Source of the DNA: Microbulbifer sediminum
GTDB taxonomy: Bacteria; Pseudomonadota; Gammaproteobacteria; Pseudomonadales; Cellvibrionaceae
Direction of reading: 5' to 3'
NCBI RefSeq assembly: GCF_021729035.1
Contig: NZ_JAJSAP010000002.1
Span: 434,001 to 498,000 of the forward strand
DNA length: 64,000 nucleotides
The number at the start of each line of letters is the position of its first letter. Within the stretch, counting starts at the first letter, position 1. The translations under genes and the position numbers were made by a program. Below the pieces are notes generated by a model. That model had not been told where the DNA came from and did not search any database. It saw nothing but the letters and a program-made list of their open reading frames with translations. This document shows positions 1-64,000 of this stretch, piece after piece.

Positions 1-192
1 CCGGCCCAGCGCCTCTACGGTAACCGGGAAGCGCGCACGCTCCGCCACAGCCACATCCACCGTGGGCGCCGGCGACGCGACGGCCCCGCGGCTCATGGTG
101 GGCTTTTCCCGCAGGAACCAGCTGGAGACCAGCACTGCGCCGACCAGCAGCCCCACGGGCAATGCAAAATTCCAGTTGAGGCTCTTCGCCAT
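1..192 (-). CDS. RND efflux periplasmic adaptor (HlyD/MFP type), N-terminal part only
   Basis: The reverse strand from 192 encodes 64 residues open to the window edge. The ATG overlaps the stop of the outer-membrane-factor gene (TGATG), which is typical of translational coupling. The N-terminus has a short basic segment, one hydrophobic anchor (about residues 8-28), then a sequence running into a motif like the start of the MFP beta-barrel (TVDVAVAERARFPVTVEALG). By family knowledge this periplasmic adaptor would join an inner-membrane RND pump to the NodT-like channel next to it. The pump gene is expected beyond the left edge and is not seen here. The call rests on the N-terminus and the context. 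Confidence 0.75.
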   Translation of the reverse strand, partial: MAKSLNWNFALPVGLLVGAVLVSSWFLREKPTMSRGAVASPAPTVDVAVAERARFPVTVEALGR

Positions 193-1625
193 CAGGGTTC
201 CCCCTCCCGGTACAACTCCAGCTCCACCGGCCGTGCCTGGGGCAGGTCCTCGCCGGGTATACCGCCGGAAAGTGCCCGGTACAGCGTTACCCGGTTCTCA
301 ATCAGTTCGCGTCGTGCGGTAAGCAGTTGCCGCGCCAGGCCCTGTTGGTCATTGGTGGCGGCCAGCACATTGAGAAAATCCACCGTCCCGCGGCTGTAGG
401 CCCGCCGCTGCCGCTCGACGATCAGGTCCGACAACGCCGCCCGCTCCCGCAGGTGTTCCAGCCGCACGCGTACGGCCTGCTCCTGCACCAGCGCCTGCTC
501 CACCTCCGCCAGGGCGTCGAGCACGGCGGAACGATAGAGGGACCAGCGCTCCTGCTCCACGGCCTCCTGCCGCTGCTGCTCAGAGGACAGCTGGCCGCCG
601 TCGAATATCACGCCCTCTGCCGCAGCCGTCAGCGTCAGCAACCAGTCCCTGGCGATATCACTGATAGAAGGCCCGCCACCACTATAGATCGCCGCAAGGC
701 TGATCACCGGCAGCCGCTCGGCCCAGGCCTGCTCCACCAGGTAGTGCCCCTGCAGGAGATTGCGCTGGGCCTGCTGCACGTCGGGCCGGCGCAATAACAG
801 GCGCGCGGGCACTCCGGTATCCGGCAGCGCCGGCAATGCTGGCAGTCCGGCTGCAGGCTGGATCATTGCTTCGAGTTCCCCGGAGTTCACCCCGAGCAGC
901 GTCGCCAACTGGACTTTCAATGCCACGATATTGAACTTCGCGGTATCGAATTCCTGCCGGGACTGCTCCACCAGCTGTCGTTGCTGCAACACGTCTGCCG
1001 CGGCACTGATACCCCCACCAAAGCGGAGTTCCAGCACACGCAGGGTTTTGCGGTTAGTGTCCAGCTGCTGGGCCAGCAGGTCCCGCTGGCCCCACTGCTC
1101 ACGCAGTTGCAGCCAGGTTGCGGCCACCTCGGATGCCAGGCTGAGGGCGGCCGCCTGCAGGCTATCCTCCTGCGCCAGCCGCGCCGCCTCGGCCGCGAGC
1201 GCTCCCCCGCGGACCCTGCCCCACAGGTCTATTTCATAGCTGGCAGCCAGGCGGCCACTCCAGCTGCCGCCCTCGTTCTCACCACCGGAAAAATCGAAGT
1301 CGCCGCGGTCGGAGCGCCGCTGCTCGGTGTGGTCCAGGTTCCCGGTCAAGCGTGGCCAGAAACCGGACCGCGCGCCGCGGGCCACCGCTCCGGCCTGCTC
1401 CAGCCGCCACAGCGCCGCGCGCAGGTCCGGGCTATCGCTGAATGCGCGGGTGACCAGTAGGTCCATCTGCGGGTCCTGGAAGTTTCGCCACCAGCGCAAC
1501 CCCGGGTCCGCCTCGCCCGAGAGGGAAAAAGCGTCCGGTAGCCCCAGCGTCGCCTGCGGCAGTGGCCGGGCGGCACAGGCAGTCAACAGCGGCAGTATCA
1601 GTACCAGTGTTCGCAAAACAGACAA
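192..1625 (-). CDS. NodT-family RND efflux outer-membrane lipoprotein
   Basis: An outer-membrane channel of about 477 residues, TolC/OprM-like and of the NodT family. The open frame extends upstream to 1868, but no ATG lies near the signal peptide. A TTG at 1625, with GGAA about 8 nt upstream, gives a clean lipoprotein signal MSVLRTLVLILPLL ending in lipobox LTAC (Cys17). The mature part has the duplicated OEP pattern, with motifs such as WWRNFQDPQMDLLV, GDFDFSG, SYEIDLWGRVRGG and LLRRPDVQQAQRNL. This last motif, LLxRRPDVxxAE-like, is diagnostic of the family. It is followed without a gap by the adaptor gene, so the two probably form an operon with an off-window pump. The start codon is inferred; the product class is secure. 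Confidence 0.88.
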   Translation of the reverse strand: MSVLRTLVLILPLLTACAARPLPQATLGLPDAFSLSGEADPGLRWWRNFQDPQMDLLVTRAFSDSPDLRAALWRLEQAGAVARGARSGFWPRLTGNLDHTEQRRSDRGDFDFSGGENEGGSWSGRLAASYEIDLWGRVRGGALAAEAARLAQEDSLQAAALSLASEVAATWLQLREQWGQRDLLAQQLDTNRKTLRVLELRFGGGISAAADVLQQRQLVEQSRQEFDTAKFNIVALKVQLATLLGVNSGELEAMIQPAAGLPALPALPDTGVPARLLLRRPDVQQAQRNLLQGHYLVEQAWAERLPVISLAAIYSGGGPSISDIARDWLLTLTAAAEGVIFDGGQLSSEQQRQEAVEQERWSLYRSAVLDALAEVEQALVQEQAVRVRLEHLRERAALSDLIVERQRRAYSRGTVDFLNVLAATNDQQGLARQLLTARRELIENRVTLYRALSGGIPGEDLPQARPVELELYREGEP

Positions 1626-1953
1626 AAAATGGCTTCCAAGTGTGCTATCTGGCTGAAAGTTGAAAAATTGTTGCGCAAATAATCGGCGAGCCCCGTGCCA
1701 GAAGAAGCGTATTTGCGCTTGTTTACGCTTGCAGGGTGACTCCAGCCCTTTTCTGGCACTCCGGGGAGTGCCCTGCGCGCAGGACTCCGGTATCATGGCA
1801 CCCACCTGGAAAGTGATCACAAATTCCAGCGGAGATGGCCCCGGCCGGAAAGCACCCGACCGTGGCAATTATGGTGCAACTGATTACCATGCAAGCAGCA
1901 ATGCCCGGGCCAGGCCCGGAAGCAAACGACAGTGAAGGTAAACGAGACGAATA
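1626..1953. other. Divergent intergenic region between the efflux operon and gcdH
   Basis: About 330 bp without a convincing gene. It must hold promoters for the leftward efflux operon and rightward gcdH. Two direct copies of CGCTTG (1716-1721 and 1726-1731) are visible, but there is no clear palindromic operator. Just before gcdH the sequence GTGAAGGTAAACGAGACGAATA supplies a weak purine-rich ribosome site. Confidence 0.5.
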
Positions 1954-3138
1954 ATGAGCAAACAGCAACCACTCGCCCACTGGGACGATATCCTGCTCCT
2001 GGACCGCCAGCTCACCGATGAAGAGCGCATGGTGCGCGATACCGCACGCGAATACTGCCAGACGCAGCTGATGCCGCGGATTCTCGAGGCCAACCGCCAC
2101 GAGGTGTTTGATCGCGACATCATGAGCGAGATGGGTGAACTGGGCCTGCTGGGCTCCACCATCGAAGGCTATGGCTGCGCGGGCCTCAACTACGTTTCCT
2201 ACGGCCTGGTGGCGCGGGAAGTGGAGCGCGTGGATTCCGGCTACCGCTCCGCCATGAGCGTACAGTCCAGCCTGGTGATGTATCCGATCTCGGCGTACGG
2301 CAGCGAAGCCCAGAAAGAGAAATACCTGCCCAAACTGGCCACCGGTGAGTGGGTGGGCTGCTTCGGACTCACCGAACCGGACGCCGGTTCCGACCCGGGC
2401 GGAATGAAGACCCGCGCTAAAAAAGTCGATGGCGGCTACCGCCTGAGCGGATCCAAGATGTGGATCACCAACAGCCCCATCGCCGATGTATTCGTGGTGT
2501 GGGCCAAGGATGACGACGATGTGATTCGCGGCTTCGTGCTGGAAAAAGGCATGGAGGGCCTGAGCGCTCCCAAGATTGAGGGCAAGTTCTCCCTGCGCGC
2601 GTCCATCACCGGTGAGATCGTGATGGATAACGTGTTCGTGCCGGAAGAGAACAAATTCCCCGATATCGGCGGCCTGCGTGGCCCCTTCGGCTGCCTCAAC
2701 CGCGCCCGCTACGGTATCTCCTGGGGTGCCATGGGCTCGGCGGAATTCTGCTGGCATGCTGCGCGCCAGTACGGCCTGGACCGCAAGCAGTTCAACCGTC
2801 CTCTGGCGCAGACCCAGCTGTTCCAGAAGAAGCTGGCCGACATGCAGACCGAGATCGCCCTGGGCCTGCAGGCTTCCCTGCGCGTGGGCCGCATCATGGA
2901 TGAGAGCAAGGACTTCGATCCCACCATGATCTCGCTGGTCAAGCGCAACAACTGCGGCAAGGCACTGGATATTGCCCGGGTGTCCCGGGACATGCACGGT
3001 GGTAACGGTATTGCCGACGAATTCCACGTGATCCGCCATGTCATGAACCTCGAGGCCGTCAACACCTACGAGGGTACCCACGACGTCCATGCGCTGATCC
3101 TGGGGCGGGCCCAGACCGGGCTGCAAGCCTTCTTCTGA
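1954..3138 (+). CDS. gcdH: Glutaryl-CoA dehydrogenase
   Basis: A flavin (FAD) acyl-CoA dehydrogenase of 394 residues, the normal family length. It oxidises and decarboxylates glutaryl-CoA to crotonyl-CoA in lysine, hydroxylysine and tryptophan breakdown, in the cytoplasm. Visible marks include [16 protein letters not shown] with the substrate-carboxylate Arg (R98), the FAD/substrate motif [33 protein letters not shown], and the C-terminal [17 protein letters not shown] with the catalytic Glu at about 373. These match glutaryl-CoA dehydrogenase more closely than generic acyl-CoA dehydrogenases. No gcdR regulator or CoA-transferase gene lies beside it; it stands alone between a divergent efflux operon and a channel gene. 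A strong hairpin follows its stop. Confidence 0.93.
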
Positions 3139-3149
3139 TGCCTGTATGA

Positions 3150-3185
3150 TTCGCCTGCAGGTCGCACCCGCGGCCTGCAGGCGAA
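3150..3185 (+). terminator. Inverted repeat after gcdH (possible terminator)
   Basis: A perfect 12-bp stem, TTCGCCTGCAGG paired with CCTGCAGGCGAA around a 12-nt loop, begins 12 nt after the gcdH stop. There is no T-run behind it, so it is either a weak or Rho-assisted terminator or an mRNA-stabilising 3' hairpin. Confidence 0.5.
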
Positions 3186-3207
3186 ACTTCAAGACAGGCC
3201 CTTTCCG

Positions 3208-3825
3208 ATGGAACACCTGCTGCACTGGTTCGATCTCATAGGCATCGTGGTATTTGCCTTTACCGGCGTCCTGGCCGCCGGCCACAAGCAGATGGACCTG
3301 TTCGGCGCCGTGGTACTCGCCTGTGTAACCGCTACCGGCGGCGGCACCACCCGCGATATGATTCTCAACATCCCGGTCTTCTGGCTACAGGCCAGCCATT
3401 ACCTGTGGCTGGCGGCGGGTACCGGCGTAATCAGCTTCTACCTCATCCGCTACCTGCAGGTGCCCATGCGGCTACTGAAGGTTGCCGATGCCATGGGCCT
3501 GGCTGTATTCGTGGTAATCGGCACCCAAAAAGGGCTCGACCTCGGCCACAGCCCTGCTATTGCCATCGTCATGGGCGTCATGACCGGCACCTTCGGTGGG
3601 CTGATCCGGGATATCCTGGCCGGCGACATTCCCCTCTTGCTACGCCGCGAGATCTATGCCACTGCAGCCCTGTCAGGGGCCGCCACGCTGGTTTTGCTTG
3701 ACGCGAGCGGTAAACTGCCCGGTGAGGCAGTAGTGGCCATCGCCGTGCTGGTGACCCTGGGTATCCGCCTGGCCGCCCTACGCTGGAACCTGAGCGCACC
3801 GATTGCGCGGTTTGGCAACCATTGA
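3208..3825 (+). CDS. TRIC/UPF0126-family trimeric intracellular cation channel homologue (YicG-like)
   Basis: An inner-membrane protein of 205 residues with about seven hydrophobic segments. It consists of two UPF0126 repeats. Each carries the family signature: GAVVLACVTATGGGTTRDMIL (first) and GVMTGTFGGLIRDILAGDIPLL (second). The Gly-rich kink and the conserved R-D pair are those of prokaryotic TRIC channels, which form trimers with a pore in each subunit and pass monovalent cations. The start ATG at 3208 has only a weak AGG upstream. It is probably monocistronic; the next gene begins 47 nt later from a TTG codon. The physiological role in bacteria is poorly known. Confidence 0.9.
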   Translation: MEHLLHWFDLIGIVVFAFTGVLAAGHKQMDLFGAVVLACVTATGGGTTRDMILNIPVFWLQASHYLWLAAGTGVISFYLIRYLQVPMRLLKVADAMGLAVFVVIGTQKGLDLGHSPAIAIVMGVMTGTFGGLIRDILAGDIPLLLRREIYATAALSGAATLVLLDASGKLPGEAVVAIAVLVTLGIRLAALRWNLSAPIARFGNH

Positions 3826-3872
3826 CCGCGACCGACCAGTAATGGCTGGTCCGCAGACACAGGTAACAAAGC

Positions 3873-5582
3873 TTGACTGATTCCCGTATTGCCAGGGTCG
3901 CCCTGGCCCTGCTGACATGCACACTGCTCTGGGCATGTGACCGCGACCCGCGCACCGCGGCGGTCGAGGAGGAACCCACCAGCCTGGCCCCCAAGCCATG
4001 CTGGTTTGAAACCGGCGACGACTGGCCGCTGGCGCAATGCTATATGATGGAGGTACCGGAGGATTATTCCGAGCCCTCGGGTCGGCGCATACAGTTCCCG
4101 GTGGTGCGCTTTGTTGCCTTTGAACCCGACCCGGACAAGACCCCCCTGCTCCACCTGGGCGCAGGTGGGCCAGGGGCCAGCCTGGGACTGGAGCCGGAAA
4201 ATGCCTCCGAGTGGCTGTGGATCAACTACGCCGAAATGACCGTGGATGACGGTCGCGACCTGATCGTAATCGATCCGCGCGGCACCGGCATGGCCCGCCC
4301 CCGCCTCACCTGCGACGAGTTCATTGACGACGCACAGACCGCCTTCCAGCGTCGGCTCTCCCGGGATGAGGAAGCGCGCGTATTTACCTTCAGCATGGAG
4401 CGGTGTTACAGCCGCCTGAGCGAGACCGCCGACCTGGCCCAGTACCACAGCGCCAATATTGCCCGCGATATAGACGCCCTACGCCAGCAGCTGGGACTGG
4501 AGAAACTCAACCTGTATGGCGTCTCATATGCTTCCCGCTATGCGCTCACCATGGCGCGGGACTTCCCGCAGTCAGTCCGCGCGCTGGTGCTGAACAGTGC
4601 AGTGTTCCCGGAGATCAAGTACACGCAGCAGCTACCCGACGATACCCTGGACGCCTACCAGCGGGGACTCGACTTCTGCCGCGAGGACAAGCTCTGCAAC
4701 AGCCGTTACCCCGACCTGCAACGCCGGCTCGAAAACCTGGTACAGACCCTGGACGAAACCCCGCGAACGATTGACATCAAGCATCTCTACTCCGAAGAGG
4801 AATATCCCTTCGTCCTTACCGGGCAGCGGCTACTGCGCGTGCTGTTCCAGGCCCTGTACAACGAAAACTTCTACCCCCGGTTACCGCAGGTGATCGAGGG
4901 GCTGGAAAACGGCAACGAGGTACCGGTGCAGGAAGCCATCGGCAACTTCATGAATATCCTTCTCGATCCCTACTTCGGGGATGCGGCCGGGGTCAGCCAT
5001 TTCTGCCATGAAGAGGCACCGTTCGTGGATTTCGACAAGGCCAGGGCGGCGGCGGCGCAATCGGGAATCCTGGGGGGGGCCGTGCGCGCGGATATCGACC
5101 TGCTGCAGGTGCAGTGCCGCATCTGGGCCATTCCCTCAGCACCGCTCGAGGAAGCCCGCCCGATCCGGACGCCACTGCCGACCCTGGTGCTCCACGGCGC
5201 CCTGGACCCGGTTCTCGATGCCGCTGACGCGGACAGGGCACGGCAGAAACTGCCTAACCACCAGTGGCTGCTGTTCCCCAAACTCTCCCACGACGTCATC
5301 TCCGCCAGCAACTGTGCCGAGAACGCCGCCGCCCGATTCCTCGACAACCCCGACACGGATGTGAAAGAGGGGCTGGCCGAGTGCCGCCGCGAGGAAATTG
5401 CCGCGAGCCAGGATAATCGGCAAGCACAAGAGGCTGCCGCGGACGACGGGGGCAGCACGACTCCCGTATCGCCCCAGGCGGAAACGGCAGATGGCTCCGC
5501 AAATGCGGGGAGTGAGGGCGACACAGCCGGGAGCCGCAACCCGGCGGGCAGCGAGCCACCACAAGCCTCCCCCGCCCAGTAG
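3873..5582 (+). CDS. Lipoprotein alpha/beta hydrolase with TAP-like C-terminal domain
   Basis: A 569-residue exported serine hydrolase of the tripeptidyl-aminopeptidase/proline-iminopeptidase-like group. Translation starts at TTG 3873 and gives a lipoprotein signal ending LLWAC (Cys22). The oxyanion region is LHLGAGGPGAS. The nucleophile lies in GVSYASRYAL (Ser218), the acid in LHGALDPVLD (Asp445) and the base in PKLSHDV (His473). This order and spacing fit the alpha/beta fold with a C-terminal TAP-like segment. The last 80 or so residues are low-complexity, rich in Ala, Glu, Gln, Gly and Ser, and probably disordered. By analogy it trims peptides or hydrolyses small amides or esters at the envelope; the substrate is unknown. 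It is followed by genes for an amidohydrolase and a porin on the same strand. Confidence 0.85.
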   Translation: MTDSRIARVALALLTCTLLWACDRDPRTAAVEEEPTSLAPKPCWFETGDDWPLAQCYMMEVPEDYSEPSGRRIQFPVVRFVAFEPDPDKTPLLHLGAGGPGASLGLEPENASEWLWINYAEMTVDDGRDLIVIDPRGTGMARPRLTCDEFIDDAQTAFQRRLSRDEEARVFTFSMERCYSRLSETADLAQYHSANIARDIDALRQQLGLEKLNLYGVSYASRYALTMARDFPQSVRALVLNSAVFPEIKYTQQLPDDTLDAYQRGLDFCREDKLCNSRYPDLQRRLENLVQTLDETPRTIDIKHLYSEEEYPFVLTGQRLLRVLFQALYNENFYPRLPQVIEGLENGNEVPVQEAIGNFMNILLDPYFGDAAGVSHFCHEEAPFVDFDKARAAAAQSGILGGAVRADIDLLQVQCRIWAIPSAPLEEARPIRTPLPTLVLHGALDPVLDAADADRARQKLPNHQWLLFPKLSHDVISASNCAENAAARFLDNPDTDVKEGLAECRREEIAASQDNRQAQEAAADDGGSTTPVSPQAETADGSANAGSEGDTAGSRNPAGSEPPQASPAQ

Positions 5583-5620
5583 TCCTCGCCGGGCAGCGTC
5601 GTTTCCGCGACGCTCGCCCC

Positions 5621-5674
5621 TTTCACCCCTTTCGCCGCTTTCACCCCTTTCGCCGCTTTCACCCCTTTCCACGC
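5621..5674. repeat. Three tandem 18-bp repeats
   Basis: The unit TTTCACCCCTTTCGCCGC occurs twice exactly (5621-5638, 5639-5656) and a third time with a changed end (5657-5674, ...CCACGC). It starts 39 nt after the stop of the hydrolase gene and lies in non-coding DNA. The unit is internally a near-double of TTTC-ACCCC/TTTC-GCCGC. No hairpin is apparent. It probably arose by replication slippage. Confidence 0.85.
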
Positions 5675-5841
5675 AAACCCACTGCACTTGCCCGTCTCCG
5701 TCCCCGCCGTGCGATTGCGTCGAAGTTGACGGTTGATGCCACGCCCTTGCGCGCCAGCCCTCTAGACTGAACCTGACTTCCTGTCAGGGCACGACTCCCT
5801 GCACAGTCCCCGGTTTCTGCAACTGTATCGGAGCATTTCAC

Positions 5842-6966
5842 ATGGCGCGTCTTTCATATGGCAACCGGTTTGCCGGAGCCTCCTTCCTTCGCAAGCAGCC
5901 GGTGGGGGGCTGGATCGCACTTTGCCTGTCGACACTGCTATCCACTGGCGCCCAGGGACAGGACGATAACGTTCCGGACAACGCGCTCTTCAATGACTCT
6001 CACTTTCACCTGACAAACTATGTACAGAAAGGCACAGATATAGACGACTACCTGAAAATAATGGGCGACACTGTCGGGCGTTCCACCCTGTTCGGTATCC
6101 CCCTGCAGCAAACCTGGTCATACGAAAATACCGGTGAATCGGCGCCGACTTATTATCTTGAATCGGATTCGCCACTGTATTACTACTCCTTCACCGACGC
6201 CCATATTGCCGAAGCCTACAACAGCCTGTCGGATGCGGAGCAAGCCCGGCTCGACCCCATGATCACGGGGTTCAACCCCGCAGATATGTACGCAGTCGAC
6301 CATATCCGCCGTGTGCTGGAAACCTACCCGGGAGTCTTCTCCGGGATCGGCGAATTCACCATCCACAAGGAATTTGTGTCCTCCAAGGTCGCGGGTGATA
6401 CCGCCAGCCTCACCGATCCGGCGCTCGACCGCATTTTCGATTTCGCCGGCGAAACCGGCCTGGTGGTCATCCTCCACAACGATATCAATACCCCCTTCCC
6501 CAAGCCGGGCAAGGAACCCTTTGCCCTCAAGCAGTTAAAGGCCCTTTTTGAGCGACACCCGGAGACCACCATTATCTGGGCTCACATGGGGCTGGGTCGT
6601 GTAGTCAGGCCCATCAAGGACCAGCTCGCTATCGCGGAAAAGATTGTTACAAACCCCAAAATGAAACACGTGAACATAGACATCTCATGGGATGAGGTGG
6701 CCAAGTACGCCACGGAAACACCGGAAGCGGCACAGAAGACAGCTGACCTCCTGAACAAGTACCCCGACCGTTTCCTGTTCGGCTCCGATGTAGTGGCACC
6801 GGAATCCATAGAAGCCCAGAAGGCAGTCTATGAGATGTACAAACCGGTCTGGGACAAGCTCACAGCGGAAGCGAAAGAAAAGATTACCAAGGGCAATTAC
6901 GAGCGTATTTTCAATGAAGGGCGACGCAAGGTGCGCGCGTGGGAAAAGAAAAACGTGAAACAGTGA
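5842..6966 (+). CDS. Exported amidohydrolase (amidohydrolase-2, TIM-barrel metal-dependent hydrolase)
   Basis: A 374-residue protein with a Sec-type signal peptide (hydrophobic stretch GGWIALCLSTLLSTGAQG, likely cleaved near residues 38-41). The mature protein has metal-dependent TIM-barrel hydrolase marks: SHFHL (His54, His56), VVILHND (His212), IIWAHMGLGR (His248) and LFGSDVV (Asp316). These are the ligand and acid positions expected of the amidohydrolase-2 family, which includes decarboxylases and lactonases. The start ATG has GGAG 9 nt upstream. It sits 111 nt before a DcaP-like porin gene, so porin uptake and periplasmic hydrolysis may act on one compound. The substrate cannot be read from the sequence. 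Confidence 0.85.
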   Translation: MARLSYGNRFAGASFLRKQPVGGWIALCLSTLLSTGAQGQDDNVPDNALFNDSHFHLTNYVQKGTDIDDYLKIMGDTVGRSTLFGIPLQQTWSYENTGESAPTYYLESDSPLYYYSFTDAHIAEAYNSLSDAEQARLDPMITGFNPADMYAVDHIRRVLETYPGVFSGIGEFTIHKEFVSSKVAGDTASLTDPALDRIFDFAGETGLVVILHNDINTPFPKPGKEPFALKQLKALFERHPETTIIWAHMGLGRVVRPIKDQLAIAEKIVTNPKMKHVNIDISWDEVAKYATETPEAAQKTADLLNKYPDRFLFGSDVVAPESIEAQKAVYEMYKPVWDKLTAEAKEKITKGNYERIFNEGRRKVRAWEKKNVKQ

Positions 6967-7077
6967 AAGGCAATACCAGCTGCAACCGCTAACGGCCCGC
7001 TAACCCCGGGCTTCCTCGATCCGCCCGGGGCCGGGAATGGCCCCCGGTCCAGCCCCGGCAATCACCACGGAAGATTC

Positions 7078-8328
7078 ATGAGAACTCTACAATCTGGCGC
7101 CGCCTCCCGCCGGGACAAACTGCCACTGAGCCCTGCCATCCCCCTCGCACTTGCGTGCTCCATAGCACCAGTCGCATCGGCTCAAGGCGATGGGGAGCTG
7201 TTCAGCAAGCCAAAACTCAACCTTTATACCACTATCCAGCTGGACATGGGGTACGAGAAGAACCAGACCGCTGACAACTGGTTCGATGTCATGCGGCCCA
7301 CCAAACTGCCCGCATTCGAGGGTGAATTCCCCCCCGACGGAAACTTCTATGCCAGCGTCCGTCAGACTCGAATGGGCTTCAAGGGGAACTGGCAGACCCG
7401 CTGCGGTGAGGTTAACACCTGGTTTGAGTACGAGCTCTTCGGTTCCGGCAGCAATGTCGGTGAGACCACCTTTCGCTTCCGTCATGGCTGGGCCGAATTC
7501 TGCCAGCTTGGCGCCGGCCAGACCTGGACTCTGTTTATGGATTCCAGCATATTCCCCAACGTGGTGGAAAAGTGGGGGCCCAACGGGATTCCCTTTTTCC
7601 GCAATGTCCAGCTTCGCTGGACCCCCTGGAAAGACGGTGATTCGCATTTTGCCGTGGCGCTGGAGCGGCCCGGTGCCACCCGCGACGAAAGTGACTACGA
7701 CGAATTTATCGAACTCGAGGGGGTTGTGGGCCATTTCCGGCTACCGGACATAACCGCCCAGTATCGCCAGGCAACCCACTGGGGACACTTCCAGATGGCC
7801 GCCCTCGCCCGCCGTATCGAATGGCAGAATTCACCGGGCAGTGAATTTGACCTGGATGGTGATGTGACTGGCTGGGGAATCAACTTCTCCGCCAGTATCG
7901 AGATGGATTACACCGAGCTCAACCTGAGCGCCACATACGGAGAAGGCGTACAGAGCTATATGAATGATGCGCCCGCTGACATCGGTGTGGTTGAAAACTT
8001 TGACAACCCGAGAACGCCGCTCACCGGTGAGCCACTGCCGATGCTGGGACTGATGGCATACCTGGACATTGACTGGAACGACCACTGGACCACGAGCGTT
8101 GGCTGGTCGGGCCTGGACATCAACAATTCCGATGGCCAGCTGGAACGGGCCTACGAACAGGGTGAATACGCATCAATCAACCTCCTGTACCACCCGGTGG
8201 ACAGCGTCATCCTTGGGCCTGAACTGATCTGGGCCGATCGGGAGGCTCGCGATGACTTCCGGTCTGAAGACTGGCGCCTGCAGCTCTCCTTCAAGTACAA
8301 ATTCAATATGAACCTGGTCGGGGATTGA
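7078..8328 (+). CDS. DcaP-like outer-membrane porin
   Basis: A 416-residue outer-membrane beta-barrel protein with an N-terminal signal (ALACSIAPVASAQ). The family pattern is clear: LNLYTTIQLDMGYEKNQ, WFDVMRPTKLPAF, FYASVRQTRMGFKGNW, FEYELFGSGSNVGETTFRFRHGWAEF, GQTWTLFMD, FPNVVEKWGPNG and FFRNVQLRWTPW. These are diagnostic of the DcaP trimeric porins. The last residues are FKYKFNMNLVGD rather than a terminal Phe. DcaP channels take up negatively charged or aromatic small molecules. In this family a periplasmic coiled coil often precedes the barrel; here the barrel begins soon after the signal. A pairing with the upstream amidohydrolase is likely but inferred. Confidence 0.86.
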   Translation: MRTLQSGAASRRDKLPLSPAIPLALACSIAPVASAQGDGELFSKPKLNLYTTIQLDMGYEKNQTADNWFDVMRPTKLPAFEGEFPPDGNFYASVRQTRMGFKGNWQTRCGEVNTWFEYELFGSGSNVGETTFRFRHGWAEFCQLGAGQTWTLFMDSSIFPNVVEKWGPNGIPFFRNVQLRWTPWKDGDSHFAVALERPGATRDESDYDEFIELEGVVGHFRLPDITAQYRQATHWGHFQMAALARRIEWQNSPGSEFDLDGDVTGWGINFSASIEMDYTELNLSATYGEGVQSYMNDAPADIGVVENFDNPRTPLTGEPLPMLGLMAYLDIDWNDHWTTSVGWSGLDINNSDGQLERAYEQGEYASINLLYHPVDSVILGPELIWADREARDDFRSEDWRLQLSFKYKFNMNLVGD

Positions 8329-8507
8329 GGGAATAGCGCCCCGGAAAGCGGCCTTCGCCGAGCAGGCCCTTCTGCCCACGCAAAAGCAATAGTTTCGCGG
8401 CAAGGTGCCCGCGCTGGCCGGACCGGCGGGCCGTGACATGGAGCTGGACATGGCGGCCGTTTGTCCGTAGTTTTTATGTGTATAACAACACAAAGATGTT
8501 ACGGACA

Positions 8508-9353
8508 ATGAATACCCAGGCTGTTATTGAAGTTGCCGAACTGCTGGACCAGCTCAAGGATCCCGAGCTGGTCGTCCTCGACTGCCGCTACGACCTCGGC
8601 CAGCCAGACGCCGGCGAGGCCTGCTTTGCGCAGTCCCATATCCCCCGCGCCCAGTACGCCAGCCTGCACCGGGACCTTTCCGGCCCCACCGAGCGCTACG
8701 GCGGTCGTCATCCCCTGCCATCGGTAGATCAGTTCACTCCAGTGGCACGCAGGCTGGGTATCAATCCCGACTCACATGTAGTGATCTACGACGACCAGCG
8801 GCTCGCCTTCGCCGCACGCGCCTGGTGGCTGTTGCGTTTTTTTGGCCTCAAGCGGGTATCTGTATTGAACGGCGGGTTCACTGCGTGGCGCGATGCCGGC
8901 CTGCCCGTTGAGAGCGGCCAGGCGCAGACTGTGCCCTATGGCAGCTTTGCCCCCAGCCCAAACCCCGGTGCTGTTGCCGACCACTGGGAAATTTACTCGG
9001 GCCTGGCCAATCCCGACTGGCAACTGGTGGATGCCCGGGAACCGGCGCGATTCGCCGGTATCGAAGAACCTATCGACCCGGTGGCCGGGCACATCCCCTC
9101 TGCCATCAACAAGCCCTGGCAGATGGTCACTGAACCCGGGGGCAAGCTGAAACCGGTAGCGGCGTTGCGGGAGCACTGGCAGGACGTCCGCTCTGATGAA
9201 CCATTGATCTGCTACTGTGGTTCCGGCGTCACTGCCTGCGTCAACCTGCTATCCCTGCACCTGATCGGCCGCGACGACGCGCGCCTGTATCCTGGCAGCT
9301 GGAGCGACTGGTGCGCCCACCTCCTGCACCCGGCATCACAGCAGGCCAACTGA
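8508..9353 (+). CDS. Two-domain rhodanese sulfurtransferase (SseA/TST type)
   Basis: About 281 residues with two rhodanese domains, the inactive N-terminal one (LVVLDCRYDL ... VSVLNGGFTAWRDAGLP) and the catalytic C-terminal one. The active loop is CYCGSGVTAC, with the persulfide Cys in CGSGVT as in thiosulfate and 3-mercaptopyruvate sulfurtransferases. It transfers sulfane sulfur to cyanide or thiols in the cytoplasm. The frame opens at 8433, but ATG 8508 (or ATG 8496) gives the usual family length; neither has a strong ribosome site. It is not the single-domain tRNA hydroxylase TrhO, despite the nearby cmo genes. The gene is monocistronic and ends at a strong bidirectional hairpin. Confidence 0.88.
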   Translation: MNTQAVIEVAELLDQLKDPELVVLDCRYDLGQPDAGEACFAQSHIPRAQYASLHRDLSGPTERYGGRHPLPSVDQFTPVARRLGINPDSHVVIYDDQRLAFAARAWWLLRFFGLKRVSVLNGGFTAWRDAGLPVESGQAQTVPYGSFAPSPNPGAVADHWEIYSGLANPDWQLVDAREPARFAGIEEPIDPVAGHIPSAINKPWQMVTEPGGKLKPVAALREHWQDVRSDEPLICYCGSGVTACVNLLSLHLIGRDDARLYPGSWSDWCAHLLHPASQQAN

Positions 9354-9371
9354 CGAACCCCTGAACAAAAA

Positions 9372-9395
9372 GCGGCCGGCCCCTGGGCCGGCCGC
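9372..9395 (-). terminator. Intrinsic terminator between sulfurtransferase and msrA
   Basis: A perfect 11-bp GC-only stem (GCGGCCGGCCC / GGGCCGGCCGC). On the minus strand it is followed by TTTTTG, giving a classical intrinsic terminator for msrA. It also closes the rightward sulfurtransferase transcript, though without a T-run on that side. Confidence 0.85.
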
Positions 9396-9427
9396 AATGG
9401 GCAAACTGATGTCAGGGGGCACGCCCG

Positions 9428-10057
9428 TCAGCGGATAAGGCAGGCACCGGTGCCGGCCAGCCCGCAATAACCTTCCGGATTCTTGGCCAGATACTGCTGG
9501 TGATCCTCCTCGGCATAATAGAATTCCGGCGCCATGGCGATTTCTGTGGTGATTTCTTCATACCCCTTGTCTTCCAGGGCCGCCTGGAACTTTTCTTTCG
9601 ATTTCTTCGCCTGCTCCAGCTGGGCCTCGTCAAAACAGAAAATACAGGAACGGTACTGGGTGCCAAGGTCATTGCCCTGGCGCATGCCCTGGGTGGGGTC
9701 GTGCTCTTCCCAGAAGCGCTTGAGCAGGTGCCCATAACTCACCTTGCCTGGGTCAAACACCACCAGCACCACTTCCGCATGGCCGGTGCGGCCGCTGCAG
9801 ACTTCCTGGTAATTCGGGTTCTCGGTACAGCCATCCGCATAGCCGGCAGCCGTGACGTATACGCCGTCGATTTCCCAGAACAGGCGCTCGGCCCCCCAAA
9901 AGCACCCCATGCCGAAAATGGCCTGTTGCATGCCCTCCGGGAAGGGTCCCTTCATGGGGTGATCGTTAACAAAGTGGATCCCGGTAATGTCCATGGGCTC
10001 CTTGCGGCCCGGCAGGATCTGGTCTGCACAGGGCATCTTGAACTTGTCGTATTGCAT
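9428..10057 (-). CDS. msrA: Peptide-methionine (S)-S-oxide reductase MsrA
   Basis: A 209-residue enzyme that repairs methionine-S-sulfoxide in proteins using a thiol relay. The signature is [14 protein letters not shown] (catalytic Cys52), followed by [27 protein letters not shown] and [23 protein letters not shown]. The C-terminal [12 protein letters not shown] carries candidate recycling cysteines. The usual GYAGG motif reads GYADG here. The frame extends upstream to 10099, but ATG 10057, preceded by GGTGGAGAGACG, is the better start. It lies 42 nt downstream of a methyltransferase gene on the same strand, so the two may be co-transcribed, and it is closed by the hairpin at 9372-9395. Confidence 0.95.
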
Positions 10058-10099
10058 CGTCTCTCCACCTCTCTGGACCATCTGAGGCCCTGAAAACAC

Positions 10100-10726
10100 T
10101 TAAGACCCGGTTGCACCGGCGACCAGTATGCAGCCGCTGGCCTTCATTGGCCGCCTGACCTCCCACTCCCGGTATTCCGCCCCCAGCTTTTGCTCGGCCC
10201 GCTCCGCCAGTCGCCGGAAAGGCGATCGGCCCGGGTCCGCGAGCACAACCTGCTCTACACCAGCCCGCAGCGCCCTGCGGGTCAGGTTGAAGAGTGGCGC
10301 TTCCAGCTTGTCCCAGAAGCAGATATCGGTCCCTATGACCGCATCAAATCGTGAAAGGTCTCTCTCGGTCACCCGTTCGTAGCGGCAACGCCATGTTTTC
10401 ACGGTCACTCCGTTCAGCTCTGCATGATAGTCCACGAAAGGGAATACGCTGGGATCCGCATCCAGACCAGTCACGTCGGCAGAAAATTCCTTTGCGCAGA
10501 AAATACCGCCCAGTCCCCAGCCGCAGCCCAGGTCCAGTACCCGTGCTCCCTTCCTGAGCGGATGACGCTTGAGGTAGTCCATGGTGAGACAGGAACTCTT
10601 CCAGAACTTGTTGCCGTGCAAGGTGGGGTCACCCGCCTCCCGGCGCAGGCGGCGCATATCCGGGTGAGCGTTCTTGCGTACCGTCAGGCCGAACAGGCGA
10701 CGGGAATCGTTTTGCGTGCCATTCAC
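10100..10726 (-). CDS. Class I SAM-dependent methyltransferase (METTL/lysine-MT-like)
   Basis: A Rossmann-fold methyltransferase with the SAM motif VLDLGCGWGLGGIFCAKEF, the acidic loop VTGLDADPSVFPF, post-motif FDAVIGTDICFWDKL, and a C-terminal VVLADPGRSPFRRLAE. This arrangement resembles the METTL20/ETF-beta-lysine and related small protein methyltransferases, so a protein target is plausible but unproven. The open frame begins at TTG 10768 with no ribosome site. GTG 10726, preceded by AGGAG at 11 nt, gives about 208 residues and is preferred. It precedes msrA on the same strand by 42 nt. Substrate unknown. Confidence 0.75.
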   Translation of the reverse strand: MNGTQNDSRRLFGLTVRKNAHPDMRRLRREAGDPTLHGNKFWKSSCLTMDYLKRHPLRKGARVLDLGCGWGLGGIFCAKEFSADVTGLDADPSVFPFVDYHAELNGVTVKTWRCRYERVTERDLSRFDAVIGTDICFWDKLEAPLFNLTRRALRAGVEQVVLADPGRSPFRRLAERAEQKLGAEYREWEVRRPMKASGCILVAGATGS

Positions 10727-10897
10727 GGTTTTGTCAGCTCCTGAGTTCAGTTCGCTCAACCAAAACAAGGTAGTAGCCGTCAGTTGGGCGCCAGTTTAAC
10801 TATTTAGCACTGTGGTTTCAGCTCACTGGGCTATTTTTCAATGACGAATCGCAGTGCAAGGCATTGCCAATAACCACAAGGATATCGTGGATTCAGC

Positions 10898-12163
10898 ATG
10901 CATAAGCATATCGCAACCGGCATTGCCGGCATGGTCCTGCTCGGCGCAAGCCTGGCCAAGGCAGTCCCGGTTTACGAATCAGACGAGGTCACCTTGTTTA
11001 TTTCCGGGTATTTCAGCGCAAACCAGATTAATGCCAATGGGGACACGTTCCTGGATGATGGATTTAACCGGGTGCGTCTGGGCCTGAATACATCGGCCTA
11101 TAAGGACTGGAACGTCGGCTTCAACGCGGAGTGGGGCATCAATGCCATCTCTTCCGGGCAACCGGTGATCATCGCTGGTAACCAGCAGGCATCCCTTGGA
11201 GAGCGGGGCCGCTCACTGTTTATCCGCCAGGGCCATGTGTTCGCCAAGCACGAGCACTGGGGGGATTTCGTTGCCGGCAAGCAGTGGGCCGTCTATTACG
11301 ACGTGGCAGGCTTTACCGACTGGTACGAGATTTCCGGCGGCCTGGCCAGCGGTGCATTCTCCCTGGGCAGTGACGGTGGCATCCTCGGCACTGGCCGCGC
11401 CGATGGTGCCATCACCTGGCACAAGAGCTGGGCCGGCCTGGGCGGGGAAATGGAAATCGGCTTGCAGTACCAGGCCCATAGCTCCAACCTGGATATCAGG
11501 GTGGAGGATGCGATCGGTGAGGATCTGCTGCTGGAGTGCCCGGCCGGGGACTGCGAATTTGGGCTGGGGCATTCGATTTCCCTGAGATACACGGCCGATA
11601 TCGGCGACGGTCTCACGATTGGCACAGCCTACAACCGGGTGAAGGTGGATATTGAGTCCACCCGCGGCCGCGTTTTCGATATCACCGATCCCGCCAACCC
11701 GATCCTGATCGACTCCGATTTCGACATCACTGCCAGCAGCAACTCCTGGGCACTGATCGCCGGCATCAAATACGGCAAAGGGCCCTACCAGCAAGGCTTC
11801 TACGGTGCGGTGGTGGCACAGCGCTCGCAGAACAATGAGTTGGCCCCGGAGGGCTCGACACGGGGCATTACCAACTTCTTTGATGCCGAGGGCAGTGAGT
11901 CCATCTTTACCTACACCTGGGGCCTCAAGGACTGCTACTCGTTTTACTTCGGCCACAATATCCTGCGCTCCGATGACCCCGGCTTCGAGGAGGGCCTCAT
12001 CGAAGAAGACCTGTACGAGCTTAAAAAGTATTTTATCGGCTTCCAATACCGCTGGAGCGACCGCGTAAAGCTGTATACGGAAAATACTATCGATGACAGT
12101 AACTCGCTGGGGGCAGCGTTCGCTGCTGATGTGATTGCGGTCGGCATGCGCGTCGACATCTGA
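10898..12163 (+). CDS. Outer-membrane porin (Gram-negative general porin-like)
   Basis: A 421-residue predicted beta-barrel. The signal peptide HIATGIAGMVLLGASLAKA is followed by alternating amphipathic strands such as VTLFISGYFSANQIN, FNRVRLGLNTSAYKDWNVGFNAEWG, FIRQGHVFAKHEHWGDFVAGKQWAVYYDVAGFTDWYE and SISLRYTADIGDGLTIGTAYNRVKV. The strand ending FQYRWSDRVKLYTENTIDD is typical of the OmpC/porin superfamily. The C-terminus (VIAVGMRVDI) lacks a terminal aromatic residue. It is unlike the DcaP-like porin at 7.1 kb, so the window encodes two porin types. Substrate unknown. It is separated from its neighbours by more than 100 bp upstream and 38 bp downstream. Confidence 0.8.
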   Translation: MHKHIATGIAGMVLLGASLAKAVPVYESDEVTLFISGYFSANQINANGDTFLDDGFNRVRLGLNTSAYKDWNVGFNAEWGINAISSGQPVIIAGNQQASLGERGRSLFIRQGHVFAKHEHWGDFVAGKQWAVYYDVAGFTDWYEISGGLASGAFSLGSDGGILGTGRADGAITWHKSWAGLGGEMEIGLQYQAHSSNLDIRVEDAIGEDLLLECPAGDCEFGLGHSISLRYTADIGDGLTIGTAYNRVKVDIESTRGRVFDITDPANPILIDSDFDITASSNSWALIAGIKYGKGPYQQGFYGAVVAQRSQNNELAPEGSTRGITNFFDAEGSESIFTYTWGLKDCYSFYFGHNILRSDDPGFEEGLIEEDLYELKKYFIGFQYRWSDRVKLYTENTIDDSNSLGAAFAADVIAVGMRVDI

Positions 12164-12201
12164 TAATCTCGAGGCCCGGGTTATTTAGAAAGGAACACCC
12201 T

Positions 12202-12714
12202 GTGGCCAGACTGATCCTGCTGATTGCGCTCGGCATCTTTGCCTGGATTGCATGGCAGAAATTCACCGCCAGCCCGCCGCGCCAGCGCCGTAAACTACTG
12301 CTCCAGTGGACGCTGGTGGCCGTGGCGCTGGCGGCAGTACTCCTGGCCGTCACCGGCCGCCTGCACTGGGTGGGGGCCGCCGTGGCGCTGGTGCTGCCGG
12401 TACTGGGGCGGACCCTGGGCTGGCTGGGCCGGCACCTGCCGTGGCTCGCCCCGCTGCTCGCACGCCATGCGCAGGCCCGCCAGCAGCAGGCAGGCCGTGA
12501 CTCGCAGCAGGGACCGAATCAGGATACCGGAGAGAGCCCGCTTACGGTGGAGGAAGCCCGCCGGATTCTCGATGTCCGCCAGGGCGCGACCCGCGAGGAA
12601 ATCCTCGCCGCCCACCGCCGCCTGATCCAGAAAATGCACCCGGACCGCGGTGGCAACGACTACCTGGCCTCCCGCATCAACGCAGCCAAGGAACTGCTGC
12701 TGCAACAGCTCTGA
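12202..12714 (+). CDS. Membrane-anchored J-domain protein (DnaJ/TIM14-like)
   Basis: A 170-residue protein starting at GTG 12202 with AGGAA 9 nt upstream. It has an N-terminal hydrophobic helix (residues 3-16), a second hydrophobic region (about 35-80, LLLQWTLVAVALAAVLLAV and beyond), and a C-terminal J domain. The J domain has TVEEARRILDVRQGATREEILAAHRRLIQKMHPDRGGNDYLASRINAAKELLLQ with the essential HPD motif. There is no G/F or zinc-finger region. The arrangement matches DjlA/TIM14-type proteins, which recruit and stimulate DnaK (Hsp70) at the inner membrane. It is convergent with cmoM. Confidence 0.87.
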   Translation: MARLILLIALGIFAWIAWQKFTASPPRQRRKLLLQWTLVAVALAAVLLAVTGRLHWVGAAVALVLPVLGRTLGWLGRHLPWLAPLLARHAQARQQQAGRDSQQGPNQDTGESPLTVEEARRILDVRQGATREEILAAHRRLIQKMHPDRGGNDYLASRINAAKELLLQQL

Positions 12715-12768
12715 GCCCTGCCCCCACGCTCACAGGCCAGTCCGCCTGGTCGGGAGGCACGCCGTGGT

Positions 12769-13548
12769 TCAGTCAACCCGCCGACACAGCAGGTGTACGT
12801 AACGGGCCAGTTGCCTGTAGGGATCCCGCCGGGAAAATGCCAGCTCTTTCTCCACTACCGCGCTGGCGGGCAGCTTGTCGCGGATTGAGGGGGTCATGAA
12901 ATCGTTGAAACAACGGATACCGCTGTGTGCCGTCACTGCCAGCCCCGCCTGCAACAGCCAGTCCTGCACCCACTCGGTGCACAGCGGGTTATCCGGCGTC
13001 AGGCTCCCAGGATGGCCGCCCCAGTAACCGCTGGCGACATTGCGGTCCAGCTGGCGGAAGCTGCCCCGCTGCAACAGGCGAAATTCCAGTGCCCGCCGGT
13101 TGTAGAAGGTCAGGGAAAGATGGCCGCCGGGCCGCAAGAGTTGGGCCAACTGGAAAACAGCCTCCCGTGGCCGGTCCAGCCATTCCAGCACCGCGTGGCA
13201 CAGTACCAGGTCAACCGCGCCATGCGCCGGCTCAGCCCCCAGCGACTGCAGTGGCGCGTGTACAAAAGATACCCGTTCCTCCAGGTGGCGACTGGCGGCC
13301 AGCTCCCGCGCCTGCGCCAGCATCTTTGCGGAAATATCCGCGATTGTGACGCTATGCCCGGCCTGCGCCAGGTCCAGTGCAAACTGTCCCTGTCCGCCAC
13401 CAGCATCCAGCACGCGCAGCCCGGCCCCCCCGTCCAGCACCGGCTGCAGGTCCCGGTTTAACACCGCCAGGCGGATGTCGCCCTTGAGGCCGCCGTAGAT
13501 ACGCTTGCGGAAACGCTCCGCCAGGTCGTCGAAATTCCGGTCTGCCAT
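12769..13548 (-). CDS. cmoM: tRNA 5-carboxymethoxyuridine(34) methyltransferase CmoM
   Basis: A 259-residue SAM methyltransferase. It methylates cmo5U34 to mcmo5U34 in certain tRNAs, the last step of the wobble-uridine pathway. The N-terminus DRNFDDLAERFRKRIYGGLKGDIRLAVL, the SAM motif LRVLDAGGGQGQFALDLA, VDLVLCHAVLEWLDRP, LLRPGGHLSLTFYNRRALEFR and the C-terminal RDPYRQLARYVHLLCRR closely follow the E. coli CmoM pattern. It is the last gene of a compact leftward trio (DUF599, MazG-like, cmoM) with gaps of 16 and 6 nt. The cmoA-cmoB pair lies 4.3 kb away on the other strand. Confidence 0.92.
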   Translation of the reverse strand: MADRNFDDLAERFRKRIYGGLKGDIRLAVLNRDLQPVLDGGAGLRVLDAGGGQGQFALDLAQAGHSVTIADISAKMLAQARELAASRHLEERVSFVHAPLQSLGAEPAHGAVDLVLCHAVLEWLDRPREAVFQLAQLLRPGGHLSLTFYNRRALEFRLLQRGSFRQLDRNVASGYWGGHPGSLTPDNPLCTEWVQDWLLQAGLAVTAHSGIRCFNDFMTPSIRDKLPASAVVEKELAFSRRDPYRQLARYVHLLCRRVD

Positions 13549-13554
13549 CGCCCG

Positions 13555-13893
13555 TCAGCCGTCCCCGCCCGTACCAGCGGCCAGAAAACGCTTGCGGTTG
13601 TGAACGATCTTTCCCGCAACAGCAGCCTCCAGGTCGATATCCATCACCGCTGCCAGCTTCAGCAGGTACATCTGGATGTCCGCCAGCTCCGACGCCAGTT
13701 CGGCCTTTTCCGGGCCTTCGCCGGTCGCGAGCAGGTCTTCGATATCACCGTCACTGCGCCATTGCAGGTGCCGCCCGAGTTCGGACACTTCCACCGCCAG
13801 GGCCATGGCGAGGTTCTTCGGTGAATGCAGGCATTGCCAGCCGCGCGCCCGCGCAATGGCATCAAACTCACGCAGAATCTGCCGGGTATCCAT
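13555..13893 (-). CDS. MazG-like nucleotide pyrophosphohydrolase
   Basis: A 112-residue all-alpha NTP pyrophosphatase. The MazG/dCTPase metal-binding pattern is visible: EVSELGRHLQW (ExxE type) and ELASELADIQMYLLKLA (ExxD type). The C-terminal KIVHNRKRF is also typical. Such house-cleaning enzymes hydrolyse non-canonical or excess dNTPs to the monophosphate and pyrophosphate. It is the middle gene of a tight leftward operon, 16 nt after DUF599 and 6 nt before cmoM. Substrate not predictable. Confidence 0.88.
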   Translation of the reverse strand: MDTRQILREFDAIARARGWQCLHSPKNLAMALAVEVSELGRHLQWRSDGDIEDLLATGEGPEKAELASELADIQMYLLKLAAVMDIDLEAAVAGKIVHNRKRFLAAGTGGDG

Positions 13894-13909
13894 TTCAGTG
13901 CCCTCCCCC

Positions 13910-14623
13910 TCAAATCTCGCTGGTGCGCTCGAGCACCTTCCCTTCAGCCGCCAGTATTGCCCTCAGGGTGCGTGAACGGAATTCGCGCAGGAAAAGGACC
14001 AATGCCACCACCAGGTAGCCGGCCACGAACAGCAGCGGATGGACAAACCAGCCCATTACCGACATGGCGAAATAATAGGAACGCAGCCCGTAGTTGTAAC
14101 TGTGTCCCGCCTGGTCGATCACCTTGGCTGTGCTGATGGCAAAGCGGCGCCGCTCCCGGTCGGAGGTATCTTCCGCTTCCGGCAGCGGGGCCGCGCCGAT
14201 CAGCACGTTGGCAAAAGAGTACTGGCGCAACGACCAGGTAAAGTTGAAGAAGGCGAAAATAAAAATCAGGATCAGCAACAGGATCTTGAGCTCGAACTGC
14301 TGCACCGTGGTCTCTTCGGCGAATGGCAGGGTACTCAGGACCTTGATCGCCGCCTGGTTTGCACTCAGGGCGGTTACCAGGCCGGCCAGGATCAGGATGC
14401 TGGTGGAGGCAAAGAAACCGATAACCCGCTCCAGATTGCCGATAATCGCTGCATCGGGCATCCGCATGTCGCGGTCGAGCATGCGCAGCATCCATTCCAC
14501 CCGGTACCACTGCATCGACGAGGCCAGGCACCAGGACACCTTCGCCTTCTTGCGGGCGAAGATCGTATAGCCGCCCCAGGTAATGAAAAATCCAGTCACA
14601 CTGGCAATATCCAACCAGGTCAA
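13910..14623 (-). CDS. DUF599-family inner-membrane protein
   Basis: A 237-residue membrane protein with about five hydrophobic segments: residues 6-23, about 69-88, a long one near 112-130, about 187-205 and 204-212. The N-terminus WLDIASVTGFFITWGGYTIFARKKAK and the conserved RRFAISTAKVIDQAGHSYNYGLRSYYFAMSVMGWFVHPLLF fit the DUF599 family of unknown function. It is the first gene of the leftward trio with the MazG-like and cmoM genes. No catalytic motif is seen. Confidence 0.85.
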   Translation of the reverse strand: MTWLDIASVTGFFITWGGYTIFARKKAKVSWCLASSMQWYRVEWMLRMLDRDMRMPDAAIIGNLERVIGFFASTSILILAGLVTALSANQAAIKVLSTLPFAEETTVQQFELKILLLILIFIFAFFNFTWSLRQYSFANVLIGAAPLPEAEDTSDRERRRFAISTAKVIDQAGHSYNYGLRSYYFAMSVMGWFVHPLLFVAGYLVVALVLFLREFRSRTLRAILAAEGKVLERTSEI

Positions 14624-14844
14624 CGTCTGTCTCCGTATTCGTCTACATTTATCCTGCCGGAACCCCGGCCTTTGCCCGGGACGCCAGAGCCTGGAACAGG
14701 TATCCGCAGTCTTTGCCCTGCTGGCACCCTTGTCAACACTGTTTTTCCCGCACGGCGAGGCGGTAGAATAACGTCCAAACCCTGCCGGGTCCGCCCGGCG
14801 CAGCCGGTGCCACCGGCCCGCTAGTTACCTTATGGAGCTGCCTT

Positions 14845-17775
14845 TTGAGTAATACACACCCTGCATTCGAACTGGTCACCACCGCAGAGATCGAATCCCT
14901 CGGCGTGAGGGTAGAGGAATACCGGCACAAGGTCACCGGTGCCCAACACCTGCATATCGCCGCGGACAACGCCGAGAATGTCTTCCTTGTCGCCCTGCGC
15001 ACCGTGCCGCAGGACTCTACCGGGGTCGCCCACATCCTGGAGCACACCGCACTCTGTGGTAGTGACAAATATCCGGTGCGCGACCCATTTTTCATGATGA
15101 TACGGCGTTCCCTCAACACCTTCATGAACGCATTCACGAGTTCCGACTGGACTGCCTACCCGTTCGCCAGCCAGAACCGTAAGGACTTCAACAACCTGCT
15201 CGACGTCTACCTGGACGCGGTATTCTTCGCCAAGCTGGACCCACTGGACTTTGCCCAGGAGGGTCACCGGCTGGAGTTCAGCGAGCCGGGCAACCCCGAC
15301 AGCGAGCTGGTCTACAAGGGCGTGGTGTACAACGAGATGAAAGGCGCCATGAGCTCGGTCACCTCCCAGCTGTGGCAGGCCCTCAGCCGCTACCTGTACC
15401 CCACCACTACCTACCACTGGAACTCGGGCGGGGAGCCGGCGGATATCCCCAAGCTCACCTATGAGCAACTGCAGGCCTTTTATCGCACCCACTACCACCC
15501 CAGCAACGCAACCTTCATGACATTCGGGGACATCCCCGCTGCCGAACACCAGGCGGCGTTTGAGGAGAAAGCCCTGAGCAAGTTCGAAAAGCTCAACAAG
15601 ACCATTGAGGTTGGTCGCGAGGACCGCTACCTGGCACCGCTGTCGGTGGAGGAGTTCTATCCCCTGAGCGAGTCCGAGGCCGGCGAGGGCGACACTGGCA
15701 ATGCCAGCGACAAAACCCATATCGTGCTGGCCTGGCTACTGGGCGATGTCACCGACCTCGAGGCGGTGCTGACAGCCCACCTGCTGGCCGGTGTGCTGCT
15801 TGACAACAGCGCGTCACCGCTGATGAAACTATTGGAAACCACCGACCTGGGCACGTCGCCCTCTCCCCTGCTGGGACTGGATGACACCCAGCGGGAAATG
15901 GCCTTCGTCTGCGGTATCGAGGGCAGCGAGCGGGATCGGGCCGACGAGCTGGAGCAACAGGTCATGGATGTCCTCAGGGACGTGGCGGAAAACGGTGTGC
16001 CCTATGAACAGCTCGCCGCCAGCCTGCACCAACTGGAACTGCAACAGCGGGAAATTGGCGGCGACGGTTTCCCCTACGGCCTGCAGTTGATCATGACCGC
16101 CCTGACCGGCGCCACCCACCGGGGCGATGCCATTGGCTTGCTGAATATTGACGCGACCCTGGAGAAACTGCGCGAACAGATCAAGAATCCGCGGTTTATC
16201 GCCGATGTGGCACGGGAGCTGCTGGTGGACAACCAGCACCGGGTCCGCCTGGTCCTGCGCCCCGATACCGAACTGGCCGGGCGCCGCGAACAGGCAGAAA
16301 AGGCTCGCCTGGCAGAGATACGCGCTGCACTCAGCGACGGGGAAAAACAGCAGATCATCCAGACCGCCAGCGCCCTGCAGGAGCGACAGGAGCGCGAGGA
16401 CGATGCCTCTATCCTTCCCAAGGTAGGGGTGGAGGACATTCCCGCAGAAATGCCGCGGGTCGAGGGCGAGGAACTGCAGCTGGGCCGGCAGAAACTGACC
16501 CGTTACAGCGCTGGCACCAATGGCCTGGTTTACCAGCAGGTGGTCTGTGCCCTGCCCGAATTCAGCGAAGAGGAAAAACAGCTGCTGCCGTACTACTGCC
16601 AGGTACTGAGCGAAGTCGGGCTCGGTGAAAAGGACTACCTGGAAGTGCAGCAGTGGCAGGCGCGGGTCTGCGGCGCTTTGCATGGTTTTACCAGCAGCCG
16701 CACCGCGATCGATGACCTGCAACAGATGCGCGGGCATTTCGTGCTGTCCGGAAAGGCGCTGGCCGCCAATCAGGAGGGCCTCACCGAACTGATGGATGCC
16801 ACGCTGGAGCAGGTCCGCTTCGACGAACTGCCGCGTATCCGTGAGCTCATGCAGCAGACCCTGGCGCGCCGTGAGCAGGGTGTGGTGGGCAACGGCCACG
16901 CCCTGGCCATGGCTGCCGCCAGTGCCGGGTTCAACCGGGCCGCATTCGAGAATCACGCCACCGGAGGCCTGCTGGGCCTTCGTCACCTCAAGGGCCTGGT
17001 GCGCAGTTTTGACGATAGCGGGCTGGAAAGCCTGCAGGAAAAGCTGCAGGCAATCCACGGCAAGATCCTGTCCGCAGAACGCCAGTTCCTGCTGGTGGGC
17101 GAAGAAGAAAAACTATCGGATTTCAGTCGCGCCATGGATACCCTGGCTAACGATGCCACCGGCGGCGGTTATACCATCAACGGCGACTTTAATCCCCGCC
17201 AGGTGGGAGAGCTGTGGCTGACCAACAGCCAGGTCAATTTCTGCTCCAAAGCCTACGCGACCGTGCCCATGAGCCACCCCGACTCGGCTCCGCTGGCGGT
17301 GCTGGGCGGGTTCCTTCGCAACGGCTTCCTACACCGCACCATCCGCGAACAGGGGGGCGCCTATGGTGGCGGGGCGGGCCATGACAACAACCTGGGTGTG
17401 TTCCGGTTCTTCTCCTATCGCGACCCTCGCATGGCCGAAACCCTGCAGGATTTCGATGCCTCCCTGGAGTGGCTGGCCGATGGCAAGCACCAGGATTCAC
17501 AGGTGGAGGAAGCGATCCTCGGCGTGGTAGGCGGACTCGACAAACCCGGCTCCCCGTCTGGCGAGGCCAAGAAGGCATTTCACTCCGCCCTTTACGGCCG
17601 GACCCACGAGGTGCGCGAAGAGTTCCGCCGCCGGGTAACCGAGGTAAAACTCGAGGATCTGCAGCGGGTGGCCGCCACCTACCTGCGGCCGGAAAAAGCC
17701 GGCACCGCTGTGGTCACCGGCAACCAGGGCCGTGAGGCAGGACTGGCACTGGGACTGGAGGAAGAAAAGCTTTAA
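14845..17775 (+). CDS. M16C insulinase-family metallopeptidase (PreP/presequence-protease-like)
   Basis: A 976-residue zinc protease. The start is TTG 14845 with GGAG 7 nt upstream. The inverted zinc motif is HILEH (His63, Glu66, His67) in AHILEHTALCGSDKYPVRDPFF, followed by SLNTFMNAFTSSDWTAYPFAS and VVYNEMKGAMS with the distal Glu ligand. The M16C-associated domain and a C-terminal inactive M16 repeat (GGFLRNGFLHRTIREQGGAYGGGAGHDN) follow. The length and absence of an evident signal peptide fit cytosolic PreP-like enzymes, which degrade unstructured peptides. The gene is monocistronic. An inverted repeat lies between it and cmoA. Confidence 0.93.
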   Translation: MSNTHPAFELVTTAEIESLGVRVEEYRHKVTGAQHLHIAADNAENVFLVALRTVPQDSTGVAHILEHTALCGSDKYPVRDPFFMMIRRSLNTFMNAFTSSDWTAYPFASQNRKDFNNLLDVYLDAVFFAKLDPLDFAQEGHRLEFSEPGNPDSELVYKGVVYNEMKGAMSSVTSQLWQALSRYLYPTTTYHWNSGGEPADIPKLTYEQLQAFYRTHYHPSNATFMTFGDIPAAEHQAAFEEKALSKFEKLNKTIEVGREDRYLAPLSVEEFYPLSESEAGEGDTGNASDKTHIVLAWLLGDVTDLEAVLTAHLLAGVLLDNSASPLMKLLETTDLGTSPSPLLGLDDTQREMAFVCGIEGSERDRADELEQQVMDVLRDVAENGVPYEQLAASLHQLELQQREIGGDGFPYGLQLIMTALTGATHRGDAIGLLNIDATLEKLREQIKNPRFIADVARELLVDNQHRVRLVLRPDTELAGRREQAEKARLAEIRAALSDGEKQQIIQTASALQERQEREDDASILPKVGVEDIPAEMPRVEGEELQLGRQKLTRYSAGTNGLVYQQVVCALPEFSEEEKQLLPYYCQVLSEVGLGEKDYLEVQQWQARVCGALHGFTSSRTAIDDLQQMRGHFVLSGKALAANQEGLTELMDATLEQVRFDELPRIRELMQQTLARREQGVVGNGHALAMAAASAGFNRAAFENHATGGLLGLRHLKGLVRSFDDSGLESLQEKLQAIHGKILSAERQFLLVGEEEKLSDFSRAMDTLANDATGGGYTINGDFNPRQVGELWLTNSQVNFCSKAYATVPMSHPDSAPLAVLGGFLRNGFLHRTIREQGGAYGGGAGHDNNLGVFRFFSYRDPRMAETLQDFDASLEWLADGKHQDSQVEEAILGVVGGLDKPGSPSGEAKKAFHSALYGRTHEVREEFRRRVTEVKLEDLQRVAATYLRPEKAGTAVVTGNQGREAGLALGLEEEKL

Positions 17776-17784
17776 GGGATATAT

Positions 17785-17808
17785 CGCCGCGCGACCAGTC
17801 GCGCGGCG
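17785..17808 (+). terminator. Hairpin after the M16C protease gene
   Basis: A 10-bp perfect stem (CGCCGCGCGA / TCGCGCGGCG, loop CCAG) begins 10 nt after the protease stop. No T-tract follows, so it may be a weak or attenuating terminator before cmoA. Confidence 0.45.
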
Positions 17809-17835
17809 TGCCTGCAACCGCTTTTCCGGAAACAA

Positions 17836-18579
17836 ATGAGCAAGAAAGACAGTATTTACGCGAACCCACTGGGCGATATCGCGGGTTTCCGCTTTGACCA
17901 ATCGGTGGTCGATGTCTTCCCGGACATGATCCAGCGTTCGGTACCGGGCTATACCACCATCGTCGCCATGATCGGCACACTGGCGGAGCGTTACGCCCAG
18001 TCGGGCACGCGCTGCTACGACCTCGGCAGCTCCCTGTGCGCTGCCACCCTGGCCATGCGCCACCGCATTCCCGCGGCGGACTGCAAAATCGTGGCGGTGG
18101 ACAATTCACCGGCCATGGTGGAGCGCGCCCGGACCGTGCTGGCAGCTGACAGTGGGCTGATCCCGGTGGAGCTGGTCTGTGATGACCTGCAGAACGTGGA
18201 CATCGAAAACGCCTCGGTGGTGGTCCTCAATTTCACCCTGCAGTTCATTCCCGTCGCGGAGCGGGAAGCAATCCTGCGCAGGATTTTCGAGGGCCTGCGC
18301 CCCGGCGGTGTCCTGATCCTGTCAGAAAAAGTGGCCTTCGAGGACCGCGACCACCAGGAGCTGATGATCGACCTGCACCACTCCTTCAAGCGTGCCAACG
18401 GCTACAGTGAGCTGGAGGTGGCTCAGAAGCGCTCGGCACTGGAAAACGTCCTGATCCCAGAGACCCTGGCAGTCCACCGCGATCGACTCAAGGGCGTCGG
18501 CTTTGGCAGCGTTGACGTATGGTTCCAGTGCTTCAACTTTGCCTCCATGATTGCCATCAAGGCACCCACTGAGGGCTGA
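17836..18579 (+). CDS. cmoA: Carboxy-S-adenosyl-L-methionine synthase CmoA
   Basis: A 247-residue enzyme that makes carboxy-SAM from SAM and prephenate, the donor for cmo5U34 in tRNA. Marks: [88 protein letters not shown] and [17 protein letters not shown], all matching CmoA. It is followed after 8 nt by cmoB, so the two are translated together. The start ATG at 17836 gives the standard N-terminus. Confidence 0.96.
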
Positions 18580-18587
18580 GCGCCACG

Positions 18588-19565
18588 ATGATCGATTACA
18601 CCCAACTCTACCAAGGCCTCCAGCATATCCCCGCCCTGCGCGGTTGGCTGGCCAACCTGCCACAGCAGGTCGCTGCCGGCCTGAGTGAACACCGCTGGGG
18701 CGACCTGCCCGACTGGCGCGCAGCGTTAGACGGCCTGCCAGATATCCCCTGTGATTCCACCGAGTTCGTCGACGACGTGGTGATCGGCCAGGCCGGCGAC
18801 GCTACGCCAGAGCAGCTGGAATGCCTGGAGCGCGAACTACGCCGGCTGCACCCCTGGCGTAAAGGTCCGTGGGAAATCTTCGGCCTGCACATCGACACCG
18901 AATGGCGCTCGGACTGGAAATGGGAAAGGGTCCTGCCACACCTTGAGTCGCTGGAAAATCACCTGGTCCTGGACGTGGGCTGCGGCAATGGTTATCACTG
19001 CTGGCGGCAGTACGGCGCCGGCGCACGCCGTGTTATCGGCATCGATCCATCCGCCAAGTTCGTCGCCCAGTTTTACGCACTGAAAAAATACATGGGTGAA
19101 GAGCTGCCGGTGGATGTCCTGCCCATTGGCATCGAGGCAGTACCACCGCAGCTGCGCGCATTCGACACCACTTTTTCCATGGGTGTCCTGTACCACCGTC
19201 GCTCGCCCATGGCCCACCTGCGCGAACTGCGCGAAACCCTCCGCCCCGGCGGGCAGCTGGTGCTGGAAACGCTGGTCATCGACGGCGACCTGGGCCAGTG
19301 CCTGGTCCCCGAAGGGCGCTACGCCAAGATGCGCAATGTGTGGTTCCTGCCCAGCTGTGCCACCCTGGAAAGCTGGCTGCGCAAGAGCGGCTTTGTGAAT
19401 CCCCGGACCGTGGACGTTGCACCCACCAGCCTTGGAGAGCAGCGCCGAACCGACTGGATGCATTTTGAGTCGCTGGCCGACTTTCTCGACCCGGAATCCC
19501 CGAATCAAACCATCGAGGGTCACCCCGCGCCCAAACGCGCCATTCTGGTCGCAAATACACCGTAG
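18588..19565 (+). CDS. cmoB: tRNA U34 carboxymethyltransferase CmoB
   Basis: A 325-residue enzyme that transfers the carboxymethyl group of carboxy-SAM to 5-hydroxyuridine-34, producing cmo5U. Marks: RKGPWEIFGLHIDTEWRSDWKWERVLPHL, LVLDVGCGNGYHCWRQYGAGARRVIGIDPS, DTTFSMGVLYHRRSPMAHLRELRETLRPGGQLVLETLVI, and WFLPSCATLESWLRKSGF. These match CmoB throughout, with normal length. It sits 8 nt behind cmoA. With cmoM at 12.8 kb, the window encodes all steps after the initial U34 hydroxylation. Confidence 0.96.
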   Translation: MIDYTQLYQGLQHIPALRGWLANLPQQVAAGLSEHRWGDLPDWRAALDGLPDIPCDSTEFVDDVVIGQAGDATPEQLECLERELRRLHPWRKGPWEIFGLHIDTEWRSDWKWERVLPHLESLENHLVLDVGCGNGYHCWRQYGAGARRVIGIDPSAKFVAQFYALKKYMGEELPVDVLPIGIEAVPPQLRAFDTTFSMGVLYHRRSPMAHLRELRETLRPGGQLVLETLVIDGDLGQCLVPEGRYAKMRNVWFLPSCATLESWLRKSGFVNPRTVDVAPTSLGEQRRTDWMHFESLADFLDPESPNQTIEGHPAPKRAILVANTP

Positions 19566-19727
19566 CTTGTGCCGCAAAGACGCAATTTAGACACTTAAAC
19601 TCGGTCAAAGACAATACCGGGAGGATATTCTGTGGAATGACCGCAAGTGCCTTGAATGTGCGCCGCGATGCGGCAAAGTTGCCACACGAGTATTTTCAGA
19701 CCAGCCAGTCCAGGAGCGCCAGAGTCA

Positions 19728-21113
19728 ATGAGTATCAGCGTTTTCGAACTGTTCAAGATCGGTATCGGCCCGTCCAGCTCCCATACAGTGGGGCCAATGG
19801 TCGCCGCACGGCAGTTCGTGTCAGATCTCGATCAGCGGGGCCAGCTGGCCCGCACAGACCGGGTGCAGGTGCACCTGTATGGCTCCCTGGCCCTCACCGG
19901 TATCGGGCATGGGACAGATATGGCGGTACTGATGGGCCTGCTGGGAGAGGCACCCGATACCATTGATGTGGACAGTATCGATGAGAAGCTGGCTCGTATC
20001 GAGGGCGACGAGCAGCTATGTCTGAATAATGACCACAATATCCGGTTCGTTCGCGAACACGACCTGGTTTTCCACGAGGACGAGTTCCTGCCACAACACG
20101 CCAACGGCATGACCTGCCGGGCGTACGCGGCCGGTGAACTCTTGTTTGAACGGAGCTACTTCTCCATTGGTGGCGGCTTCGTGCTTTCCGAGGAGGACTT
20201 CGCCCACAAGGACCAGATCGCCACCCTACTCCCGCACGATTTCAGCAATGCCGCCGAGTTGATGGCCATTTGTGACAAACACAACTGGACCATTGCCGAG
20301 CTGGCGATGGAAAACGAAAAGGCGTTCCGCTCGGAGCAGGCCGTCAAGGATGGATTGTGGGAAATATGGCAGGTGATGGATGCCTCCATCCAGCGGGGCT
20401 GCCATCAATATGGCCTGCTGCCCGGCGGGCTGAAAGTACGCCGCCGCGCCGCGGAAATGTACCGGGAACTGAGCAAGCAGAGCCAGGAAGAGCGCGAGGA
20501 TGGCCTGGTAATCCTCGACTGGGTCAGCCTTTATGCGCTCGCAGTCAACGAGGAAAACGCAGCCCGCGGCCGTATTGTAACCTCCCCCACCAATGGTGCT
20601 GCAGGAGTAATCCCGGCAGCCATCGCCTACTATGCCAATTTCGTGCATAAGCCTGAGAAGCACGGTGACCTGAAAGACCAGGTGGTTAAGTTCCTGCTCA
20701 CCGCCGGCGCCATCGGCATGCTGTTCAAGAAGAACGCCTCCATCTCCGCAGCGGAGGTGGGCTGCCAGGGCGAGATTGGCGTTGCCTGCTCCATGGCATC
20801 AGCCGGACTCGCGGCAGTCCAGGGCGGCAGCAATCAGCAGATTGAGAATGCAGCCGAGATTGGCATGGAGCACAACCTGGGGCTCACCTGTGACCCGATC
20901 GGCGGACTGGTACAGGTTCCGTGTATCGAGCGCAACACCATGGGGGCGGTAAAGGCCATTAATGCCGCCCGTTTATCCATGCGTGGTGATGGTGCGCATA
21001 TTGTGCCGCTGGACAGCGTGATCGAGACCATGCGCCAAACCGGTATTGATATGCAGAGTAAATACAAGGAAACATCCCAGGGCGGGCTGGCCGTCAACGC
21101 CGTGAACTGCTGA
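19728..21113 (+). CDS. sdaA: L-serine ammonia-lyase (iron-sulfur type)
   Basis: A 461-residue single-chain L-serine dehydratase that deaminates serine to pyruvate with a [4Fe-4S] cluster. The N-terminal beta domain opens with [29 protein letters not shown]. The alpha domain has [37 protein letters not shown] and [24 protein letters not shown], which carry the conserved cluster cysteines. ATG 19728, preceded by CAGGAGCGCC, restores the standard N-terminus; the frame upstream to 19656 is not family-like. The gene is convergent with rsmJ. Confidence 0.95.
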
Positions 21114-21150
21114 CCCGGCCCACCCGTCCTCCAATACGCCAAGCCATATC

Positions 21151-21954
21151 TCAACCCGGCACACCGTGGCGGGTATAGATATCAAAGCGGCCGGACTTTC
21201 CCTCCAGCGACAGATCCGGCTTGCGCCCCGCCAGGTGGGGTGCAAGCCGCGGACGTTTAACCACCGTGCGGTAGTAACAGGCCCCGAGCGCGGGTTCCAG
21301 CAGTGCATCCGCATCCGGATCCTCACCGACCAGCAGATGGAAGACTGCCATCTCTTTTTTTACTTTTGCGCTCTTGCCACGAGCGGGAAACATCGGATCC
21401 AGGTAAACCACCGGAATTGATTCCGCAGGCTGGGCAGCAAGCCAGCTTGCCGAGTCCTCGGTCGCGTCAGAGAGCTGCAGCCGCCCTGCCACCGCCGCCA
21501 GCTCCGGATCCATTGTGGCGGCAGCTCGCAGGCGCGAGAGGCCATCCGCCAACAGTGCCCTGACAACCGGGTTACGCTCCAGCAATAGCACTTCACAGCC
21601 CACCGATGCGAGTACAAACGCATCACGCCCAAGACCTCCCGTCGCATCCACGACCCGCGGCTTGAAACCGGCACGCACGCCCACAGCCTTGGCAATCTGC
21701 TGGCCTTTGCCACCACCGTACTTGCGCCGGTGGGCGGCGGCACCGCCGACGAAATCCACCACGACCGGTCCCGGCGCCTTGCGGCCGGTGGCGCACAACT
21801 CCAGCATTTCCCCGCAGCGCAGTACATAGGCGGGGTCCGAAATTTGGCGCGGGTCAGAATTTTCCAGGAGATCGAGGCCAAGTTGCACCGATAATTCACG
21901 GGCGGCCGGCAACCACTCGGGTGCTGCGGCTATCACTGCCAGGGATTGGGTCAC
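21151..21954 (-). CDS. rsmJ: 16S rRNA (guanine1516-N2)-methyltransferase RsmJ
   Basis: A 267-residue SAM methyltransferase. Family pattern: VDFVGGAAAHRRKYGGGKGQQIAKAVG, VVDATGGLGRDAFVLASVGCEVLLLERNPVVRALLADGL, VVYLDPMFPARGKSAKVKKEMAVFHLLVG and VVKRPRLAPHLAGRKPDLSLEGKSGRFDIY. These match RsmJ, which modifies 16S rRNA G1516. It is 36 nt downstream of the STAS-like gene on the same strand. Confidence 0.95.
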   Translation of the reverse strand: MTQSLAVIAAAPEWLPAARELSVQLGLDLLENSDPRQISDPAYVLRCGEMLELCATGRKAPGPVVVDFVGGAAAHRRKYGGGKGQQIAKAVGVRAGFKPRVVDATGGLGRDAFVLASVGCEVLLLERNPVVRALLADGLSRLRAAATMDPELAAVAGRLQLSDATEDSASWLAAQPAESIPVVYLDPMFPARGKSAKVKKEMAVFHLLVGEDPDADALLEPALGACYYRTVVKRPRLAPHLAGRKPDLSLEGKSGRFDIYTRHGVPG

Positions 21955-21990
21955 TGGTTTTCCATTCAGGTCACTGCAGGATGGCGGATA

Positions 21991-22365
21991 CTAACCGGGC
22001 CCGGCCAGCCATTCCAGCGCCCGCTCCCTCTCTGCACCGGGAAAGGGCCGAACATCGGCCCCCACAAAATGATCCACCAACCGCGGCATGTACCCCAATA
22101 GTGGCTGGTCAGAGACGACTGCGACCTTGTGCACATGACGGTGGTGATCGCGGATGAAAACGCAGTGGGCAACCAGCCCGGAGAAATCCTCCCAGCCGGG
22201 AAAGCTCTCGGCATTGATGAGGATACCGGCGAGGCTACCGTGCTCCTCGATCACCGGGTCAACCTGCGAGGCCAGCACTTCGAAATCCGCCCGCGTAAGC
22301 GGAGCCCCGGGCAACACCTCAAGCACTGAATGGTTGTAATGCCAGCGATGATCGATCATGGTCAA
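21991..22365 (-). CDS. SpoIIAA-like STAS/SEC14-type protein
   Basis: A 124-residue cytoplasmic protein with the SpoIIAA-like (STAS/SEC14, DUF3478) pattern: VLEVLPGAPLTRADFEVLASQVDPVIEEHGSLAGILINAESFPGWEDFSGLVAHCVFIRDHHRHVHKVAVVSDQPLLGYMPRLVDHFVGADVRPF. The C-terminal FPGAERERALEWL is typical. Function is unknown; relatives are small stand-alone proteins linked to stress. It is followed after 36 nt by rsmJ. Confidence 0.85.
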   Translation of the reverse strand: MTMIDHRWHYNHSVLEVLPGAPLTRADFEVLASQVDPVIEEHGSLAGILINAESFPGWEDFSGLVAHCVFIRDHHRHVHKVAVVSDQPLLGYMPRLVDHFVGADVRPFPGAERERALEWLAGPG

Positions 22366-22373
22366 TACACAAA

Positions 22374-22403
22374 GCCGAAGCCGGGTTTACACACGGCTTC
22401 GGC
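22374..22403 (-). terminator. Terminator-like hairpin behind the acidic envelope protein
   Basis: A 10-bp perfect stem GCCGAAGCCG / CGGCTTCGGC with a 10-nt loop. On the minus strand it is followed by TTTGTG. It lies 21 nt downstream of the gene ending at 22425 and just upstream of the STAS-like gene. Confidence 0.6.
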
Positions 22404-22424
22404 GTTCAGAGGGAAGGTTAATGG

Positions 22425-22892
22425 TTACTGGTTCTGAGGTTCTTCAGTGGACTCAGTTTCCTTTTCATCAGTAACCTTCTCCATGGTATCTTCGGCCGCC
22501 TTCTTGGTGGCCTCGCCGGCGCCTTCAATTGCCTCACCGGCCTTCTCTGCCGCTCCCTCAATCACCTCACCGGTTTCCGAGGCCGCCTTTTTGGTGGCCT
22601 CCACAGCCTCTTTCGCCTCCCGCTCGAGGCTGCTTTCTTCGCCCGGCGGGACCGTATCCGGCTGATCCGACTCACGAGGTGTCTCGGTGCCGGTTTCGGG
22701 CGTATCCATGGTACCCATTCCGTCGGGCGGAGTCTGGCTCTCGTCCGGGGTAGTACCGCCCTCGTCTATGGTTTCGCTCTCGGGGGTCTCGAGCGAATCG
22801 TAGGCGTCGCCGGCCTTGTCATCGCCGCCGCGCGACATGAAATACCCGATAATCAGCAACAAAATAATCAGCGGAAGCAGTAGCTTTTTCAT
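22425..22892 (-). CDS. Membrane-anchored acidic protein with Ala/Glu/Lys helical repeats
   Basis: A 155-residue protein; the function is not recognised. ATG 22892 has a strong ribosome site (AGAGGTGGG) upstream. One N-terminal transmembrane helix (KKLLLPLIILLLIIGYFM) is followed by a low-complexity acidic linker rich in Thr, Pro, Glu, Asp and Ser (residues 22-90). After it comes a segment of near-repeats, EAVEATKKAAS, EVIEGAAEKAGEAIEGAG and EATKKAAEDTMEKV, predicted to form an amphipathic helix like apolipoprotein or YtxH-type proteins. It is likely an inner-membrane or periplasmic protein. A hairpin terminator follows. Confidence 0.7.
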   Translation of the reverse strand: MKKLLLPLIILLLIIGYFMSRGGDDKAGDAYDSLETPESETIDEGGTTPDESQTPPDGMGTMDTPETGTETPRESDQPDTVPPGEESSLEREAKEAVEATKKAASETGEVIEGAAEKAGEAIEGAGEATKKAAEDTMEKVTDEKETESTEEPQNQ

Positions 22893-23285
22893 AAACCCAC
22901 CTCTGAGGCCTGGCTGTTTCACAATTAGGGATGCGACAGCGGAAGTCTCCGATAATTGTCCCCGGTGCATGCGCCAACCGGCTTTGCACCAGGGGAATCA
23001 AGGGGAAAGCTTCCCGATGTCTGCCCATGACGCCGGGCGAGGTATCGCCTTTTGCCTCAATCCGGAAGATGTTGGCGCCAATATTGATAAGAATAACCTG
23101 CAAACCGTGTTATTCAAGGAACATTGTTCCCACTTTCAGGCAGTCTTGCTGTAGATAGCAAGCCTTTAATAACCACCGGTTTTAAAAAAAAGCATTCAAG
23201 GTTTGAAGCGAGTCGCACCACTGAGACGGCAAACCCAAGCGATAACCGCCCGTCCTTTCCGGGCGGATTTAAACCGGCGGCCAGG
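22893..23285. other. Gene-free stretch with a hairpin at 23246-23266
   Basis: About 390 bp with no convincing gene on either strand; the reading frames present look random. A 7-bp GC stem (CCGCCCG / CGGGCGG) at 23246-23266 lies 20 nt downstream of the leftward gene that ends at 23286 and is a likely weak terminator for it. The AT-rich part around 23090-23200 probably holds the promoter of the acidic membrane protein gene. Confidence 0.5.
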
Positions 23286-23900
23286 CTAGCCCTGCAGCTC
23301 TGACTCTTTCAGGCGGGCCAGCAGCGGCGCCGCCTCCGACTCTGGTACCGCAGCCTCACAGCTATACAGCTGTAACCTGCCGTATATGTCCGGGCTGGCA
23401 AAAATCAGGTAGCGCGCGCCCTTTTCGAGCTTCACCTCACAGGCATCCAGCCCGCGCCGAAACGCAACAAGCCGGTTGGCCTCGCCCTTCCAGACCTGCT
23501 CGGACACGGCAGAGTAGACATAACCCTTGATTGCCACCATGCCCGGCTCGGACAGTGCCTGGTCGACGTCGCGGTGTATTCCGGCAATCATTACTTCGGC
23601 CACAAATGCCGCATCCTCATAGCGCACGCTGAGGCTACTGCCACCAGCACCAGGCTGGGGAACGTCACCATCAGGTTTGGAGGATTCGCTGCCAGATGAG
23701 GAGGCGTGGCCGGCTACCGGGGAGACGCCTGCGGCATCATCGACCACCCCTGAGGGGGTCTCCGCGGCCACAGGGGGAACCGGGAGAAACACAAAAGTGA
23801 AAACAGCCGCCGTGAATGTCAACACGCGGTACGGTTGGTAGTTACGGGGACAACGGCCCTGCCGTTGCTTTCCCCTCGACTTGCTGCCCAGGCCCAGCAT
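23286..23900 (-). CDS. Exported protein with NTR/TIMP-like C-terminal region, function unknown
   Basis: A 204-residue protein. ATG 23900 is preceded by TGAGGAACTTC, a good ribosome site; the upstream frame to 23963 has none. The N-terminus is basic (KSRGKQRQGR), followed by a hydrophobic segment (VLTFTAAVFTFVFLPVPPVAA) with an Ala-x-Ala cleavage site. A Ser/Gly/Pro linker follows. The C-terminal half has strands like FVAEVMIAGIHRD, EQVWKG, LEKGARYLIFAS and LQLYSCEAAVP. The pattern of VWKG, a G-x-RYL-hF segment and a final Cys near a Glu resembles netrin/TIMP-like (OB-fold) modules. This resemblance is by eye only. Confidence 0.6.
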   Translation of the reverse strand: MLGLGSKSRGKQRQGRCPRNYQPYRVLTFTAAVFTFVFLPVPPVAAETPSGVVDDAAGVSPVAGHASSSGSESSKPDGDVPQPGAGGSSLSVRYEDAAFVAEVMIAGIHRDVDQALSEPGMVAIKGYVYSAVSEQVWKGEANRLVAFRRGLDACEVKLEKGARYLIFASPDIYGRLQLYSCEAAVPESEAAPLLARLKESELQG

Positions 23901-24040
23901 GAAGTTCCTCACGGGCTCACTCCCTGTTATTGCTGACACACCCCGGACTTTACCGCCCTTCATTGGGCCAGTAGAGATATGAGGCCTTCCCCACCATCAT
24001 CCCTGTGACCCAGCCTCCGGGTAGCCATCGGTGCCCGGGC

Positions 24041-24064
24041 AAAAAAAAGGGCACCGAAGTGCCC
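24041..24064 (-). terminator. Intrinsic terminator of the OmpA-family gene
   Basis: On the minus strand GGGCAC-TTCG-GTGCCC is followed directly by eight T residues. It is a textbook intrinsic terminator with a UUCG tetraloop, 14 nt after the stop of the YiaD-like gene. Confidence 0.93.
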
Positions 24065-24078
24065 TATTTTGTCTCACA

Positions 24079-24729
24079 TTATTTGAGCGGCAGCAACTCG
24101 AGCTCGACGCGGCGGTTCGCCTGCTTGCCGGACGCGGTGTCGTTAGCCGCAATCGGGTAACGCTCACCATAACCCACGGCCTGGACACGGCCACTGGCAA
24201 TACCGGCATTGGTGAAGAAGCTTGCGACAGAGTTGGCGCGACGCTCACTCAGAGTCTGGTTGTAAACGTCGGAACCGGTGCTGTCGGTATGGCCGCTGAC
24301 ACGGATGGCGGTCTTGTCGAACTCCTTGAGTACCAGCACCACGGAATCGAGGGTGTCGTAGAAGTCGCGACGGATTTCGGCACGGTCAGTGGCAAAGGTG
24401 ATATTACCCGGCATAATCAGGCGAATATTGTCACCTTCACGCTGGACCCGAACGCCTGTACCTTCCAGGCGCTGGCGCAGTGCAGCCTCCTGGCGATCCA
24501 TGTAGTAACCAACGCCCCCACCAATTGCGGCGCCGCCCAGTGCACCGGTAATCGCACCTTTTTTACGGTCGTCCTTGCTGGCAGTCGCCGCTCCGATGAT
24601 AGCCCCCGCCACAGCACCGGCACCGGCACCTTTCGCCGCGTTACTGGTTTTACGCTCGCCGGTATACGGATCCAGGGTGCTACAGCCAACCAGTGAGCCC
24701 AGTGCGAGAATTGCGACCCATTTTTTCAT
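24079..24729 (-). CDS. OmpA-family lipoprotein with glycine zipper (YiaD-like)
   Basis: A 216-residue outer-membrane lipoprotein. The signal MKKWVAILALGSLVGC has lipobox LVGC (Cys16). A glycine-zipper region follows (AAKGAGAGAVAGAIIGAATASKDDRKKGAITGALGGAAIGGGVGYYMD). The C-terminal OmpA domain has FATDRAEIRRDFYDTLDSVV, VSGHTDSTGSDVYNQTLSERRANSVASFF and VGYGERYPIAANDTASGKQANRRVELEL, which includes the peptidoglycan (diaminopimelate)-binding residues. AGGAGAACCTTAC stands in front of the ATG. It anchors the outer membrane to peptidoglycan. The gene is monocistronic and closed by a strong terminator. Confidence 0.92.
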   Translation of the reverse strand: MKKWVAILALGSLVGCSTLDPYTGERKTSNAAKGAGAGAVAGAIIGAATASKDDRKKGAITGALGGAAIGGGVGYYMDRQEAALRQRLEGTGVRVQREGDNIRLIMPGNITFATDRAEIRRDFYDTLDSVVLVLKEFDKTAIRVSGHTDSTGSDVYNQTLSERRANSVASFFTNAGIASGRVQAVGYGERYPIAANDTASGKQANRRVELELLPLK

Positions 24730-25019
24730 GTAAGGTTCTCCTAACGCTTTTCAGTGAACGGGTGTTGCTTCACGACAGGACAGAATCGCCCGCCGCGCTG
24801 ATAGAAATGTTGCCGCGGACCAGCTGTCTCCCAGCTGAACCGCCCCCCTTTCTAAGGTTGCGAAGACTAGGCGGATTTGCCCTCGGCGTCCATAAAGCAG
24901 TACGCATTTATGGACAACAAACAGTCGTGAGTTTCTGCATTGATCGGAAAAGTGGCGGGCTGACGGGAAAAGCTGCCCGGGCCCGAGCCGTAATTCCCCT
25001 GCATATCTTCCACAATTTC

Positions 25020-25028
25020 TGTGGATAA
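25020..25028 (-). promoter_or_regulatory. Perfect DnaA-box-like 9-mer
   Basis: TGTGGATAA, the complement of TTATCCACA, an exact match to the strong DnaA box. It lies in the gene-free region. A single 9-mer can occur by chance. Confidence 0.4.
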
Positions 25029-25207
25029 CTCTGTTAACGAAACGCTAAAAGAGCAAGCCAAGCGGCGGGCCAACTCGCTCCCAGCGTTTTGCGCACTTTT
25101 TAGCCTTAGCCTTTTATCATTAAAAAACAATAACTTACAAGCAATCAAGACCCTCAGCGTACCAAATAGCGAAGACTGACCGGGCGTTCACAGAACCCCC
25201 TCCGCCA

Positions 25208-25216
25208 TGTGGAAAA
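25208..25216 (-). promoter_or_regulatory. Second DnaA-box-like 9-mer
   Basis: TGTGGAAAA, the complement of TTTTCCACA, fits TTWTNCACA. It has the same orientation as the box at 25020, about 190 bp away across the AT-rich tract. Confidence 0.35.
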
Positions 25217-25466
25217 AGTTTTGTCAACACGCGATCAGGGGAAAAGACGATGATTTTTTGCCAAGGAATCGTCATCGGGACCGCGTCCAGTCGAACGAGA
25301 CGCTGAAGCTGAACGATCGCTTCACTTGTGACCCATAGGGAACAACCCATGACGGTGAGCAACCGCCGGCCGGTATGAGCCGATTCCCCAAAGCCACGGG
25401 GTCCGCAGTCCAGTATCCGGTCCACGGATATGGCCGCAAGCGGTGACCTTTCAAACGCCATTCCCA

Positions 25467-25700
25467 TTAATAATGTGGGGGCTTTTCACTCGCATCGCCG
25501 CCGCGTCCTGCTCCATGCATCTCCTCATTCAGGTCCCGGTAGCGCTCTCCCAGTTCCCTGAGCCGCGCGACCAGGGTACGGAGACTCGCATCCTGGTTGG
25601 CGATCACATCATTGAGCTGGGCCAGGGTGTCCTCCTGGAATGCCAGGCGGGTTTCCAGCTCCTCGACCCGGCTGCGGAGGTCTTGTAACTCTTCTGTCAT
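25467..25700 (-). CDS. slyX: SlyX family protein
   Basis: A 77-residue coiled-coil protein: LQDLRSRVEELETRLAFQEDTLAQLNDVIANQDASLRTLVARLRELGERYRDL, ending in KPPHY, the conserved C-terminus of SlyX. ATG 25700 has GGA 7 nt upstream; GTG 25706 is an alternative. The molecular function of SlyX is not established. It lies 19 nt downstream of the serine hydrolase gene on the same strand. Confidence 0.92.
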   Translation of the reverse strand: MTEELQDLRSRVEELETRLAFQEDTLAQLNDVIANQDASLRTLVARLRELGERYRDLNEEMHGAGRGGDASEKPPHY

Positions 25701-25719
25701 GGGCACATCCGGTATGGTT

Positions 25720-26865
25720 TCAGAGATAGGTATACAGCTGTTCCACCAGCCCCACGGCCCGGCGGTCCATGAACAGGCTCTGCCCCAGGCGCGAGGTCAC
25801 ATAGCCAACCCCGATCCCCGCATCGGGATCGGCAAAGCCAACGCTGCCACCGGCCCCGGGGTGACCGAATCCCTGCTCACCACCAAACCGCAGGTCGGCC
25901 GCGGAAGCACTACGGATGTACCCACAACCAAAACTGATTTCCGCCTGCAGGACCACATCCCGTTCGCAACTTTGCTCGCGCACTGCTTCCGCGAGCACAT
26001 TACCGGGAAGGGTAGCAGGCTCCTCCATGGCGAGGTCACCGTAGAGAGTCGCCAGGTCCAGCGCACTGAAGTGGCCGTTCGCGGCCGGGATCAGAGCCTC
26101 GCGCCACTGGCTACTGTTGCTGCTCATCATCAGGCTCATTGGATTCGAGAATGCCTTGGCGACGGGCCCCTCCCGGTCCGACTTCATCGCGCGCCCCACC
26201 GCATTCTCGCGCAATTCCGGCAGGGGTTTCTTCAAGGGCAGTACGTCCGCAAGGCGCCCCGAACGATGGCCCACACCGCCGAATCCCCCGTGCAGCTCCA
26301 GCGGCCCGGCCAGGGATTCCCGGTAGAGCGCCCGCAACGATTGGCCGCTGGCGCGCTCCAGCAGGCCACCCAGTGCCCAGCCATAGAGGAAAGGTGAATA
26401 GCCCTGGCGACTACCCGGAAACCACCAGGGCTCCGCAGACGCCACCGCCGCACAGGAACGCTCCCAGTCGTAGATGACAGAATCCTGCATCCGCTCCCGG
26501 AAAGCCACCAGGCCGGCACGGTGGCAAAGCAGTTGTCGCGGGGTCACCCGCTCCTTGCCCCCTGCAGCAAACTCCGGCCAGTATTCCGCAACCGGTCGGT
26601 CCAGGTCCAGGTTTCCCGCCGCCACCTGCTGCAGGGCCAGCAGGGCCAGCACACCCTTGGAGCAGGAAAAGACGTTGGCCAGCGTATCCTCTGTATAAGG
26701 CACCTCACCGGCCCGATCGGCACTGCCGGCCCAGAGGGACACAATGGTCTCGCCGTCCTGGCGGACAGCGAAAGCAGCCCCCGTATCACCATAATGGCGA
26801 AAATTGTCAGCAAACCGGTCGTAAAGCGCTTCCAATCCGGGCGCGCAGTGTCCGTAAATCTCCAT
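25720..26865 (-). CDS. Beta-lactamase-fold serine hydrolase (class C/EstB esterase family)
   Basis: A 381-residue enzyme. ATG 26865, preceded by GGACGGGAATCA, starts the family-like sequence MEIYGHCAPGLEALYDRFADNF; the open frame further upstream overlaps the divergent thioesterase gene. The nucleophile motif is FSCSKGVLAL (Ser67-x-x-Lys70). A YSPFLYGW segment supplies the Tyr of the second motif, and FGHPGAGGSVGF near the C-terminus supplies the third. There is no signal peptide, so it is likely a cytoplasmic esterase rather than a beta-lactamase. It is followed by slyX. Confidence 0.88.
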   Translation of the reverse strand: MEIYGHCAPGLEALYDRFADNFRHYGDTGAAFAVRQDGETIVSLWAGSADRAGEVPYTEDTLANVFSCSKGVLALLALQQVAAGNLDLDRPVAEYWPEFAAGGKERVTPRQLLCHRAGLVAFRERMQDSVIYDWERSCAAVASAEPWWFPGSRQGYSPFLYGWALGGLLERASGQSLRALYRESLAGPLELHGGFGGVGHRSGRLADVLPLKKPLPELRENAVGRAMKSDREGPVAKAFSNPMSLMMSSNSSQWREALIPAANGHFSALDLATLYGDLAMEEPATLPGNVLAEAVREQSCERDVVLQAEISFGCGYIRSASAADLRFGGEQGFGHPGAGGSVGFADPDAGIGVGYVTSRLGQSLFMDRRAVGLVEQLYTYL

Positions 26866-26972
26866 TGATTCCCGTCCAGCAATAAAACGAGGCGCAAGGG
26901 TAGTTTCTTCCCCTTCCCTGCGCAAATCGTTAGCATTACCGACCAATGTAATGACGGCTTCCAGGGGGACCC

Positions 26973-27437
26973 ATGCCAGCAGAAACCGCAATCCAGGACC
27001 AGATCCCGCATAACCACTGTTTCGGGTGCGGCCCCGAGAACGATGCGGGCCTGCAAATCAAAAGCTTCTGGACCACTGCAGACAGCAGCCGCTGTGAGTT
27101 CATGCCCGGAGCCCACCACTGTGCGGGGCCCACCCACTATCTCAACGGCGGCATCATCGCCACAGTCATCGACTGCCACACCATCTGCACGGCAATTGCC
27201 GACGGCTACCGCCAGGCGGGGCGGGAAGTCGGCACCGGGGACAAGATCTGGTATGCGACCGGCAAGCTTGACATCCAGTACCGGGCCCCGGCGGCAATCG
27301 ACAAGCCGGCTGTGCTCGAGGCGGAGATCGTTGAGCGAACCGAGCGCAAGACGCTCCTGACCTGCACCCTTTCCAGCGATGGGCGGGTGTGCGCAACGGC
27401 GGAGGTGGTAGCAGTGAGGGTTCCCGACAACTGGTAG
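26973..27437 (+). CDS. PaaI-family hotdog thioesterase
   Basis: A 154-residue hotdog-fold acyl-CoA thioesterase-like protein: HNHCFGCGPENDAGLQIKSFW, HCAGPTHYLNGGIIATVIDCHTICTAI with the catalytic-helix HYLNGG(I/L)IA motif, and TGKLDIQYRAPAAIDKPAVLEAEIVERTERKTLLTCTL. The C-FGCG start is common in this subgroup. Substrate unknown. It is divergent from the serine hydrolase with about 107 bp between them, and convergent with the ion-channel gene. Confidence 0.88.
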   Translation: MPAETAIQDQIPHNHCFGCGPENDAGLQIKSFWTTADSSRCEFMPGAHHCAGPTHYLNGGIIATVIDCHTICTAIADGYRQAGREVGTGDKIWYATGKLDIQYRAPAAIDKPAVLEAEIVERTERKTLLTCTLSSDGRVCATAEVVAVRVPDNW

Positions 27438-27461
27438 GATCTATGGCGGACCGGGCTGGGC

Positions 27462-28406
27462 CTATTCGTCGTCCCCGGGCCTGTCGCTCTGCCGCCTGCT
27501 CTCTTCCTCGGCGAAGGTGCGCCCCGGCCTGCGGGCTTTTCTCTCGGCTTTCTTTTCCGCCGCCCGCTCTTCCTTTTTCTCGGCCTCGCGCTCGACATCC
27601 TCAAGTTTGTAACCGCAATGCTTGCAGTACTCGGCATCCTTGTCATGCCCGGCACGGCTGCAATTGTCACAACGGATCGACAATCGCTCCCGCCCCAACT
27701 CAGATGCCAGTTCCGCAGTCACAATGCCGGTGGGCACCGCAATAATGGAGTAACCGATCAACATAGTCAGAGATGCTATCCCCTGGCCCAGGACAGTCTG
27801 CGGAGTGATATCACCGAAACCCACTGTCGTCAGGGTCACAATTGTCCAGTAGACACTCTTGGGAATACTGGTGAAACCGTGCTTGGGGCCTTCCACCACG
27901 AACATCAGGGAACCGAAGATAATGCATACGACCAGGACACTGGCATAGAAAACCAGGATCCGGCGCCGCGCCTGCCACAACGAGCGCAGCAGCAGGTTGG
28001 CGTCTCGCAGGTAGCGCACCAGCTTCAGGATCCGGAAAATCCTCAGCACGCGCAGCAGTCGGATTACCAGCAGGTAACTGGCACCCGTAACGAGGAGCGC
28101 GAGGTAACTGGGCAGGATTGCCAGCAGGTCAACAATGCCGTAGAAACTGAAAATATACCTGCGCCGGTCCACGGCGCAGTAAATCCGCGCCAGGTACTCG
28201 ACGGTAAACAGCGCGGTAAAAAACCATTCCAGAACAAAGAACAGCTCGCCATAGCGCCCGGCGATACTTTGCACCGAGACCAGCAACACGAGCAACACAC
28301 TGATCAGGATGGCCCAGATCAGGAAGACGTCGAAACCTTTCCCCAGTGGCGTATCCGTGCCAAAGATAACTTCGTTAAGCCACTTTCTCTTTCCGGTTAA
28401 TGCCAT
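27462..28406 (-). CDS. Voltage-gated potassium channel-like ion transporter with C-terminal zinc ribbon
   Basis: A 314-residue six-helix channel. ATG 28406 follows a GGAGGTGAT ribosome site. The S4 segment LLVIRLLRVLRIFRILKLVRYLRD (about 112-134) has Arg at every third position. The selectivity filter is TLTTVGFGDITP (TVGFGD, 194-199), a K+ channel signature. After S6 (VPTGIVTAELASELG) there is a zinc-ribbon-like motif CDNC (246-249) and CKHC (261-264). A highly charged Lys/Arg/Glu tail ends the protein. It is an inner-membrane channel. The tail may tune gating or assembly, which is inference. It is divergent from the Sui1-like gene. Confidence 0.9.
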   Translation of the reverse strand: MALTGKRKWLNEVIFGTDTPLGKGFDVFLIWAILISVLLVLLVSVQSIAGRYGELFFVLEWFFTALFTVEYLARIYCAVDRRRYIFSFYGIVDLLAILPSYLALLVTGASYLLVIRLLRVLRIFRILKLVRYLRDANLLLRSLWQARRRILVFYASVLVVCIIFGSLMFVVEGPKHGFTSIPKSVYWTIVTLTTVGFGDITPQTVLGQGIASLTMLIGYSIIAVPTGIVTAELASELGRERLSIRCDNCSRAGHDKDAEYCKHCGYKLEDVEREAEKKEERAAEKKAERKARRPGRTFAEEESRRQSDRPGDDE

Positions 28407-28618
28407 ATCACCTCCACAAGAGCCATGACTATAGCGCCACTGGTGGCGCCCCGCCAGACCATCCATGCCAGATGGCATCAACAGTACTTTGGGGGTACCC
28501 TTGCCGGCGGGAATCCCGGGCATCGATGTAGATGTAGAGGACAGGTTCCGCCCAAAATGCGGCACCAGGCCTGCACGGGGTTCGCCGGTAGCTGGGCACA
28601 ACGCGGAAGACAGTGAAT

Positions 28619-28942
28619 ATGACTAGAGAAACCCGACGGGTGTATTCCACCGATGTGGGGCGAGTTAAAGAAGAACCGAAAGCAGAGCAGCGCCGTCAAG
28701 GCGACGGCATCGTGCGCATTCAACGGGAGACAAAGGGCCGCAAGGGAAAAGGTGTGACCTGCGTGCGTGGCCTGCCCGGAACCGACGCTGAACTGAAACT
28801 GCTACTGGCTGAGTTGAAGAAGCGCTGCGGTTGCGGCGGTGCCCTGAAAGACGGTGTCATCGAGATCCAGGGTGACAAGCGTGCGGAAGTCAAGGCCATG
28901 CTGGAGGCGCGGGATTTCAGGGTCAAACTGGCAGGAGGCTGA
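28619..28942 (+). CDS. Sui1/eIF1-like translation factor (YciH family)
   Basis: A 107-residue protein with the SUI1 fold: GIVRIQRETKGRKGKGVTCVRGLPGTDAELKLLLAELKKRCGCGGALKDGVIEIQGDKRAEVKAMLEARDFRVKLAGG. Basic, Gly-rich loops and the GxGG motif are conserved. ATG 28619 lies 9 nt behind GGAAG; GTG 28613 is in frame but too close to it. Bacterial YciH discriminates initiation at the 30S subunit, with effects under stress. It stands alone and converges with the large membrane protein gene. Confidence 0.93.
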   Translation: MTRETRRVYSTDVGRVKEEPKAEQRRQGDGIVRIQRETKGRKGKGVTCVRGLPGTDAELKLLLAELKKRCGCGGALKDGVIEIQGDKRAEVKAMLEARDFRVKLAGG

Positions 28943-28985
28943 GGCACCCGTCTGGCAACCCGCATAACCTGGCCTGGCTGTCGCG

Positions 28986-31505
28986 CTAGGCCAGCTCCCC
29001 CACCAGCCGTAACGGTCGCACCTGCAGGGCCTTCTCGATCTCCAGGCATTGCCCCAAAAGTCGTGATATGTGCCTGTGGTAATGCTCGTTCACTGTGGCG
29101 CTGACAGTCCTGCAGCGCAGTTCCATTTCCTGAAGGGTATCGATAAGCGCCTGTCGCTCCCGTGGCAAGTCCTCCCCGGCGGCCCTGTCAGCGCCCGCCA
29201 GCCGCTGTTCCAGGGCAGCCGACACCCCGATCGCGGAAAGGGTATCGCTGTTGTTCACCTGGTGCTGGATTACCTGCAGGCCACGCTGTGCGAGACCATA
29301 AAATTTCTGCAGGGTCTCGCGCTGCCCCGGCTCCAGGGAAAGCCGGTCGATTGCAAGCCCGAGGACCCGAGCCAGTTCATCGAGCCGGTCCAGGTGGGGT
29401 GCAAGGGTAGTGAAAGCCTGCGTCTCCCGCCGTGCCGAATCTGCCCAGGCGCGATCCTCGCTTTTCATTGAACCGATCGCGCGCTTCATGCGCAGTACGA
29501 ATACCTCCTGGATCTGCTGGTACTGCGCCTGCAAACCGTCCCGTTGCTGGCGCAGCTCCCTCTGGGTCGACTCGGCGGCACCCACCTCGGTATTGCCCAG
29601 ATGAAAATCAGCGGGCCGTATCTTCACGGAATGGCGCAGCAGCTCTACACCAAGCTCAACTGCGGGCGCCCTTACCGCGAGTTCATCCAGGCGGCCGGTA
29701 AGGTCGCGCAAATCGACCAGCCTGGTGCGCAACCAGTCGACGCACTCCTGCAAGCCCATCGCGGCCAGGGTTTCCTCCCCCGGCGTTTCCAGGGGCAGAA
29801 AGCGACGCGGCGGAACACGATTGAAGAACTCACCGATTATGCGCAGCGCCTGTTCCGCATCCTCGCTGGTGCAGAGCAGCTGCTGGTTGTCTACCGGGCG
29901 TGTATCGGCAGCGGCAATATCGGCGCTCACCTCGCTCGCCAGCCCCGGCAGGTCATCAATCAGGCGCTGCACCGAAAACTCTGCCTGGATCGCCGCCGCC
30001 AGCCCGAGTTGCTCCACTGCCGCAACCCGGTCATTGTCCACCGGGGCGGTGGGATCCCAGCAATCCGATGGCTGCGACATTGCCAGTTCCAGGTTAGACA
30101 GGGTCTCCCGGTCCAGGTTGCGCATTGTCCACTGGATGGCCCGCGGGTAATTCTCCAGTCGCTGGCCTGCGATAGCCGCCTCGCGGTTCACCTCGGCCAC
30201 CATCAGGTCCGCGTGCACCATACGGTGCCACCTCTCTGCAAATGGCGCGATCCCGTCACTGCCGATCAAGTGGGCCGCACAGCGATCCCCTTCGCGCTCC
30301 AGCATTCGCGCCGCCGGCCGCGCCACGATCTGGTGCATCGCCTCGAGTCGGTCCAGGATCGGGATCACTCCCCGCCCACAGAGAGCAAGCAGATTATGCA
30401 GCGGGCGTAAAAGCCCGCGGGCATGCCCCCCCGGCGCAATCACACTGCGATCGTTCTCCATCGCCCATTGCACCCACTGCAGTCGTCGTGGTGTTTCCAG
30501 GGCCAACCATGCCACGGTTGCCCGCAGGCGTCCCCGGTACATGCCACGCTGCCGTGCCACCAGCGCCAGCAGTTCGTTCCCCGTCAGGCAGTAGGCCGCC
30601 CCCAACCCCAGCTCCAGCGCCAGGCTCTGTCGGTACGCCTCTGAAATCCGTCCGGCCTCCACCCGGACAGCGCTACCAGCGGTAACGCTAACGGCAGGGG
30701 TGCCCGGCAGTCCGCTTTTGCCCGCCAAAACGTCCAACAGAAGGTACAACCCCTGGGCATCGCGCCGCTTGAGCGGACGGGATTTCGGCAGAGAGTCACG
30801 GGCCAGCCGTCGCGCGCCGAAAAAGGGCCACGCCACCAATGCGGCCACCAGCCCGCTCAGTGAAATTGACAAGCAGAGGCCCATCACCGAGCCGGCGCCC
30901 AGCTCCCCGGCCAGCGCCGCCCGGGCAAATTGCCAGATTGCACTCGCCACGCTGTAAAGACAGATCCCCAGCAACAAAGAGAACAGCGCGGGAACCAGTG
31001 CCGCCCCGGGCAGGGAAGCGGCAAGCGCACTGCGCGAGGAAATCGGGTCGGGGATCGTGGCATCGCCACCGTCGAACAGGGATTCCAGCTGCCGCTGCGC
31101 CCTGGAAGCGGGTGCGCCCTGCTCTCGCCGGGCCTTGTCCTCAGTCGTGGCATGCTCACGGGTGGGGCGGACGGCATCGCTGGTGACCTGCTGCGCCGGA
31201 TTCGATGATTGCATGCCACGGCGCCGCCTCCTGGCCTGCTCCAGCCGGGCCAGCAATGCACGATTGTCGTATTTTCCGGCCGGGAACACTTCCACCCGCA
31301 GCCCCATACGCTGCAGGCGCGAGCGGTATTCCAGCACCTGTTTTGACGAGAGCCGGTCCTTGATCACCCAGCCCTTCAGGAGCAGTGTGCGGGCTTTTGC
31401 CTCGGGAATGGAGAATGCCTTTGCCGCCGCCTGCAATACCTCACCCGGGGACTTGCCACGCAGGGTTTTCCCGGCAGATACAACTTGAAATAGCTCGGCA
31501 GGCAT
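28986..31505 (-). CDS. Large membrane protein resembling an inactivated M48 (Ste24-like) peptidase
   Basis: An 839-residue protein from ATG 31505 (GGAG 6 nt upstream; GTG 31523 also in frame). Residues about 5-75 form an N-terminal module (FQVVSAGKTLRGKSPGEVLQAAAKAF, ending LRVEVFP), of the kind found before several gammaproteobacterial membrane proteins. A basic linker follows, then two transmembrane segments (about 167-193 and 205-230). The next region, LLLDVLAGKSGLPGTPAVSV through YCLTGNELLALVARQRGMYRGRL, runs like the M48 core, but the zinc motif HExxH is RQRGM (318-322). The C-terminal 500 residues are helical with coiled-coil-like stretches. No other zinc site is obvious. It is likely non-enzymatic, perhaps a scaffold. 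Inference by eye. Confidence 0.65.
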   Translation of the reverse strand: MPAELFQVVSAGKTLRGKSPGEVLQAAAKAFSIPEAKARTLLLKGWVIKDRLSSKQVLEYRSRLQRMGLRVEVFPAGKYDNRALLARLEQARRRRRGMQSSNPAQQVTSDAVRPTREHATTEDKARREQGAPASRAQRQLESLFDGGDATIPDPISSRSALAASLPGAALVPALFSLLLGICLYSVASAIWQFARAALAGELGAGSVMGLCLSISLSGLVAALVAWPFFGARRLARDSLPKSRPLKRRDAQGLYLLLDVLAGKSGLPGTPAVSVTAGSAVRVEAGRISEAYRQSLALELGLGAAYCLTGNELLALVARQRGMYRGRLRATVAWLALETPRRLQWVQWAMENDRSVIAPGGHARGLLRPLHNLLALCGRGVIPILDRLEAMHQIVARPAARMLEREGDRCAAHLIGSDGIAPFAERWHRMVHADLMVAEVNREAAIAGQRLENYPRAIQWTMRNLDRETLSNLELAMSQPSDCWDPTAPVDNDRVAAVEQLGLAAAIQAEFSVQRLIDDLPGLASEVSADIAAADTRPVDNQQLLCTSEDAEQALRIIGEFFNRVPPRRFLPLETPGEETLAAMGLQECVDWLRTRLVDLRDLTGRLDELAVRAPAVELGVELLRHSVKIRPADFHLGNTEVGAAESTQRELRQQRDGLQAQYQQIQEVFVLRMKRAIGSMKSEDRAWADSARRETQAFTTLAPHLDRLDELARVLGLAIDRLSLEPGQRETLQKFYGLAQRGLQVIQHQVNNSDTLSAIGVSAALEQRLAGADRAAGEDLPRERQALIDTLQEMELRCRTVSATVNEHYHRHISRLLGQCLEIEKALQVRPLRLVGELA

Positions 31506-31714
31506 CGCGCGCTCCGGTGACACTCGTTCCAGTATTTTCCCGATGGGTCGGGCAGTGAAGCACGAAGACTAATTTATTATCCCCGAACAGTGTGGGGACT
31601 GGTTCTCACAGCCCCAGCCCCAAAAGGGTCGTTCCGGGGAAAAAGCGCGGTCCGACACGCACGGAATGATAACGGGATCTCAGTGCGGGTTGTGCATGCC
31701 ACGCAGATATCCCG

Positions 31715-32374
31715 TCAGCGGCAATACAGGCTGAGAACCTGCCCGGCAAGTTCGTCCAGTGACAACCCCTGCTTCTTGGGCCTGAACCAGTGGTAACTGT
31801 GGGCCAGGGAGCCCTGTAGCAGGCGCCGGGCCAGGGCCGGATCATCCATGCGCCCTGCCTCCGCAAGCACATCGCGCCACAGCCGCTCATAGCGCTCGCG
31901 CAGTTGCAGCACCTGCCGCTGGCTCTCAGGGCTGAGGCTCCGCCATTCCGACACCAGGATGGTAAAGCCAGGCACTGCGCGCCCGTGAATGGCTTCCAGC
32001 TCACAGAGGATGCATGCCCTGAGCCTGCCCCGGGGCGTACGCTCCTGCGCGACAGCAGCTTCCATGCGTGCCCGCGCGAAAATCGTTACCTCCCGCATCA
32101 CCTGGCACAGTATTGCCTCTTTGCTGCGAAAGTGGTGAAAGATACTACCGGAGAGGATCCCCACTTCCGCCGCGATATCCCGCACCGTGGTCCGTGCGAA
32201 GCCCTTTTCGACAAACAGGAGTGCCGCCGCATTCAGCAGGCGGCCGCGTGGCGATGCCGGGTCAGTCAATTCACCCTGCGCCACAAGCGCTTCCACAAGC
32301 GCGCTGGACCCCTGCCCCAATCCTGCGGATGTCACCGCATTTCCGCTGCCACCTGGCACTGACATCTCCCCCAT
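31715..32374 (-). CDS. TetR/AcrR-family transcriptional regulator
   Basis: About 219 residues. The helix-turn-helix is VEKGFARTTVRDIAAEVGILSGSIFHHFRSKEAIL (about 55-89). The C-terminal ligand domain ends in HSYHWFRPKKQGLSLDELAGQVLSLYC, a pattern shared by repressors of acyl-CoA catabolic operons. ATG 32374 and ATG 32365 are both possible; the second has GGGGGAG touching it. It is divergent from the SDR-carboxylase operon, with a palindromic site 15 bp upstream of its start, so it probably represses itself and the operon. The inducer is likely an acyl-CoA of the pathway (inference). Confidence 0.88.
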   Translation of the reverse strand: MGEMSVPGGSGNAVTSAGLGQGSSALVEALVAQGELTDPASPRGRLLNAAALLFVEKGFARTTVRDIAAEVGILSGSIFHHFRSKEAILCQVMREVTIFARARMEAAVAQERTPRGRLRACILCELEAIHGRAVPGFTILVSEWRSLSPESQRQVLQLRERYERLWRDVLAEAGRMDDPALARRLLQGSLAHSYHWFRPKKQGLSLDELAGQVLSLYCR

Positions 32375-32388
32375 CAAAAGTGTTGATA

Positions 32389-32406
32389 ACCAAGCGCTTG
32401 CTTGGT
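32389..32406. promoter_or_regulatory. TetR-type operator in the tetR/SDR divergent promoter
   Basis: A perfect 7-bp inverted repeat with a 4-bp spacer, ACCAAGC-GCTT-GCTTGGT. The left half overlaps a second palindrome CAAGCGCTTG (32391-32400). It lies between the divergent tetR and SDR genes, where a TetR repressor site is expected. The same half-sites and spacing recur at 43043-43064. Confidence 0.75.
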
Positions 32407-32534
32407 AGCGTTGGTGATCATGCGCAATATACCCGCCCGGTGCAAGACGCCGCCAAAAAAGCGCGACCAGCCGGGCCAGGCTCACGACCAACAACCATAA
32501 CAACCGCAGGGTTCCAAGGCCGACAGGAGAACTT

Positions 32535-33428
32535 ATGCCCTACCAGAGCCAGTTGCGACCAGGGAGCTTTAGCAACCAGGTGCACATTGTCACAGGTGGC
32601 GGCAGCGGCATCGGTCGCTGCATTGCACATGAGCTTGCAAGCCTGGGGGCTCACGTGGTGCTGATCGGGCGCACCGCCGAAAAACTGCAGCGCGTGGCGG
32701 GAGAAATCGCTGACGACGGGGGCTCCTCCAGCTACCACCCGCTCGATATCCGCGAGGAAGCCGATGTCCGCGCAGCCGTAGCCAGCATCGTGGATGAGCA
32801 CCAACATATTCACGGCCTGGTCAATAATGCCGGTGGCCAGTTTCCCTCACAGCTCGAGGAGATCTCCGCGCGGGGCTTCGAAGCCGTGGTGCGCAGCAAT
32901 CTGGTAGGCGGTTTCCTGATGGCCCGGGAGGTGTACACCCGGTCGATGAAGAACAATGGCGGCGCAATAGTGAATATAACCGCCGACAATGCCGGCGGCA
33001 TGCCCCTGATGGGCCACTCCGGTGCCGCGCGCGCCGGAATGGACAACCTGACGGAAACCGCCGCAGTCGAGTGGGCGGCCAGTGGTGTGCGTGTAAACGC
33101 GGTCGCACCGGGATATATCCTCTCCAGCGGCTTCGATACCTACGACGCCGAGTTCCTGAGGCAGCTGCTCCCTGGGTTCCGGGACAGTATCCCGCTCTAT
33201 CGGCTGGGTGAGGAGGCCGAAATCAGCGCCGCGGTGTGCTTCCTGCTGTCCGACGCCGCGAGCTATCTCACTGGACAGACCCTCCGTATCGACGGCGGCT
33301 CCAGCCTGAAACATCACTCCCCGTTATGGCAGCCCGCGCCGGCCAGGAACCGCAAGCGTTTCGAGGGTTTTCATCGCGCCGAAAAGCCTGCGGTGGTCGC
33401 CGAGCTCGAGGCAGAGGGCAAGCTCTGA
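32535..33428 (+). CDS. SDR-family enoyl-CoA reductase-like protein (PECR/DECR type)
   Basis: A 297-residue short-chain dehydrogenase with the Rossmann motif VTGGGSGIGRCIA and LVNNAGG. The usual catalytic YxxxK is absent: the aligned residues are Ser162 and Arg166 in MGHSGAARAGMDNLT. This HSGAARAG motif is that of peroxisomal trans-2-enoyl-CoA reductase and relatives, which reduce C=C bonds of enoyl-CoAs with NADPH. The C-terminus (TLRIDGGSSLKHH, ending AELEAEGKL) also follows that type. It is the first gene of the operon; its stop overlaps the next start (TGATG). It may reduce an unsaturated acyl-CoA entering the pathway. Atu operons also hold an SDR (AtuB) at this position. Confidence 0.85.
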   Translation: MPYQSQLRPGSFSNQVHIVTGGGSGIGRCIAHELASLGAHVVLIGRTAEKLQRVAGEIADDGGSSSYHPLDIREEADVRAAVASIVDEHQHIHGLVNNAGGQFPSQLEEISARGFEAVVRSNLVGGFLMAREVYTRSMKNNGGAIVNITADNAGGMPLMGHSGAARAGMDNLTETAAVEWAASGVRVNAVAPGYILSSGFDTYDAEFLRQLLPGFRDSIPLYRLGEEAEISAAVCFLLSDAASYLTGQTLRIDGGSSLKHHSPLWQPAPARNRKRFEGFHRAEKPAVVAELEAEGKL

Positions 33429-35035
33429 TGCAACCATTCGACTCCCAGGCCGAGCCCGGCTCGACGGAATTTGCCGAAAACCGGGAGGCAATGCTGCAGG
33501 CCATCGCACGGTTCCGCGAGGCCGAACAACGCCCGGTGGATGTGGCAACAGAAAAGGCCGAGCGCTACCAGAAGCGCGGCTGGCTGTTGCCGCGAGAGAG
33601 GCTCAATCGCCTCCTCGATCCGGGCGCCCCCTTTCTGGAACTCTGCTCCCTGGCAGGTTATCGGCTGTATGACGACAACGATGGCAGCGGCGCCGGAGGC
33701 GGTGCGATCTGCGGCATCGGCACCATCAACGGCCGGCGCTGCATGGTGCGCGTGGACAACTATGCGGTGAAGGGGGGCACCATCTCGCCCGCAGGTATGG
33801 ACAAGGCGCTGCGCATGCAGCAAATCGCACTGGAAAACCGTCTGCCGGTGGTGACCCTGGCCCAGAGCGGAGGAGCCAACCTGATGTTCGCCAATGAAAC
33901 CTTCGCACCGGGCGGACGGGGATTTGCCAACCAGGCGCGCATGTCTGCCGCCGGTATACCCCAGGTCACGGTGGTACATGGCAGCGCAACCGCCGGTGGA
34001 GCCTACCAGCCGGGACTGTCCGACTATGTGGTAATGGTGCGCGGACAGGCCGGCATGTACCTGGCCGGCCCCCCGTTACTCAAGGCCGCTACAGGAGAGA
34101 TTGCCGACGAGCAGAGCCTGGGTGGAGCGGAGATGCATTGCCGGCAGTCCGGCAGTGGCGATTACCTGGCCGAGGACGACGCGGACGGCATTCGCATGGC
34201 CCGGGAGATCGTCGCCACGCTCCCCGCCCTCCCCGGGGGCATTAGCGAGGAAGCCTGGCTCCCGCCACGCTACCCGGAAGACGAACTGCTGGGGCTGATT
34301 CCCGCAGACAGCAGGAAACCCTACGACGTTCGCGAAGTGCTGGCCCGCATTGTCGACGACTCCGCGATTCTCGATTTCAAGCCCGGGTTCGACCGGCAGA
34401 CCGTATGTTGCCATGCGCGCATCGAAGGCCAGGTGGTCGGGGTGATCGGCAACAATGGGCCGATTACTCCTGCCGGTGCCAATAAGGCTGCACAGTTTAT
34501 CCAGCTGTGTGAGCAAGGCGGCACGCCATTGCTGTTCCTGCACAACACCACCGGCTTTATGGTCGGCACCGACGTGGAACGTGGCGGCATCATCAAGCAT
34601 GGGTCCAAGATGATCCAGGCGGTGGCGAATGCCAGCGTACCCAAAATCAGTATTGTCATCGGTGGATCCTATGGAGCGGGCAACTACGCTATGTGCGGCC
34701 GAGGATTCGACCCCCGTTTCATCTTTGCCTGGCCCAACTCCCGCACTGCGGTGATGGGCGCGGCGCAGGCGGGCAAGGTCCTGCGTATCGTCACCGAGCA
34801 GAAAATGCAGCGCGCGGGCACAGTGGACCAGGCCACACTCGACAAGCTGGAGCAGGACACCGCCGCCTTTATGGAAGCCGGCTCCGATGCTCTGTCCTGC
34901 AGTGCGAGGCTGTGGGACGACGGCATCATTGATCCGCGGGATACCCGTCGCCTGCTGGGCATGCTGCTGGAAATATGCCGGCATGCAGAACAGGCATCGC
35001 GACGGAAGAACACTTTTGGCGTGGCGAGGTTCTAG
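33428..35035 (+). CDS. Acyl-CoA carboxylase carboxyltransferase (beta) subunit, MCC/geranyl-CoA-carboxylase-like
   Basis: A 535-residue biotin-dependent carboxyltransferase, the length of MCC/GCC beta subunits. Marks: ERYQKRGWLLPRERLNRLLDPGAPFLELCSLAGYRLYDD, NQARMSAAGIPQVTVVHGSATAGGAYQPGLSDYVVMV, GPPLLKAATGEIADEQSLGGAEMHCRQSGSGDYLAEDD, LLFLHNTTGFMVGTDVERGGIIKHGSKMIQAV and GGSYGAGNYAMCGRGFDPRFIFAWPNSRTAVMG. The MCC-typical GGAFLP loop reads GGANLMF here, which changes the acyl pocket. ATG overlaps the SDR stop. It carboxylates a branched 2-enoyl-CoA with the alpha subunit encoded downstream. Substrate not assignable by eye: 3-methylcrotonyl-, geranyl- or another CoA. Confidence 0.9.
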   Translation: MQPFDSQAEPGSTEFAENREAMLQAIARFREAEQRPVDVATEKAERYQKRGWLLPRERLNRLLDPGAPFLELCSLAGYRLYDDNDGSGAGGGAICGIGTINGRRCMVRVDNYAVKGGTISPAGMDKALRMQQIALENRLPVVTLAQSGGANLMFANETFAPGGRGFANQARMSAAGIPQVTVVHGSATAGGAYQPGLSDYVVMVRGQAGMYLAGPPLLKAATGEIADEQSLGGAEMHCRQSGSGDYLAEDDADGIRMAREIVATLPALPGGISEEAWLPPRYPEDELLGLIPADSRKPYDVREVLARIVDDSAILDFKPGFDRQTVCCHARIEGQVVGVIGNNGPITPAGANKAAQFIQLCEQGGTPLLFLHNTTGFMVGTDVERGGIIKHGSKMIQAVANASVPKISIVIGGSYGAGNYAMCGRGFDPRFIFAWPNSRTAVMGAAQAGKVLRIVTEQKMQRAGTVDQATLDKLEQDTAAFMEAGSDALSCSARLWDDGIIDPRDTRRLLGMLLEICRHAEQASRRKNTFGVARF

Positions 35036-35081
35036 CTCGCGCCAGGCTGGTAACCAGCGTCGAGGACCACGGAAAAACGCC

Positions 35082-36293
35082 ATGATACTTACTGACGAGC
35101 ATCACGAACTGCAGCGTACCGTGCGCAATTTTGTCGAGCGCGAGATCAACCCCCATGTCGCCAAGTGGGAAGAGTCCGGCGAGTTTCCCACCCGGGAACT
35201 GTTCGGCAGGCTGGGCGAACTGGGTCTGCTGGGCATCAGCAAGCCCGTTGAGTACGGCGGCCTGGGCCTGGACTTCAGTTACGAGGCGGTGTTTCTCGAG
35301 GAACTGGGCGGGGCACACTGTGGGGGGGTGCCACTGGCTATCGCCGTGCAGACAGCCATGGCAACACCGGCCCTGGCCAATTTTGGCAGCGATTCGCTCA
35401 GGCAGCAGTTCCTGCTGCCAGCGATCCGGGGACAGATGGTCGGGGCCATCGCCGTATCCGAACCCGGTGCCGGCTCGGATGTCGCAGGGGTCAAGACCAC
35501 CGCTACCCGTGATGGCGACGGCTATGTCGTCAATGGCAGCAAGATGTGGATTACCAATGCGCCCCGTGCCGACTTTTTCTGCACGCTCGTCAATACCGGC
35601 GAGGGCAAACCCCACCGGAATAAATCCTTGCTGGTGATTCCCGCCGATGCGCCCGGCGTTCGTGTCGGCGACCGACTGAAAAAACTCGGTATGCGCTCCT
35701 CGGAAACTGCCCCGGTATTTTTCGATGATGTGCGGGTTCCACAAAGCTACCGTATCGGCAACGAAGGGGATGGCTTCCTGCTACAGATGCTGCAGTTCCA
35801 GGAGGAGCGCCTGGCAGGAGCCCTGCTGACCATTCGCGGGCTTGAGAACTGTGTCTTTTCGACCATCGACTACACTCGCGAGCGCCAGGTGTTCGGCGGT
35901 GCGCTGCTGGATAACCAGACCGTGCATTTCAACCTGGCGGAGATGCAGACGGAGGTGGAATGCCTGCGTGCCCTGACCTGGCGAGCCACCGAGGCCTACG
36001 TGGCCGGTGAGGACGTCACCACCCTGGCCTCTATGGCCAAGCTGAAATCCGGGCGCCTGGCGCGGTCCATTCCCGACCAGTGCCTGCAGTTCTGGGGTGG
36101 CATGGGCTATATGGAAGAGACGCCCATCAATCGCGCCTACCGGGACTCGCGCCTGACCGCCATCGGCGGCGGTGCTGACGAAGTGATGCTCGGCATCATC
36201 TGCAAGTTGATGGGTATTTTGCCACGGGCCAGGAAAACGGTCTCGCCCGATATCAATACTGATCAAAAGGGGGAGGCCCAACGTGAAAATTGA
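35082..36293 (+). CDS. Acyl-CoA dehydrogenase, operon copy 1 (AtuD/IVD/LCAD-like)
   Basis: A 403-residue FAD enzyme starting at ATG 35082 with GGAAAA upstream. Marks: [69 protein letters not shown] and LKKLGMRSSETAPVFFDDVRVP. The usual catalytic Glu (YEGT) is replaced by AIGGGADEVM. The alternative catalytic Glu of isovaleryl- and long-chain-type enzymes is present in QFQEERLAGALL. This points to branched acyl-CoA substrates, as for AtuD and LiuA. It overlaps the next gene by 11 nt. Confidence 0.9.
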   Translation: MILTDEHHELQRTVRNFVEREINPHVAKWEESGEFPTRELFGRLGELGLLGISKPVEYGGLGLDFSYEAVFLEELGGAHCGGVPLAIAVQTAMATPALANFGSDSLRQQFLLPAIRGQMVGAIAVSEPGAGSDVAGVKTTATRDGDGYVVNGSKMWITNAPRADFFCTLVNTGEGKPHRNKSLLVIPADAPGVRVGDRLKKLGMRSSETAPVFFDDVRVPQSYRIGNEGDGFLLQMLQFQEERLAGALLTIRGLENCVFSTIDYTRERQVFGGALLDNQTVHFNLAEMQTEVECLRALTWRATEAYVAGEDVTTLASMAKLKSGRLARSIPDQCLQFWGGMGYMEETPINRAYRDSRLTAIGGGADEVMLGIICKLMGILPRARKTVSPDINTDQKGEAQREN

Positions 36294-37110
36294 CGAATCA
36301 GCAGCAGGTTCACTGCTGGCCCGCCGCAACGGCCACACCCTTCATCTCACTCTGAACCGCGTGGACCAGCGCAATGCCCTCAGCCTGCTGATGGTGGACG
36401 AACTGCTGTCCCAGCTGGAGCGGGCTGAAGGGGATCCGACTATCCGCGTCCTGATGATGCGCGGCGCCGGGGGGAATTTTTCCGCGGGTGCCGATGTCGG
36501 CGACATGCTCACCGCCCAGGAAAAAGTCGAGGCAGGCGAGACCGATGCATTCGCCACGATGAACCGGCGTTTCGGGACCCTGTTGCAGAAATTTGACCGT
36601 ACGCGCCTGGTCACTGTCGCGGCCCTGGAGGGCGCCATCATGGGCGGCGGGCTGGGACTGGCCTGCATTGCCGATATCGCCATCGCCAGCGCAACAGCCC
36701 GCTTCTCACTACCGGAGACACGGCTGGGCCTGGTGCCGGCACAGGTGGCACCCTTTATTACCGCGCGTATCGGGCCGTCGCAGACGCGCAGGCTGGCGCT
36801 GGCCGGTGCCAGTATCAATGCGGACGAAGCCCTGCGCATCGGGTTGGTGCATGAAGTCGCAGCGGACACGGGGGCACTGGAAACCGCGCTGGCAAACCAG
36901 CTCGCCGCTATCGGCCGGTGTGCACCCGGCGCCCTCGCCACAACCAAGCGACTGTTGCTGGAGAGCAGTCCGGTCCCGGTGGCCGGCGATCGCGACCGGT
37001 TGCTGGACCGGGCCGCCCGCCAGTTTTCCGAGGCAGTCCAGGGTAACGAGGGGCGCGAAGGTACCCGCGCATTTATCGAAAAGCGACCGGCGGAGTGGCA
37101 AAGCCAATGA
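36283..37110 (+). CDS. Enoyl-CoA hydratase (methylglutaconyl-/isohexenylglutaconyl-CoA hydratase-like)
   Basis: A 275-residue crotonase-fold protein starting at GTG 36283 inside the end of the dehydrogenase gene. Oxyanion-hole motifs are GGNFSAGADVGDM and ALEGAIMGGGLGLACIADIAIA. Of the two crotonase glutamates, the first position is Gly125 and the second, Glu145, is kept in FSLPETRLGLVPAQVAPFI. This ETRLGLVPAxVAPFI pattern is that of LiuC/AtuE, which hydrate the carboxylated enoyl-CoA made by the carboxylase. It overlaps the biotin carboxylase start by 4 nt (ATGA). Confidence 0.88.
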   Translation: MKIDESAAGSLLARRNGHTLHLTLNRVDQRNALSLLMVDELLSQLERAEGDPTIRVLMMRGAGGNFSAGADVGDMLTAQEKVEAGETDAFATMNRRFGTLLQKFDRTRLVTVAALEGAIMGGGLGLACIADIAIASATARFSLPETRLGLVPAQVAPFITARIGPSQTRRLALAGASINADEALRIGLVHEVAADTGALETALANQLAAIGRCAPGALATTKRLLLESSPVPVAGDRDRLLDRAARQFSEAVQGNEGREGTRAFIEKRPAEWQSQ

Positions 37111-39161
37111 CTGACGCCAAAGAACGTTTACCGGGTCGCTCCCGCCCTACACTGCTGGTTGCCAATCGCGGCGAAATCGCGGCACGGATTATCCGCAGCG
37201 CGCGGAGCGAAGGCTACCGGACGGTGGCCATCTACAGTGAGCCGGACCACGACGCCCTGCACACCCGCCTCGCTGATGTCGCGGTCGCCATTGGTGGCCG
37301 CAGTCCCCGGGAATCCTACCTGGACATCGACAAGATACTCGCTGCCGCCCGACGGTGCGGCGCCACCGCCGTGCACCCCGGTTACGGCTTCCTCTCCGAA
37401 AATCCCGCGTTCGCCCGCGCCTGCGAGGAGAGCAGCCTGGTATTCGTCGGCCCCACCGCTGCGTCAATCGAGGCCATGGCCAACAAGCGGCGGGCCAAGG
37501 CCCTGGTGTCGGAGGCCGGGGTCCCGTGTATTCCCGGGTATACCCCGGAGGGCGCGGGGACCGATGACGACACACTGGTACGTGCGGCCGACGAAATCGG
37601 CTACCCAGTGATGATTAAAGCTGCGGACGGCGGCGGTGGCCGCGGTATGCGGCTGGTGCAATCCGCCGATGAACTGGCAGCACAGTTGCTATCGGCCCGC
37701 AGCGAGGCCCGCGGTGCCTTTGGCAGTGACGAGATTATCCTGGAGAAGGCACTGGTCAATGCACGCCATGTAGAAGTCCAGATTTTTGCCGACAGCCACG
37801 GCAACGTCATTCACCTTGGGGAAAGAGACTGCTCCATCCAGCGCCGGCACCAGAAAATTATCGAGGAGTGCCCCTCCCCCGCCGTGGACGCCGATCTGCG
37901 CCGGCGTATGGGTGCCGCCGCAATCGCCGCGGCACGGGCCTGCGACTACCGGGGTGCTGGCACAGTGGAATTCCTCCTGCAGGCAAATGGGGAATTCTAC
38001 TTCCTGGAAATGAATACCCGACTGCAGGTGGAACATCCGGTTACTGAGATGGTGACCGGCCTTGACCTGGTGGCCTGGCAACTCGCCGTTTCGCGGGGCG
38101 AACGATTGCCCCTGAGCCAGGATGAAGTACGGTTGTGTGGCCATGCGATCGAGGTTCGGCTGTATGCCGAGGACCCGGACAACCAGTTCCTGCCCCAAAC
38201 TGGTCAGATCCTCCACTGGCAGGCACCCGCTGGCGACGGCATCCGCTGCGACCACGCCATCACCCACAGGGGAACGGTCAGCCCGTTTTACGACCCCATG
38301 CTGGGCAAACTGATCAGCAGCGGACGGGACCGTGAGCAGGCCCGGCTGCGCCTGCAGCAGGCCCTGTCCGGGCTCGAGTTTATCGGCCCCAAAAACAACG
38401 CGTATTTTCTCAGTCGACTGGTCGCCGACCCGGTATTTGCCGCTGGCGACGCCACAACCGGGTTTCTGGACAGCGAGGGCCTGTACCTGTTGCACTCGGC
38501 CACACAGGAATCACAGCCTGAGCTACAACACGCTGCCATCGCCACTGTCCTGATGCACAACTGTGGCCTGGCCCCTGCAGACCTCCGCAGCGACCGGGCC
38601 GACTGGCGTAACAGCAACCACAGCACACCGTTTTATTACCGGCTGCAAAGGGACAACATAGTCTTCGAGTGCCAACTGCGCCCGCTACCGCACCGAACCT
38701 ATCTGGTGGAGAGTACAGGCGAGGCATTCCAGCTTGCGCTGATACATGCAGGAAAGGACCGGGCGGTGCTATCTGTTGATGGCGTCGAACAGGCGGTCAT
38801 TTTCCATCACCGGGCACCGACGCTGTTCACACTACTGGAAGGGCGACAAATGGGATGGCGGGACTGCACTCACGCCCCGGCCAGCACCGGCAACGACCCG
38901 GGTGACGGTGTACTCCGCTCCCCCATGGATGGCACGGTTACGGCCCTCTGCGTGAAGCCCGGGCAACCAGTCCGGAGCGGCGAGACCCTGGCAGTGGTCG
39001 AAGCAATGAAGATGGAACACCCGCTCAAGGCGGACTGCGACGGCACTGTCGGCGAACTGGGCGCTGCCGCCGGGGATCAGGTGCGCGGCGGCCAGTTACT
39101 GGTCCGGATCGAGCCCGCCGTAACACCCTCCAGTTCCGGGGTTTCCACCGCTACCCCCTGA
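37107..39161 (+). CDS. Acyl-CoA carboxylase biotin carboxylase/carrier (alpha) subunit, MCC/GCC-like
   Basis: A 684-residue protein: biotin carboxylase (N-terminal LLVANRGEIAARIIRSARSEGY, ATP-grasp with MIKAADGGGGRGMRLV, GERDCSIQRRHQKIIEECPSP, FYFLEMNTRLQVEHPVTEMVTGLDLV), then a BT-type linker, then a C-terminal biotinyl domain with VEAMKMEHPL (biotinylated Lys635). The ATG overlaps the hydratase stop; GTG 37095 is an alternative. This domain order and length are those of MCC and geranyl-CoA carboxylase alpha subunits. It forms the carboxylase with the beta subunit from 33428, needing ATP, bicarbonate and biotin ligase (not in the window). Confidence 0.93.
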   Translation: MTDAKERLPGRSRPTLLVANRGEIAARIIRSARSEGYRTVAIYSEPDHDALHTRLADVAVAIGGRSPRESYLDIDKILAAARRCGATAVHPGYGFLSENPAFARACEESSLVFVGPTAASIEAMANKRRAKALVSEAGVPCIPGYTPEGAGTDDDTLVRAADEIGYPVMIKAADGGGGRGMRLVQSADELAAQLLSARSEARGAFGSDEIILEKALVNARHVEVQIFADSHGNVIHLGERDCSIQRRHQKIIEECPSPAVDADLRRRMGAAAIAAARACDYRGAGTVEFLLQANGEFYFLEMNTRLQVEHPVTEMVTGLDLVAWQLAVSRGERLPLSQDEVRLCGHAIEVRLYAEDPDNQFLPQTGQILHWQAPAGDGIRCDHAITHRGTVSPFYDPMLGKLISSGRDREQARLRLQQALSGLEFIGPKNNAYFLSRLVADPVFAAGDATTGFLDSEGLYLLHSATQESQPELQHAAIATVLMHNCGLAPADLRSDRADWRNSNHSTPFYYRLQRDNIVFECQLRPLPHRTYLVESTGEAFQLALIHAGKDRAVLSVDGVEQAVIFHHRAPTLFTLLEGRQMGWRDCTHAPASTGNDPGDGVLRSPMDGTVTALCVKPGQPVRSGETLAVVEAMKMEHPLKADCDGTVGELGAAAGDQVRGGQLLVRIEPAVTPSSSGVSTATP

Positions 39162-39210
39162 GCCCACTAAAGCGGTTACCCGCACTGCAGGCAACAGAGA
39201 GGACCGCCGC

Positions 39211-40374
39211 GTGTTCGATATCGATTCCACCCGACTCCACAGCCCCTTCCGGACTGGCGAGCACCAGCAGTGGCGCGCTCAGCTGCGCCGCTTTGTAGAC
39301 CGGGAGATCGCCCCCTTCATCGAGCAGTGGGATGAAGATGGCAGCCTGCCGGCTGACCTGTGGCCCAAGGCCGCAGGTATCGGCCTCCTGGCCCTGGGTT
39401 ATCCGGAGCCCTACGGCGGCATCCCTGGGGATATTTTCCACACCATCGTTGCCGCGGAGGAACTCGCCCGATGCGGTGCCGGGGGACTCTACGCCAGCTT
39501 GATGGTGCACGGCATTGCCCTGCCACCCCTGGTCCACTACGGCGACGATGCCCTGAAAGAGGCAGTTATCCCCCCCGTACTGCGCGGCGAACGAAATATT
39601 TCCCTCGCAATCACGGAACCAGGTGCCGGCTCCGATGTGGCCAACCTCCAGTGCCGCGCAGCCCCCGATGGCGATGCCTATGTTGTTCGCGGGGAGAAAA
39701 CATTTATCACCGGCGGCATGCGGGCAAACTGGTTCACCGCCGCTGTCCGTACCGGTGGCGAAGGCTTTGGCGGGATTTCGCTGCTGTTGATTCCCGCCGA
39801 TGCGCCCGGGGTGGAGCGCCGGGCACTATCGCGCAAACAGGGCTGGTGGTGTTCCGATACAGCCAGCATTTTCTTTGATGGGGTCCGGGTTCCCCGTGAA
39901 AACCTGATCGGTGAAGAAAACGCGGGCTTCCTGCCGATCGTGCACAACTTTAATGGCGAGCGACTTGGCATCGCCGCCTCCTGCGTGGAGTACAGCCGCG
40001 TCTGCCTGCAGGAGGCGATCGAATGGGCACAGCAGCGCCGGACATTCGGCAAGCGGCTCGCCGATCACCAGGTGATCCGCCACAAGTTTGCCCAGATGCT
40101 GCAACGGATAAACGCCACTGCGGCCTACCTGGAACTATGCGCCGCAGCGGAACAGCGCGGGGAACTCGGAGTTGCCGATGTCTCCCTGTTGAAAGTACAG
40201 GCGACCGAGGTTATGGAGTTCTGTGCGCGGGAAGCCATGCAGGTGATGGGCGGTGCCGGTTATATGAGGGGCAGCCGCACCGAGCGGATTTACCGCGAAG
40301 TAAGGGTCAATGCAATAGGCGGTGGTTCCGAGGAAATCCTCCGCGACCTGGCGGCGCGGCAGATGGGCATCTGA
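39211..40374 (+). CDS. Acyl-CoA dehydrogenase, operon copy 2
   Basis: A 387-residue FAD enzyme starting at GTG 39211 with GAGAGGACCGCC upstream. Marks: LLALGYPEPYGGIPGD, LAITEPGAGSDVANLQCRA, KTFITGGMRANWFTAAVRTGGEG and QGWWCSDTASIFFDGVRVP. Like copy 1 it has AIGGGSEEIL instead of YEGT and a candidate catalytic Glu in NFNGERLGIAAS. Only moderately similar to copy 1, so a second oxidation in the same pathway is likely. It is the last gene of the rightward operon, 49 nt behind the biotin carboxylase gene, and converges with the symporter gene. Confidence 0.88.
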   Translation: MFDIDSTRLHSPFRTGEHQQWRAQLRRFVDREIAPFIEQWDEDGSLPADLWPKAAGIGLLALGYPEPYGGIPGDIFHTIVAAEELARCGAGGLYASLMVHGIALPPLVHYGDDALKEAVIPPVLRGERNISLAITEPGAGSDVANLQCRAAPDGDAYVVRGEKTFITGGMRANWFTAAVRTGGEGFGGISLLLIPADAPGVERRALSRKQGWWCSDTASIFFDGVRVPRENLIGEENAGFLPIVHNFNGERLGIAASCVEYSRVCLQEAIEWAQQRRTFGKRLADHQVIRHKFAQMLQRINATAAYLELCAAAEQRGELGVADVSLLKVQATEVMEFCAREAMQVMGGAGYMRGSRTERIYREVRVNAIGGGSEEILRDLAARQMGI

Positions 40375-40399
40375 CGGTCAGCGGACAAGCGAAAGACAG

Positions 40400-41878
40400 T
40401 TACCAGCGATCTGCGTCCCACACATCATGCTCCACGCCCGGTATATTGTGCTTGCGCGCATCAAATATCGGCTGGTCAGTACCGCGCGCACGCTGCTCTT
40501 CATAGTCCGCCAGCACCCGGAATGCGACACCGGAAAGCAACAGCATCGCCAACAGGTTGGCGGAGGCCATAAAGCCCATGGACATATCGGCCATGTTCCA
40601 CAACAGCGCAAAGTTATCGGAGCTGCCACTCGCCGCGACCCAGGCACCAAAGAGAATGAACAGGATATAGAGTGCCCGGTAGCAGAGAATGGAGGTGCGT
40701 GTGTGCCAGAGGTAGAAAATATTTGTTTCCGCGTAGTAGTAATTGGCAATGATGGAGGTAAAGGCGAAGAAGATCAGTGCAATGGCGATAAAGCCACCAC
40801 CCCAGCTGCCCACCTCGCTCGCCAGCGCGTCCTGAGTCAGGGTGACGCCCTCGATGCTGCCCAGCACATGCACATCCGCCAGCAGGATAATGGCCGCCGT
40901 GGCCGTGCAGATCAATATGGTGTCCAGGAACACTGACGCCATCTGCACAAATCCCTGCACCGCCGGGTGCTTCACATCCGCAGCTGCACCCACATTCGGT
41001 GACGAGCCCATGCCTGCCTCGTTGGAGAACAGGCCACGCTTGATCCCATTGGCCACCACTGCGCCAAAGGCCCCGGCCCCGGCCTCCTGGAGACCAAAGG
41101 CATTGCGGGCAACCAGGCCAAGCACTGACGGCAGTTCAGCCAGGTTCATGGCAATCACCACGATCGCAACAGCCAGGTAGGCCAGCGCCATCACCGGCAC
41201 GACCAGTCCGGCAAAGCGGCCGATGGTATGAATGCCCCCGAATACAATCAGTGCCGCTACCAGGGCCACGATCACACCCACCAGCAGCGCGTTTATCTCG
41301 AACGCGGCACTGATGGCCGAAGCCATTGCATTCGCCTGCACCGCATTGAAGAAAAACCCGAAACTGATCACCAGGAAAATGGAGAAGACCACAGCCAACC
41401 ATTTCCACTGGCGCCCCAGGCCCTTCTCGATGTAGTAGGCCGGACCACCGCGAAAGGTGCCGTGCTCTTCCCCACGCTCTTTGTAGGTCTGCGCCAGGGT
41501 GTTCTCGACAAAGCTGGTGGCCATACCCACCAGTCCCACCAGCCACATCCACAGGACGGAGCCCGGGCCACCGGCGGTGATCGCCACCGCCACCCCGGCA
41601 ATGTTGCCGGTGCCCACCCGGGCGGCGGCACTGGTGGCGAAAGCCTCGAATGAGGAAACCGAGTCATAGTGTTCACGGCGCAGGCTGCAGCGCATGACAT
41701 GCAGCATGTGCCCGAATAAGCGAAACTGGACAAAGCGACTGCGGATCGTGAAGTAGAGTCCCGCCGGCAACAGCGCCGCAACCAGGATGCCCAGCCACCA
41801 GATCCCGCCGATCCCACCCCAGGCGAGGGAGTTGCCCCAGCCGATCACTGTCGACAGCGCATCCAGGAATGATTGCAT
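40400..41878 (-). CDS. Sodium:alanine/glycine symporter (AGCS family)
   Basis: A 492-residue inner-membrane transporter with about ten or more helices. AGCS signatures: RVGTGNIAGVAVAITAGGPGSVLWMWLVGLVGMATSFVENTLAQ, FRGGPAYYIEKGLG, and NGIKRGLFSNEAGMGSSPNVGAAADVKHPAVQGFVQMASVFLDTILICTATA. The final FDARKHNIPGVEHDVWDADRW is a normal cytosolic tail. It moves alanine, glycine or related compounds with Na+. It lies downstream of the BKACE gene on the same strand, 192 bp apart, so co-transcription is possible. Its upstream region shows no TetR-type inverted repeat. Confidence 0.93.
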   Translation of the reverse strand: MQSFLDALSTVIGWGNSLAWGGIGGIWWLGILVAALLPAGLYFTIRSRFVQFRLFGHMLHVMRCSLRREHYDSVSSFEAFATSAAARVGTGNIAGVAVAITAGGPGSVLWMWLVGLVGMATSFVENTLAQTYKERGEEHGTFRGGPAYYIEKGLGRQWKWLAVVFSIFLVISFGFFFNAVQANAMASAISAAFEINALLVGVIVALVAALIVFGGIHTIGRFAGLVVPVMALAYLAVAIVVIAMNLAELPSVLGLVARNAFGLQEAGAGAFGAVVANGIKRGLFSNEAGMGSSPNVGAAADVKHPAVQGFVQMASVFLDTILICTATAAIILLADVHVLGSIEGVTLTQDALASEVGSWGGGFIAIALIFFAFTSIIANYYYAETNIFYLWHTRTSILCYRALYILFILFGAWVAASGSSDNFALLWNMADMSMGFMASANLLAMLLLSGVAFRVLADYEEQRARGTDQPIFDARKHNIPGVEHDVWDADRW

Positions 41879-42070
41879 CGGTCGCTCCCCTGACTGCCTC
41901 TACAGGAGCCGGGCACGATGACGGCCCGCTGATAGTGGCGGAAAAAACTTCACCTGAACTTAAGACTAGCTGAGCGACAGGTGAGCGGGACAACGGGAAC
42001 AGACTGGCAGGTCCGGCCCCGGGTCAAGGGTGGGCGAAATACTCCCGGTCGAAGCAACGATAATCCGCGC

Positions 42071-42925
42071 CTACAGGAATATCTCCCGTGCGCGCGGCGG
42101 TGATACCACCTTGCGTCCCGCGTCCTCGGCCACCTTTACCAGCGCCTCGACCAGCTGGCCGTTGCCACTGGTGCGGGAACCGTCCGGGAGATAAAAGGTG
42201 TCTTCGACACCGCTCCGCAGGTGACCGCCCAACTCGGCCGTCTTGCGGTGCAACGCCCAGATTTCCTGGCGCCCGATCACTGTGGACTGCCACAGGGCGC
42301 CGTCATGCATGTAGCGCGGCAGCAGTTGCAACAGGTCCGGGTCAGCGGGCATGCCCGAGGCAACCCCCATCACCAGGTTGTAATTGGGCCGTTCCACCAT
42401 GCCCACATCCCGGTACATGCCGACTGAACGCACAATGCCGACATCGAAGCACTCGAATTCCGGCCGGGTTCCGGTCTCGCGACAGACTTCCAGTAATTCC
42501 CCCACCTTTTCTACCGTGTTCTCAAACAGTATTGGCGGCCAGGCCCAGGTGCCATTCGAGCGGGCTTTCAGGTAATTCAGGCTGCCGGCATTGCAGGCGG
42601 CGATTTCAGGCTGCCCGGCACGAATACAATCCAGTGCGCCCTGCTGGTCGCGGCCGACAGTGCCAGTGCTGAAGTTGAGTATAACGCCGGGACAGGCATG
42701 GCGTATCGCTTCGGCGATGGCCACCGCAACCTTCGGGTCCCAGCTGGGCAGGTGCCCCGTGCCCGGCTCCTGGGAGCGAAAGTGCACGTGCATTACCGAG
42801 GCTCCCGCATCGAAAGCCTCCCGGGCCGACGCGGCCATCTCCTCCGGTGTTACCGGCACCGGGTGCTGCCGGGGGTCGGTGAGTACACCGGTCAGCGCGC
42901 AGGTAATGACGACTTCATCAGACAT
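42071..42925 (-). CDS. Beta-keto acid cleavage enzyme (BKACE, DUF849)
   Basis: A 284-residue zinc TIM-barrel enzyme. ATG 42925 has AGGAG 8 nt upstream. Marks: VITCALTGVLTDPRQHPVPVTPEEMAASAREAFDAGASVMHVHFRS with the zinc ligands HVH, FSTGTVGRDQQGALDCI, ECFDVGIV and LGGHLRSGVEDTFYL. The family condenses a 3-keto acid with acetyl-CoA to give acetoacetate and a new acyl-CoA; members act on 3-keto-5-aminohexanoate, dehydrocarnitine and others. A TetR-type operator like that in front of tetR sits about 118 bp upstream. Substrate not readable from sequence. Confidence 0.92.
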   Translation of the reverse strand: MSDEVVITCALTGVLTDPRQHPVPVTPEEMAASAREAFDAGASVMHVHFRSQEPGTGHLPSWDPKVAVAIAEAIRHACPGVILNFSTGTVGRDQQGALDCIRAGQPEIAACNAGSLNYLKARSNGTWAWPPILFENTVEKVGELLEVCRETGTRPEFECFDVGIVRSVGMYRDVGMVERPNYNLVMGVASGMPADPDLLQLLPRYMHDGALWQSTVIGRQEIWALHRKTAELGGHLRSGVEDTFYLPDGSRTSGNGQLVEALVKVAEDAGRKVVSPPRAREIFL

Positions 42926-43042
42926 GGGCAGGACTCCTGAATTATCTTTATGGGAACCCGGGGCCCCGAATGGCACATACCGCCATCTGCGAAGGGCCTG
43001 ACGCCATGCCGCGGGCCGGGATCCAGTGAGGTCCAAAACAAG

Positions 43043-43064
43043 CAACCAAGCAAACGCTTGGTTG
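43043..43064. promoter_or_regulatory. Second TetR-type operator, upstream of BKACE and the S9 peptidase gene
   Basis: A perfect 9-bp inverted repeat with a 4-bp spacer, CAACCAAGC-AAAC-GCTTGGTTG. Its core ACCAAGC-N4-GCTTGGT is the same as at 32389-32406. It lies near the middle of the 263-bp divergent region between BKACE (leftward) and the S9 peptidase (rightward) and could control either or both. Confidence 0.75.
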
Positions 43065-43188
43065 GTCAGGCTATCACATGGCCGCAGGCTGGCAAAGCCG
43101 ACTTGTGCGGGCTGCTGCAGCTCGGCAGAATGCGCGCCTTGAACTGTTATTTAGCGACAATACACAGCCCCATAACGGAGACCGACGC

Positions 43189-45162
43189 ATGACTGAGCAG
43201 CCCGGCGGGACAACAAAGGCACCTTTTGGAAGCTGGAAATCCGCCGTTACCGCCGAACTGCTGGTAGAGGGGAGCGTCCGTTTGGGGGAAGCGAGCCTTG
43301 TGGATGGTCGTTACTACTGGCTGGAATCGCGCCCGGAGGAGAAGGGCCGCTCAGTGCTGGTCCAGTACTGCCCCACACACGGCAGGCGGGATATCACCCC
43401 TGCCCCACTCAGCGTACGCTCCAAGGCTCACGAATACGGCGGGGCCAGTTACCTGGTGGCCGACGACCAGGTCTATTTTGTGCTCGCCGCGGACCAGCGG
43501 GTGTACCGGATGCCACTCGAGGGGGGCGACGCGCAGCCCCTGACCCCGGGCGACCACAGCCGCTATGCCGATTTCTTCCTGGACCGCCAGCGCAATCGCC
43601 TGATCTGTATCCAGGAAGACTACAGGCCTTGCAACGACGGCGGTGAACCAGTCGCCCGCGTCGTGGCGATTGGCCTGGAGGACAATTGCACATCCCGCGA
43701 ACCATCCATCCTCGTGCAGGGAGCGGATTTCTATTCCAACCCAAGCCTCAGCCCGGACGGACGCACTCTCTGTTTCCTGCGCTGGTTTCACCCCAATATG
43801 CCCTGGGACGGCACCGAGCTCTGCCTGAGCACACTGGATGAAAACGGTAGCCCCACAGAAACCGACGTGGTCGCCGGCGGTCCGGAGGAGTCAATTTTCC
43901 AGCCACAATGGTCCCCGGCGGGCGAACTCTTCTATGTTTCCGACCGGAGTGACTGGTGGAATATCTATCGCCGCGGTAAAGACAAGCCAGTGTGGGAAAA
44001 ACAGGCCGAATTTGCCACGCCGCAGTGGGTGTTCGGGATGTCGACCTATGGTTTCCTGACCAGCGACCAGGTTCTTTGCACTTTTACCGAGGATGGCCGC
44101 TGGCGTCTGGCGCGGATCGACCTGAACAGTGGCAGCCATGAGTGCATCGAGCAGCCTTACAGTGATATAGAAAGTCTTCACTGTGAAAGCCACCGCGCTG
44201 TAATGATCGCTGCTTCCGCCAGCGAATTTCCCGCGGTGGTGGCGTTTGACAACCATGCCGGTTCACTGACGACCATCGCCCGCAGCCACAGCGCGGGCCT
44301 GCCGCCGGAAACCTTTTCCCTGGCGCAGGCAATCGAGTTTCCTGTGGGCGATCGCAATGTACATGCCTTCTATTACCCACCGCAGAATCCGGACTACCAG
44401 GCACCTGAAAGTGAATTACCTCCCCTGCTGGTATTGAGTCACGGCGGGCCCACGGGCGCCACTTCCGCTGGCCTCAACCTGAAAATCCAGTACTGGACCA
44501 GCCGCGGTTTTGCCGTGCTGGACGTAAACTATTCCGGAAGTACCGGTTACGGTCGCGCCTACCGCGAGCGCCTGAAAGCCGGGTGGGGTGTGCTTGATGT
44601 CGAGGATGTCTGTGCGGGGGCAGAATACCTGGTGGCCAAGGGCCTGGCCGACCCGGAGCGGCTACTGATAAAGGGCAGCAGTGCCGGTGGCTACACGGTA
44701 CTGGCTGCCCTCACCTTCCACCATACTTTCAAGGCGGGTGCCAGCCTCTATGGTGTGGGCGACCTCACCACCCTCGCCCGAGACACTCACAAATTTGAAT
44801 CGCGTTACCTGGATAAGCTGGTAGGCCCGTGGCCAAACGCGGCGGAGATTTATCGTGCGCGGTCTCCCATCAATCACGTGGAGCAGCTTGACTGTCCGGT
44901 AATTGTCTTCCAGGGCATGGAGGATAAAGTTGTCCCCCCCAACCAGGCAGAAGCCATGGTAAACGCACTGCGCCAACAGGGTATCCCCGTAGCCTATATA
45001 ACCTTCGCCGAGGAGGGTCACGGGTTCCGGGCTGCCGATACGATAAAGCTTGCCCTCACCGCGGAGCTGGAATTCTACAGTCGTATATTCGGCTTTCCTC
45101 TGGCCGAGCCCGGGCCCGGTATCGAGATAGAGAACCTCGACAATAAGCCAGGCAATGGATAA
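43189..45162 (+). CDS. S9-family serine peptidase (acylaminoacyl-peptidase/DPP-like)
   Basis: A 657-residue prolyl-oligopeptidase-type enzyme. ATG 43189 follows GGAG at 9 nt; the frame upstream to 43078 is not family-like. The N-terminal two thirds form a beta-propeller (repeats such as YYWLESRPEEKGRSVLVQY, FYSNPSLSPDGRTLCFLRW, FQPQWSPAGELFYVSDRSDWWNIYR). The C-terminal alpha/beta hydrolase has VLDVNYSGSTGYGRAYRE, nucleophile in LLIKGSSAGGYTVLAAL, acid in FQGMEDKVVPP and base in EEGHGFR. There is no signal peptide. It probably trims short peptides in the cytoplasm. greB starts 16 nt after its stop. Confidence 0.93.
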   Translation: MTEQPGGTTKAPFGSWKSAVTAELLVEGSVRLGEASLVDGRYYWLESRPEEKGRSVLVQYCPTHGRRDITPAPLSVRSKAHEYGGASYLVADDQVYFVLAADQRVYRMPLEGGDAQPLTPGDHSRYADFFLDRQRNRLICIQEDYRPCNDGGEPVARVVAIGLEDNCTSREPSILVQGADFYSNPSLSPDGRTLCFLRWFHPNMPWDGTELCLSTLDENGSPTETDVVAGGPEESIFQPQWSPAGELFYVSDRSDWWNIYRRGKDKPVWEKQAEFATPQWVFGMSTYGFLTSDQVLCTFTEDGRWRLARIDLNSGSHECIEQPYSDIESLHCESHRAVMIAASASEFPAVVAFDNHAGSLTTIARSHSAGLPPETFSLAQAIEFPVGDRNVHAFYYPPQNPDYQAPESELPPLLVLSHGGPTGATSAGLNLKIQYWTSRGFAVLDVNYSGSTGYGRAYRERLKAGWGVLDVEDVCAGAEYLVAKGLADPERLLIKGSSAGGYTVLAALTFHHTFKAGASLYGVGDLTTLARDTHKFESRYLDKLVGPWPNAAEIYRARSPINHVEQLDCPVIVFQGMEDKVVPPNQAEAMVNALRQQGIPVAYITFAEEGHGFRAADTIKLALTAELEFYSRIFGFPLAEPGPGIEIENLDNKPGNG

Positions 45163-45178
45163 CAGGAGCTGACTAACA

Positions 45179-45688
45179 ATGGGACGTTGGAGACCGCCGC
45201 GACCAAGGGGCTCGCGCTATATCACACCCGAGGGCGCCCGCCGCATGCGCGCCGAAGTCAAGTACCTGTGGGAAGAGGAGCGGCCACGGGTAACCAACGC
45301 CGTCAGCGAGGCCGCCAAGCTTGGCGACCGCTCGGAGAACGCGGACTATATCTATGGCAAGAAACGCCTGCGGGAAATCGACAGCCGCGTGCGCTTTCTC
45401 ACCAAGCGCCTGGAGGAAATCACCGTGGTCGATCGAGTCCCCGAGGATCGCGACAGGGTTTTTTTCGGGGCCTGGGTCACCGTTGAGGATGACGAGGGTA
45501 ATACCAGTACCTATCGCATCGTCGGGCCAGACGAGTTCAATGTAAAAGAGGGACTTATTTCCATGGACTCCCCGGTAGCCCGGGCACTCCTGGGCAAACG
45601 GCTGGACGATGAAGTGGACATCCGCATCGAGGAGCGCTGGGTAACCTATTACGTTCTGGAAATTCGCTATGAAGAGATTTCCGGCTGA
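45179..45688 (+). CDS. greB: Transcription elongation factor GreB
   Basis: A 169-residue factor that rescues backtracked RNA polymerase by stimulating transcript cleavage. The N-terminal coiled coil has the tip acids in AAKLGDRSENADYIYGKKRLREID (Asp50, Glu53). The C-terminal FKBP-like domain reads VTVEDDEGNTSTYRIVGPDEFNVKEGLISMDSPVARALLGKRLDDEV. The basic N-terminus MGRWRPPRPRGSRYITPEG is the GreB form. AGGAG lies 10 nt upstream. It is 16 nt behind the S9 peptidase gene and probably co-transcribed. Confidence 0.96.
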   Translation: MGRWRPPRPRGSRYITPEGARRMRAEVKYLWEEERPRVTNAVSEAAKLGDRSENADYIYGKKRLREIDSRVRFLTKRLEEITVVDRVPEDRDRVFFGAWVTVEDDEGNTSTYRIVGPDEFNVKEGLISMDSPVARALLGKRLDDEVDIRIEERWVTYYVLEIRYEEISG

Positions 45689-45715
45689 GCGGCCGGAAAT
45701 CCATCCGCTGAAGAC

Positions 45716-45742
45716 AAGGCAATGCGGGTCTTGCACTGCCTT
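45716..45742 (+). terminator. Weak terminator-like hairpin after greB
   Basis: AAGGCAATGC pairs with GCACTGCCTT (one mismatch) around a 7-nt loop, with a short T-tract TTTCC partly inside the stem. It lies 28 nt after the greB stop. Confidence 0.45.
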
Positions 45743-46176
45743 TCCCCCTCCCCTGAAAATTCCGCTGCCCTCATCGTAGAAAACACTGCCGGGATTGTAG
45801 CTGCGCCCTTTCCCGCAGCTGGCCAGCCAACCGTCCTGCACGGACAGTGCCGGGCAAATTGTTGCGCGACACGCTTCTTCAAATAAATTCTTCCAGCCTC
45901 CGCCAAGTGTTCATTTTTTAAACTCATCGCATGAGGGGTATGCAAATACGCGATCGATCCTGTATGATTTTGCGCCAATCCGGTCGCACTTCGCACATAT
46001 GGGTGCGTGACTGGAAAAGCGCTGATTAAATTTTGCGCACCAATAAAAAAGAACAGGGAGTCAGGCATCGCCACAAGGCGACCATCAGGTCATTGAAGAC
46101 TATCGGTGCACAGCGGAAATAAAACGCAGCGTGACACCGCAATATGTACAAAAAATAACCGCCAGATGTATTTCCA
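45743..46176. other. Gene-free region upstream of the metzincin-like lipoprotein gene
   Basis: About 430 bp without a convincing gene. The DNA becomes AT-rich from 45850 on, with A/T runs near 46025-46050 and 46140-46160, which suggests promoter elements. A leftward open frame through 45667-46074 overlaps greB and has no family features. Confidence 0.5.
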
Positions 46177-47472
46177 ATGACCTCCGCCTGTTACCGCAAA
46201 CTGCTATTGATCGCCTGCCTCTCGCTCTTAACCGCATGTAACGGCGGTGGTGGCGGTGATGATTCTTCCTCTACCCCGCCCGGCTCCAGCTCATCCAGCG
46301 ACTCCGGGGACGGCGGTAACAGCACAGGCAGCAACAGTGGCTCCAGCTCCGGCGGTGGCAATGCCGCTGGCCTGCAGCCCGGTGAGTATGTCTCGGTCGG
46401 TAATTGTGTACCGTTTGAGGGCAGCGAAAATGCCGAACTGAAGATATTCTTCCTCAACCTCAACGACGCGCCCTACTTCGACGAGTTGGTCAACAACGCG
46501 GTCTACGAGCAGTTCCAGCAGATCCCGCCCTTCGACGAATATTTCAGTCACCTGGCGTTTTACCGCCTGGATATCGGCAATGGTGAGGACTTCAACTGCC
46601 AGGGCACCAACCAGGGACTTTCCGGGGGCGACCTCCTGCAGTGCGACGACGAGAAGATCCACCAGGAAATCACTGCCCAGTGCGACGTCAGCGATGTCCA
46701 CGGATTGATCAAGGTGGTTTTCGCCGACTCCCCCAATGGCGGTTCAGCCGGCGAGGTGATTTACGTGGGAGCCGATTCCTCTGCGGACCTGGAAACAGTG
46801 CTGGCAAAACAGACCAATACCGTAATCCATGAGGTGGGGCACAACTTCGGCCTCGCTGACCTCTATGGTGGCGGCATCAACAAGAACGGGGATGCAGAAG
46901 AGGGCTGGCCCAGCGAGCGATCGCGGGAGTGGCGCAACCTGGACGGGCCGGGCTGCTCCAAGTGGTGTAACTCCTACAAGCCGGCCTCCGAATACACCCA
47001 GTCCGAGACTTCAGTCTGCCCCACCTTCACCAGCCGCGACCAGTGCGTGAGCCACAACCGACTGGAAGATGGCGACTGCACCAAGGATGAGAACGGTGTT
47101 TACCAGTGCTGCGCCTGGTCGGAAACAACGGATGATTACTTCGGCAGCAACTGCACCCCGGTCTGGGGCACCGAGGACATCGGCCTGGACTGCGAGGCGG
47201 GATCCGGCTGTTTTTACGGCGGAGCCTACGGCAACAACTCCTGGCGTCCGGTGAAGTCGTGGGAGGACAGCATTATGTATGGCCCCGATGACGCCGAGGT
47301 CTTCGACAGTGTCTCCGAGCGGGAACTGCGGAAAGCGCTGACCTGCTGTGCCACTTCCGAGGATGGCACGGCGGCCTGTGAGGAGTTTCGCGAAGAATAC
47401 GTGGACTTCCTGGCAAACGAACAGCTCTGGAAAGAGCGCCTGGGATCCTGCGGTCTTGGTTCCAGCAGCTGA
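46177..47472 (+). CDS. Cys-rich metzincin-like zinc metalloprotease lipoprotein
   Basis: A 431-residue lipoprotein (lipobox LTAC, Cys21) followed by a Gly/Ser-rich linker (22-63), as in many surface-exposed lipoproteins. The zinc motif is VIHEVGHNFGLADLY (His218, Glu219, His222, Asp228), the metzincin HExxHxxGxxD form. A candidate Met-turn is DSIMYGPD (Met367). Between them lies an insert of about 135 residues with ten cysteines (GCSKWC, SVC, DQC, GDC, QCC, SNC, LDC, SGC), implying disulfides and an extracytoplasmic location. No named family is recognised; it may be related to the M64 or M12-like groups. It precedes copA by 150 bp, without evident linkage. Confidence 0.78.
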   Translation: MTSACYRKLLLIACLSLLTACNGGGGGDDSSSTPPGSSSSSDSGDGGNSTGSNSGSSSGGGNAAGLQPGEYVSVGNCVPFEGSENAELKIFFLNLNDAPYFDELVNNAVYEQFQQIPPFDEYFSHLAFYRLDIGNGEDFNCQGTNQGLSGGDLLQCDDEKIHQEITAQCDVSDVHGLIKVVFADSPNGGSAGEVIYVGADSSADLETVLAKQTNTVIHEVGHNFGLADLYGGGINKNGDAEEGWPSERSREWRNLDGPGCSKWCNSYKPASEYTQSETSVCPTFTSRDQCVSHNRLEDGDCTKDENGVYQCCAWSETTDDYFGSNCTPVWGTEDIGLDCEAGSGCFYGGAYGNNSWRPVKSWEDSIMYGPDDAEVFDSVSERELRKALTCCATSEDGTAACEEFREEYVDFLANEQLWKERLGSCGLGSSS

Positions 47473-47622
47473 GCCCAGGCGCCCTGAATCAGGGGAGGCG
47501 CAAGCGGTGCAGGGAAGCGCGCGCTCCGCTAAGGTTTCCCGAGATCCCTAAAGTCGCGCAGTGCCCCATCCAGGCTTCGGGATAGGCTAGAGTTCCTGCA
47601 TCTTGCCATCGGGAAGCAGGCC

Positions 47623-49422
47623 ATGGATTCCAGGCGCAAATGCCCCCCTCCGACGGGTAGCTGTAGCCGGCGCACTTTTCTCCAGGGCCTGGGCGCCGGG
47701 CTTTTCACCACCGGCATCAATGCAGCCCTGCCGCTCGCGTCCTGGGCCCTGGCCTCCCCCCGCAACCTGCATGCCGGAATCGGCGATTACAGACCACAAA
47801 ACTATTTTGACCTGGCTTTCCGGTATACCCGGCTGGGCATTGACGGTCGCAGTGGTACAGCTACTGCCATCAACGGCACTGTCCCCGGGCCGCTGATCCG
47901 CTGGCGGGAGGGGGAAACGGTGACCATGGATGTCACCAATCACCTCGACGACACTCCACACGCCTCTATTCACTGGCACGGCATACTGGTGCCTTTCCGG
48001 ATGGATGGCGTGCCCGGGGTAAACTTCAACGGCATCCAACCCGGGGAGACCTATCGCTACCGGTTCCGGGTCGTGCAGGCAGGAACCTACTGGTACCACA
48101 GCCACTCGCGCTTCCAGGAGCAGACCGGCTCTTATGGGCCGCTGGTGATCGACCCGCGCGACGGAGAACCATTCCACTATGACCGGGATCATGTGATTGT
48201 TCTCTCGGATTGGGCGTTTACCGACCCCGAGACACTGTTCCGTAATATCAACCTGAATCCCGAAAACTACATCTACTACAAGCGCACCGTCTTCGATTAC
48301 CTGCAGGATGTGCGGGAAAAGGGCTTCGCCGACGCAAATGCGGAACTGCTGCCATTCCGCAGGATGAACATGAGCCCGCGGGATCTCTCCAACGTCACAG
48401 GCTATATCTACACATACCTGATGAACGGGCACTCGCCGGACATGAACTGGAGCGGCCGGTTCCTGCCCGGCGAGACCGTGCGCCTGAGAGTGATCAATGC
48501 CTCGGCGATGAGCAACTTTGACGTGCGTATCCCCGGTCTCGACATGGAGGTGGTGATGGTCGACGGCAAAGCGGTCAAGCCGGTGCCGTGCCACGAATTC
48601 CGCATCGGCGTCGCCGAAACCTACGACATACTGATCAGGCCACGCGAGGCACGGGCTTATACCCTGTTCGCCGAATCACTCGACCGCAGCGGCTACGCCC
48701 GCGGCACCCTGGCGCCCGCGCCGGGTATGACAGCACCGGTGCCGGCGTTACGGCCCGTACCGGATCGCAAGCTGGAAGATATCGGCATGGGCATGATGAA
48801 AGGCCGGTACTTCGGTGGCATGACGGACACCATGAAGGAAAAGCTGCGCCGCAAGCGGCTACAGATGCAGGATCCCTCCATACCCGGCCCCAATGGACCC
48901 ATGCCGTTCCTTCCCGACCGGAAAAACCCCAACGTGGCCATGGCGGTAATGGATCCCCAGCACCGGCTCGGTGAGCCGGGCGTGGGCCTGGGCCAGGATG
49001 GCTGGAGGGTGCTCACATACCAGGACCTGGTCTCCGCGGAGCCACAGCCCTACAAGGTTGCTGTCGACCGCGAGATGACCATCAATATCACCGCCAATAT
49101 GGAGCGGTTTATTTTCTCCCTCGATGGGAAAAAGTTCACTGAACAGGATGGCCCCTACCTTTTCCGGCATAACGAGCGACTTCGCCTGTTCATGGTAAAC
49201 CATACGATGATGGAACACCCGATGCACCTGCACGGCATGTGGATGCAACTGGAGAACGGTGCCGCTCACGAGGAAATTCCCTACAAGCACACCATCCTGA
49301 TCAAGCCCGGCGAGGTACTGTCTGTCCTGATCACGCCCATCGAAAAAGGGGACTGGGCCTTCCACTGCCACCTGCTCTATCACATGGAGGCGGGCATGTT
49401 CCAGGTTGTGCGCGTCGCCTGA
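47623..49422 (+). CDS. copA: Multicopper oxidase CopA (copper resistance)
   Basis: A 599-residue periplasmic oxidase exported by Tat: SCSRRTFLQGLGAGLF carries the twin Arg (16-17). The four copper-binding segments are SIHWHGILVPFRMDGVPG, TYWYHSHSRFQEQTGSYGPLVI, MMEHPMHLHGMWMQL and WAFHCHLLYHMEAGMFQVV. A Met-rich stretch, IGMGMMKGRYFGGMTDTMKEK, probably handles Cu(I). It oxidises or sequesters copper in the periplasm. copB starts 8 nt after its stop, the usual copAB pair. No copper-responsive regulator gene is nearby. Confidence 0.95.
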   Translation: MDSRRKCPPPTGSCSRRTFLQGLGAGLFTTGINAALPLASWALASPRNLHAGIGDYRPQNYFDLAFRYTRLGIDGRSGTATAINGTVPGPLIRWREGETVTMDVTNHLDDTPHASIHWHGILVPFRMDGVPGVNFNGIQPGETYRYRFRVVQAGTYWYHSHSRFQEQTGSYGPLVIDPRDGEPFHYDRDHVIVLSDWAFTDPETLFRNINLNPENYIYYKRTVFDYLQDVREKGFADANAELLPFRRMNMSPRDLSNVTGYIYTYLMNGHSPDMNWSGRFLPGETVRLRVINASAMSNFDVRIPGLDMEVVMVDGKAVKPVPCHEFRIGVAETYDILIRPREARAYTLFAESLDRSGYARGTLAPAPGMTAPVPALRPVPDRKLEDIGMGMMKGRYFGGMTDTMKEKLRRKRLQMQDPSIPGPNGPMPFLPDRKNPNVAMAVMDPQHRLGEPGVGLGQDGWRVLTYQDLVSAEPQPYKVAVDREMTINITANMERFIFSLDGKKFTEQDGPYLFRHNERLRLFMVNHTMMEHPMHLHGMWMQLENGAAHEEIPYKHTILIKPGEVLSVLITPIEKGDWAFHCHLLYHMEAGMFQVVRVA

Positions 49423-49430
49423 GGAATCCC

Positions 49431-50303
49431 ATGCAAACAATACCTGTCCTGCTCGTGCATGCCATATTGCTATTGCCTCCGGTGGCTGATGCCAGGGAGG
49501 CCGTACCGGCAGATGTCCCTGTACAGGCCTCTGAAGACGGTACCGAACCGAAACCTGAGTATTACCGGAGTCCTCCCCTGCCCCCGGAGCCGGGACAGCA
49601 GATACGTAAGATCGCCGAAGATGCCCCCGGCAAGCCACAGGAGAATTTCGGTGTAATCCCCATCCATGACAACCAGAAATTTTTCCGGGTATTAGGCAAG
49701 CGACTCGAATACCAGCGGGACAGTGATACCGAAAAACAGCTATGGGAAATCGATGCCTGGTATGGTGGTGACCACAACAAACTGTATCTGGAGTCTGAAG
49801 GAGAGCGCGAAGCCGGCGGCAAAACCGAGTCGGCACAGCTGGAGGTTTTCTGGAACCACGCCATCCGTCCTTTCTGGGACTTCCAACTCGGCGTGCGACA
49901 CGATTTCAATCCCGGCGAAAGCCGCTCATTTCTCGCCACAGGACTCCAGGGCATGTCTCCCTACGGCTTTGAAACCGACCTGACCGGCTATATCAGTGAG
50001 GATGGCGATGTCTCCTGGCGGCTGGAGATAGAACAGGGCTTCCATTTCAGCCAGCGGCTGGTGCTGGAGCCACGCCTGGAGACGGAATTTTCCTTTTCCG
50101 ATGTTCCCACCAGCAAGGTTGGCGACGGCTTTACCGGCATCGAGCTGGGCATGCGCCTGCGTTACATGATTACACCGAAATTCGCGCCCTACCTGGGCGT
50201 ATCCTGGGAACGGAAGTTCGGGGAGACCGCCGACCTGGTTGAGGCGGGAGGGGAAGGCAGTGAGTTTACATTCGCGGTGATCGGAGTGCGCTTCTGGTTC
50301 TGA
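49431..50303 (+). CDS. copB: Copper resistance outer-membrane protein CopB
   Basis: A 290-residue outer-membrane beta-barrel protein. ATG 49431 follows TGAGGAATCCC. The signal peptide (IPVLLVHAILLLPPVADA) is followed by a Pro/Glu-rich segment. The barrel begins with IHDNQKFFRVLGKRLEYQRDSDTEKQLWEIDAWYGGDHNKLYLESEGERE and includes QLEVFWNHAIRPFWDFQLGVRHDF and LGMRLRYMITPKFAPYLGVSWERKFGETADL. It ends in VRFWF with a terminal Phe. The Met/His-rich N-terminal repeats common in CopB are missing. It lies 8 nt behind copA. Confidence 0.94.
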   Translation: MQTIPVLLVHAILLLPPVADAREAVPADVPVQASEDGTEPKPEYYRSPPLPPEPGQQIRKIAEDAPGKPQENFGVIPIHDNQKFFRVLGKRLEYQRDSDTEKQLWEIDAWYGGDHNKLYLESEGEREAGGKTESAQLEVFWNHAIRPFWDFQLGVRHDFNPGESRSFLATGLQGMSPYGFETDLTGYISEDGDVSWRLEIEQGFHFSQRLVLEPRLETEFSFSDVPTSKVGDGFTGIELGMRLRYMITPKFAPYLGVSWERKFGETADLVEAGGEGSEFTFAVIGVRFWF

Positions 50304-50336
50304 CCCTCGCCCCCTGCGCAGGGCCGGGTGACCCGG

Positions 50337-50373
50337 GGATGGCACGAAACCGGCGTTTATTACCGTGCCATCC
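50337..50373 (+). terminator. Hairpin after copB (possible terminator)
   Basis: A perfect 10-bp stem GGATGGCACG / CGTGCCATCC with a 17-nt loop, 33 nt after the copB stop. There is no T-run. The next 180 bp (to 50551) contain no gene and presumably a promoter for the MgtC/DUF4010 gene. Confidence 0.5.
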
Positions 50374-50551
50374 TGCCTCTGCTGCGCGCTCAACCAATGG
50401 CGGGCCATCCCGGCCCCGGGGCCAGGGACTATAGTGAAAGATGGATTTCCCCGTGACAGAGTCGCGGCGTCAGGATGGCGCGAAAGGGGATCCCGCCAAT
50501 AGATTCGCGACCGCCGGTCATATGAATTATCCGGCACGATAAAGCCAATAA

Positions 50552-51892
50552 ATGGACGCCGACTTGCAAGGACTCCCGGACTCGCCTGGACAGCCACAAA
50601 TCCATTCCGCTACCGGAGACGCGTCCGGTGCCATGGCCTACGTCGACCTGGAAAGTGCCATCGCGTTCGGCATCGCGCTCAGCCTCGGGTTACTGGTGGG
50701 CCTGCAGCGGGAGCGTACCACGGACCGCATCGGCGGTATCCGGACTTTTCCACTGATCGCACTGTTTGGCGCCCTCACGGGACGCATTGGAGAAGTCCAC
50801 CAGGTGTTCTGGCTCGTGCCGGCAGGGTTGCTCAGCGTGACCATCATTTTGATTCTTGGCAATATTGAGCGCCTGCGCGGGGAAGAAGAAACCAGCGGCA
50901 TCACCACGGAAATCACCGCACTGATGATTTACCTGGTTGGCGCCTATGTGATGGTTGGAGAGAAATCCATCGCCGTCGTGGTTGGCGGCACCGTTGCCAT
51001 TCTGCTGCACCTGAAACCGAGCATGCATGCCTTTGCCCGCCACCTGCCGGAGAAGGACCTGCGCGCGATCATGCAGTTTGCCCTGATTTCGCTGATCATC
51101 CTGCCGATCCTCCCCAATAAGACCTTCGGCCCTTACGAGGTGCTGAATCCTTTCAAGATCTGGCTGCTCGTGGTACTGATTGTGGGCATCGGTCTCGGTG
51201 GTTATGGCGCCTACAAGATCGTTGGGGCCCGTACGGGAACCCTGCTCAGTGGCCTGATCGGCGGCCTGATTTCCTCAACCGCCACCACGGTCAGCTACGC
51301 ACGCCGTGCCCGCAACCAGCCCGGGTTGATCCACCTGGCAGCCCTTGTGATCCTGATCGCCTCCACCAGTATGTTCCTGCGGATGTTTGTGGAGATTGCC
51401 GTGGTGGCTCCACGCATGGCGCTCTACCTGATCCCGCCGCTCGCGGTAATGCTACTGGTGAGCCTTACAGTATGCGGCCTGGGTTACCTCCGGGTAGGCA
51501 CCCGCGATGATGTCATGCCCGAGCAGACCAACCCGGCGGAGCTGACCCCGGCACTGGTATTCGGCCTGCTTTACGCGCTGGTTTTGCTGGCGGTCGCAGC
51601 GGCCAAGGACTATTTCGGCAACCAGGGAATCTATGTGGTGGCACTGATTTCGGGTTTCACCGACGTCGATGCCATCACGCTGTCCACTGCCAATCTCGCC
51701 GGTCAGGGCAAACTCGATGCCGCCACCGCCTGGCGCTCCATGATTATCGCCACACTGGCCAACCTGGTTTTCAAGGCCGGCGCTGCCGGAGCCCTGGGCG
51801 GCTGGGCGCTGTTCAGGTATTTGCTTCTACTGTTTGCGCTGCCCTTCGTTGCGGGCATCTCGGTGATCCTGCTCTGGCCCACTGGGGCCTGA
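50552..51892 (+). CDS. MgtC/SapB-DUF4010 membrane protein
   Basis: A membrane protein of 446 residues (from ATG 50552, no clear ribosome site) or 419 residues (from ATG 50633, MAYVDLES). The N-terminal MgtC/SapB domain has [37 protein letters not shown]. The C-terminal DUF4010 domain has [21 protein letters not shown] and [21 protein letters not shown]. About 11-13 helices are expected. MgtC-like proteins affect Mg2+ or phosphate homeostasis; the function of the fused form is unknown. It is on the same strand as its neighbours, 55 bp before the ABC exporter operon. Confidence 0.9.
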
Positions 51893-51947
51893 ATGCGGGC
51901 CCGGGCGCAGGCGGCACACCGGCCTGGGGATACAGGGAGTAGCTTCA

Positions 51948-52676
51948 ATGGAAAGTGAGGTGACGACCAGCACGACCGCGGCATTTCGTGCCGAAGGGCT
52001 CACCAAAGTCTACGGCACCGGCGAGGCTACGGTCTACGCCCTGCGCGGCGTCGACCTTGAGGTGCCTCCCGGGGAAATGGTGGTGTTGCTGGGCCCCTCC
52101 GGCAGCGGCAAATCCACCCTCCTGAATATCCTCGGCGGTCTGGATTCGCCGACTTCAGGGCGTGTCTTCTTTGGTACCCGCGAGCTGACCGCATTTGATG
52201 ATCGTCACCTCACACTCTTCCGGCGGGAGCACGTCGGGTTCGTTTTCCAGTTTTACAACCTGATCCCCAGCCTCACGGCCCGGGAGAATGTGGGGCTGGT
52301 GACAGAAATTGCACGGCAACCCATGCCACCGGAAGAGGCCCTGGGACTGGTCGGCCTGGAGCAGCGCATGGACCACTTCCCGGCGCAACTGTCCGGGGGA
52401 GAGCAGCAGCGGGTGGCTATCGCCCGTGCCATTGCCAAGCAACCCAATGTCCTCTTCTGCGACGAACCCACCGGCGCCCTCGACAGCACCACGGGCATCG
52501 TGGTGCTGGAAGCCATCGCCCGCGTCAACCGGGAGCTGAATACCACCACTATGATCATTACCCATAACGCCGGCATTGCCGCCATGGCCAACCGGGTACT
52601 GTATATGGCGGACGGGCAGATCCAGAAAATCGAGCGCAACCCGACTCCCTGTGCGCCGGACCAGCTGAGCTGGTGA
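51948..52676 (+). CDS. ABC transporter ATP-binding protein (MacB/LolD type)
   Basis: A 242-residue ATPase: Walker [10 protein letters not shown] (49-57), Q-loop [17 protein letters not shown], signature [14 protein letters not shown] (from 148), Walker [13 protein letters not shown]. These match the MacB/LolD/SalX group that pairs with FtsX-type permeases. GGGAG lies 9 nt upstream of the ATG. It is the first gene of a three-gene operon with permease and adaptor genes. Confidence 0.95.
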
Positions 52677-52707
52677 CCCCTGCTTGGAACCGCAAAACGG
52701 ATTGACG

Positions 52708-55083
52708 ATGATCAAATTGTTGAGACCGCTGAACCGCAAACTGCTACGGGATCTCTGGGCCATAAAGGGACAGGCGCTGGCTATCGCAGTGGTAATCGGT
52801 TGCGGTGTCGGCATGTACCTGATGTCACGGGGTATGTTGCTGTCGCTGGCAGAAACCCGTGCAGCCTATTACGAACGCTACCGGTTCGCCGATGTCATCG
52901 CCCCGGTCAAGCGTGCGCCTGAGGCACTGCTGGAGGAAATCAGCGCCCTGCCCGGCGTCCGCCGCGCGGAGACCCGTATCCGTGCGGGCGTGATTCTGGA
53001 CGTGGAGGGCTCCAGCGCGCCGATTACCGGCGAAATACAGTCGCTGCCAGTGATTCCAACCCCCCATATCAACGACATCGTCCTGCGGCGCGGACGCTAC
53101 CCGGACCCGCAGCATGAAGAGGAAGTACTGGCGCTCGACGCCTTTACCGAGGCCCATGAACTGGGACCCGGGGACCATATTTACGCGATTCTCAATGGTA
53201 CCCGCAAACGGCTGACCATCAGCGGGATCGTGCTGTCCCCCGAATATATTTATGCAATTTCGCCCGGTGAAATCGTGCCGGACAAGAAGCGCTTTGGCGT
53301 GCTCTGGATGAACCGGGATGCCCTGGCCAACGCCTTCGATCTGGACGGTGCCTTTAACGAGGCCGTACTCCTCACCTCCGCCAGCAGTAGCGAGGATGCA
53401 CTGATCGAGCGACTGGACAGCCTGCTGAAGCGTTACGGCGCCACGGGCGCCTACGGCCGCGACCAGCAGATCTCGGACCAGTTTCTCACCAACGAGATCA
53501 AGCAACTGGAAACCATCGGCCGTATCCTGCCGCCGATTTTCCTGCTGGTGGCCACCTTCCTGCTCAATGTAGTCGTCGGCCGGCTGATCGATACCGAACG
53601 GGAGCAGATAGGCCTGCTGAAAGCTTTCGGGTATACCGACCGGGCGGTGGCGACACATTACCTGAAGATGATCGGCGTGATCGTCGTAGTCGGCATCCTT
53701 ATCGGGGTTGCGCTGGGAACCTGGCTGGGGCGCGGTCTGGCCAACATGTACCAGGATTTTTTCAAATTCCCATTCCTGCTCTTCCGCGCCCCGCTCCAGG
53801 TTTACCTGGTGGCCATCGGCATAAGCCTGCTGGTGGCGGTGGCTGGCACCTTTTCATCGGTACGCAGGGTCATGCGGCTCCATCCCGCCGTGGCCATGAT
53901 TCCCCCACCGCCGCCGGACTACAGCCGGTCCGCCCGCTGGATTGAACACCTGTCAGGTTGGATTGACCAGCCCACGCGCATGGTCCTTCGGCACCTGTAT
54001 CGCTGGCCTCGACGGGCAGCAATGGCTTTGCTGGGGATTGCCATGTCCATGGGCCTGCTGATCGGGGCGAGTTTCTCCATGGATGCCATGATGTACATGG
54101 TGGATATCAGCTTCAACGTGATTGACCGGCAGGATGTGACCGTGAACTTTTTTGATCCCCGCAATGATCGCGCTATATACGATGTGCTGCATGCGCCGGG
54201 AGTGATTACCGCAGAACCTTTCCGTGCCATTCCGGTGGTATTGCGCAATGGCCCGCGGATGCGCCGGGAGAGCATTGTCGGCCTGTCGCCCGGTGCAGAA
54301 CTGAGCCGGGTTGTCAATACGAACCTGCAGCCGGTGCCGCTACCGCCCCAGGGTATTGTCCTGTCCGATAAACTCGCACAGCTGCTGCAGGTAGGTCCAG
54401 GGGAATTGCTGCGGGTGGAGGTGCGGACCGGGCGTCGCCCGGAACTGGATATCCCGGTCAGCGGTGTCGTAAAAACCTACATGGGCACGGCGGCCTACAT
54501 GGACCTGGATCACCTCAACGAACTACTCAGGGAAGACACTGCCATTAATGGTACCTATCTGCTGGTGGACCCACAGAAAACCGATGCCCTGTACCGGGAA
54601 CTGAAAAACACCCCACTGGTTGCCGGTGTCAGCTTGCAGGAGGAGGCACAGAATGCATTTTATGAAACCCTGCAGGACAGTCTGGGGACATTTGTATTTT
54701 TCAATACACTCTTTGCCGGGTTGATCGCCGTGGGCGTGGTTTACAACAATGCGCGTATTTCGCTGTCCGAAAGGGGCCGGGAACTTGCCAGCCTCCGGGT
54801 GCTGGGCCTGACCCGCGGTGAAATCTCCTACATCCTGCTGGCGGAACTGGCGTTCCTTACACTCCTCGCACTGCCACTGGGTGCCATGCTTGGCTACCTG
54901 CTTGCGGCAACACTGGTAAAGTCCTTTGACACCGAGTTATTTCGTATCCCGCTGGTAATCTCACCTTCCACTTACGGCTACGCCGCACTGGTGGTGCTGC
55001 TGGCCGCAATCGGCTCGGGGTTGCTGGTACGCCGTCGCATTGACACCCTGGACCTGGTTGCGGTCCTCAAGACCAGGGAGTGA
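52708..55083 (+). CDS. ABC transporter permease with two FtsX domains
   Basis: A 791-residue inner-membrane permease from ATG 52708 (CGGA upstream). It has an N-terminal helix, a large periplasmic MacB-PCD-like domain (FADVIAPVKRAPEALLEEISALPGVRRAETRIR), a first FtsX block (ILPPIFLLVATFLLNVVVGRLIDTEREQIGLLKAFGYTDRAVATHYLKM), a second periplasmic domain (VTVNFFDPRNDRAIYDVLHAPGVITAEPFRAIP) and a second FtsX block ending near the C-terminus (NARISLSERGRELASLRVLGLTRGEISYILLAELAF). This duplicated layout occurs in mechanotransmission-type exporters. It is followed after 1 nt by the adaptor gene. Confidence 0.93.
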   Translation: MIKLLRPLNRKLLRDLWAIKGQALAIAVVIGCGVGMYLMSRGMLLSLAETRAAYYERYRFADVIAPVKRAPEALLEEISALPGVRRAETRIRAGVILDVEGSSAPITGEIQSLPVIPTPHINDIVLRRGRYPDPQHEEEVLALDAFTEAHELGPGDHIYAILNGTRKRLTISGIVLSPEYIYAISPGEIVPDKKRFGVLWMNRDALANAFDLDGAFNEAVLLTSASSSEDALIERLDSLLKRYGATGAYGRDQQISDQFLTNEIKQLETIGRILPPIFLLVATFLLNVVVGRLIDTEREQIGLLKAFGYTDRAVATHYLKMIGVIVVVGILIGVALGTWLGRGLANMYQDFFKFPFLLFRAPLQVYLVAIGISLLVAVAGTFSSVRRVMRLHPAVAMIPPPPPDYSRSARWIEHLSGWIDQPTRMVLRHLYRWPRRAAMALLGIAMSMGLLIGASFSMDAMMYMVDISFNVIDRQDVTVNFFDPRNDRAIYDVLHAPGVITAEPFRAIPVVLRNGPRMRRESIVGLSPGAELSRVVNTNLQPVPLPPQGIVLSDKLAQLLQVGPGELLRVEVRTGRRPELDIPVSGVVKTYMGTAAYMDLDHLNELLREDTAINGTYLLVDPQKTDALYRELKNTPLVAGVSLQEEAQNAFYETLQDSLGTFVFFNTLFAGLIAVGVVYNNARISLSERGRELASLRVLGLTRGEISYILLAELAFLTLLALPLGAMLGYLLAATLVKSFDTELFRIPLVISPSTYGYAALVVLLAAIGSGLLVRRRIDTLDLVAVLKTRE

Positions 55084-55084
55084 T

Positions 55085-56293
55085 ATGCGCGCGAGAATCC
55101 TGCGTCGGCTTGTATTCATCGGGCTGCTCGTTGGCCTGGGGCTTTTCTTTGCCTATGCGTTCCTCCCCAAGCCGGTTCCCGTCGACTTCACCCATGTCAC
55201 CCGGGGCCCAATGGAGGTCTATGTGCGCGACGAGGGCTACACACGGGTCAAGGATGTGTTTGTCGTCTCCGCACCCGTGACGGGTTACCTGCTGCGAATA
55301 GAAAGTGAAGTCGGGGACATGGTGAGCGCCAACGAGAGCGAGCTGGCCCAGCTACTGCCCACCCACCCGCAATTCCTCGACGAGCGCACCCGAAACCAGG
55401 CTGCGGCCGCGGTGCGCAGCGCCGAGTCAGCGCTGGAGCTTGCCCGCGCTGAGCTGCGGGACGCACAGGCGCAACTCAGGTTTGCCCGGGCGGACGCCCG
55501 TCGGGCCCGCGCGCTGATCCGGAAAGACCATATCTCACGGGTGGAGCTGGAACGTATCGAGCTGGCCCTCGACAGCGCAAAGGCCGCGGTGGATACCGCA
55601 GAGGCCGCAGAAAAGGTACGCCTGAGCGAGCTGGAAAGCGCTCGCGCCGCCCTGATCGAACCCGGGCAGGGCAAGCCCGTCAGCCCGGAAGATGTAGTGA
55701 CGGTGAAGGCCCCGGTCAGTGGCCGGGTGCTCCAGGTACGCCAGGAGAGCGAAAACGTGGTCAATGCCGGCACCCCCCTACTGGAGATCGGCAACCCCGC
55801 GCAGCTGGAGATAGTGGTCGACCTGCTATCCCGGGATGCTGTGCAGGTCGAGGCAGGAGACTATGTGCGCCTGACCAGCTGGGGGGGCGAGAAGCCCCTG
55901 AACGGCAGCGTCCGGCTGGTAGAGCCATTCGGGTTTACCAAGATCTCCGCCCTGGGCATCGAGGAGCAGCGTGTCAATGTGATCATCGATTTTACCGATC
56001 CGCGGGAAGTCTGGCAGCGCCTCGGGCACGGTTACCGGGTGGATGCGGCGGTGCGAATCTGGCGCGGCGATGACATCCTGCAGGTGCCCACCGGTGCCCT
56101 GTTCCGCTACCAGGGAGATTGGGTGGTGTTCCGGGTAAGCAACGGACGCGCCGAACGTGTGCCCGTTGAGATCGGCCACAACAATGGCCAGGAGGCCGAG
56201 GTTCTCGCCGGCCTCACCGACGGCGAGACGCTGGTGCTGCACCCCAGTGAACGGATCGAGGACGGCGTGGAAATCGAACCCCGGCACCTGTAG
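55085..56293 (+). CDS. HlyD/MFP-type periplasmic adaptor of the ABC exporter
   Basis: A 402-residue membrane-fusion protein. One N-terminal helix (LRRLVFIGLLVGLGLFFAYAF), then the lipoyl half-motif VFVVSAPVTGYLLRIESEVGDMVSA, and a coiled-coil hairpin (about 90-195, rich in Ala/Arg/Glu). The second lipoyl half is VTVKAPVSGRVLQVRQESENVVNAGTPLLEIGNP, and the beta-barrel has LEIVVDLLSRDAVQVEAGDYVRLTSWGG. The ATG is 1 nt after the permease stop. It would link the ABC pump to an outer-membrane channel such as TolC, not present locally. It completes a tripartite exporter of unknown cargo. Confidence 0.93.
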   Translation: MRARILRRLVFIGLLVGLGLFFAYAFLPKPVPVDFTHVTRGPMEVYVRDEGYTRVKDVFVVSAPVTGYLLRIESEVGDMVSANESELAQLLPTHPQFLDERTRNQAAAAVRSAESALELARAELRDAQAQLRFARADARRARALIRKDHISRVELERIELALDSAKAAVDTAEAAEKVRLSELESARAALIEPGQGKPVSPEDVVTVKAPVSGRVLQVRQESENVVNAGTPLLEIGNPAQLEIVVDLLSRDAVQVEAGDYVRLTSWGGEKPLNGSVRLVEPFGFTKISALGIEEQRVNVIIDFTDPREVWQRLGHGYRVDAAVRIWRGDDILQVPTGALFRYQGDWVVFRVSNGRAERVPVEIGHNNGQEAEVLAGLTDGETLVLHPSERIEDGVEIEPRHL

Positions 56294-56372
56294 GCCCCTG
56301 TCAACCCTGCCCTGATTGCCCAGCCACGCGCCCTGTGACAGACTTGTCGGGCCAGCGTTGAGGAGAACAATA

Positions 56373-57200
56373 ATGATCAACTGGACTCATGCTGTAATCA
56401 CCGGGGCCGGTAGCGGTCTCGGCCTGGGTATTACCCTGCGCCTGCTACGCAGGGGAACCAATGTTTCAGTGCTCGACGTGCACCTGCCAGACAAGGCCCG
56501 GGAGCAACTGGAGGATGCTGCCAAACAGGGCGACAACCGGTGGCAGTTTTTCGAAGCGGATGTCACCGCGCCGGCTGGCCTGTGCAGCGCGGTGGAACAG
56601 GCCGTGGCCGCATTTGGCAGCCCGGGAATCGCCCTTAACTCTGCTGGCATTGTCCTCAACAGGGCCTTCCCGGACCTCTCCACGGAAGAATTCCATCGCG
56701 TGGTAGAAGTAAACCTGAACGGCAGTTTCCACTTTGCCAAAGCCGTCCTGCCACACATGAAACCGGGATCGCGCCTGGCCCTGGTGGCCTCCCTGGCGGG
56801 CCTGACCAGTAATTATGGCTACGCCGCCTATGGGGCATCAAAATTTGGCGTGGTGGGCCTGGCAACGACCCTGCGGTTCGAGTACCAACCCCTGGGTATC
56901 GGCGTCAGCTGTATCTGCCCGGCCGAGGTGCGCACGCCGATGGTGGAAAAGGAAAAGCTGGACGGCAACCGGATATCGATGGAATTACGCAAGGTTGCCG
57001 GCTCCCTGGACGTGGATACTGCCTGTGACGAAATCCTGGCTGGGCTGGACCGGGGCAAATGGCAGATTATCCCAGGCATACGCGGCAAACTCACCGCGTT
57101 CGCGAACCGGGTGTTCCCGCGACTGTTTTACCGGATATGCAGCCTGGTGCTGGTGCGGGTGTTGCGCAGGCAATCCCTGGCGCTGCAGAAATCGGGTTAG
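56373..57200 (+). CDS. Short-chain dehydrogenase/reductase
   Basis: A 275-residue SDR from ATG 56373 with AGGAG 7 nt upstream. Cofactor motif is VITGAGSGLGLGITLRLL; NNAG appears as ALNSAGIVLN. The active site is ALVASLAGLTSNYGYAAYGASKFGVVGL (YGASK, YxxxK intact). The C-terminal 60 residues carry a hydrophobic segment (VFPRLFYRICSLVLVRVLRRQ) that may touch the membrane. Substrate unknown. It stands 79 bp behind the exporter operon on the same strand and ends before a palindromic terminator. Confidence 0.9.
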   Translation: MINWTHAVITGAGSGLGLGITLRLLRRGTNVSVLDVHLPDKAREQLEDAAKQGDNRWQFFEADVTAPAGLCSAVEQAVAAFGSPGIALNSAGIVLNRAFPDLSTEEFHRVVEVNLNGSFHFAKAVLPHMKPGSRLALVASLAGLTSNYGYAAYGASKFGVVGLATTLRFEYQPLGIGVSCICPAEVRTPMVEKEKLDGNRISMELRKVAGSLDVDTACDEILAGLDRGKWQIIPGIRGKLTAFANRVFPRLFYRICSLVLVRVLRRQSLALQKSG

Positions 57201-57214
57201 CGGTAAGAGAGGTT

Positions 57215-57249
57215 CCCTTTAGGAGCGGCCCATGGCCACTCCTAAAGGG
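57215..57249. terminator. Bidirectional hairpin, REP-like palindrome
   Basis: CCCTTTAGGAG pairs with CTCCTAAAGGG (11 bp), enclosing an inner GGCC/GGCC palindrome. It lies between the convergent SDR and malic enzyme genes. The core TAGGAGCGGCCCATGGCC resembles REP-type intergenic palindromes seen in several Gammaproteobacteria. No second copy was noticed in the window. Confidence 0.75.
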
Positions 57250-57256
57250 CGATTTG

Positions 57257-58936
57257 TCAGAATGAGCGCCGACGGTACTTGCGGTAACCCGGGTACCAGA
57301 AATTGCGCTCGATAGAGGCGCTGAGCTTCTCCTCACTCACGACCGGTGCCACGCCGTCTTCCTGGGCCTGCTGGCCCACCTTCAGTGCGATATATTTGGT
57401 GATCTCTCGAATATCGGACAGGGACGGCAGCAACGCGCCCTCACCGGTTTTCACCACCGGTGCATTTTCGGCCAGGGCATTGGAGGCCGCCATCAGCATG
57501 CCGTCGGTCACCCGGGAAGCACCCGCGGCGACAACACCGAGGCCGATCCCGGGAAAGATATAGACATTATTGCACTGGGCAATACGATAAGTATCGCCTT
57601 CAAGCTCTACCGGCTCGAAGGGGCTGCCGGTCGCCACCATGGCCTCGGCGCGTGTCCAGCTGAGGATCTCCCTGGGTGTGGCCTCGGCCCGCGAAGTGGG
57701 GTTGGACAGGGGTAGCACCAGCGGCCGCGGGCAGCCGGCATGCATTGCCTCAATCACCTCCTGGGTAAACAGGCCGCCCTGGCCAGACACGCCGATCATG
57801 ATGGTAGGCTTGGTCTCTTGTACCAGTTGCAGCAGGTCCCAGTCGCTCACTCCCGGGTACCTGGCCGGATCCTGTGCCAGGCGCGCCTGGAAAGTGTGCA
57901 GCCCCTTCATGTCACTGGTCACCAGTCCATAGCGATCAAACATCAGCAGGTGTTCCCGGGCTTCGGCCTCACTGGTGCCCTCCTCCACCATCGCCTTGAC
58001 AATCTGCTCGGCGATCCCACAGCCGGCGGAGCCGGCCCCCACCACCAGCACGCGCTGGTCGCTCAACTTTTCCTGCTTCGCCTTGCAGGCTGCCAGCACC
58101 GTTCCCAGGCAGACCGCCGCCGTGCCCTGGATATCGTCGTTGAAACAACACAGCTCGTCGCGATACTTCTCCAGCAACGGCATGGCGTTGGTCTGGGCGA
58201 AGTCCTCGAACTGCACCAGTACCTTCGGCCAGCGACGCTTACAGGCCGCAATAAACTCGGCCACGAACTCGTCGTACTCCTCCTGGGACACACGCTCGTG
58301 ACGCCAGCCCATATACATGGGGTCATTCAGCAGGGTGCGGTTGTTGGTCCCGACATCCAGTGTCACCGGCAGGGTGTAAGCCGGGCTGATGCCACCGCAG
58401 GCGGTATAGAGGGACAACTTGCCGATGGGGATGCCCATGCCGCCAATACCCTGGTCACCCAGGCCCAGGATCCGTTCACCGTCGGTGACCACTATCACCT
58501 TTACGTTGTCCTTGGTTGCACTGCGCAGGATATCGTCCATATGCTCCCGGTCCGGGTAGGACACAAAGAGCCCGCGGTGATTGCGGTAGATATTGGAAAA
58601 CTCCTCACAGGCCTTACCGACCGTGGGCGTATAGATGATCGGCAGCATCTCTTCGATGTGCTCTTCGATCAGGCGGAAAAACAGGGTTTCGTTGTCATCC
58701 TGGATGGCGCGGAGATAAATATGCCGTTCCAGGTCGGAATTGCACTGTTCGTACTGGCGGTATGCGCGGCGTGCCTGCTCTTCGATCGTTTCCACATTAT
58801 TGGGGAGCAGCCCTACCAGGTTGAACTCAAGGCGCTCTTTCAGGGTAAAGGCACTGCCCTTGTTCAACAGGGGCATTTCCAGCAGGGAGGGACCGGCATG
58901 GGGAATATAGAGGGGGCGTTTATCTTCGTTGGTCAT
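57257..58936 (-). CDS. maeA: NAD-dependent malic enzyme
   Basis: A 559-residue enzyme that decarboxylates malate to pyruvate with NAD+, linking the TCA cycle to pyruvate. ATG 58936 gives the standard start [27 protein letters not shown]; the frame extends upstream to 59218 without family similarity. Marks: [89 protein letters not shown] and [18 protein letters not shown]. This is the MaeA (SfcA) type, without the phosphotransacetylase domain of MaeB. It converges on the upstream SDR gene. Confidence 0.96.
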
Positions 58937-59171
58937 CGTTTCTTCGTTTCTTCTGGATATATCGCATCGACACCGGCAACCAGCTGCCAGCGGTAAGCAA
59001 TCGTTGCCCGGAATTCTGGGGGCCGTGACCCCGCTACACAGCAGGTTCACGCGCAGCAAAACCGACATGAACCGGAGCCCGATTTTGGTCACATAAGTGC
59101 CTGTTTTTCCCGGCAAAAAACGGGAACACAGTGCACATCCACCGCGCGGGCGGGAGCCTACCGTGAGGCGC

Positions 59172-60284
59172 TCAAGATAACAACTCCTGAGGCTTATCCA
59201 GCTGCGATTCCGCAGCAATCCCCTCTACTTCCACCGTCAGATGAAAAACCTGCGGACAACGCGCTTTCAGCTCCGCCTCAAGTTCATCGATCACGCGCTC
59301 GGTGCGCTCGAGGGTAGCCTGGATTACAGCGCGGGTCTCGGCATATTCCCGCACCGCCTCTGTGCGCCGATCCTCAGGCACCCGTTCCAGCAGGGCCCGC
59401 TCATGGGCCCGGATGCGCTCACGCATATCCGCCACCAGTACCTCTTCGCGCAATTCCACCTCCGCCACCACCACCACATGGGTCTCATCCACGATCACAG
59501 AGCGCAGGTCATGGAAGCGCTCTATGTCCCGGCGGGCCCTGCAGATCTCGGCAAAGGCGCGCTCCGCATCCAGGTCACGGATGCTGGTCAGGAAGCGCAT
59601 ATTGATCGCACCGAGGAAGATCGCGGTCAATCCCAGCATCGCGGCAATCGCCACTGAGAACCAGATATCCCAGATCTTGTTACCAGTCACCTGAGCCAAC
59701 CCGATACCGGTTGCGGCGAGGATGACACCCGTTACCGCAATGCTGTCTTCCAGCAGTACTGCAATCAGGGTCGGGTCGTCTGCCTGTCGCAGGAAGCGAA
59801 ACGGGTTGCGCGCACCAGCGGCGCGCATCTGCGTGCGAAACTCTTTCCCCGCGACCCACAGCACGTAACCTTCCAGCACCAGTGCGATCAACAACACCAC
59901 CCCCGAGATCCAGATCGGCGCAATCTCCACGCCCAGCAGGTTGACCACTGTTGGACGTTCGACCGTATGCAACTGGTGATAGGCATGCCAGGCATGCGCC
60001 AGGCCAAGGCCACAGCCAATCGAGAACAGGCCGATAGCACTCCAAAGGTTCCAGAGGTACTTCTTCTGGCCGTGGCCAAAAGCATAGGTTTCATCTGCAG
60101 GCTGGCCGCCCCGCAAAAGGCCGATCATCAGGAACACCTGGTTCAGGGTATCCATCAGGCTGTGCACAGCCTCATTCATCATGGCCGCCGAATGTGTGGC
60201 TAGAGCTGCCATGCCTTTCATAACCGTAATAATGCCGTTGACGAATATGGCGTAGAAAACCGCTTTTTTTGAGCCTTGTGCCAT
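59172..60284 (-). CDS. Cation diffusion facilitator (CDF) metal transporter
   Basis: A 370-residue inner-membrane transporter. ATG 60284 follows GGAAAG. It has six helices; TM2 has [21 protein letters not shown] (HxxxD metal site, Zn-type). The loop has [19 protein letters not shown], and the TM5 segment is [21 protein letters not shown], where a Glu-Asp pair replaces the common HxxxD. This fits the SLC30A9-like clade. The C-terminal half has the cytosolic ferredoxin-like domain ([22 protein letters not shown]) and a long charged helical tail. It exports Zn2+ or similar divalent metals; the exact ion is not clear. Confidence 0.88.
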
Positions 60285-61076
60285 AACTTTCCGGTGCCCC
60301 TGGCTGGAGAGTCGAGTAGTTAGCAGAATAGGCAATAACGAGGCTTATCGGGTTAAAGTGCAGGTTTGACACTTAAACTGATTTGCTGATCGATGTATTT
60401 CAAACAAGAGTGACAGCCAAACAAACCCTTTATTACCACTGTCGATTTTTCTGACCGCCTATGAGTGGGGACAAGGACAGAGAAACCACGGTGAGCAAGG
60501 CCGAGCGGTCTTACGTGGCCATCACACCCCAGTTTTTTCACCTATTCCCGGTCCGGCAGCAATGTTATGACCTGACCATGAACAACTTCACTGAGCGCGC
60601 ACGGACCATGATGAGCATCAGCCAGTCTGAAAACCCACGTGAAATACCCGTCGCGCAAGCTACAGAGTGAAACCTGCCCCGACCCATTAACAACCAGAAA
60701 TTACCAGGAATTCAAGCATGTGCGGGGTGAGCTGGGGAAGCGAGGTACTGGACATCCCGGCTCGAGGGGGAGCTGATTGACATAATCGCCTCCCGACGCA
60801 GGGAAGCCCGGAGGGGCGCCAGCCTTTGCTCTCTCCCTTTCCTCTGCCAGCTATAGCATCTCAAGGAAGAAACCCCTCCCCTATTCCCCGTCTATGTGTG
60901 CAACTACTTCCAAACCTCTGCCTGACTTAATGCAAAGCATTGCATGCCATAAAAACACTTTAGCGATTGAGACGGAACTGCGAGGCAAACAGTATATGAC
61001 CGCTCTGCTATTACTGATACACGAAACTCCCAAACACTCGCCAACGCACTGCACGACCAATTCCGTGAGGAAGACC
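60285..61076. other. Gene-free region upstream of the DUF3604 lipoprotein gene
   Basis: About 790 bp with no convincing gene. A 69-codon rightward frame at 60461-60670 has no family pattern or ribosome site. TTGACA occurs at 60366-60371, a possible -35 element, but no clear -10 follows. The DUF3604 gene frame extends upstream to 60894, but that part lacks a signal sequence and is not counted as coding. Confidence 0.5.
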
Positions 61077-63104
61077 ATGAGCAAACATTTTTTGCCCCTT
61101 ATGCTTGTCACGCTCCTGCTTGTGGCGTGTGGAGGAGATACTGCCGACAGGAAGGACCGGGGTGACTCCTCCAAAACGGGCTCCGGGGAGCAGGCCGGCG
61201 AGCAGATTATCGGAGAAGAGTTCGGCACCGATGATACGGCCACGCCAAAGGAGGATATCGAAGACAATCCCTACTCCGCAGGCCAGGACAACGACAACCA
61301 GTCAACAGCCTCTTCCACGGGAAAAAAAACGGATTCATCCGCCGACTACCCCACAAAAGCGTACTTCGGCGACAGCCACGTGCATACCGGCTGGTCGGCC
61401 GATGCGGGGATGGATGGTGCAATCCTCACTCCGGAGGATGCCTATCGATTTGCGCAGGGGGAGGAGGTGAAGTCCAACAGCGGACTGAAGGCAAAACTGC
61501 ACCGCCCCTACGACTGGTTCATGATCACTGATCATTCCGACGGCATGGGCGTGATCAACGAGATCACCGACGGCAATCCCGAAATGCTGGAGGACCCGAC
61601 CATCAAGAAATGGAGCGAGGCCCTCAGCTCAGGCGACCCAGAGCGCGCCAGCGAGGCCAAGAGCGAGCTGATCACCATGCAGTCCGAAGAGCGGTTGCCA
61701 AAGGTATTAATGGATCCTAAATGGATGAAGTCTGCCTGGGAGAAGACCGTCGATGCGGCTGAAAAGTATTACCAGCCGGGAGAGTTCACCACCTTCATCG
61801 CCTACGAATGGACCGTGAATGCCGATGGCGGCAACAACCTGCACCGAAATGTCATATTTCGCGATGGTGCCGACCGGACCCGGGAAATACTCCCCCTCAC
61901 GACGTTCGAGACCCAGGACCCCATGAAACTGTGGGAGTGGATGCAGGCTTACGAGCAGAAGACGGGCGGCCGGGTCCTGGCCATCCCCCACAACGGCAAC
62001 CTTTCCAATGGCCGTATGTTCGAAGAGCAGCAGTTCGATGGCTCCCCGATGACCAGTGAGTGGGCAGAGATGCGCGCGAAGTATGAGCCCCTGTTTGAAG
62101 TCACCCAGATCAAGGGCCAGAGCGAATCCCACCCCTCCCTGTCACCGGAGGATGAGTTTGCCAACTGGGACCTATGGGATCGCGGTAACCTGATCCTAGT
62201 CCCCAAGCCCAAGGGCGCGTTCAAGACCGAGTACTGGCGCGAGGCACTGAAATCCGGCCTCCGACTGCAGGCGGAACTGGGTACCAATCCCTTCCAGTAT
62301 GGCGCTAATGGCGCCAGTGACACCCACACCGGCCTATCCACGACTGAGGAAGACAACTTTTTCGGCAAATTCAAGACACTGGAGCCCTCCAACAAGCAGC
62401 GCTGGAACTTTCCCCTGCTCGAGGGCAAGAGCGGGGATTTCTACGGCTGGGAACAGGCAGCCTCCGGCATTATGGGTGTATGGGCGAAAGAGAACACCCG
62501 GGAGGCCATCTGGGACGCCATGATGCGCAAGGAGACTTTTGCCACCACCGGCCCCCGGATCAAGGTACGCTTTTTCGCTAGCCACGACTTCACCAGGGAG
62601 GATGCCGGGGATGACGTTGTTGCCATCGGCTATAAAAAGGGCGTCCCCATGGGTGGCAAACTCAAGGGCGCGGAGCGCGGCCAGCCCATGACTTTCCTGG
62701 TGGCAGCGATGAAGGACCCCGAGGGCGCCAACCTTGACCGGATACAGATCATCAAGGGTTGGGTGGACGGCAACGGCGAAACCCACGAAAAAATATACAA
62801 CGTCAAGTGGTCCGGCGAGCGCAGCAAGGATGGCAGGGGAAGGATCCAACATGTCGGTAACAGCGTTGACCTGAAGACCGCCGAGTACAAAAATGACATC
62901 GGCGCCGAGCAACTGATCGGCTATTTTGAGGACCAGGAATTCAACCCCTTACACAAGGCGGTTTACTACGTTCGTGTCCTGGAGATCCCTACCCCGCGCT
63001 GGACGCTGTACGACAAGGTTCGCTTCGATATCGATATGGACAAGAAAGTCCCCATGGTCCACCAGGAACGCGCCTTTTCCAGCCCGATCTGGTATACGCC
63101 CTGA
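61077..63104 (+). CDS. DUF3604 lipoprotein, PHP-like metal-dependent hydrolase
   Basis: A 675-residue protein from ATG 61077 (GAGGAAGACC upstream). Lipoprotein signal MSKHFLPLMLVTLLLVAC (Cys18), then an acidic Ser/Thr linker to about residue 90. The DUF3604 domain opens with KAYFGDSHVHTGWSADAGMDG, has WFMITDHSDGMGVINEI, LAIPHNGNLSNG, and NGASDTHTGLSTTEEDNFFG. The HVH and DHSD motifs resemble metal ligands of PHP-type phosphoesterases. The function is unknown. It converges on a sulfatase gene, and both are exported-hydrolase types found together in some marine bacteria, so joint use in sulfated-substrate breakdown is possible but inferred. Confidence 0.9.
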   Translation: MSKHFLPLMLVTLLLVACGGDTADRKDRGDSSKTGSGEQAGEQIIGEEFGTDDTATPKEDIEDNPYSAGQDNDNQSTASSTGKKTDSSADYPTKAYFGDSHVHTGWSADAGMDGAILTPEDAYRFAQGEEVKSNSGLKAKLHRPYDWFMITDHSDGMGVINEITDGNPEMLEDPTIKKWSEALSSGDPERASEAKSELITMQSEERLPKVLMDPKWMKSAWEKTVDAAEKYYQPGEFTTFIAYEWTVNADGGNNLHRNVIFRDGADRTREILPLTTFETQDPMKLWEWMQAYEQKTGGRVLAIPHNGNLSNGRMFEEQQFDGSPMTSEWAEMRAKYEPLFEVTQIKGQSESHPSLSPEDEFANWDLWDRGNLILVPKPKGAFKTEYWREALKSGLRLQAELGTNPFQYGANGASDTHTGLSTTEEDNFFGKFKTLEPSNKQRWNFPLLEGKSGDFYGWEQAASGIMGVWAKENTREAIWDAMMRKETFATTGPRIKVRFFASHDFTREDAGDDVVAIGYKKGVPMGGKLKGAERGQPMTFLVAAMKDPEGANLDRIQIIKGWVDGNGETHEKIYNVKWSGERSKDGRGRIQHVGNSVDLKTAEYKNDIGAEQLIGYFEDQEFNPLHKAVYYVRVLEIPTPRWTLYDKVRFDIDMDKKVPMVHQERAFSSPIWYTP

Positions 63105-63126
63105 AGGCCCGGAAAGAGTGATGAAG

Positions 63127-63151
63127 GCTGCCGTGCTGAAATCACGGCAGC
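63127..63151. terminator. Hairpin between the DUF3604 and sulfatase genes
   Basis: A perfect 9-bp stem GCTGCCGTG / CACGGCAGC with loop CTGAAAT, between the two convergent genes. It could end both transcripts; T-runs are short. Confidence 0.65.
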
Positions 63152-63174
63152 TTCCACCGCCCCCTGCAAGAATA

Positions 63175-64000
63175 TCAATTACTCCCCGCTGCACCTGACT
63201 TCAGCTGTTCCTCGATTTTCTTCAGGTTGAACGCACCCGGTGTCTGGCTGGGAGGATACTCTTCCATGGTTTTCAGAAACTCTGCAGCCATCTGTTGCAA
63301 CGGAACCAATACGAAGGCCCGCTCCAGCAACCAGTCATAGTAAGTATTCGCGTTATGCTGGGCCCGCTCGAACGGATCCCGGCGCAGGTTGAATATCAAT
63401 GGCACCCGCAGCTCGGTGAAGGGCTCCATCCATACCCCGAATGCCTTGCCGCGATTCTCCAGAAATACCGCTTTCCATGGCTGGTAGCGCATTGCCACGA
63501 TCTGGCCGTCGTCATTGACATAGATAAACTCGTTACGCGGCGACTCTTCAGTCTTGCCGGTAAAGTAATCCAGCATGTTGTAGCCATCGATATAGTTGCG
63601 GTACTTGCGCCCCTCCAGGCGCACGCCGTTCAGCAGTTTCTCCTTGATATCATTATTACCGGCAGCAGCAGCCAGGGTTGGCAGCCAGTCCTCGTGGGAG
63701 ACAATACCATTCAGTGTCTTGCCAGCCGGGAATTTACCGGGCCAGCGGACAAAGGCCGGCACCCGATAGGCCCCCTCCCAGTTTGAGTTCTTCTCACTCC
63801 GGAACGGGGTAATACCCGCATCGGGCCAGGTATTGAAGTGGGGCCCATTGTCGGTGGAATAGAAGACAATCGTATTCTCGGCTATCCCGAGCTTGTCCAG
63901 CAGGTCGAGGAGCTTGCCCACATGCTGGTCGTGCTCGACCATACCATCGATATACTCGTTACTATCCGGTCCCCCCAGGTTCTTGTGCTCCTCCCGGACA
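63175..64000 (-). CDS. Sulfatase (arylsulfatase-like), C-terminal 274 residues, cut by the window edge
   Basis: The reading frame is open to the right edge (the ATG at 63942 is internal). Readable parts: NEYIDGMVEHDQHVGKLLDLLDKLGIAENTIVFYSTDNGPHFNTWPDAG, with the conserved DNG-H of the sulfatase second signature; NWEGAYRVPAFVRWPGKFPAG; and VSHEDWLPTLAAAAG. The N-terminal CxPSR motif, whose Cys/Ser becomes formylglycine, lies off the window. Length and pattern fit an arylsulfatase. Substrate unknown. It is convergent with the DUF3604 lipoprotein gene. Confidence 0.92.
   Translation of the reverse strand, partial: VREEHKNLGGPDSNEYIDGMVEHDQHVGKLLDLLDKLGIAENTIVFYSTDNGPHFNTWPDAGITPFRSEKNSNWEGAYRVPAFVRWPGKFPAGKTLNGIVSHEDWLPTLAAAAGNNDIKEKLLNGVRLEGRKYRNYIDGYNMLDYFTGKTEESPRNEFIYVNDDGQIVAMRYQPWKAVFLENRGKAFGVWMEPFTELRVPLIFNLRRDPFERAQHNANTYYDWLLERAFVLVPLQQMAAEFLKTMEEYPPSQTPGAFNLKKIEEQLKSGAAGSN

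Follow-up and report, generated by a model that had tools for sequence, protein, structure and literature searches.

The window examined here is a 64,000-nucleotide stretch of a Microbulbifer sediminum contig. It contains a gene for a TetR-type repressor, a divergent operon for acyl-CoA metabolism, and a separate gene of the BKACE family. An inverted repeat with the same arms lies ahead of each transcription unit. The features are:

31715..32365, minus strand: putative atuR-type TetR repressor, 216 aa, ATG chosen in this analysis (TetR_N and TetR_C_24)
32389..32406, no strand: predicted operator 1, ACCAAGC-GCTT-GCTTGGT, within the divergent atuR/SDR region
32535..33428, plus strand: SDR, atuB-like, the operon's first gene in this genome (Pfam adh_short_C2)
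33428..35035, plus strand: putative beta subunit of geranyl-CoA carboxylase (atuC), start ATG 33428 (PDB match, diagnostic residues)
35082..36293, plus strand: acyl-CoA dehydrogenase 1, atuD-like, start codon inferred (Pfam typing, order-wide clusters)
36283..37110, plus strand: enoyl-CoA hydratase, atuE-like (Pfam typing, order-wide clusters)
37095..39161, plus strand: biotin carboxylase/BCCP, the carboxylase alpha subunit, atuF-like (Pfam typing, order-wide clusters)
39211..40374, plus strand: acyl-CoA dehydrogenase 2 (Pfam typing, gene order in relatives)
42071..42925, minus strand: BKACE, 284 aa, proposed as the distal regulon member (Pfam BKACE, 4e-77)
43043..43064, no strand: predicted operator 2, 18-bp core at 43045-43062, ACCAAGC-AAAC-GCTTGGT, upstream of BKACE

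Operator 1 precedes the atuR start (ATG 32365, minus strand) by 23 bp and the SDR ATG (32535) by 128 bp. Operator 2 precedes the BKACE ATG (42925, minus strand) by 119 bp and the ATG of an S9 peptidase gene (43189) by 126 bp. The first-pass annotation had placed ACCAAGC-N4-GCTTGGT at both positions, with identical half-sites and spacing, different spacers and 9-bp arms in the second copy. A check of the sequence agreed with this description: the spacers are GCTT and AAAC, and the arms of operator 2 are CAACCAAGC/GCTTGGTTG. Neither site yielded a sigma-70-like promoter. The available sections of PMC9973270 give two AtuR elements of 13 bp, AGCAAGCGCTTGG and CCAAGCGCTTGCT, both of which occur within ACCAAGCGCTTGCTTGGT or within its complement. 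Operator 1 contains the second of these exactly, while operator 2 keeps the arms and, with its AAAC spacer, does not contain the exact published 13-mer.

Throughout the 3.85 Mb genome, the exact motif occurs only as operators 1 and 2; a scattered occurrence, which would have counted against the regulon, is not seen. There were no matches with one mismatch and seven with two, compared to four matches at up to two mismatches for a control pattern (the motif backward). Six of the seven two-mismatch matches fall inside mechanically called ORFs of at least 100 aa; the same rule also places operator 1 inside an ORF because the atuR frame is open upstream of its ATG as far as a TTG. The base composition of the window predicts 0.016 exact matches per genome and a probability of approximately 1e-4 for two or more. 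When up to three mismatches were allowed, the window held five matches against 3.2 expected. This is not significant, as 20 of 100 shuffles reach five, and thus only the exact matches carry weight.

The genes that follow operator 1 on the plus strand resemble those of a terpene-degrading atu operon, with a TetR-family repressor divergent from them. The best PDB match of the carboxylase beta subunit is geranyl-CoA carboxylase beta (5ikl_B, 790 bits). The corresponding score for 3-methylcrotonyl-CoA carboxylase (3u9r) is 489 bits, and on this comparison the identity of a leucine (liu) operon was rejected. In the accessible part of PMC4673880, geranyl-CoA carboxylases are distinguished from 3-methylcrotonyl-CoA carboxylases by a Gly instead of a Phe in the beta pocket and by the lack of a three-residue insertion before it. 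Read from the alignment, the M. sediminum subunit carries the Gly and lacks the insertion. Judged from sequence, the operon most likely supplies the dehydrogenase, carboxylase and hydratase of a branch for geranyl-CoA, or for a related isoprenoid acyl-CoA that could be the true substrate here. The second acyl-CoA dehydrogenase possibly acts on the acyl-CoA that arises after cleavage.

The cluster may be compared with those under AtuR in Pseudomonas aeruginosa and P. citronellolis and with RdmA/dmg of P. nitroreducens. A divergent TetR repressor and the operator core CCAAGCGCTTGCT are shared, and the SDR, carboxylase beta, acyl-CoA dehydrogenase, hydratase and carboxylase alpha genes follow one another as in most of the order-wide clusters mapped. 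A homologue of the SDR (55-61%) lies between AtuA and CT in most of those clusters, and the identity of acyl-CoA dehydrogenase 1 across order-wide clusters is 59-68%. AtuR had been named in the first-pass annotation merely as an example of such a regulator, and both the operator match and the cluster type indicate that it was the right family. There are also differences. The Pseudomonas promoter has two AtuR elements according to the available text, whereas one exact site is found at the promoter here. Neither a second SDR nor an acyl-CoA ligase (atuG/atuH) was found among the Pfam-typed genes between 31715 and 45162. The cluster lacks atuA and is instead accompanied by a second transcription unit, BKACE, with its own operator.

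BKACE carries the Pfam domain and the H.H.R and G..R.G.E motifs of the BKACE/DUF849 family, to which Kce (3-keto-5-aminohexanoate cleavage enzyme) belongs. Both motifs are retained in all 28 BKACE rows compared and are presumably the metal-binding and catalytic residues. The protein is only distantly related to the solved members (best match 115 bits) and its scores fall far short of the NCBIfam cut-offs for the four named enzymes that it matched. In a tree of 28 chosen rows, 14 copies with an exact operator and three with a one-mismatch operator form a single AtuR-linked clade (91/92), while five orthologue copies that lack the operator and come from beyond the family are placed elsewhere in the tree. 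A class-wide search of 147 genomes added one further relative, 51% identical, which was included in the tree. From the accessible parts of two papers, BKACE substrates are a beta-keto acid and acetyl-CoA (PMC11961710), and one BKACE group accepts hydrophobic substrates (PMC4922564).

Within Microbulbifer, the TetR repressor is present in 29 of 48 genomes and the same 29 have BKACE and the exact motif; the other 19 have none of the three. All 55 exact sites in the genus are upstream of one of the two genes, 29 at atuR (23-242 bp from the matched gene end) and 26 at BKACE (59-173 bp). Loci were returned for comparison for 30 of 43 TetR matches and 30 of 40 BKACE matches, and an exact operator is upstream in all 30 of the TetR loci. 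The 29 genus BKACE loci have an exact site in 26 cases, a one-mismatch site in two (G101, G103) and none in one (G096, which has both atuR and BKACE). The sequences that flank the operator are little conserved at BKACE and well conserved at atuR. In nine of the 26 genomes with both sites, the atuR and BKACE loci are unlinked, being separated by over 41 kb or located on different contigs, and the motif stays at BKACE.

The association extends beyond the genus. In the family sample, the TetR gene is present in all 40 genomes with BKACE, and nine genomes from two other genera of family f1 share the order atuR, operator, BKACE, SDR and carboxylase genes. Among other families, an exact operator is found at BKACE in G216 (where BKACE is unlinked), G464 (where it is the first gene), G406 and G289, and a one-mismatch operator in G424 and G457. 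The pattern has exceptions. G008 and G115 have the TetR gene and an exact site with no BKACE match, G170 has BKACE with no site within 1.5 kb, and in f34, where no AtuR-type TetR was found, BKACE resides in a similar carboxylase cluster without the operator. TetR homologues of approximately 40% identity from Rhodocyclaceae, Accumulibacter and Dechloromonas (L046-L052) are not beside carboxylase genes in the stretches examined. The exact motif also occurs in five of 101 TetR-less family genomes, twice inside ORFs and three times in gaps between called ORFs; no homologue of a window gene (E <=1e-15) was found within the 11 kb fetched around these sites. From these comparisons of operator identity, co-occurrence, gene order and the operator at BKACE, the earlier proposal of one regulon spanning the carboxylase operon and BKACE gains support, which includes the unlinked BKACE genes that keep the motif and the two genera with the operator before BKACE and the carboxylase genes. 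Conservation of the motif upstream of orthologous genes, on which the proposal had been made to depend, is seen at both atuR and BKACE of relatives.

No match to AtuA (PF07287) was found in the M. sediminum genome, and the cluster does not begin with atuA as a canonical atu cluster would. Order-wide, 98 TetR places were identified: 80 of these loci were examined, four in f1 were dealt with in the family sample, and 14 were left out as second copies, distant f36 rows or a partial G209 row. AtuA is present in 72 of the 80 loci. In most of the clusters mapped it lies directly behind the operator, the place that BKACE takes in some relatives; the two proteins belong to unrelated families. For the order sample, genomes were counted as AtuR-positive at E <=1.1e-36 (82 of 93 matching genomes), BKACE orthologues at 59% identity or more (14 of 25 matching genomes) and sites as upstream within 1.6 kb. 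BKACE is present in five of five AtuR genomes without an AtuA-family gene, three of which are Microbulbifer and so not independent, and in four of 77 with one; Fisher values for this contrast are therefore too strong. BKACE thus appears often to take the place of atuA, which is a new point. Three f28 genomes (G170, G289, G406) have AtuA in the atu cluster together with BKACE, and the replacement is therefore not universal. PF07287 genes also occur in G096 and G118; those of G101, G103 and G117, the three whose context was checked, were rejected as atu-type AtuA, since their identity to AtuA of L255 is 34-43% and their gene contexts differ. The PF07287 match in G039 is weak and split.

Several other explanations of the two sites may be considered. 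It is very improbable that the two palindromes arose by chance or by copying of DNA and have no regulator in common. The lack of enrichment over shuffles at up to three mismatches and the exact matches in TetR-less genomes are in keeping with such an origin, and with flanks as well conserved as those at atuR, conservation there alone proves little. However, the low number of exact matches expected, the complete co-occurrence in 48 genus genomes, the exact sites at 26 of 29 BKACE genes amid little conserved flanks, and the retention of the site at unlinked BKACE genes all argue otherwise. A stem-loop of a terminator or attenuator at operator 2 is just as hard to credit. While a scan of the minus strand marks 43064-43043, followed by a T-rich tail, as terminator-like, the same arms recur at atuR promoters and no conserved T-run follows the palindrome at the BKACE sites of relatives, on which ground the terminator reading was rejected. 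It is also unlikely, if a little less so, that operator 2 mainly regulates the S9 peptidase gene. The operator is about equally far from both starts, S9 is the divergent neighbor of BKACE in 28 of 29 genus genomes, and the two are 194-420 bp apart in all 28 genomes with both, even where BKACE is unlinked from atuR. Yet S9 is present in 47 of 48 genus genomes, and in other genera the gene opposite BKACE across the operator is an acetoacetate-CoA ligase (G216) or an acyl-CoA dehydrogenase (G464), with no S9 match adjoining BKACE in G038, G039, G406 or G289. The suggestion that the S9 gene possibly belongs to the regulon found no support as regards a dedicated member, as the gene occurs in all 19 genus genomes without the repressor, BKACE and exact motif. 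A weak S9 match (27%) was seen in G039 approximately 6 kb from BKACE.

A stronger competitor, though still the less probable one, accepts that AtuR controls BKACE, assigns the enzyme a different beta-keto acid, derived for instance from a longer isoprenoid or from a branched fatty acid, and denies that it replaces AtuA. The coexistence of AtuA and BKACE in f28 favors it, as does the role in DSF degradation that the available sections of PMC9973270 give to the AtuR homologue RdmA and the atu-like cluster of P. nitroreducens, and the BKACE substrate cannot be read from sequence. In contrast, BKACE is first behind the operator, in the place of atuA, in G464 and the nine genomes from two f1 genera, and it accompanies AtuR in every genome of the order sample that lacks an AtuA-family gene.

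The preferred reading, with a probability of about 0.8, is that these genes form an AtuR regulon comprising the atu operon and the distant BKACE, with a role in terpene catabolism. Most likely, the AtuR-type protein represses both units by binding two inverted repeats with identical arms, one in the divergent promoter region of its own gene and the other before BKACE, at a distance of approximately 10.7 kb. Its release by a terpene-catabolic intermediate would then induce the two units together. BKACE would occupy the place held by atuA in published Pseudomonas-type clusters. An HMG-CoA lyase encoded elsewhere in the genome (all 48 genus genomes have a match above cut-off) may cleave 3-hydroxy-3-isohexenylglutaryl-CoA to acetyl-CoA and free 7-methyl-3-oxo-6-octenoate. 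BKACE would then convert the latter and acetyl-CoA to 5-methyl-4-hexenoyl-CoA and acetoacetate without ATP, and beta-oxidation from 5-methyl-4-hexenoyl-CoA onward would lead to 3-methylcrotonyl-CoA. The odds of this exact BKACE reaction are about even. They are improved by G216, where an acetoacetate-CoA ligase gene (829 bits against a cut-off of 521) lies across the operator from BKACE, a neighbor that fits BKACE since acetoacetate is a product of the proposed reaction. M. sediminum also has an acetoacetate-CoA ligase, on another contig.

In the citronellol/geraniol pathway, the step after hydration is unsettled; in the accessible parts of the literature, two papers give the lyase reaction to AtuA and another gives it to LiuE. 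Among the open-licence papers searched, none mentions both the atu pathway and BKACE. BKACE offers a concrete proposal for that step and for the role of AtuA because a family of known chemistry is found in the place of AtuA under the same repressor. The regulon also hints at what one clade of BKACE enzymes may do. Whether this gammaproteobacterial branch catabolizes terpenes by means of HMG-CoA lyase and an AtuR-controlled BKACE, as a non-orthologous replacement of AtuA, is finely balanced. If so, the poorly understood AtuA would be placed at the same step in Pseudomonas.

The palindrome reported in the first-pass annotation, ACCAAGC-N4-GCTTGGT, is present at both of the positions claimed for it. 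The features concerned are:

31715-32365, minus strand: TetR family repressor gene (atuR)
32389-32406: site 1, the predicted operator in the divergent atuR/SDR region
42071-42925, minus strand: BKACE gene
43045-43062: site 2, the predicted operator upstream of BKACE, with arms that extend to 9 bp (43043-43064)

A search of the 3,854,156 bases of the genome returned these two exact matches only, with 0.016 expected per genome at this base composition, and no match with one mismatch; the motif is not scattered at random. Seven matches with two mismatches were found, six of them inside mechanically called ORFs, while a backward control (the reversed pattern) matched four times at two mismatches or fewer. 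The ORF rule is crude: site 1 was also scored as lying within an ORF since the repressor frame is open upstream of its ATG.

Past the divergent region, the operon encodes an SDR, a carboxyltransferase, an acyl-CoA dehydrogenase, an enoyl-CoA hydratase, a biotin carboxylase/BCCP and a second acyl-CoA dehydrogenase; the distal gene of the proposed regulon is BKACE. The carboxyltransferase scores 790 bits against the geranyl-CoA carboxylase β subunit (5ikl_B) versus 489 bits against 3-methylcrotonyl-CoA carboxylase. In the available text of PMC4673880, geranyl-CoA-type enzymes are distinguished by Gly instead of Phe in the pocket and by the absence of a three-residue insertion. The window protein shares both features, with the pocket position assigned by reading the alignment, and is a predicted geranyl-CoA-type enzyme.

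According to the accessible part of PMC9973270, the two 13-bp elements bound by Pseudomonas AtuR are AGCAAGCGCTTGG and CCAAGCGCTTGCT. ACCAAGCGCTTGCTTGGT or its complement includes each of them, and site 2 has the same arms as ACCAAGCGCTTGCTTGGT with a different spacer. Among 80 TetR loci fetched from the order outside the family, the 1.6 kb upstream of the repressor contained an exact site in 72, and an exact or one-mismatch site in 77; of the remaining three, one repressor sits at the edge of its contig and two are distantly related homologues from family f36. AtuA was encoded in 72/80 of these loci and a carboxyltransferase in 71/80. Therefore, the window repressor is AtuR-type and the operon is an atu (acyclic terpene utilization) operon.

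Adjoining atuR is an 845-aa ORF (28986-31523, minus strand) with no Pfam or NCBIfam match; five further Microbulbifer loci (L039-L042, L195) have homologues (37-63%) of it beside atuR. In Paraglaciecola arctica (L045:9756-10734), the exact site near a 49% AtuR homologue lies on the far side of that gene and precedes an acyl-CoA dehydrogenase gene, and no carboxylase gene match was found within the 20.5 kb examined. A Dechloromonas MAG has an exact site (L049:1469-1486) 30 bp upstream of an FMN/NAD oxidoreductase ORF (1517-3550), followed by an AtuR-like TetR (~41%). Sites with one or two mismatches lie at a similar distance (~2.1 kb) from TetR in loci L046, L050, L051 and L052; no such site was found near TetR in L047 and L048.

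The repressor, BKACE and the exact motif all occur in the same 29 of 48 Microbulbifer genomes and are all absent from the other 19. Each of the 55 exact sites in the genus lies upstream of either atuR (29 sites, 23-242 bp from the matched gene end) or BKACE (26 sites, 59-173 bp). Three BKACE genes are without an exact site, with one-mismatch sites in genomes G101 and G103 and none in G096. The surrounding bases are well conserved at atuR and little conserved at BKACE; since this comparison was built from exact sites only, the unbiased BKACE figure is 26/29. When two exact sites were present, the distance between them was 7.5-11.4 kb in 17/26 genomes; in the other 9/26 it exceeded 41 kb or the sites were on separate contigs. 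Linkage does not account for the motif at both genes. These sequence comparisons support the claim that a single TetR regulon probably joins the carboxylase operon to the distant BKACE gene.

Nine genomes from two other genera (G117-G121, G126-G129) carry BKACE at the head of the operon, with the operator region separating atuR from the BKACE-SDR-carboxylase genes; the five genomes of the first genus have an additional one-mismatch site beside the exact site, and in G119 the contig breaks off inside the carboxylase gene. Across 144 family genomes, the exact motif occurred in 42/43 with the TetR gene versus 5/101 without it, and the backward control in 2/144. BKACE never occurred without the TetR gene (40/40 genomes), and three TetR genomes lack BKACE (G008, G113, G115).

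Among 390 order genomes, BKACE orthologues (59% identity or more) were found in 14, of which 10 lie outside the family with 11 copies. Four of these copies have an exact operator (G216, G464, G406, G289) and two a one-mismatch site (G424, G457); the other five (G170, three f34 genomes and a second G424 copy) have no operator within 1.5 kb, nor was one found at any of 11 paralogues of ~30% identity. A tree of 28 chosen sequences groups the 14 exact-operator copies, the three one-mismatch copies and G096 in a single clade (support 91/92, narrowly missing the program's threshold of 95/80), with the five operator-less copies placed elsewhere. The BKACE genes of two f34 genomes and the second BKACE copy of G424 lie in carboxylase gene clusters that lack this operator. 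An SDR-carboxyltransferase-acyl-CoA dehydrogenase-biotin carboxylase-BKACE cluster with no AtuR operator (L373 and L374, from G176 and G267) possibly represents the same chemistry under a different regulator.

The S9 peptidase gene, also suggested as a possible member, is best regarded as a neighbor of BKACE. Wherever a genus genome has both genes (28 genomes), they are 194-420 bp apart, so the operator region is common to the two and may influence the S9 promoter. However, S9 is found in 47/48 genus genomes, including all 19 that lack the regulon, and other genes face the BKACE operator in G216 and G464.

In most clusters across the order, atuA immediately follows the operator, and no AtuA family (PF07287) match was found in the window genome. 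Among AtuR-positive order genomes, BKACE was present in 5/5 without a PF07287 match versus 4/77 with one (Fisher 5e-6, which ignores relatedness, three of the five being Microbulbifer). The other two belong to other families: in G464, BKACE directly follows the operator, and in G216 it is unlinked and has an operator of its own. Three genomes (G170, G289, G406) have AtuA in the atu cluster as well as a BKACE gene, which counts against strict replacement. PF07287 matches occurred in 6/40 BKACE-bearing family genomes (G039, G096, G101, G103, G117, G118). Those of G101, G103 and G117 were rejected as atu-type AtuA, being 34-43% relatives in other gene contexts, and that of G039 is weak and split. 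The only PF07287-matching genomes among the 48 Microbulbifer, G096, G101 and G103, are those with a missing or one-mismatch BKACE operator.

By HMG-CoA lyase chemistry, 3-hydroxy-3-isohexenylglutaryl-CoA should yield acetyl-CoA and the free acid 7-methyl-3-oxo-6-octenoate. As far as the available portions of three papers extend, they disagree on the lyase, assigning the step to AtuA (PMC4847356), to AtuA as speculation (PMC9973270) or to LiuE (PMC4097962), and the products are written as acetate and a CoA ester. BKACE converts a β-keto acid and acetyl-CoA to an acyl-CoA and acetoacetate (PMC11961710, in part), and one group of the family accepts hydrophobic substrates (PMC4922564, in part). 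The window genome has one HMG-CoA lyase match above the curated cut-off (contig C12), and at least one is present in 48/48 genus genomes. Catalytic motifs, whose residues presumably bind metal, are retained in the AtuR-linked BKACE clade of the tree. Taken together, these points suggest that HMG-CoA lyase would perform the cleavage and act together with BKACE as an alternative to AtuA. In G216 (L377:10068-12201), BKACE and a divergent acetoacetate-CoA ligase gene (TIGR01217, 829 bits, cut-off 521) flank an exact AtuR-type operator, a single case that fits the proposal since acetoacetate is the BKACE product; the window genome encodes such a ligase, above the same cut-off, on contig C11 rather than on the window's contig. 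Among the 24 papers listed by a search of the open-licence literature, none combined atu-pathway and BKACE terms. The regulon of atuR, the operon and BKACE is much firmer than the proposed substitution of AtuA by HMG-CoA lyase and BKACE.
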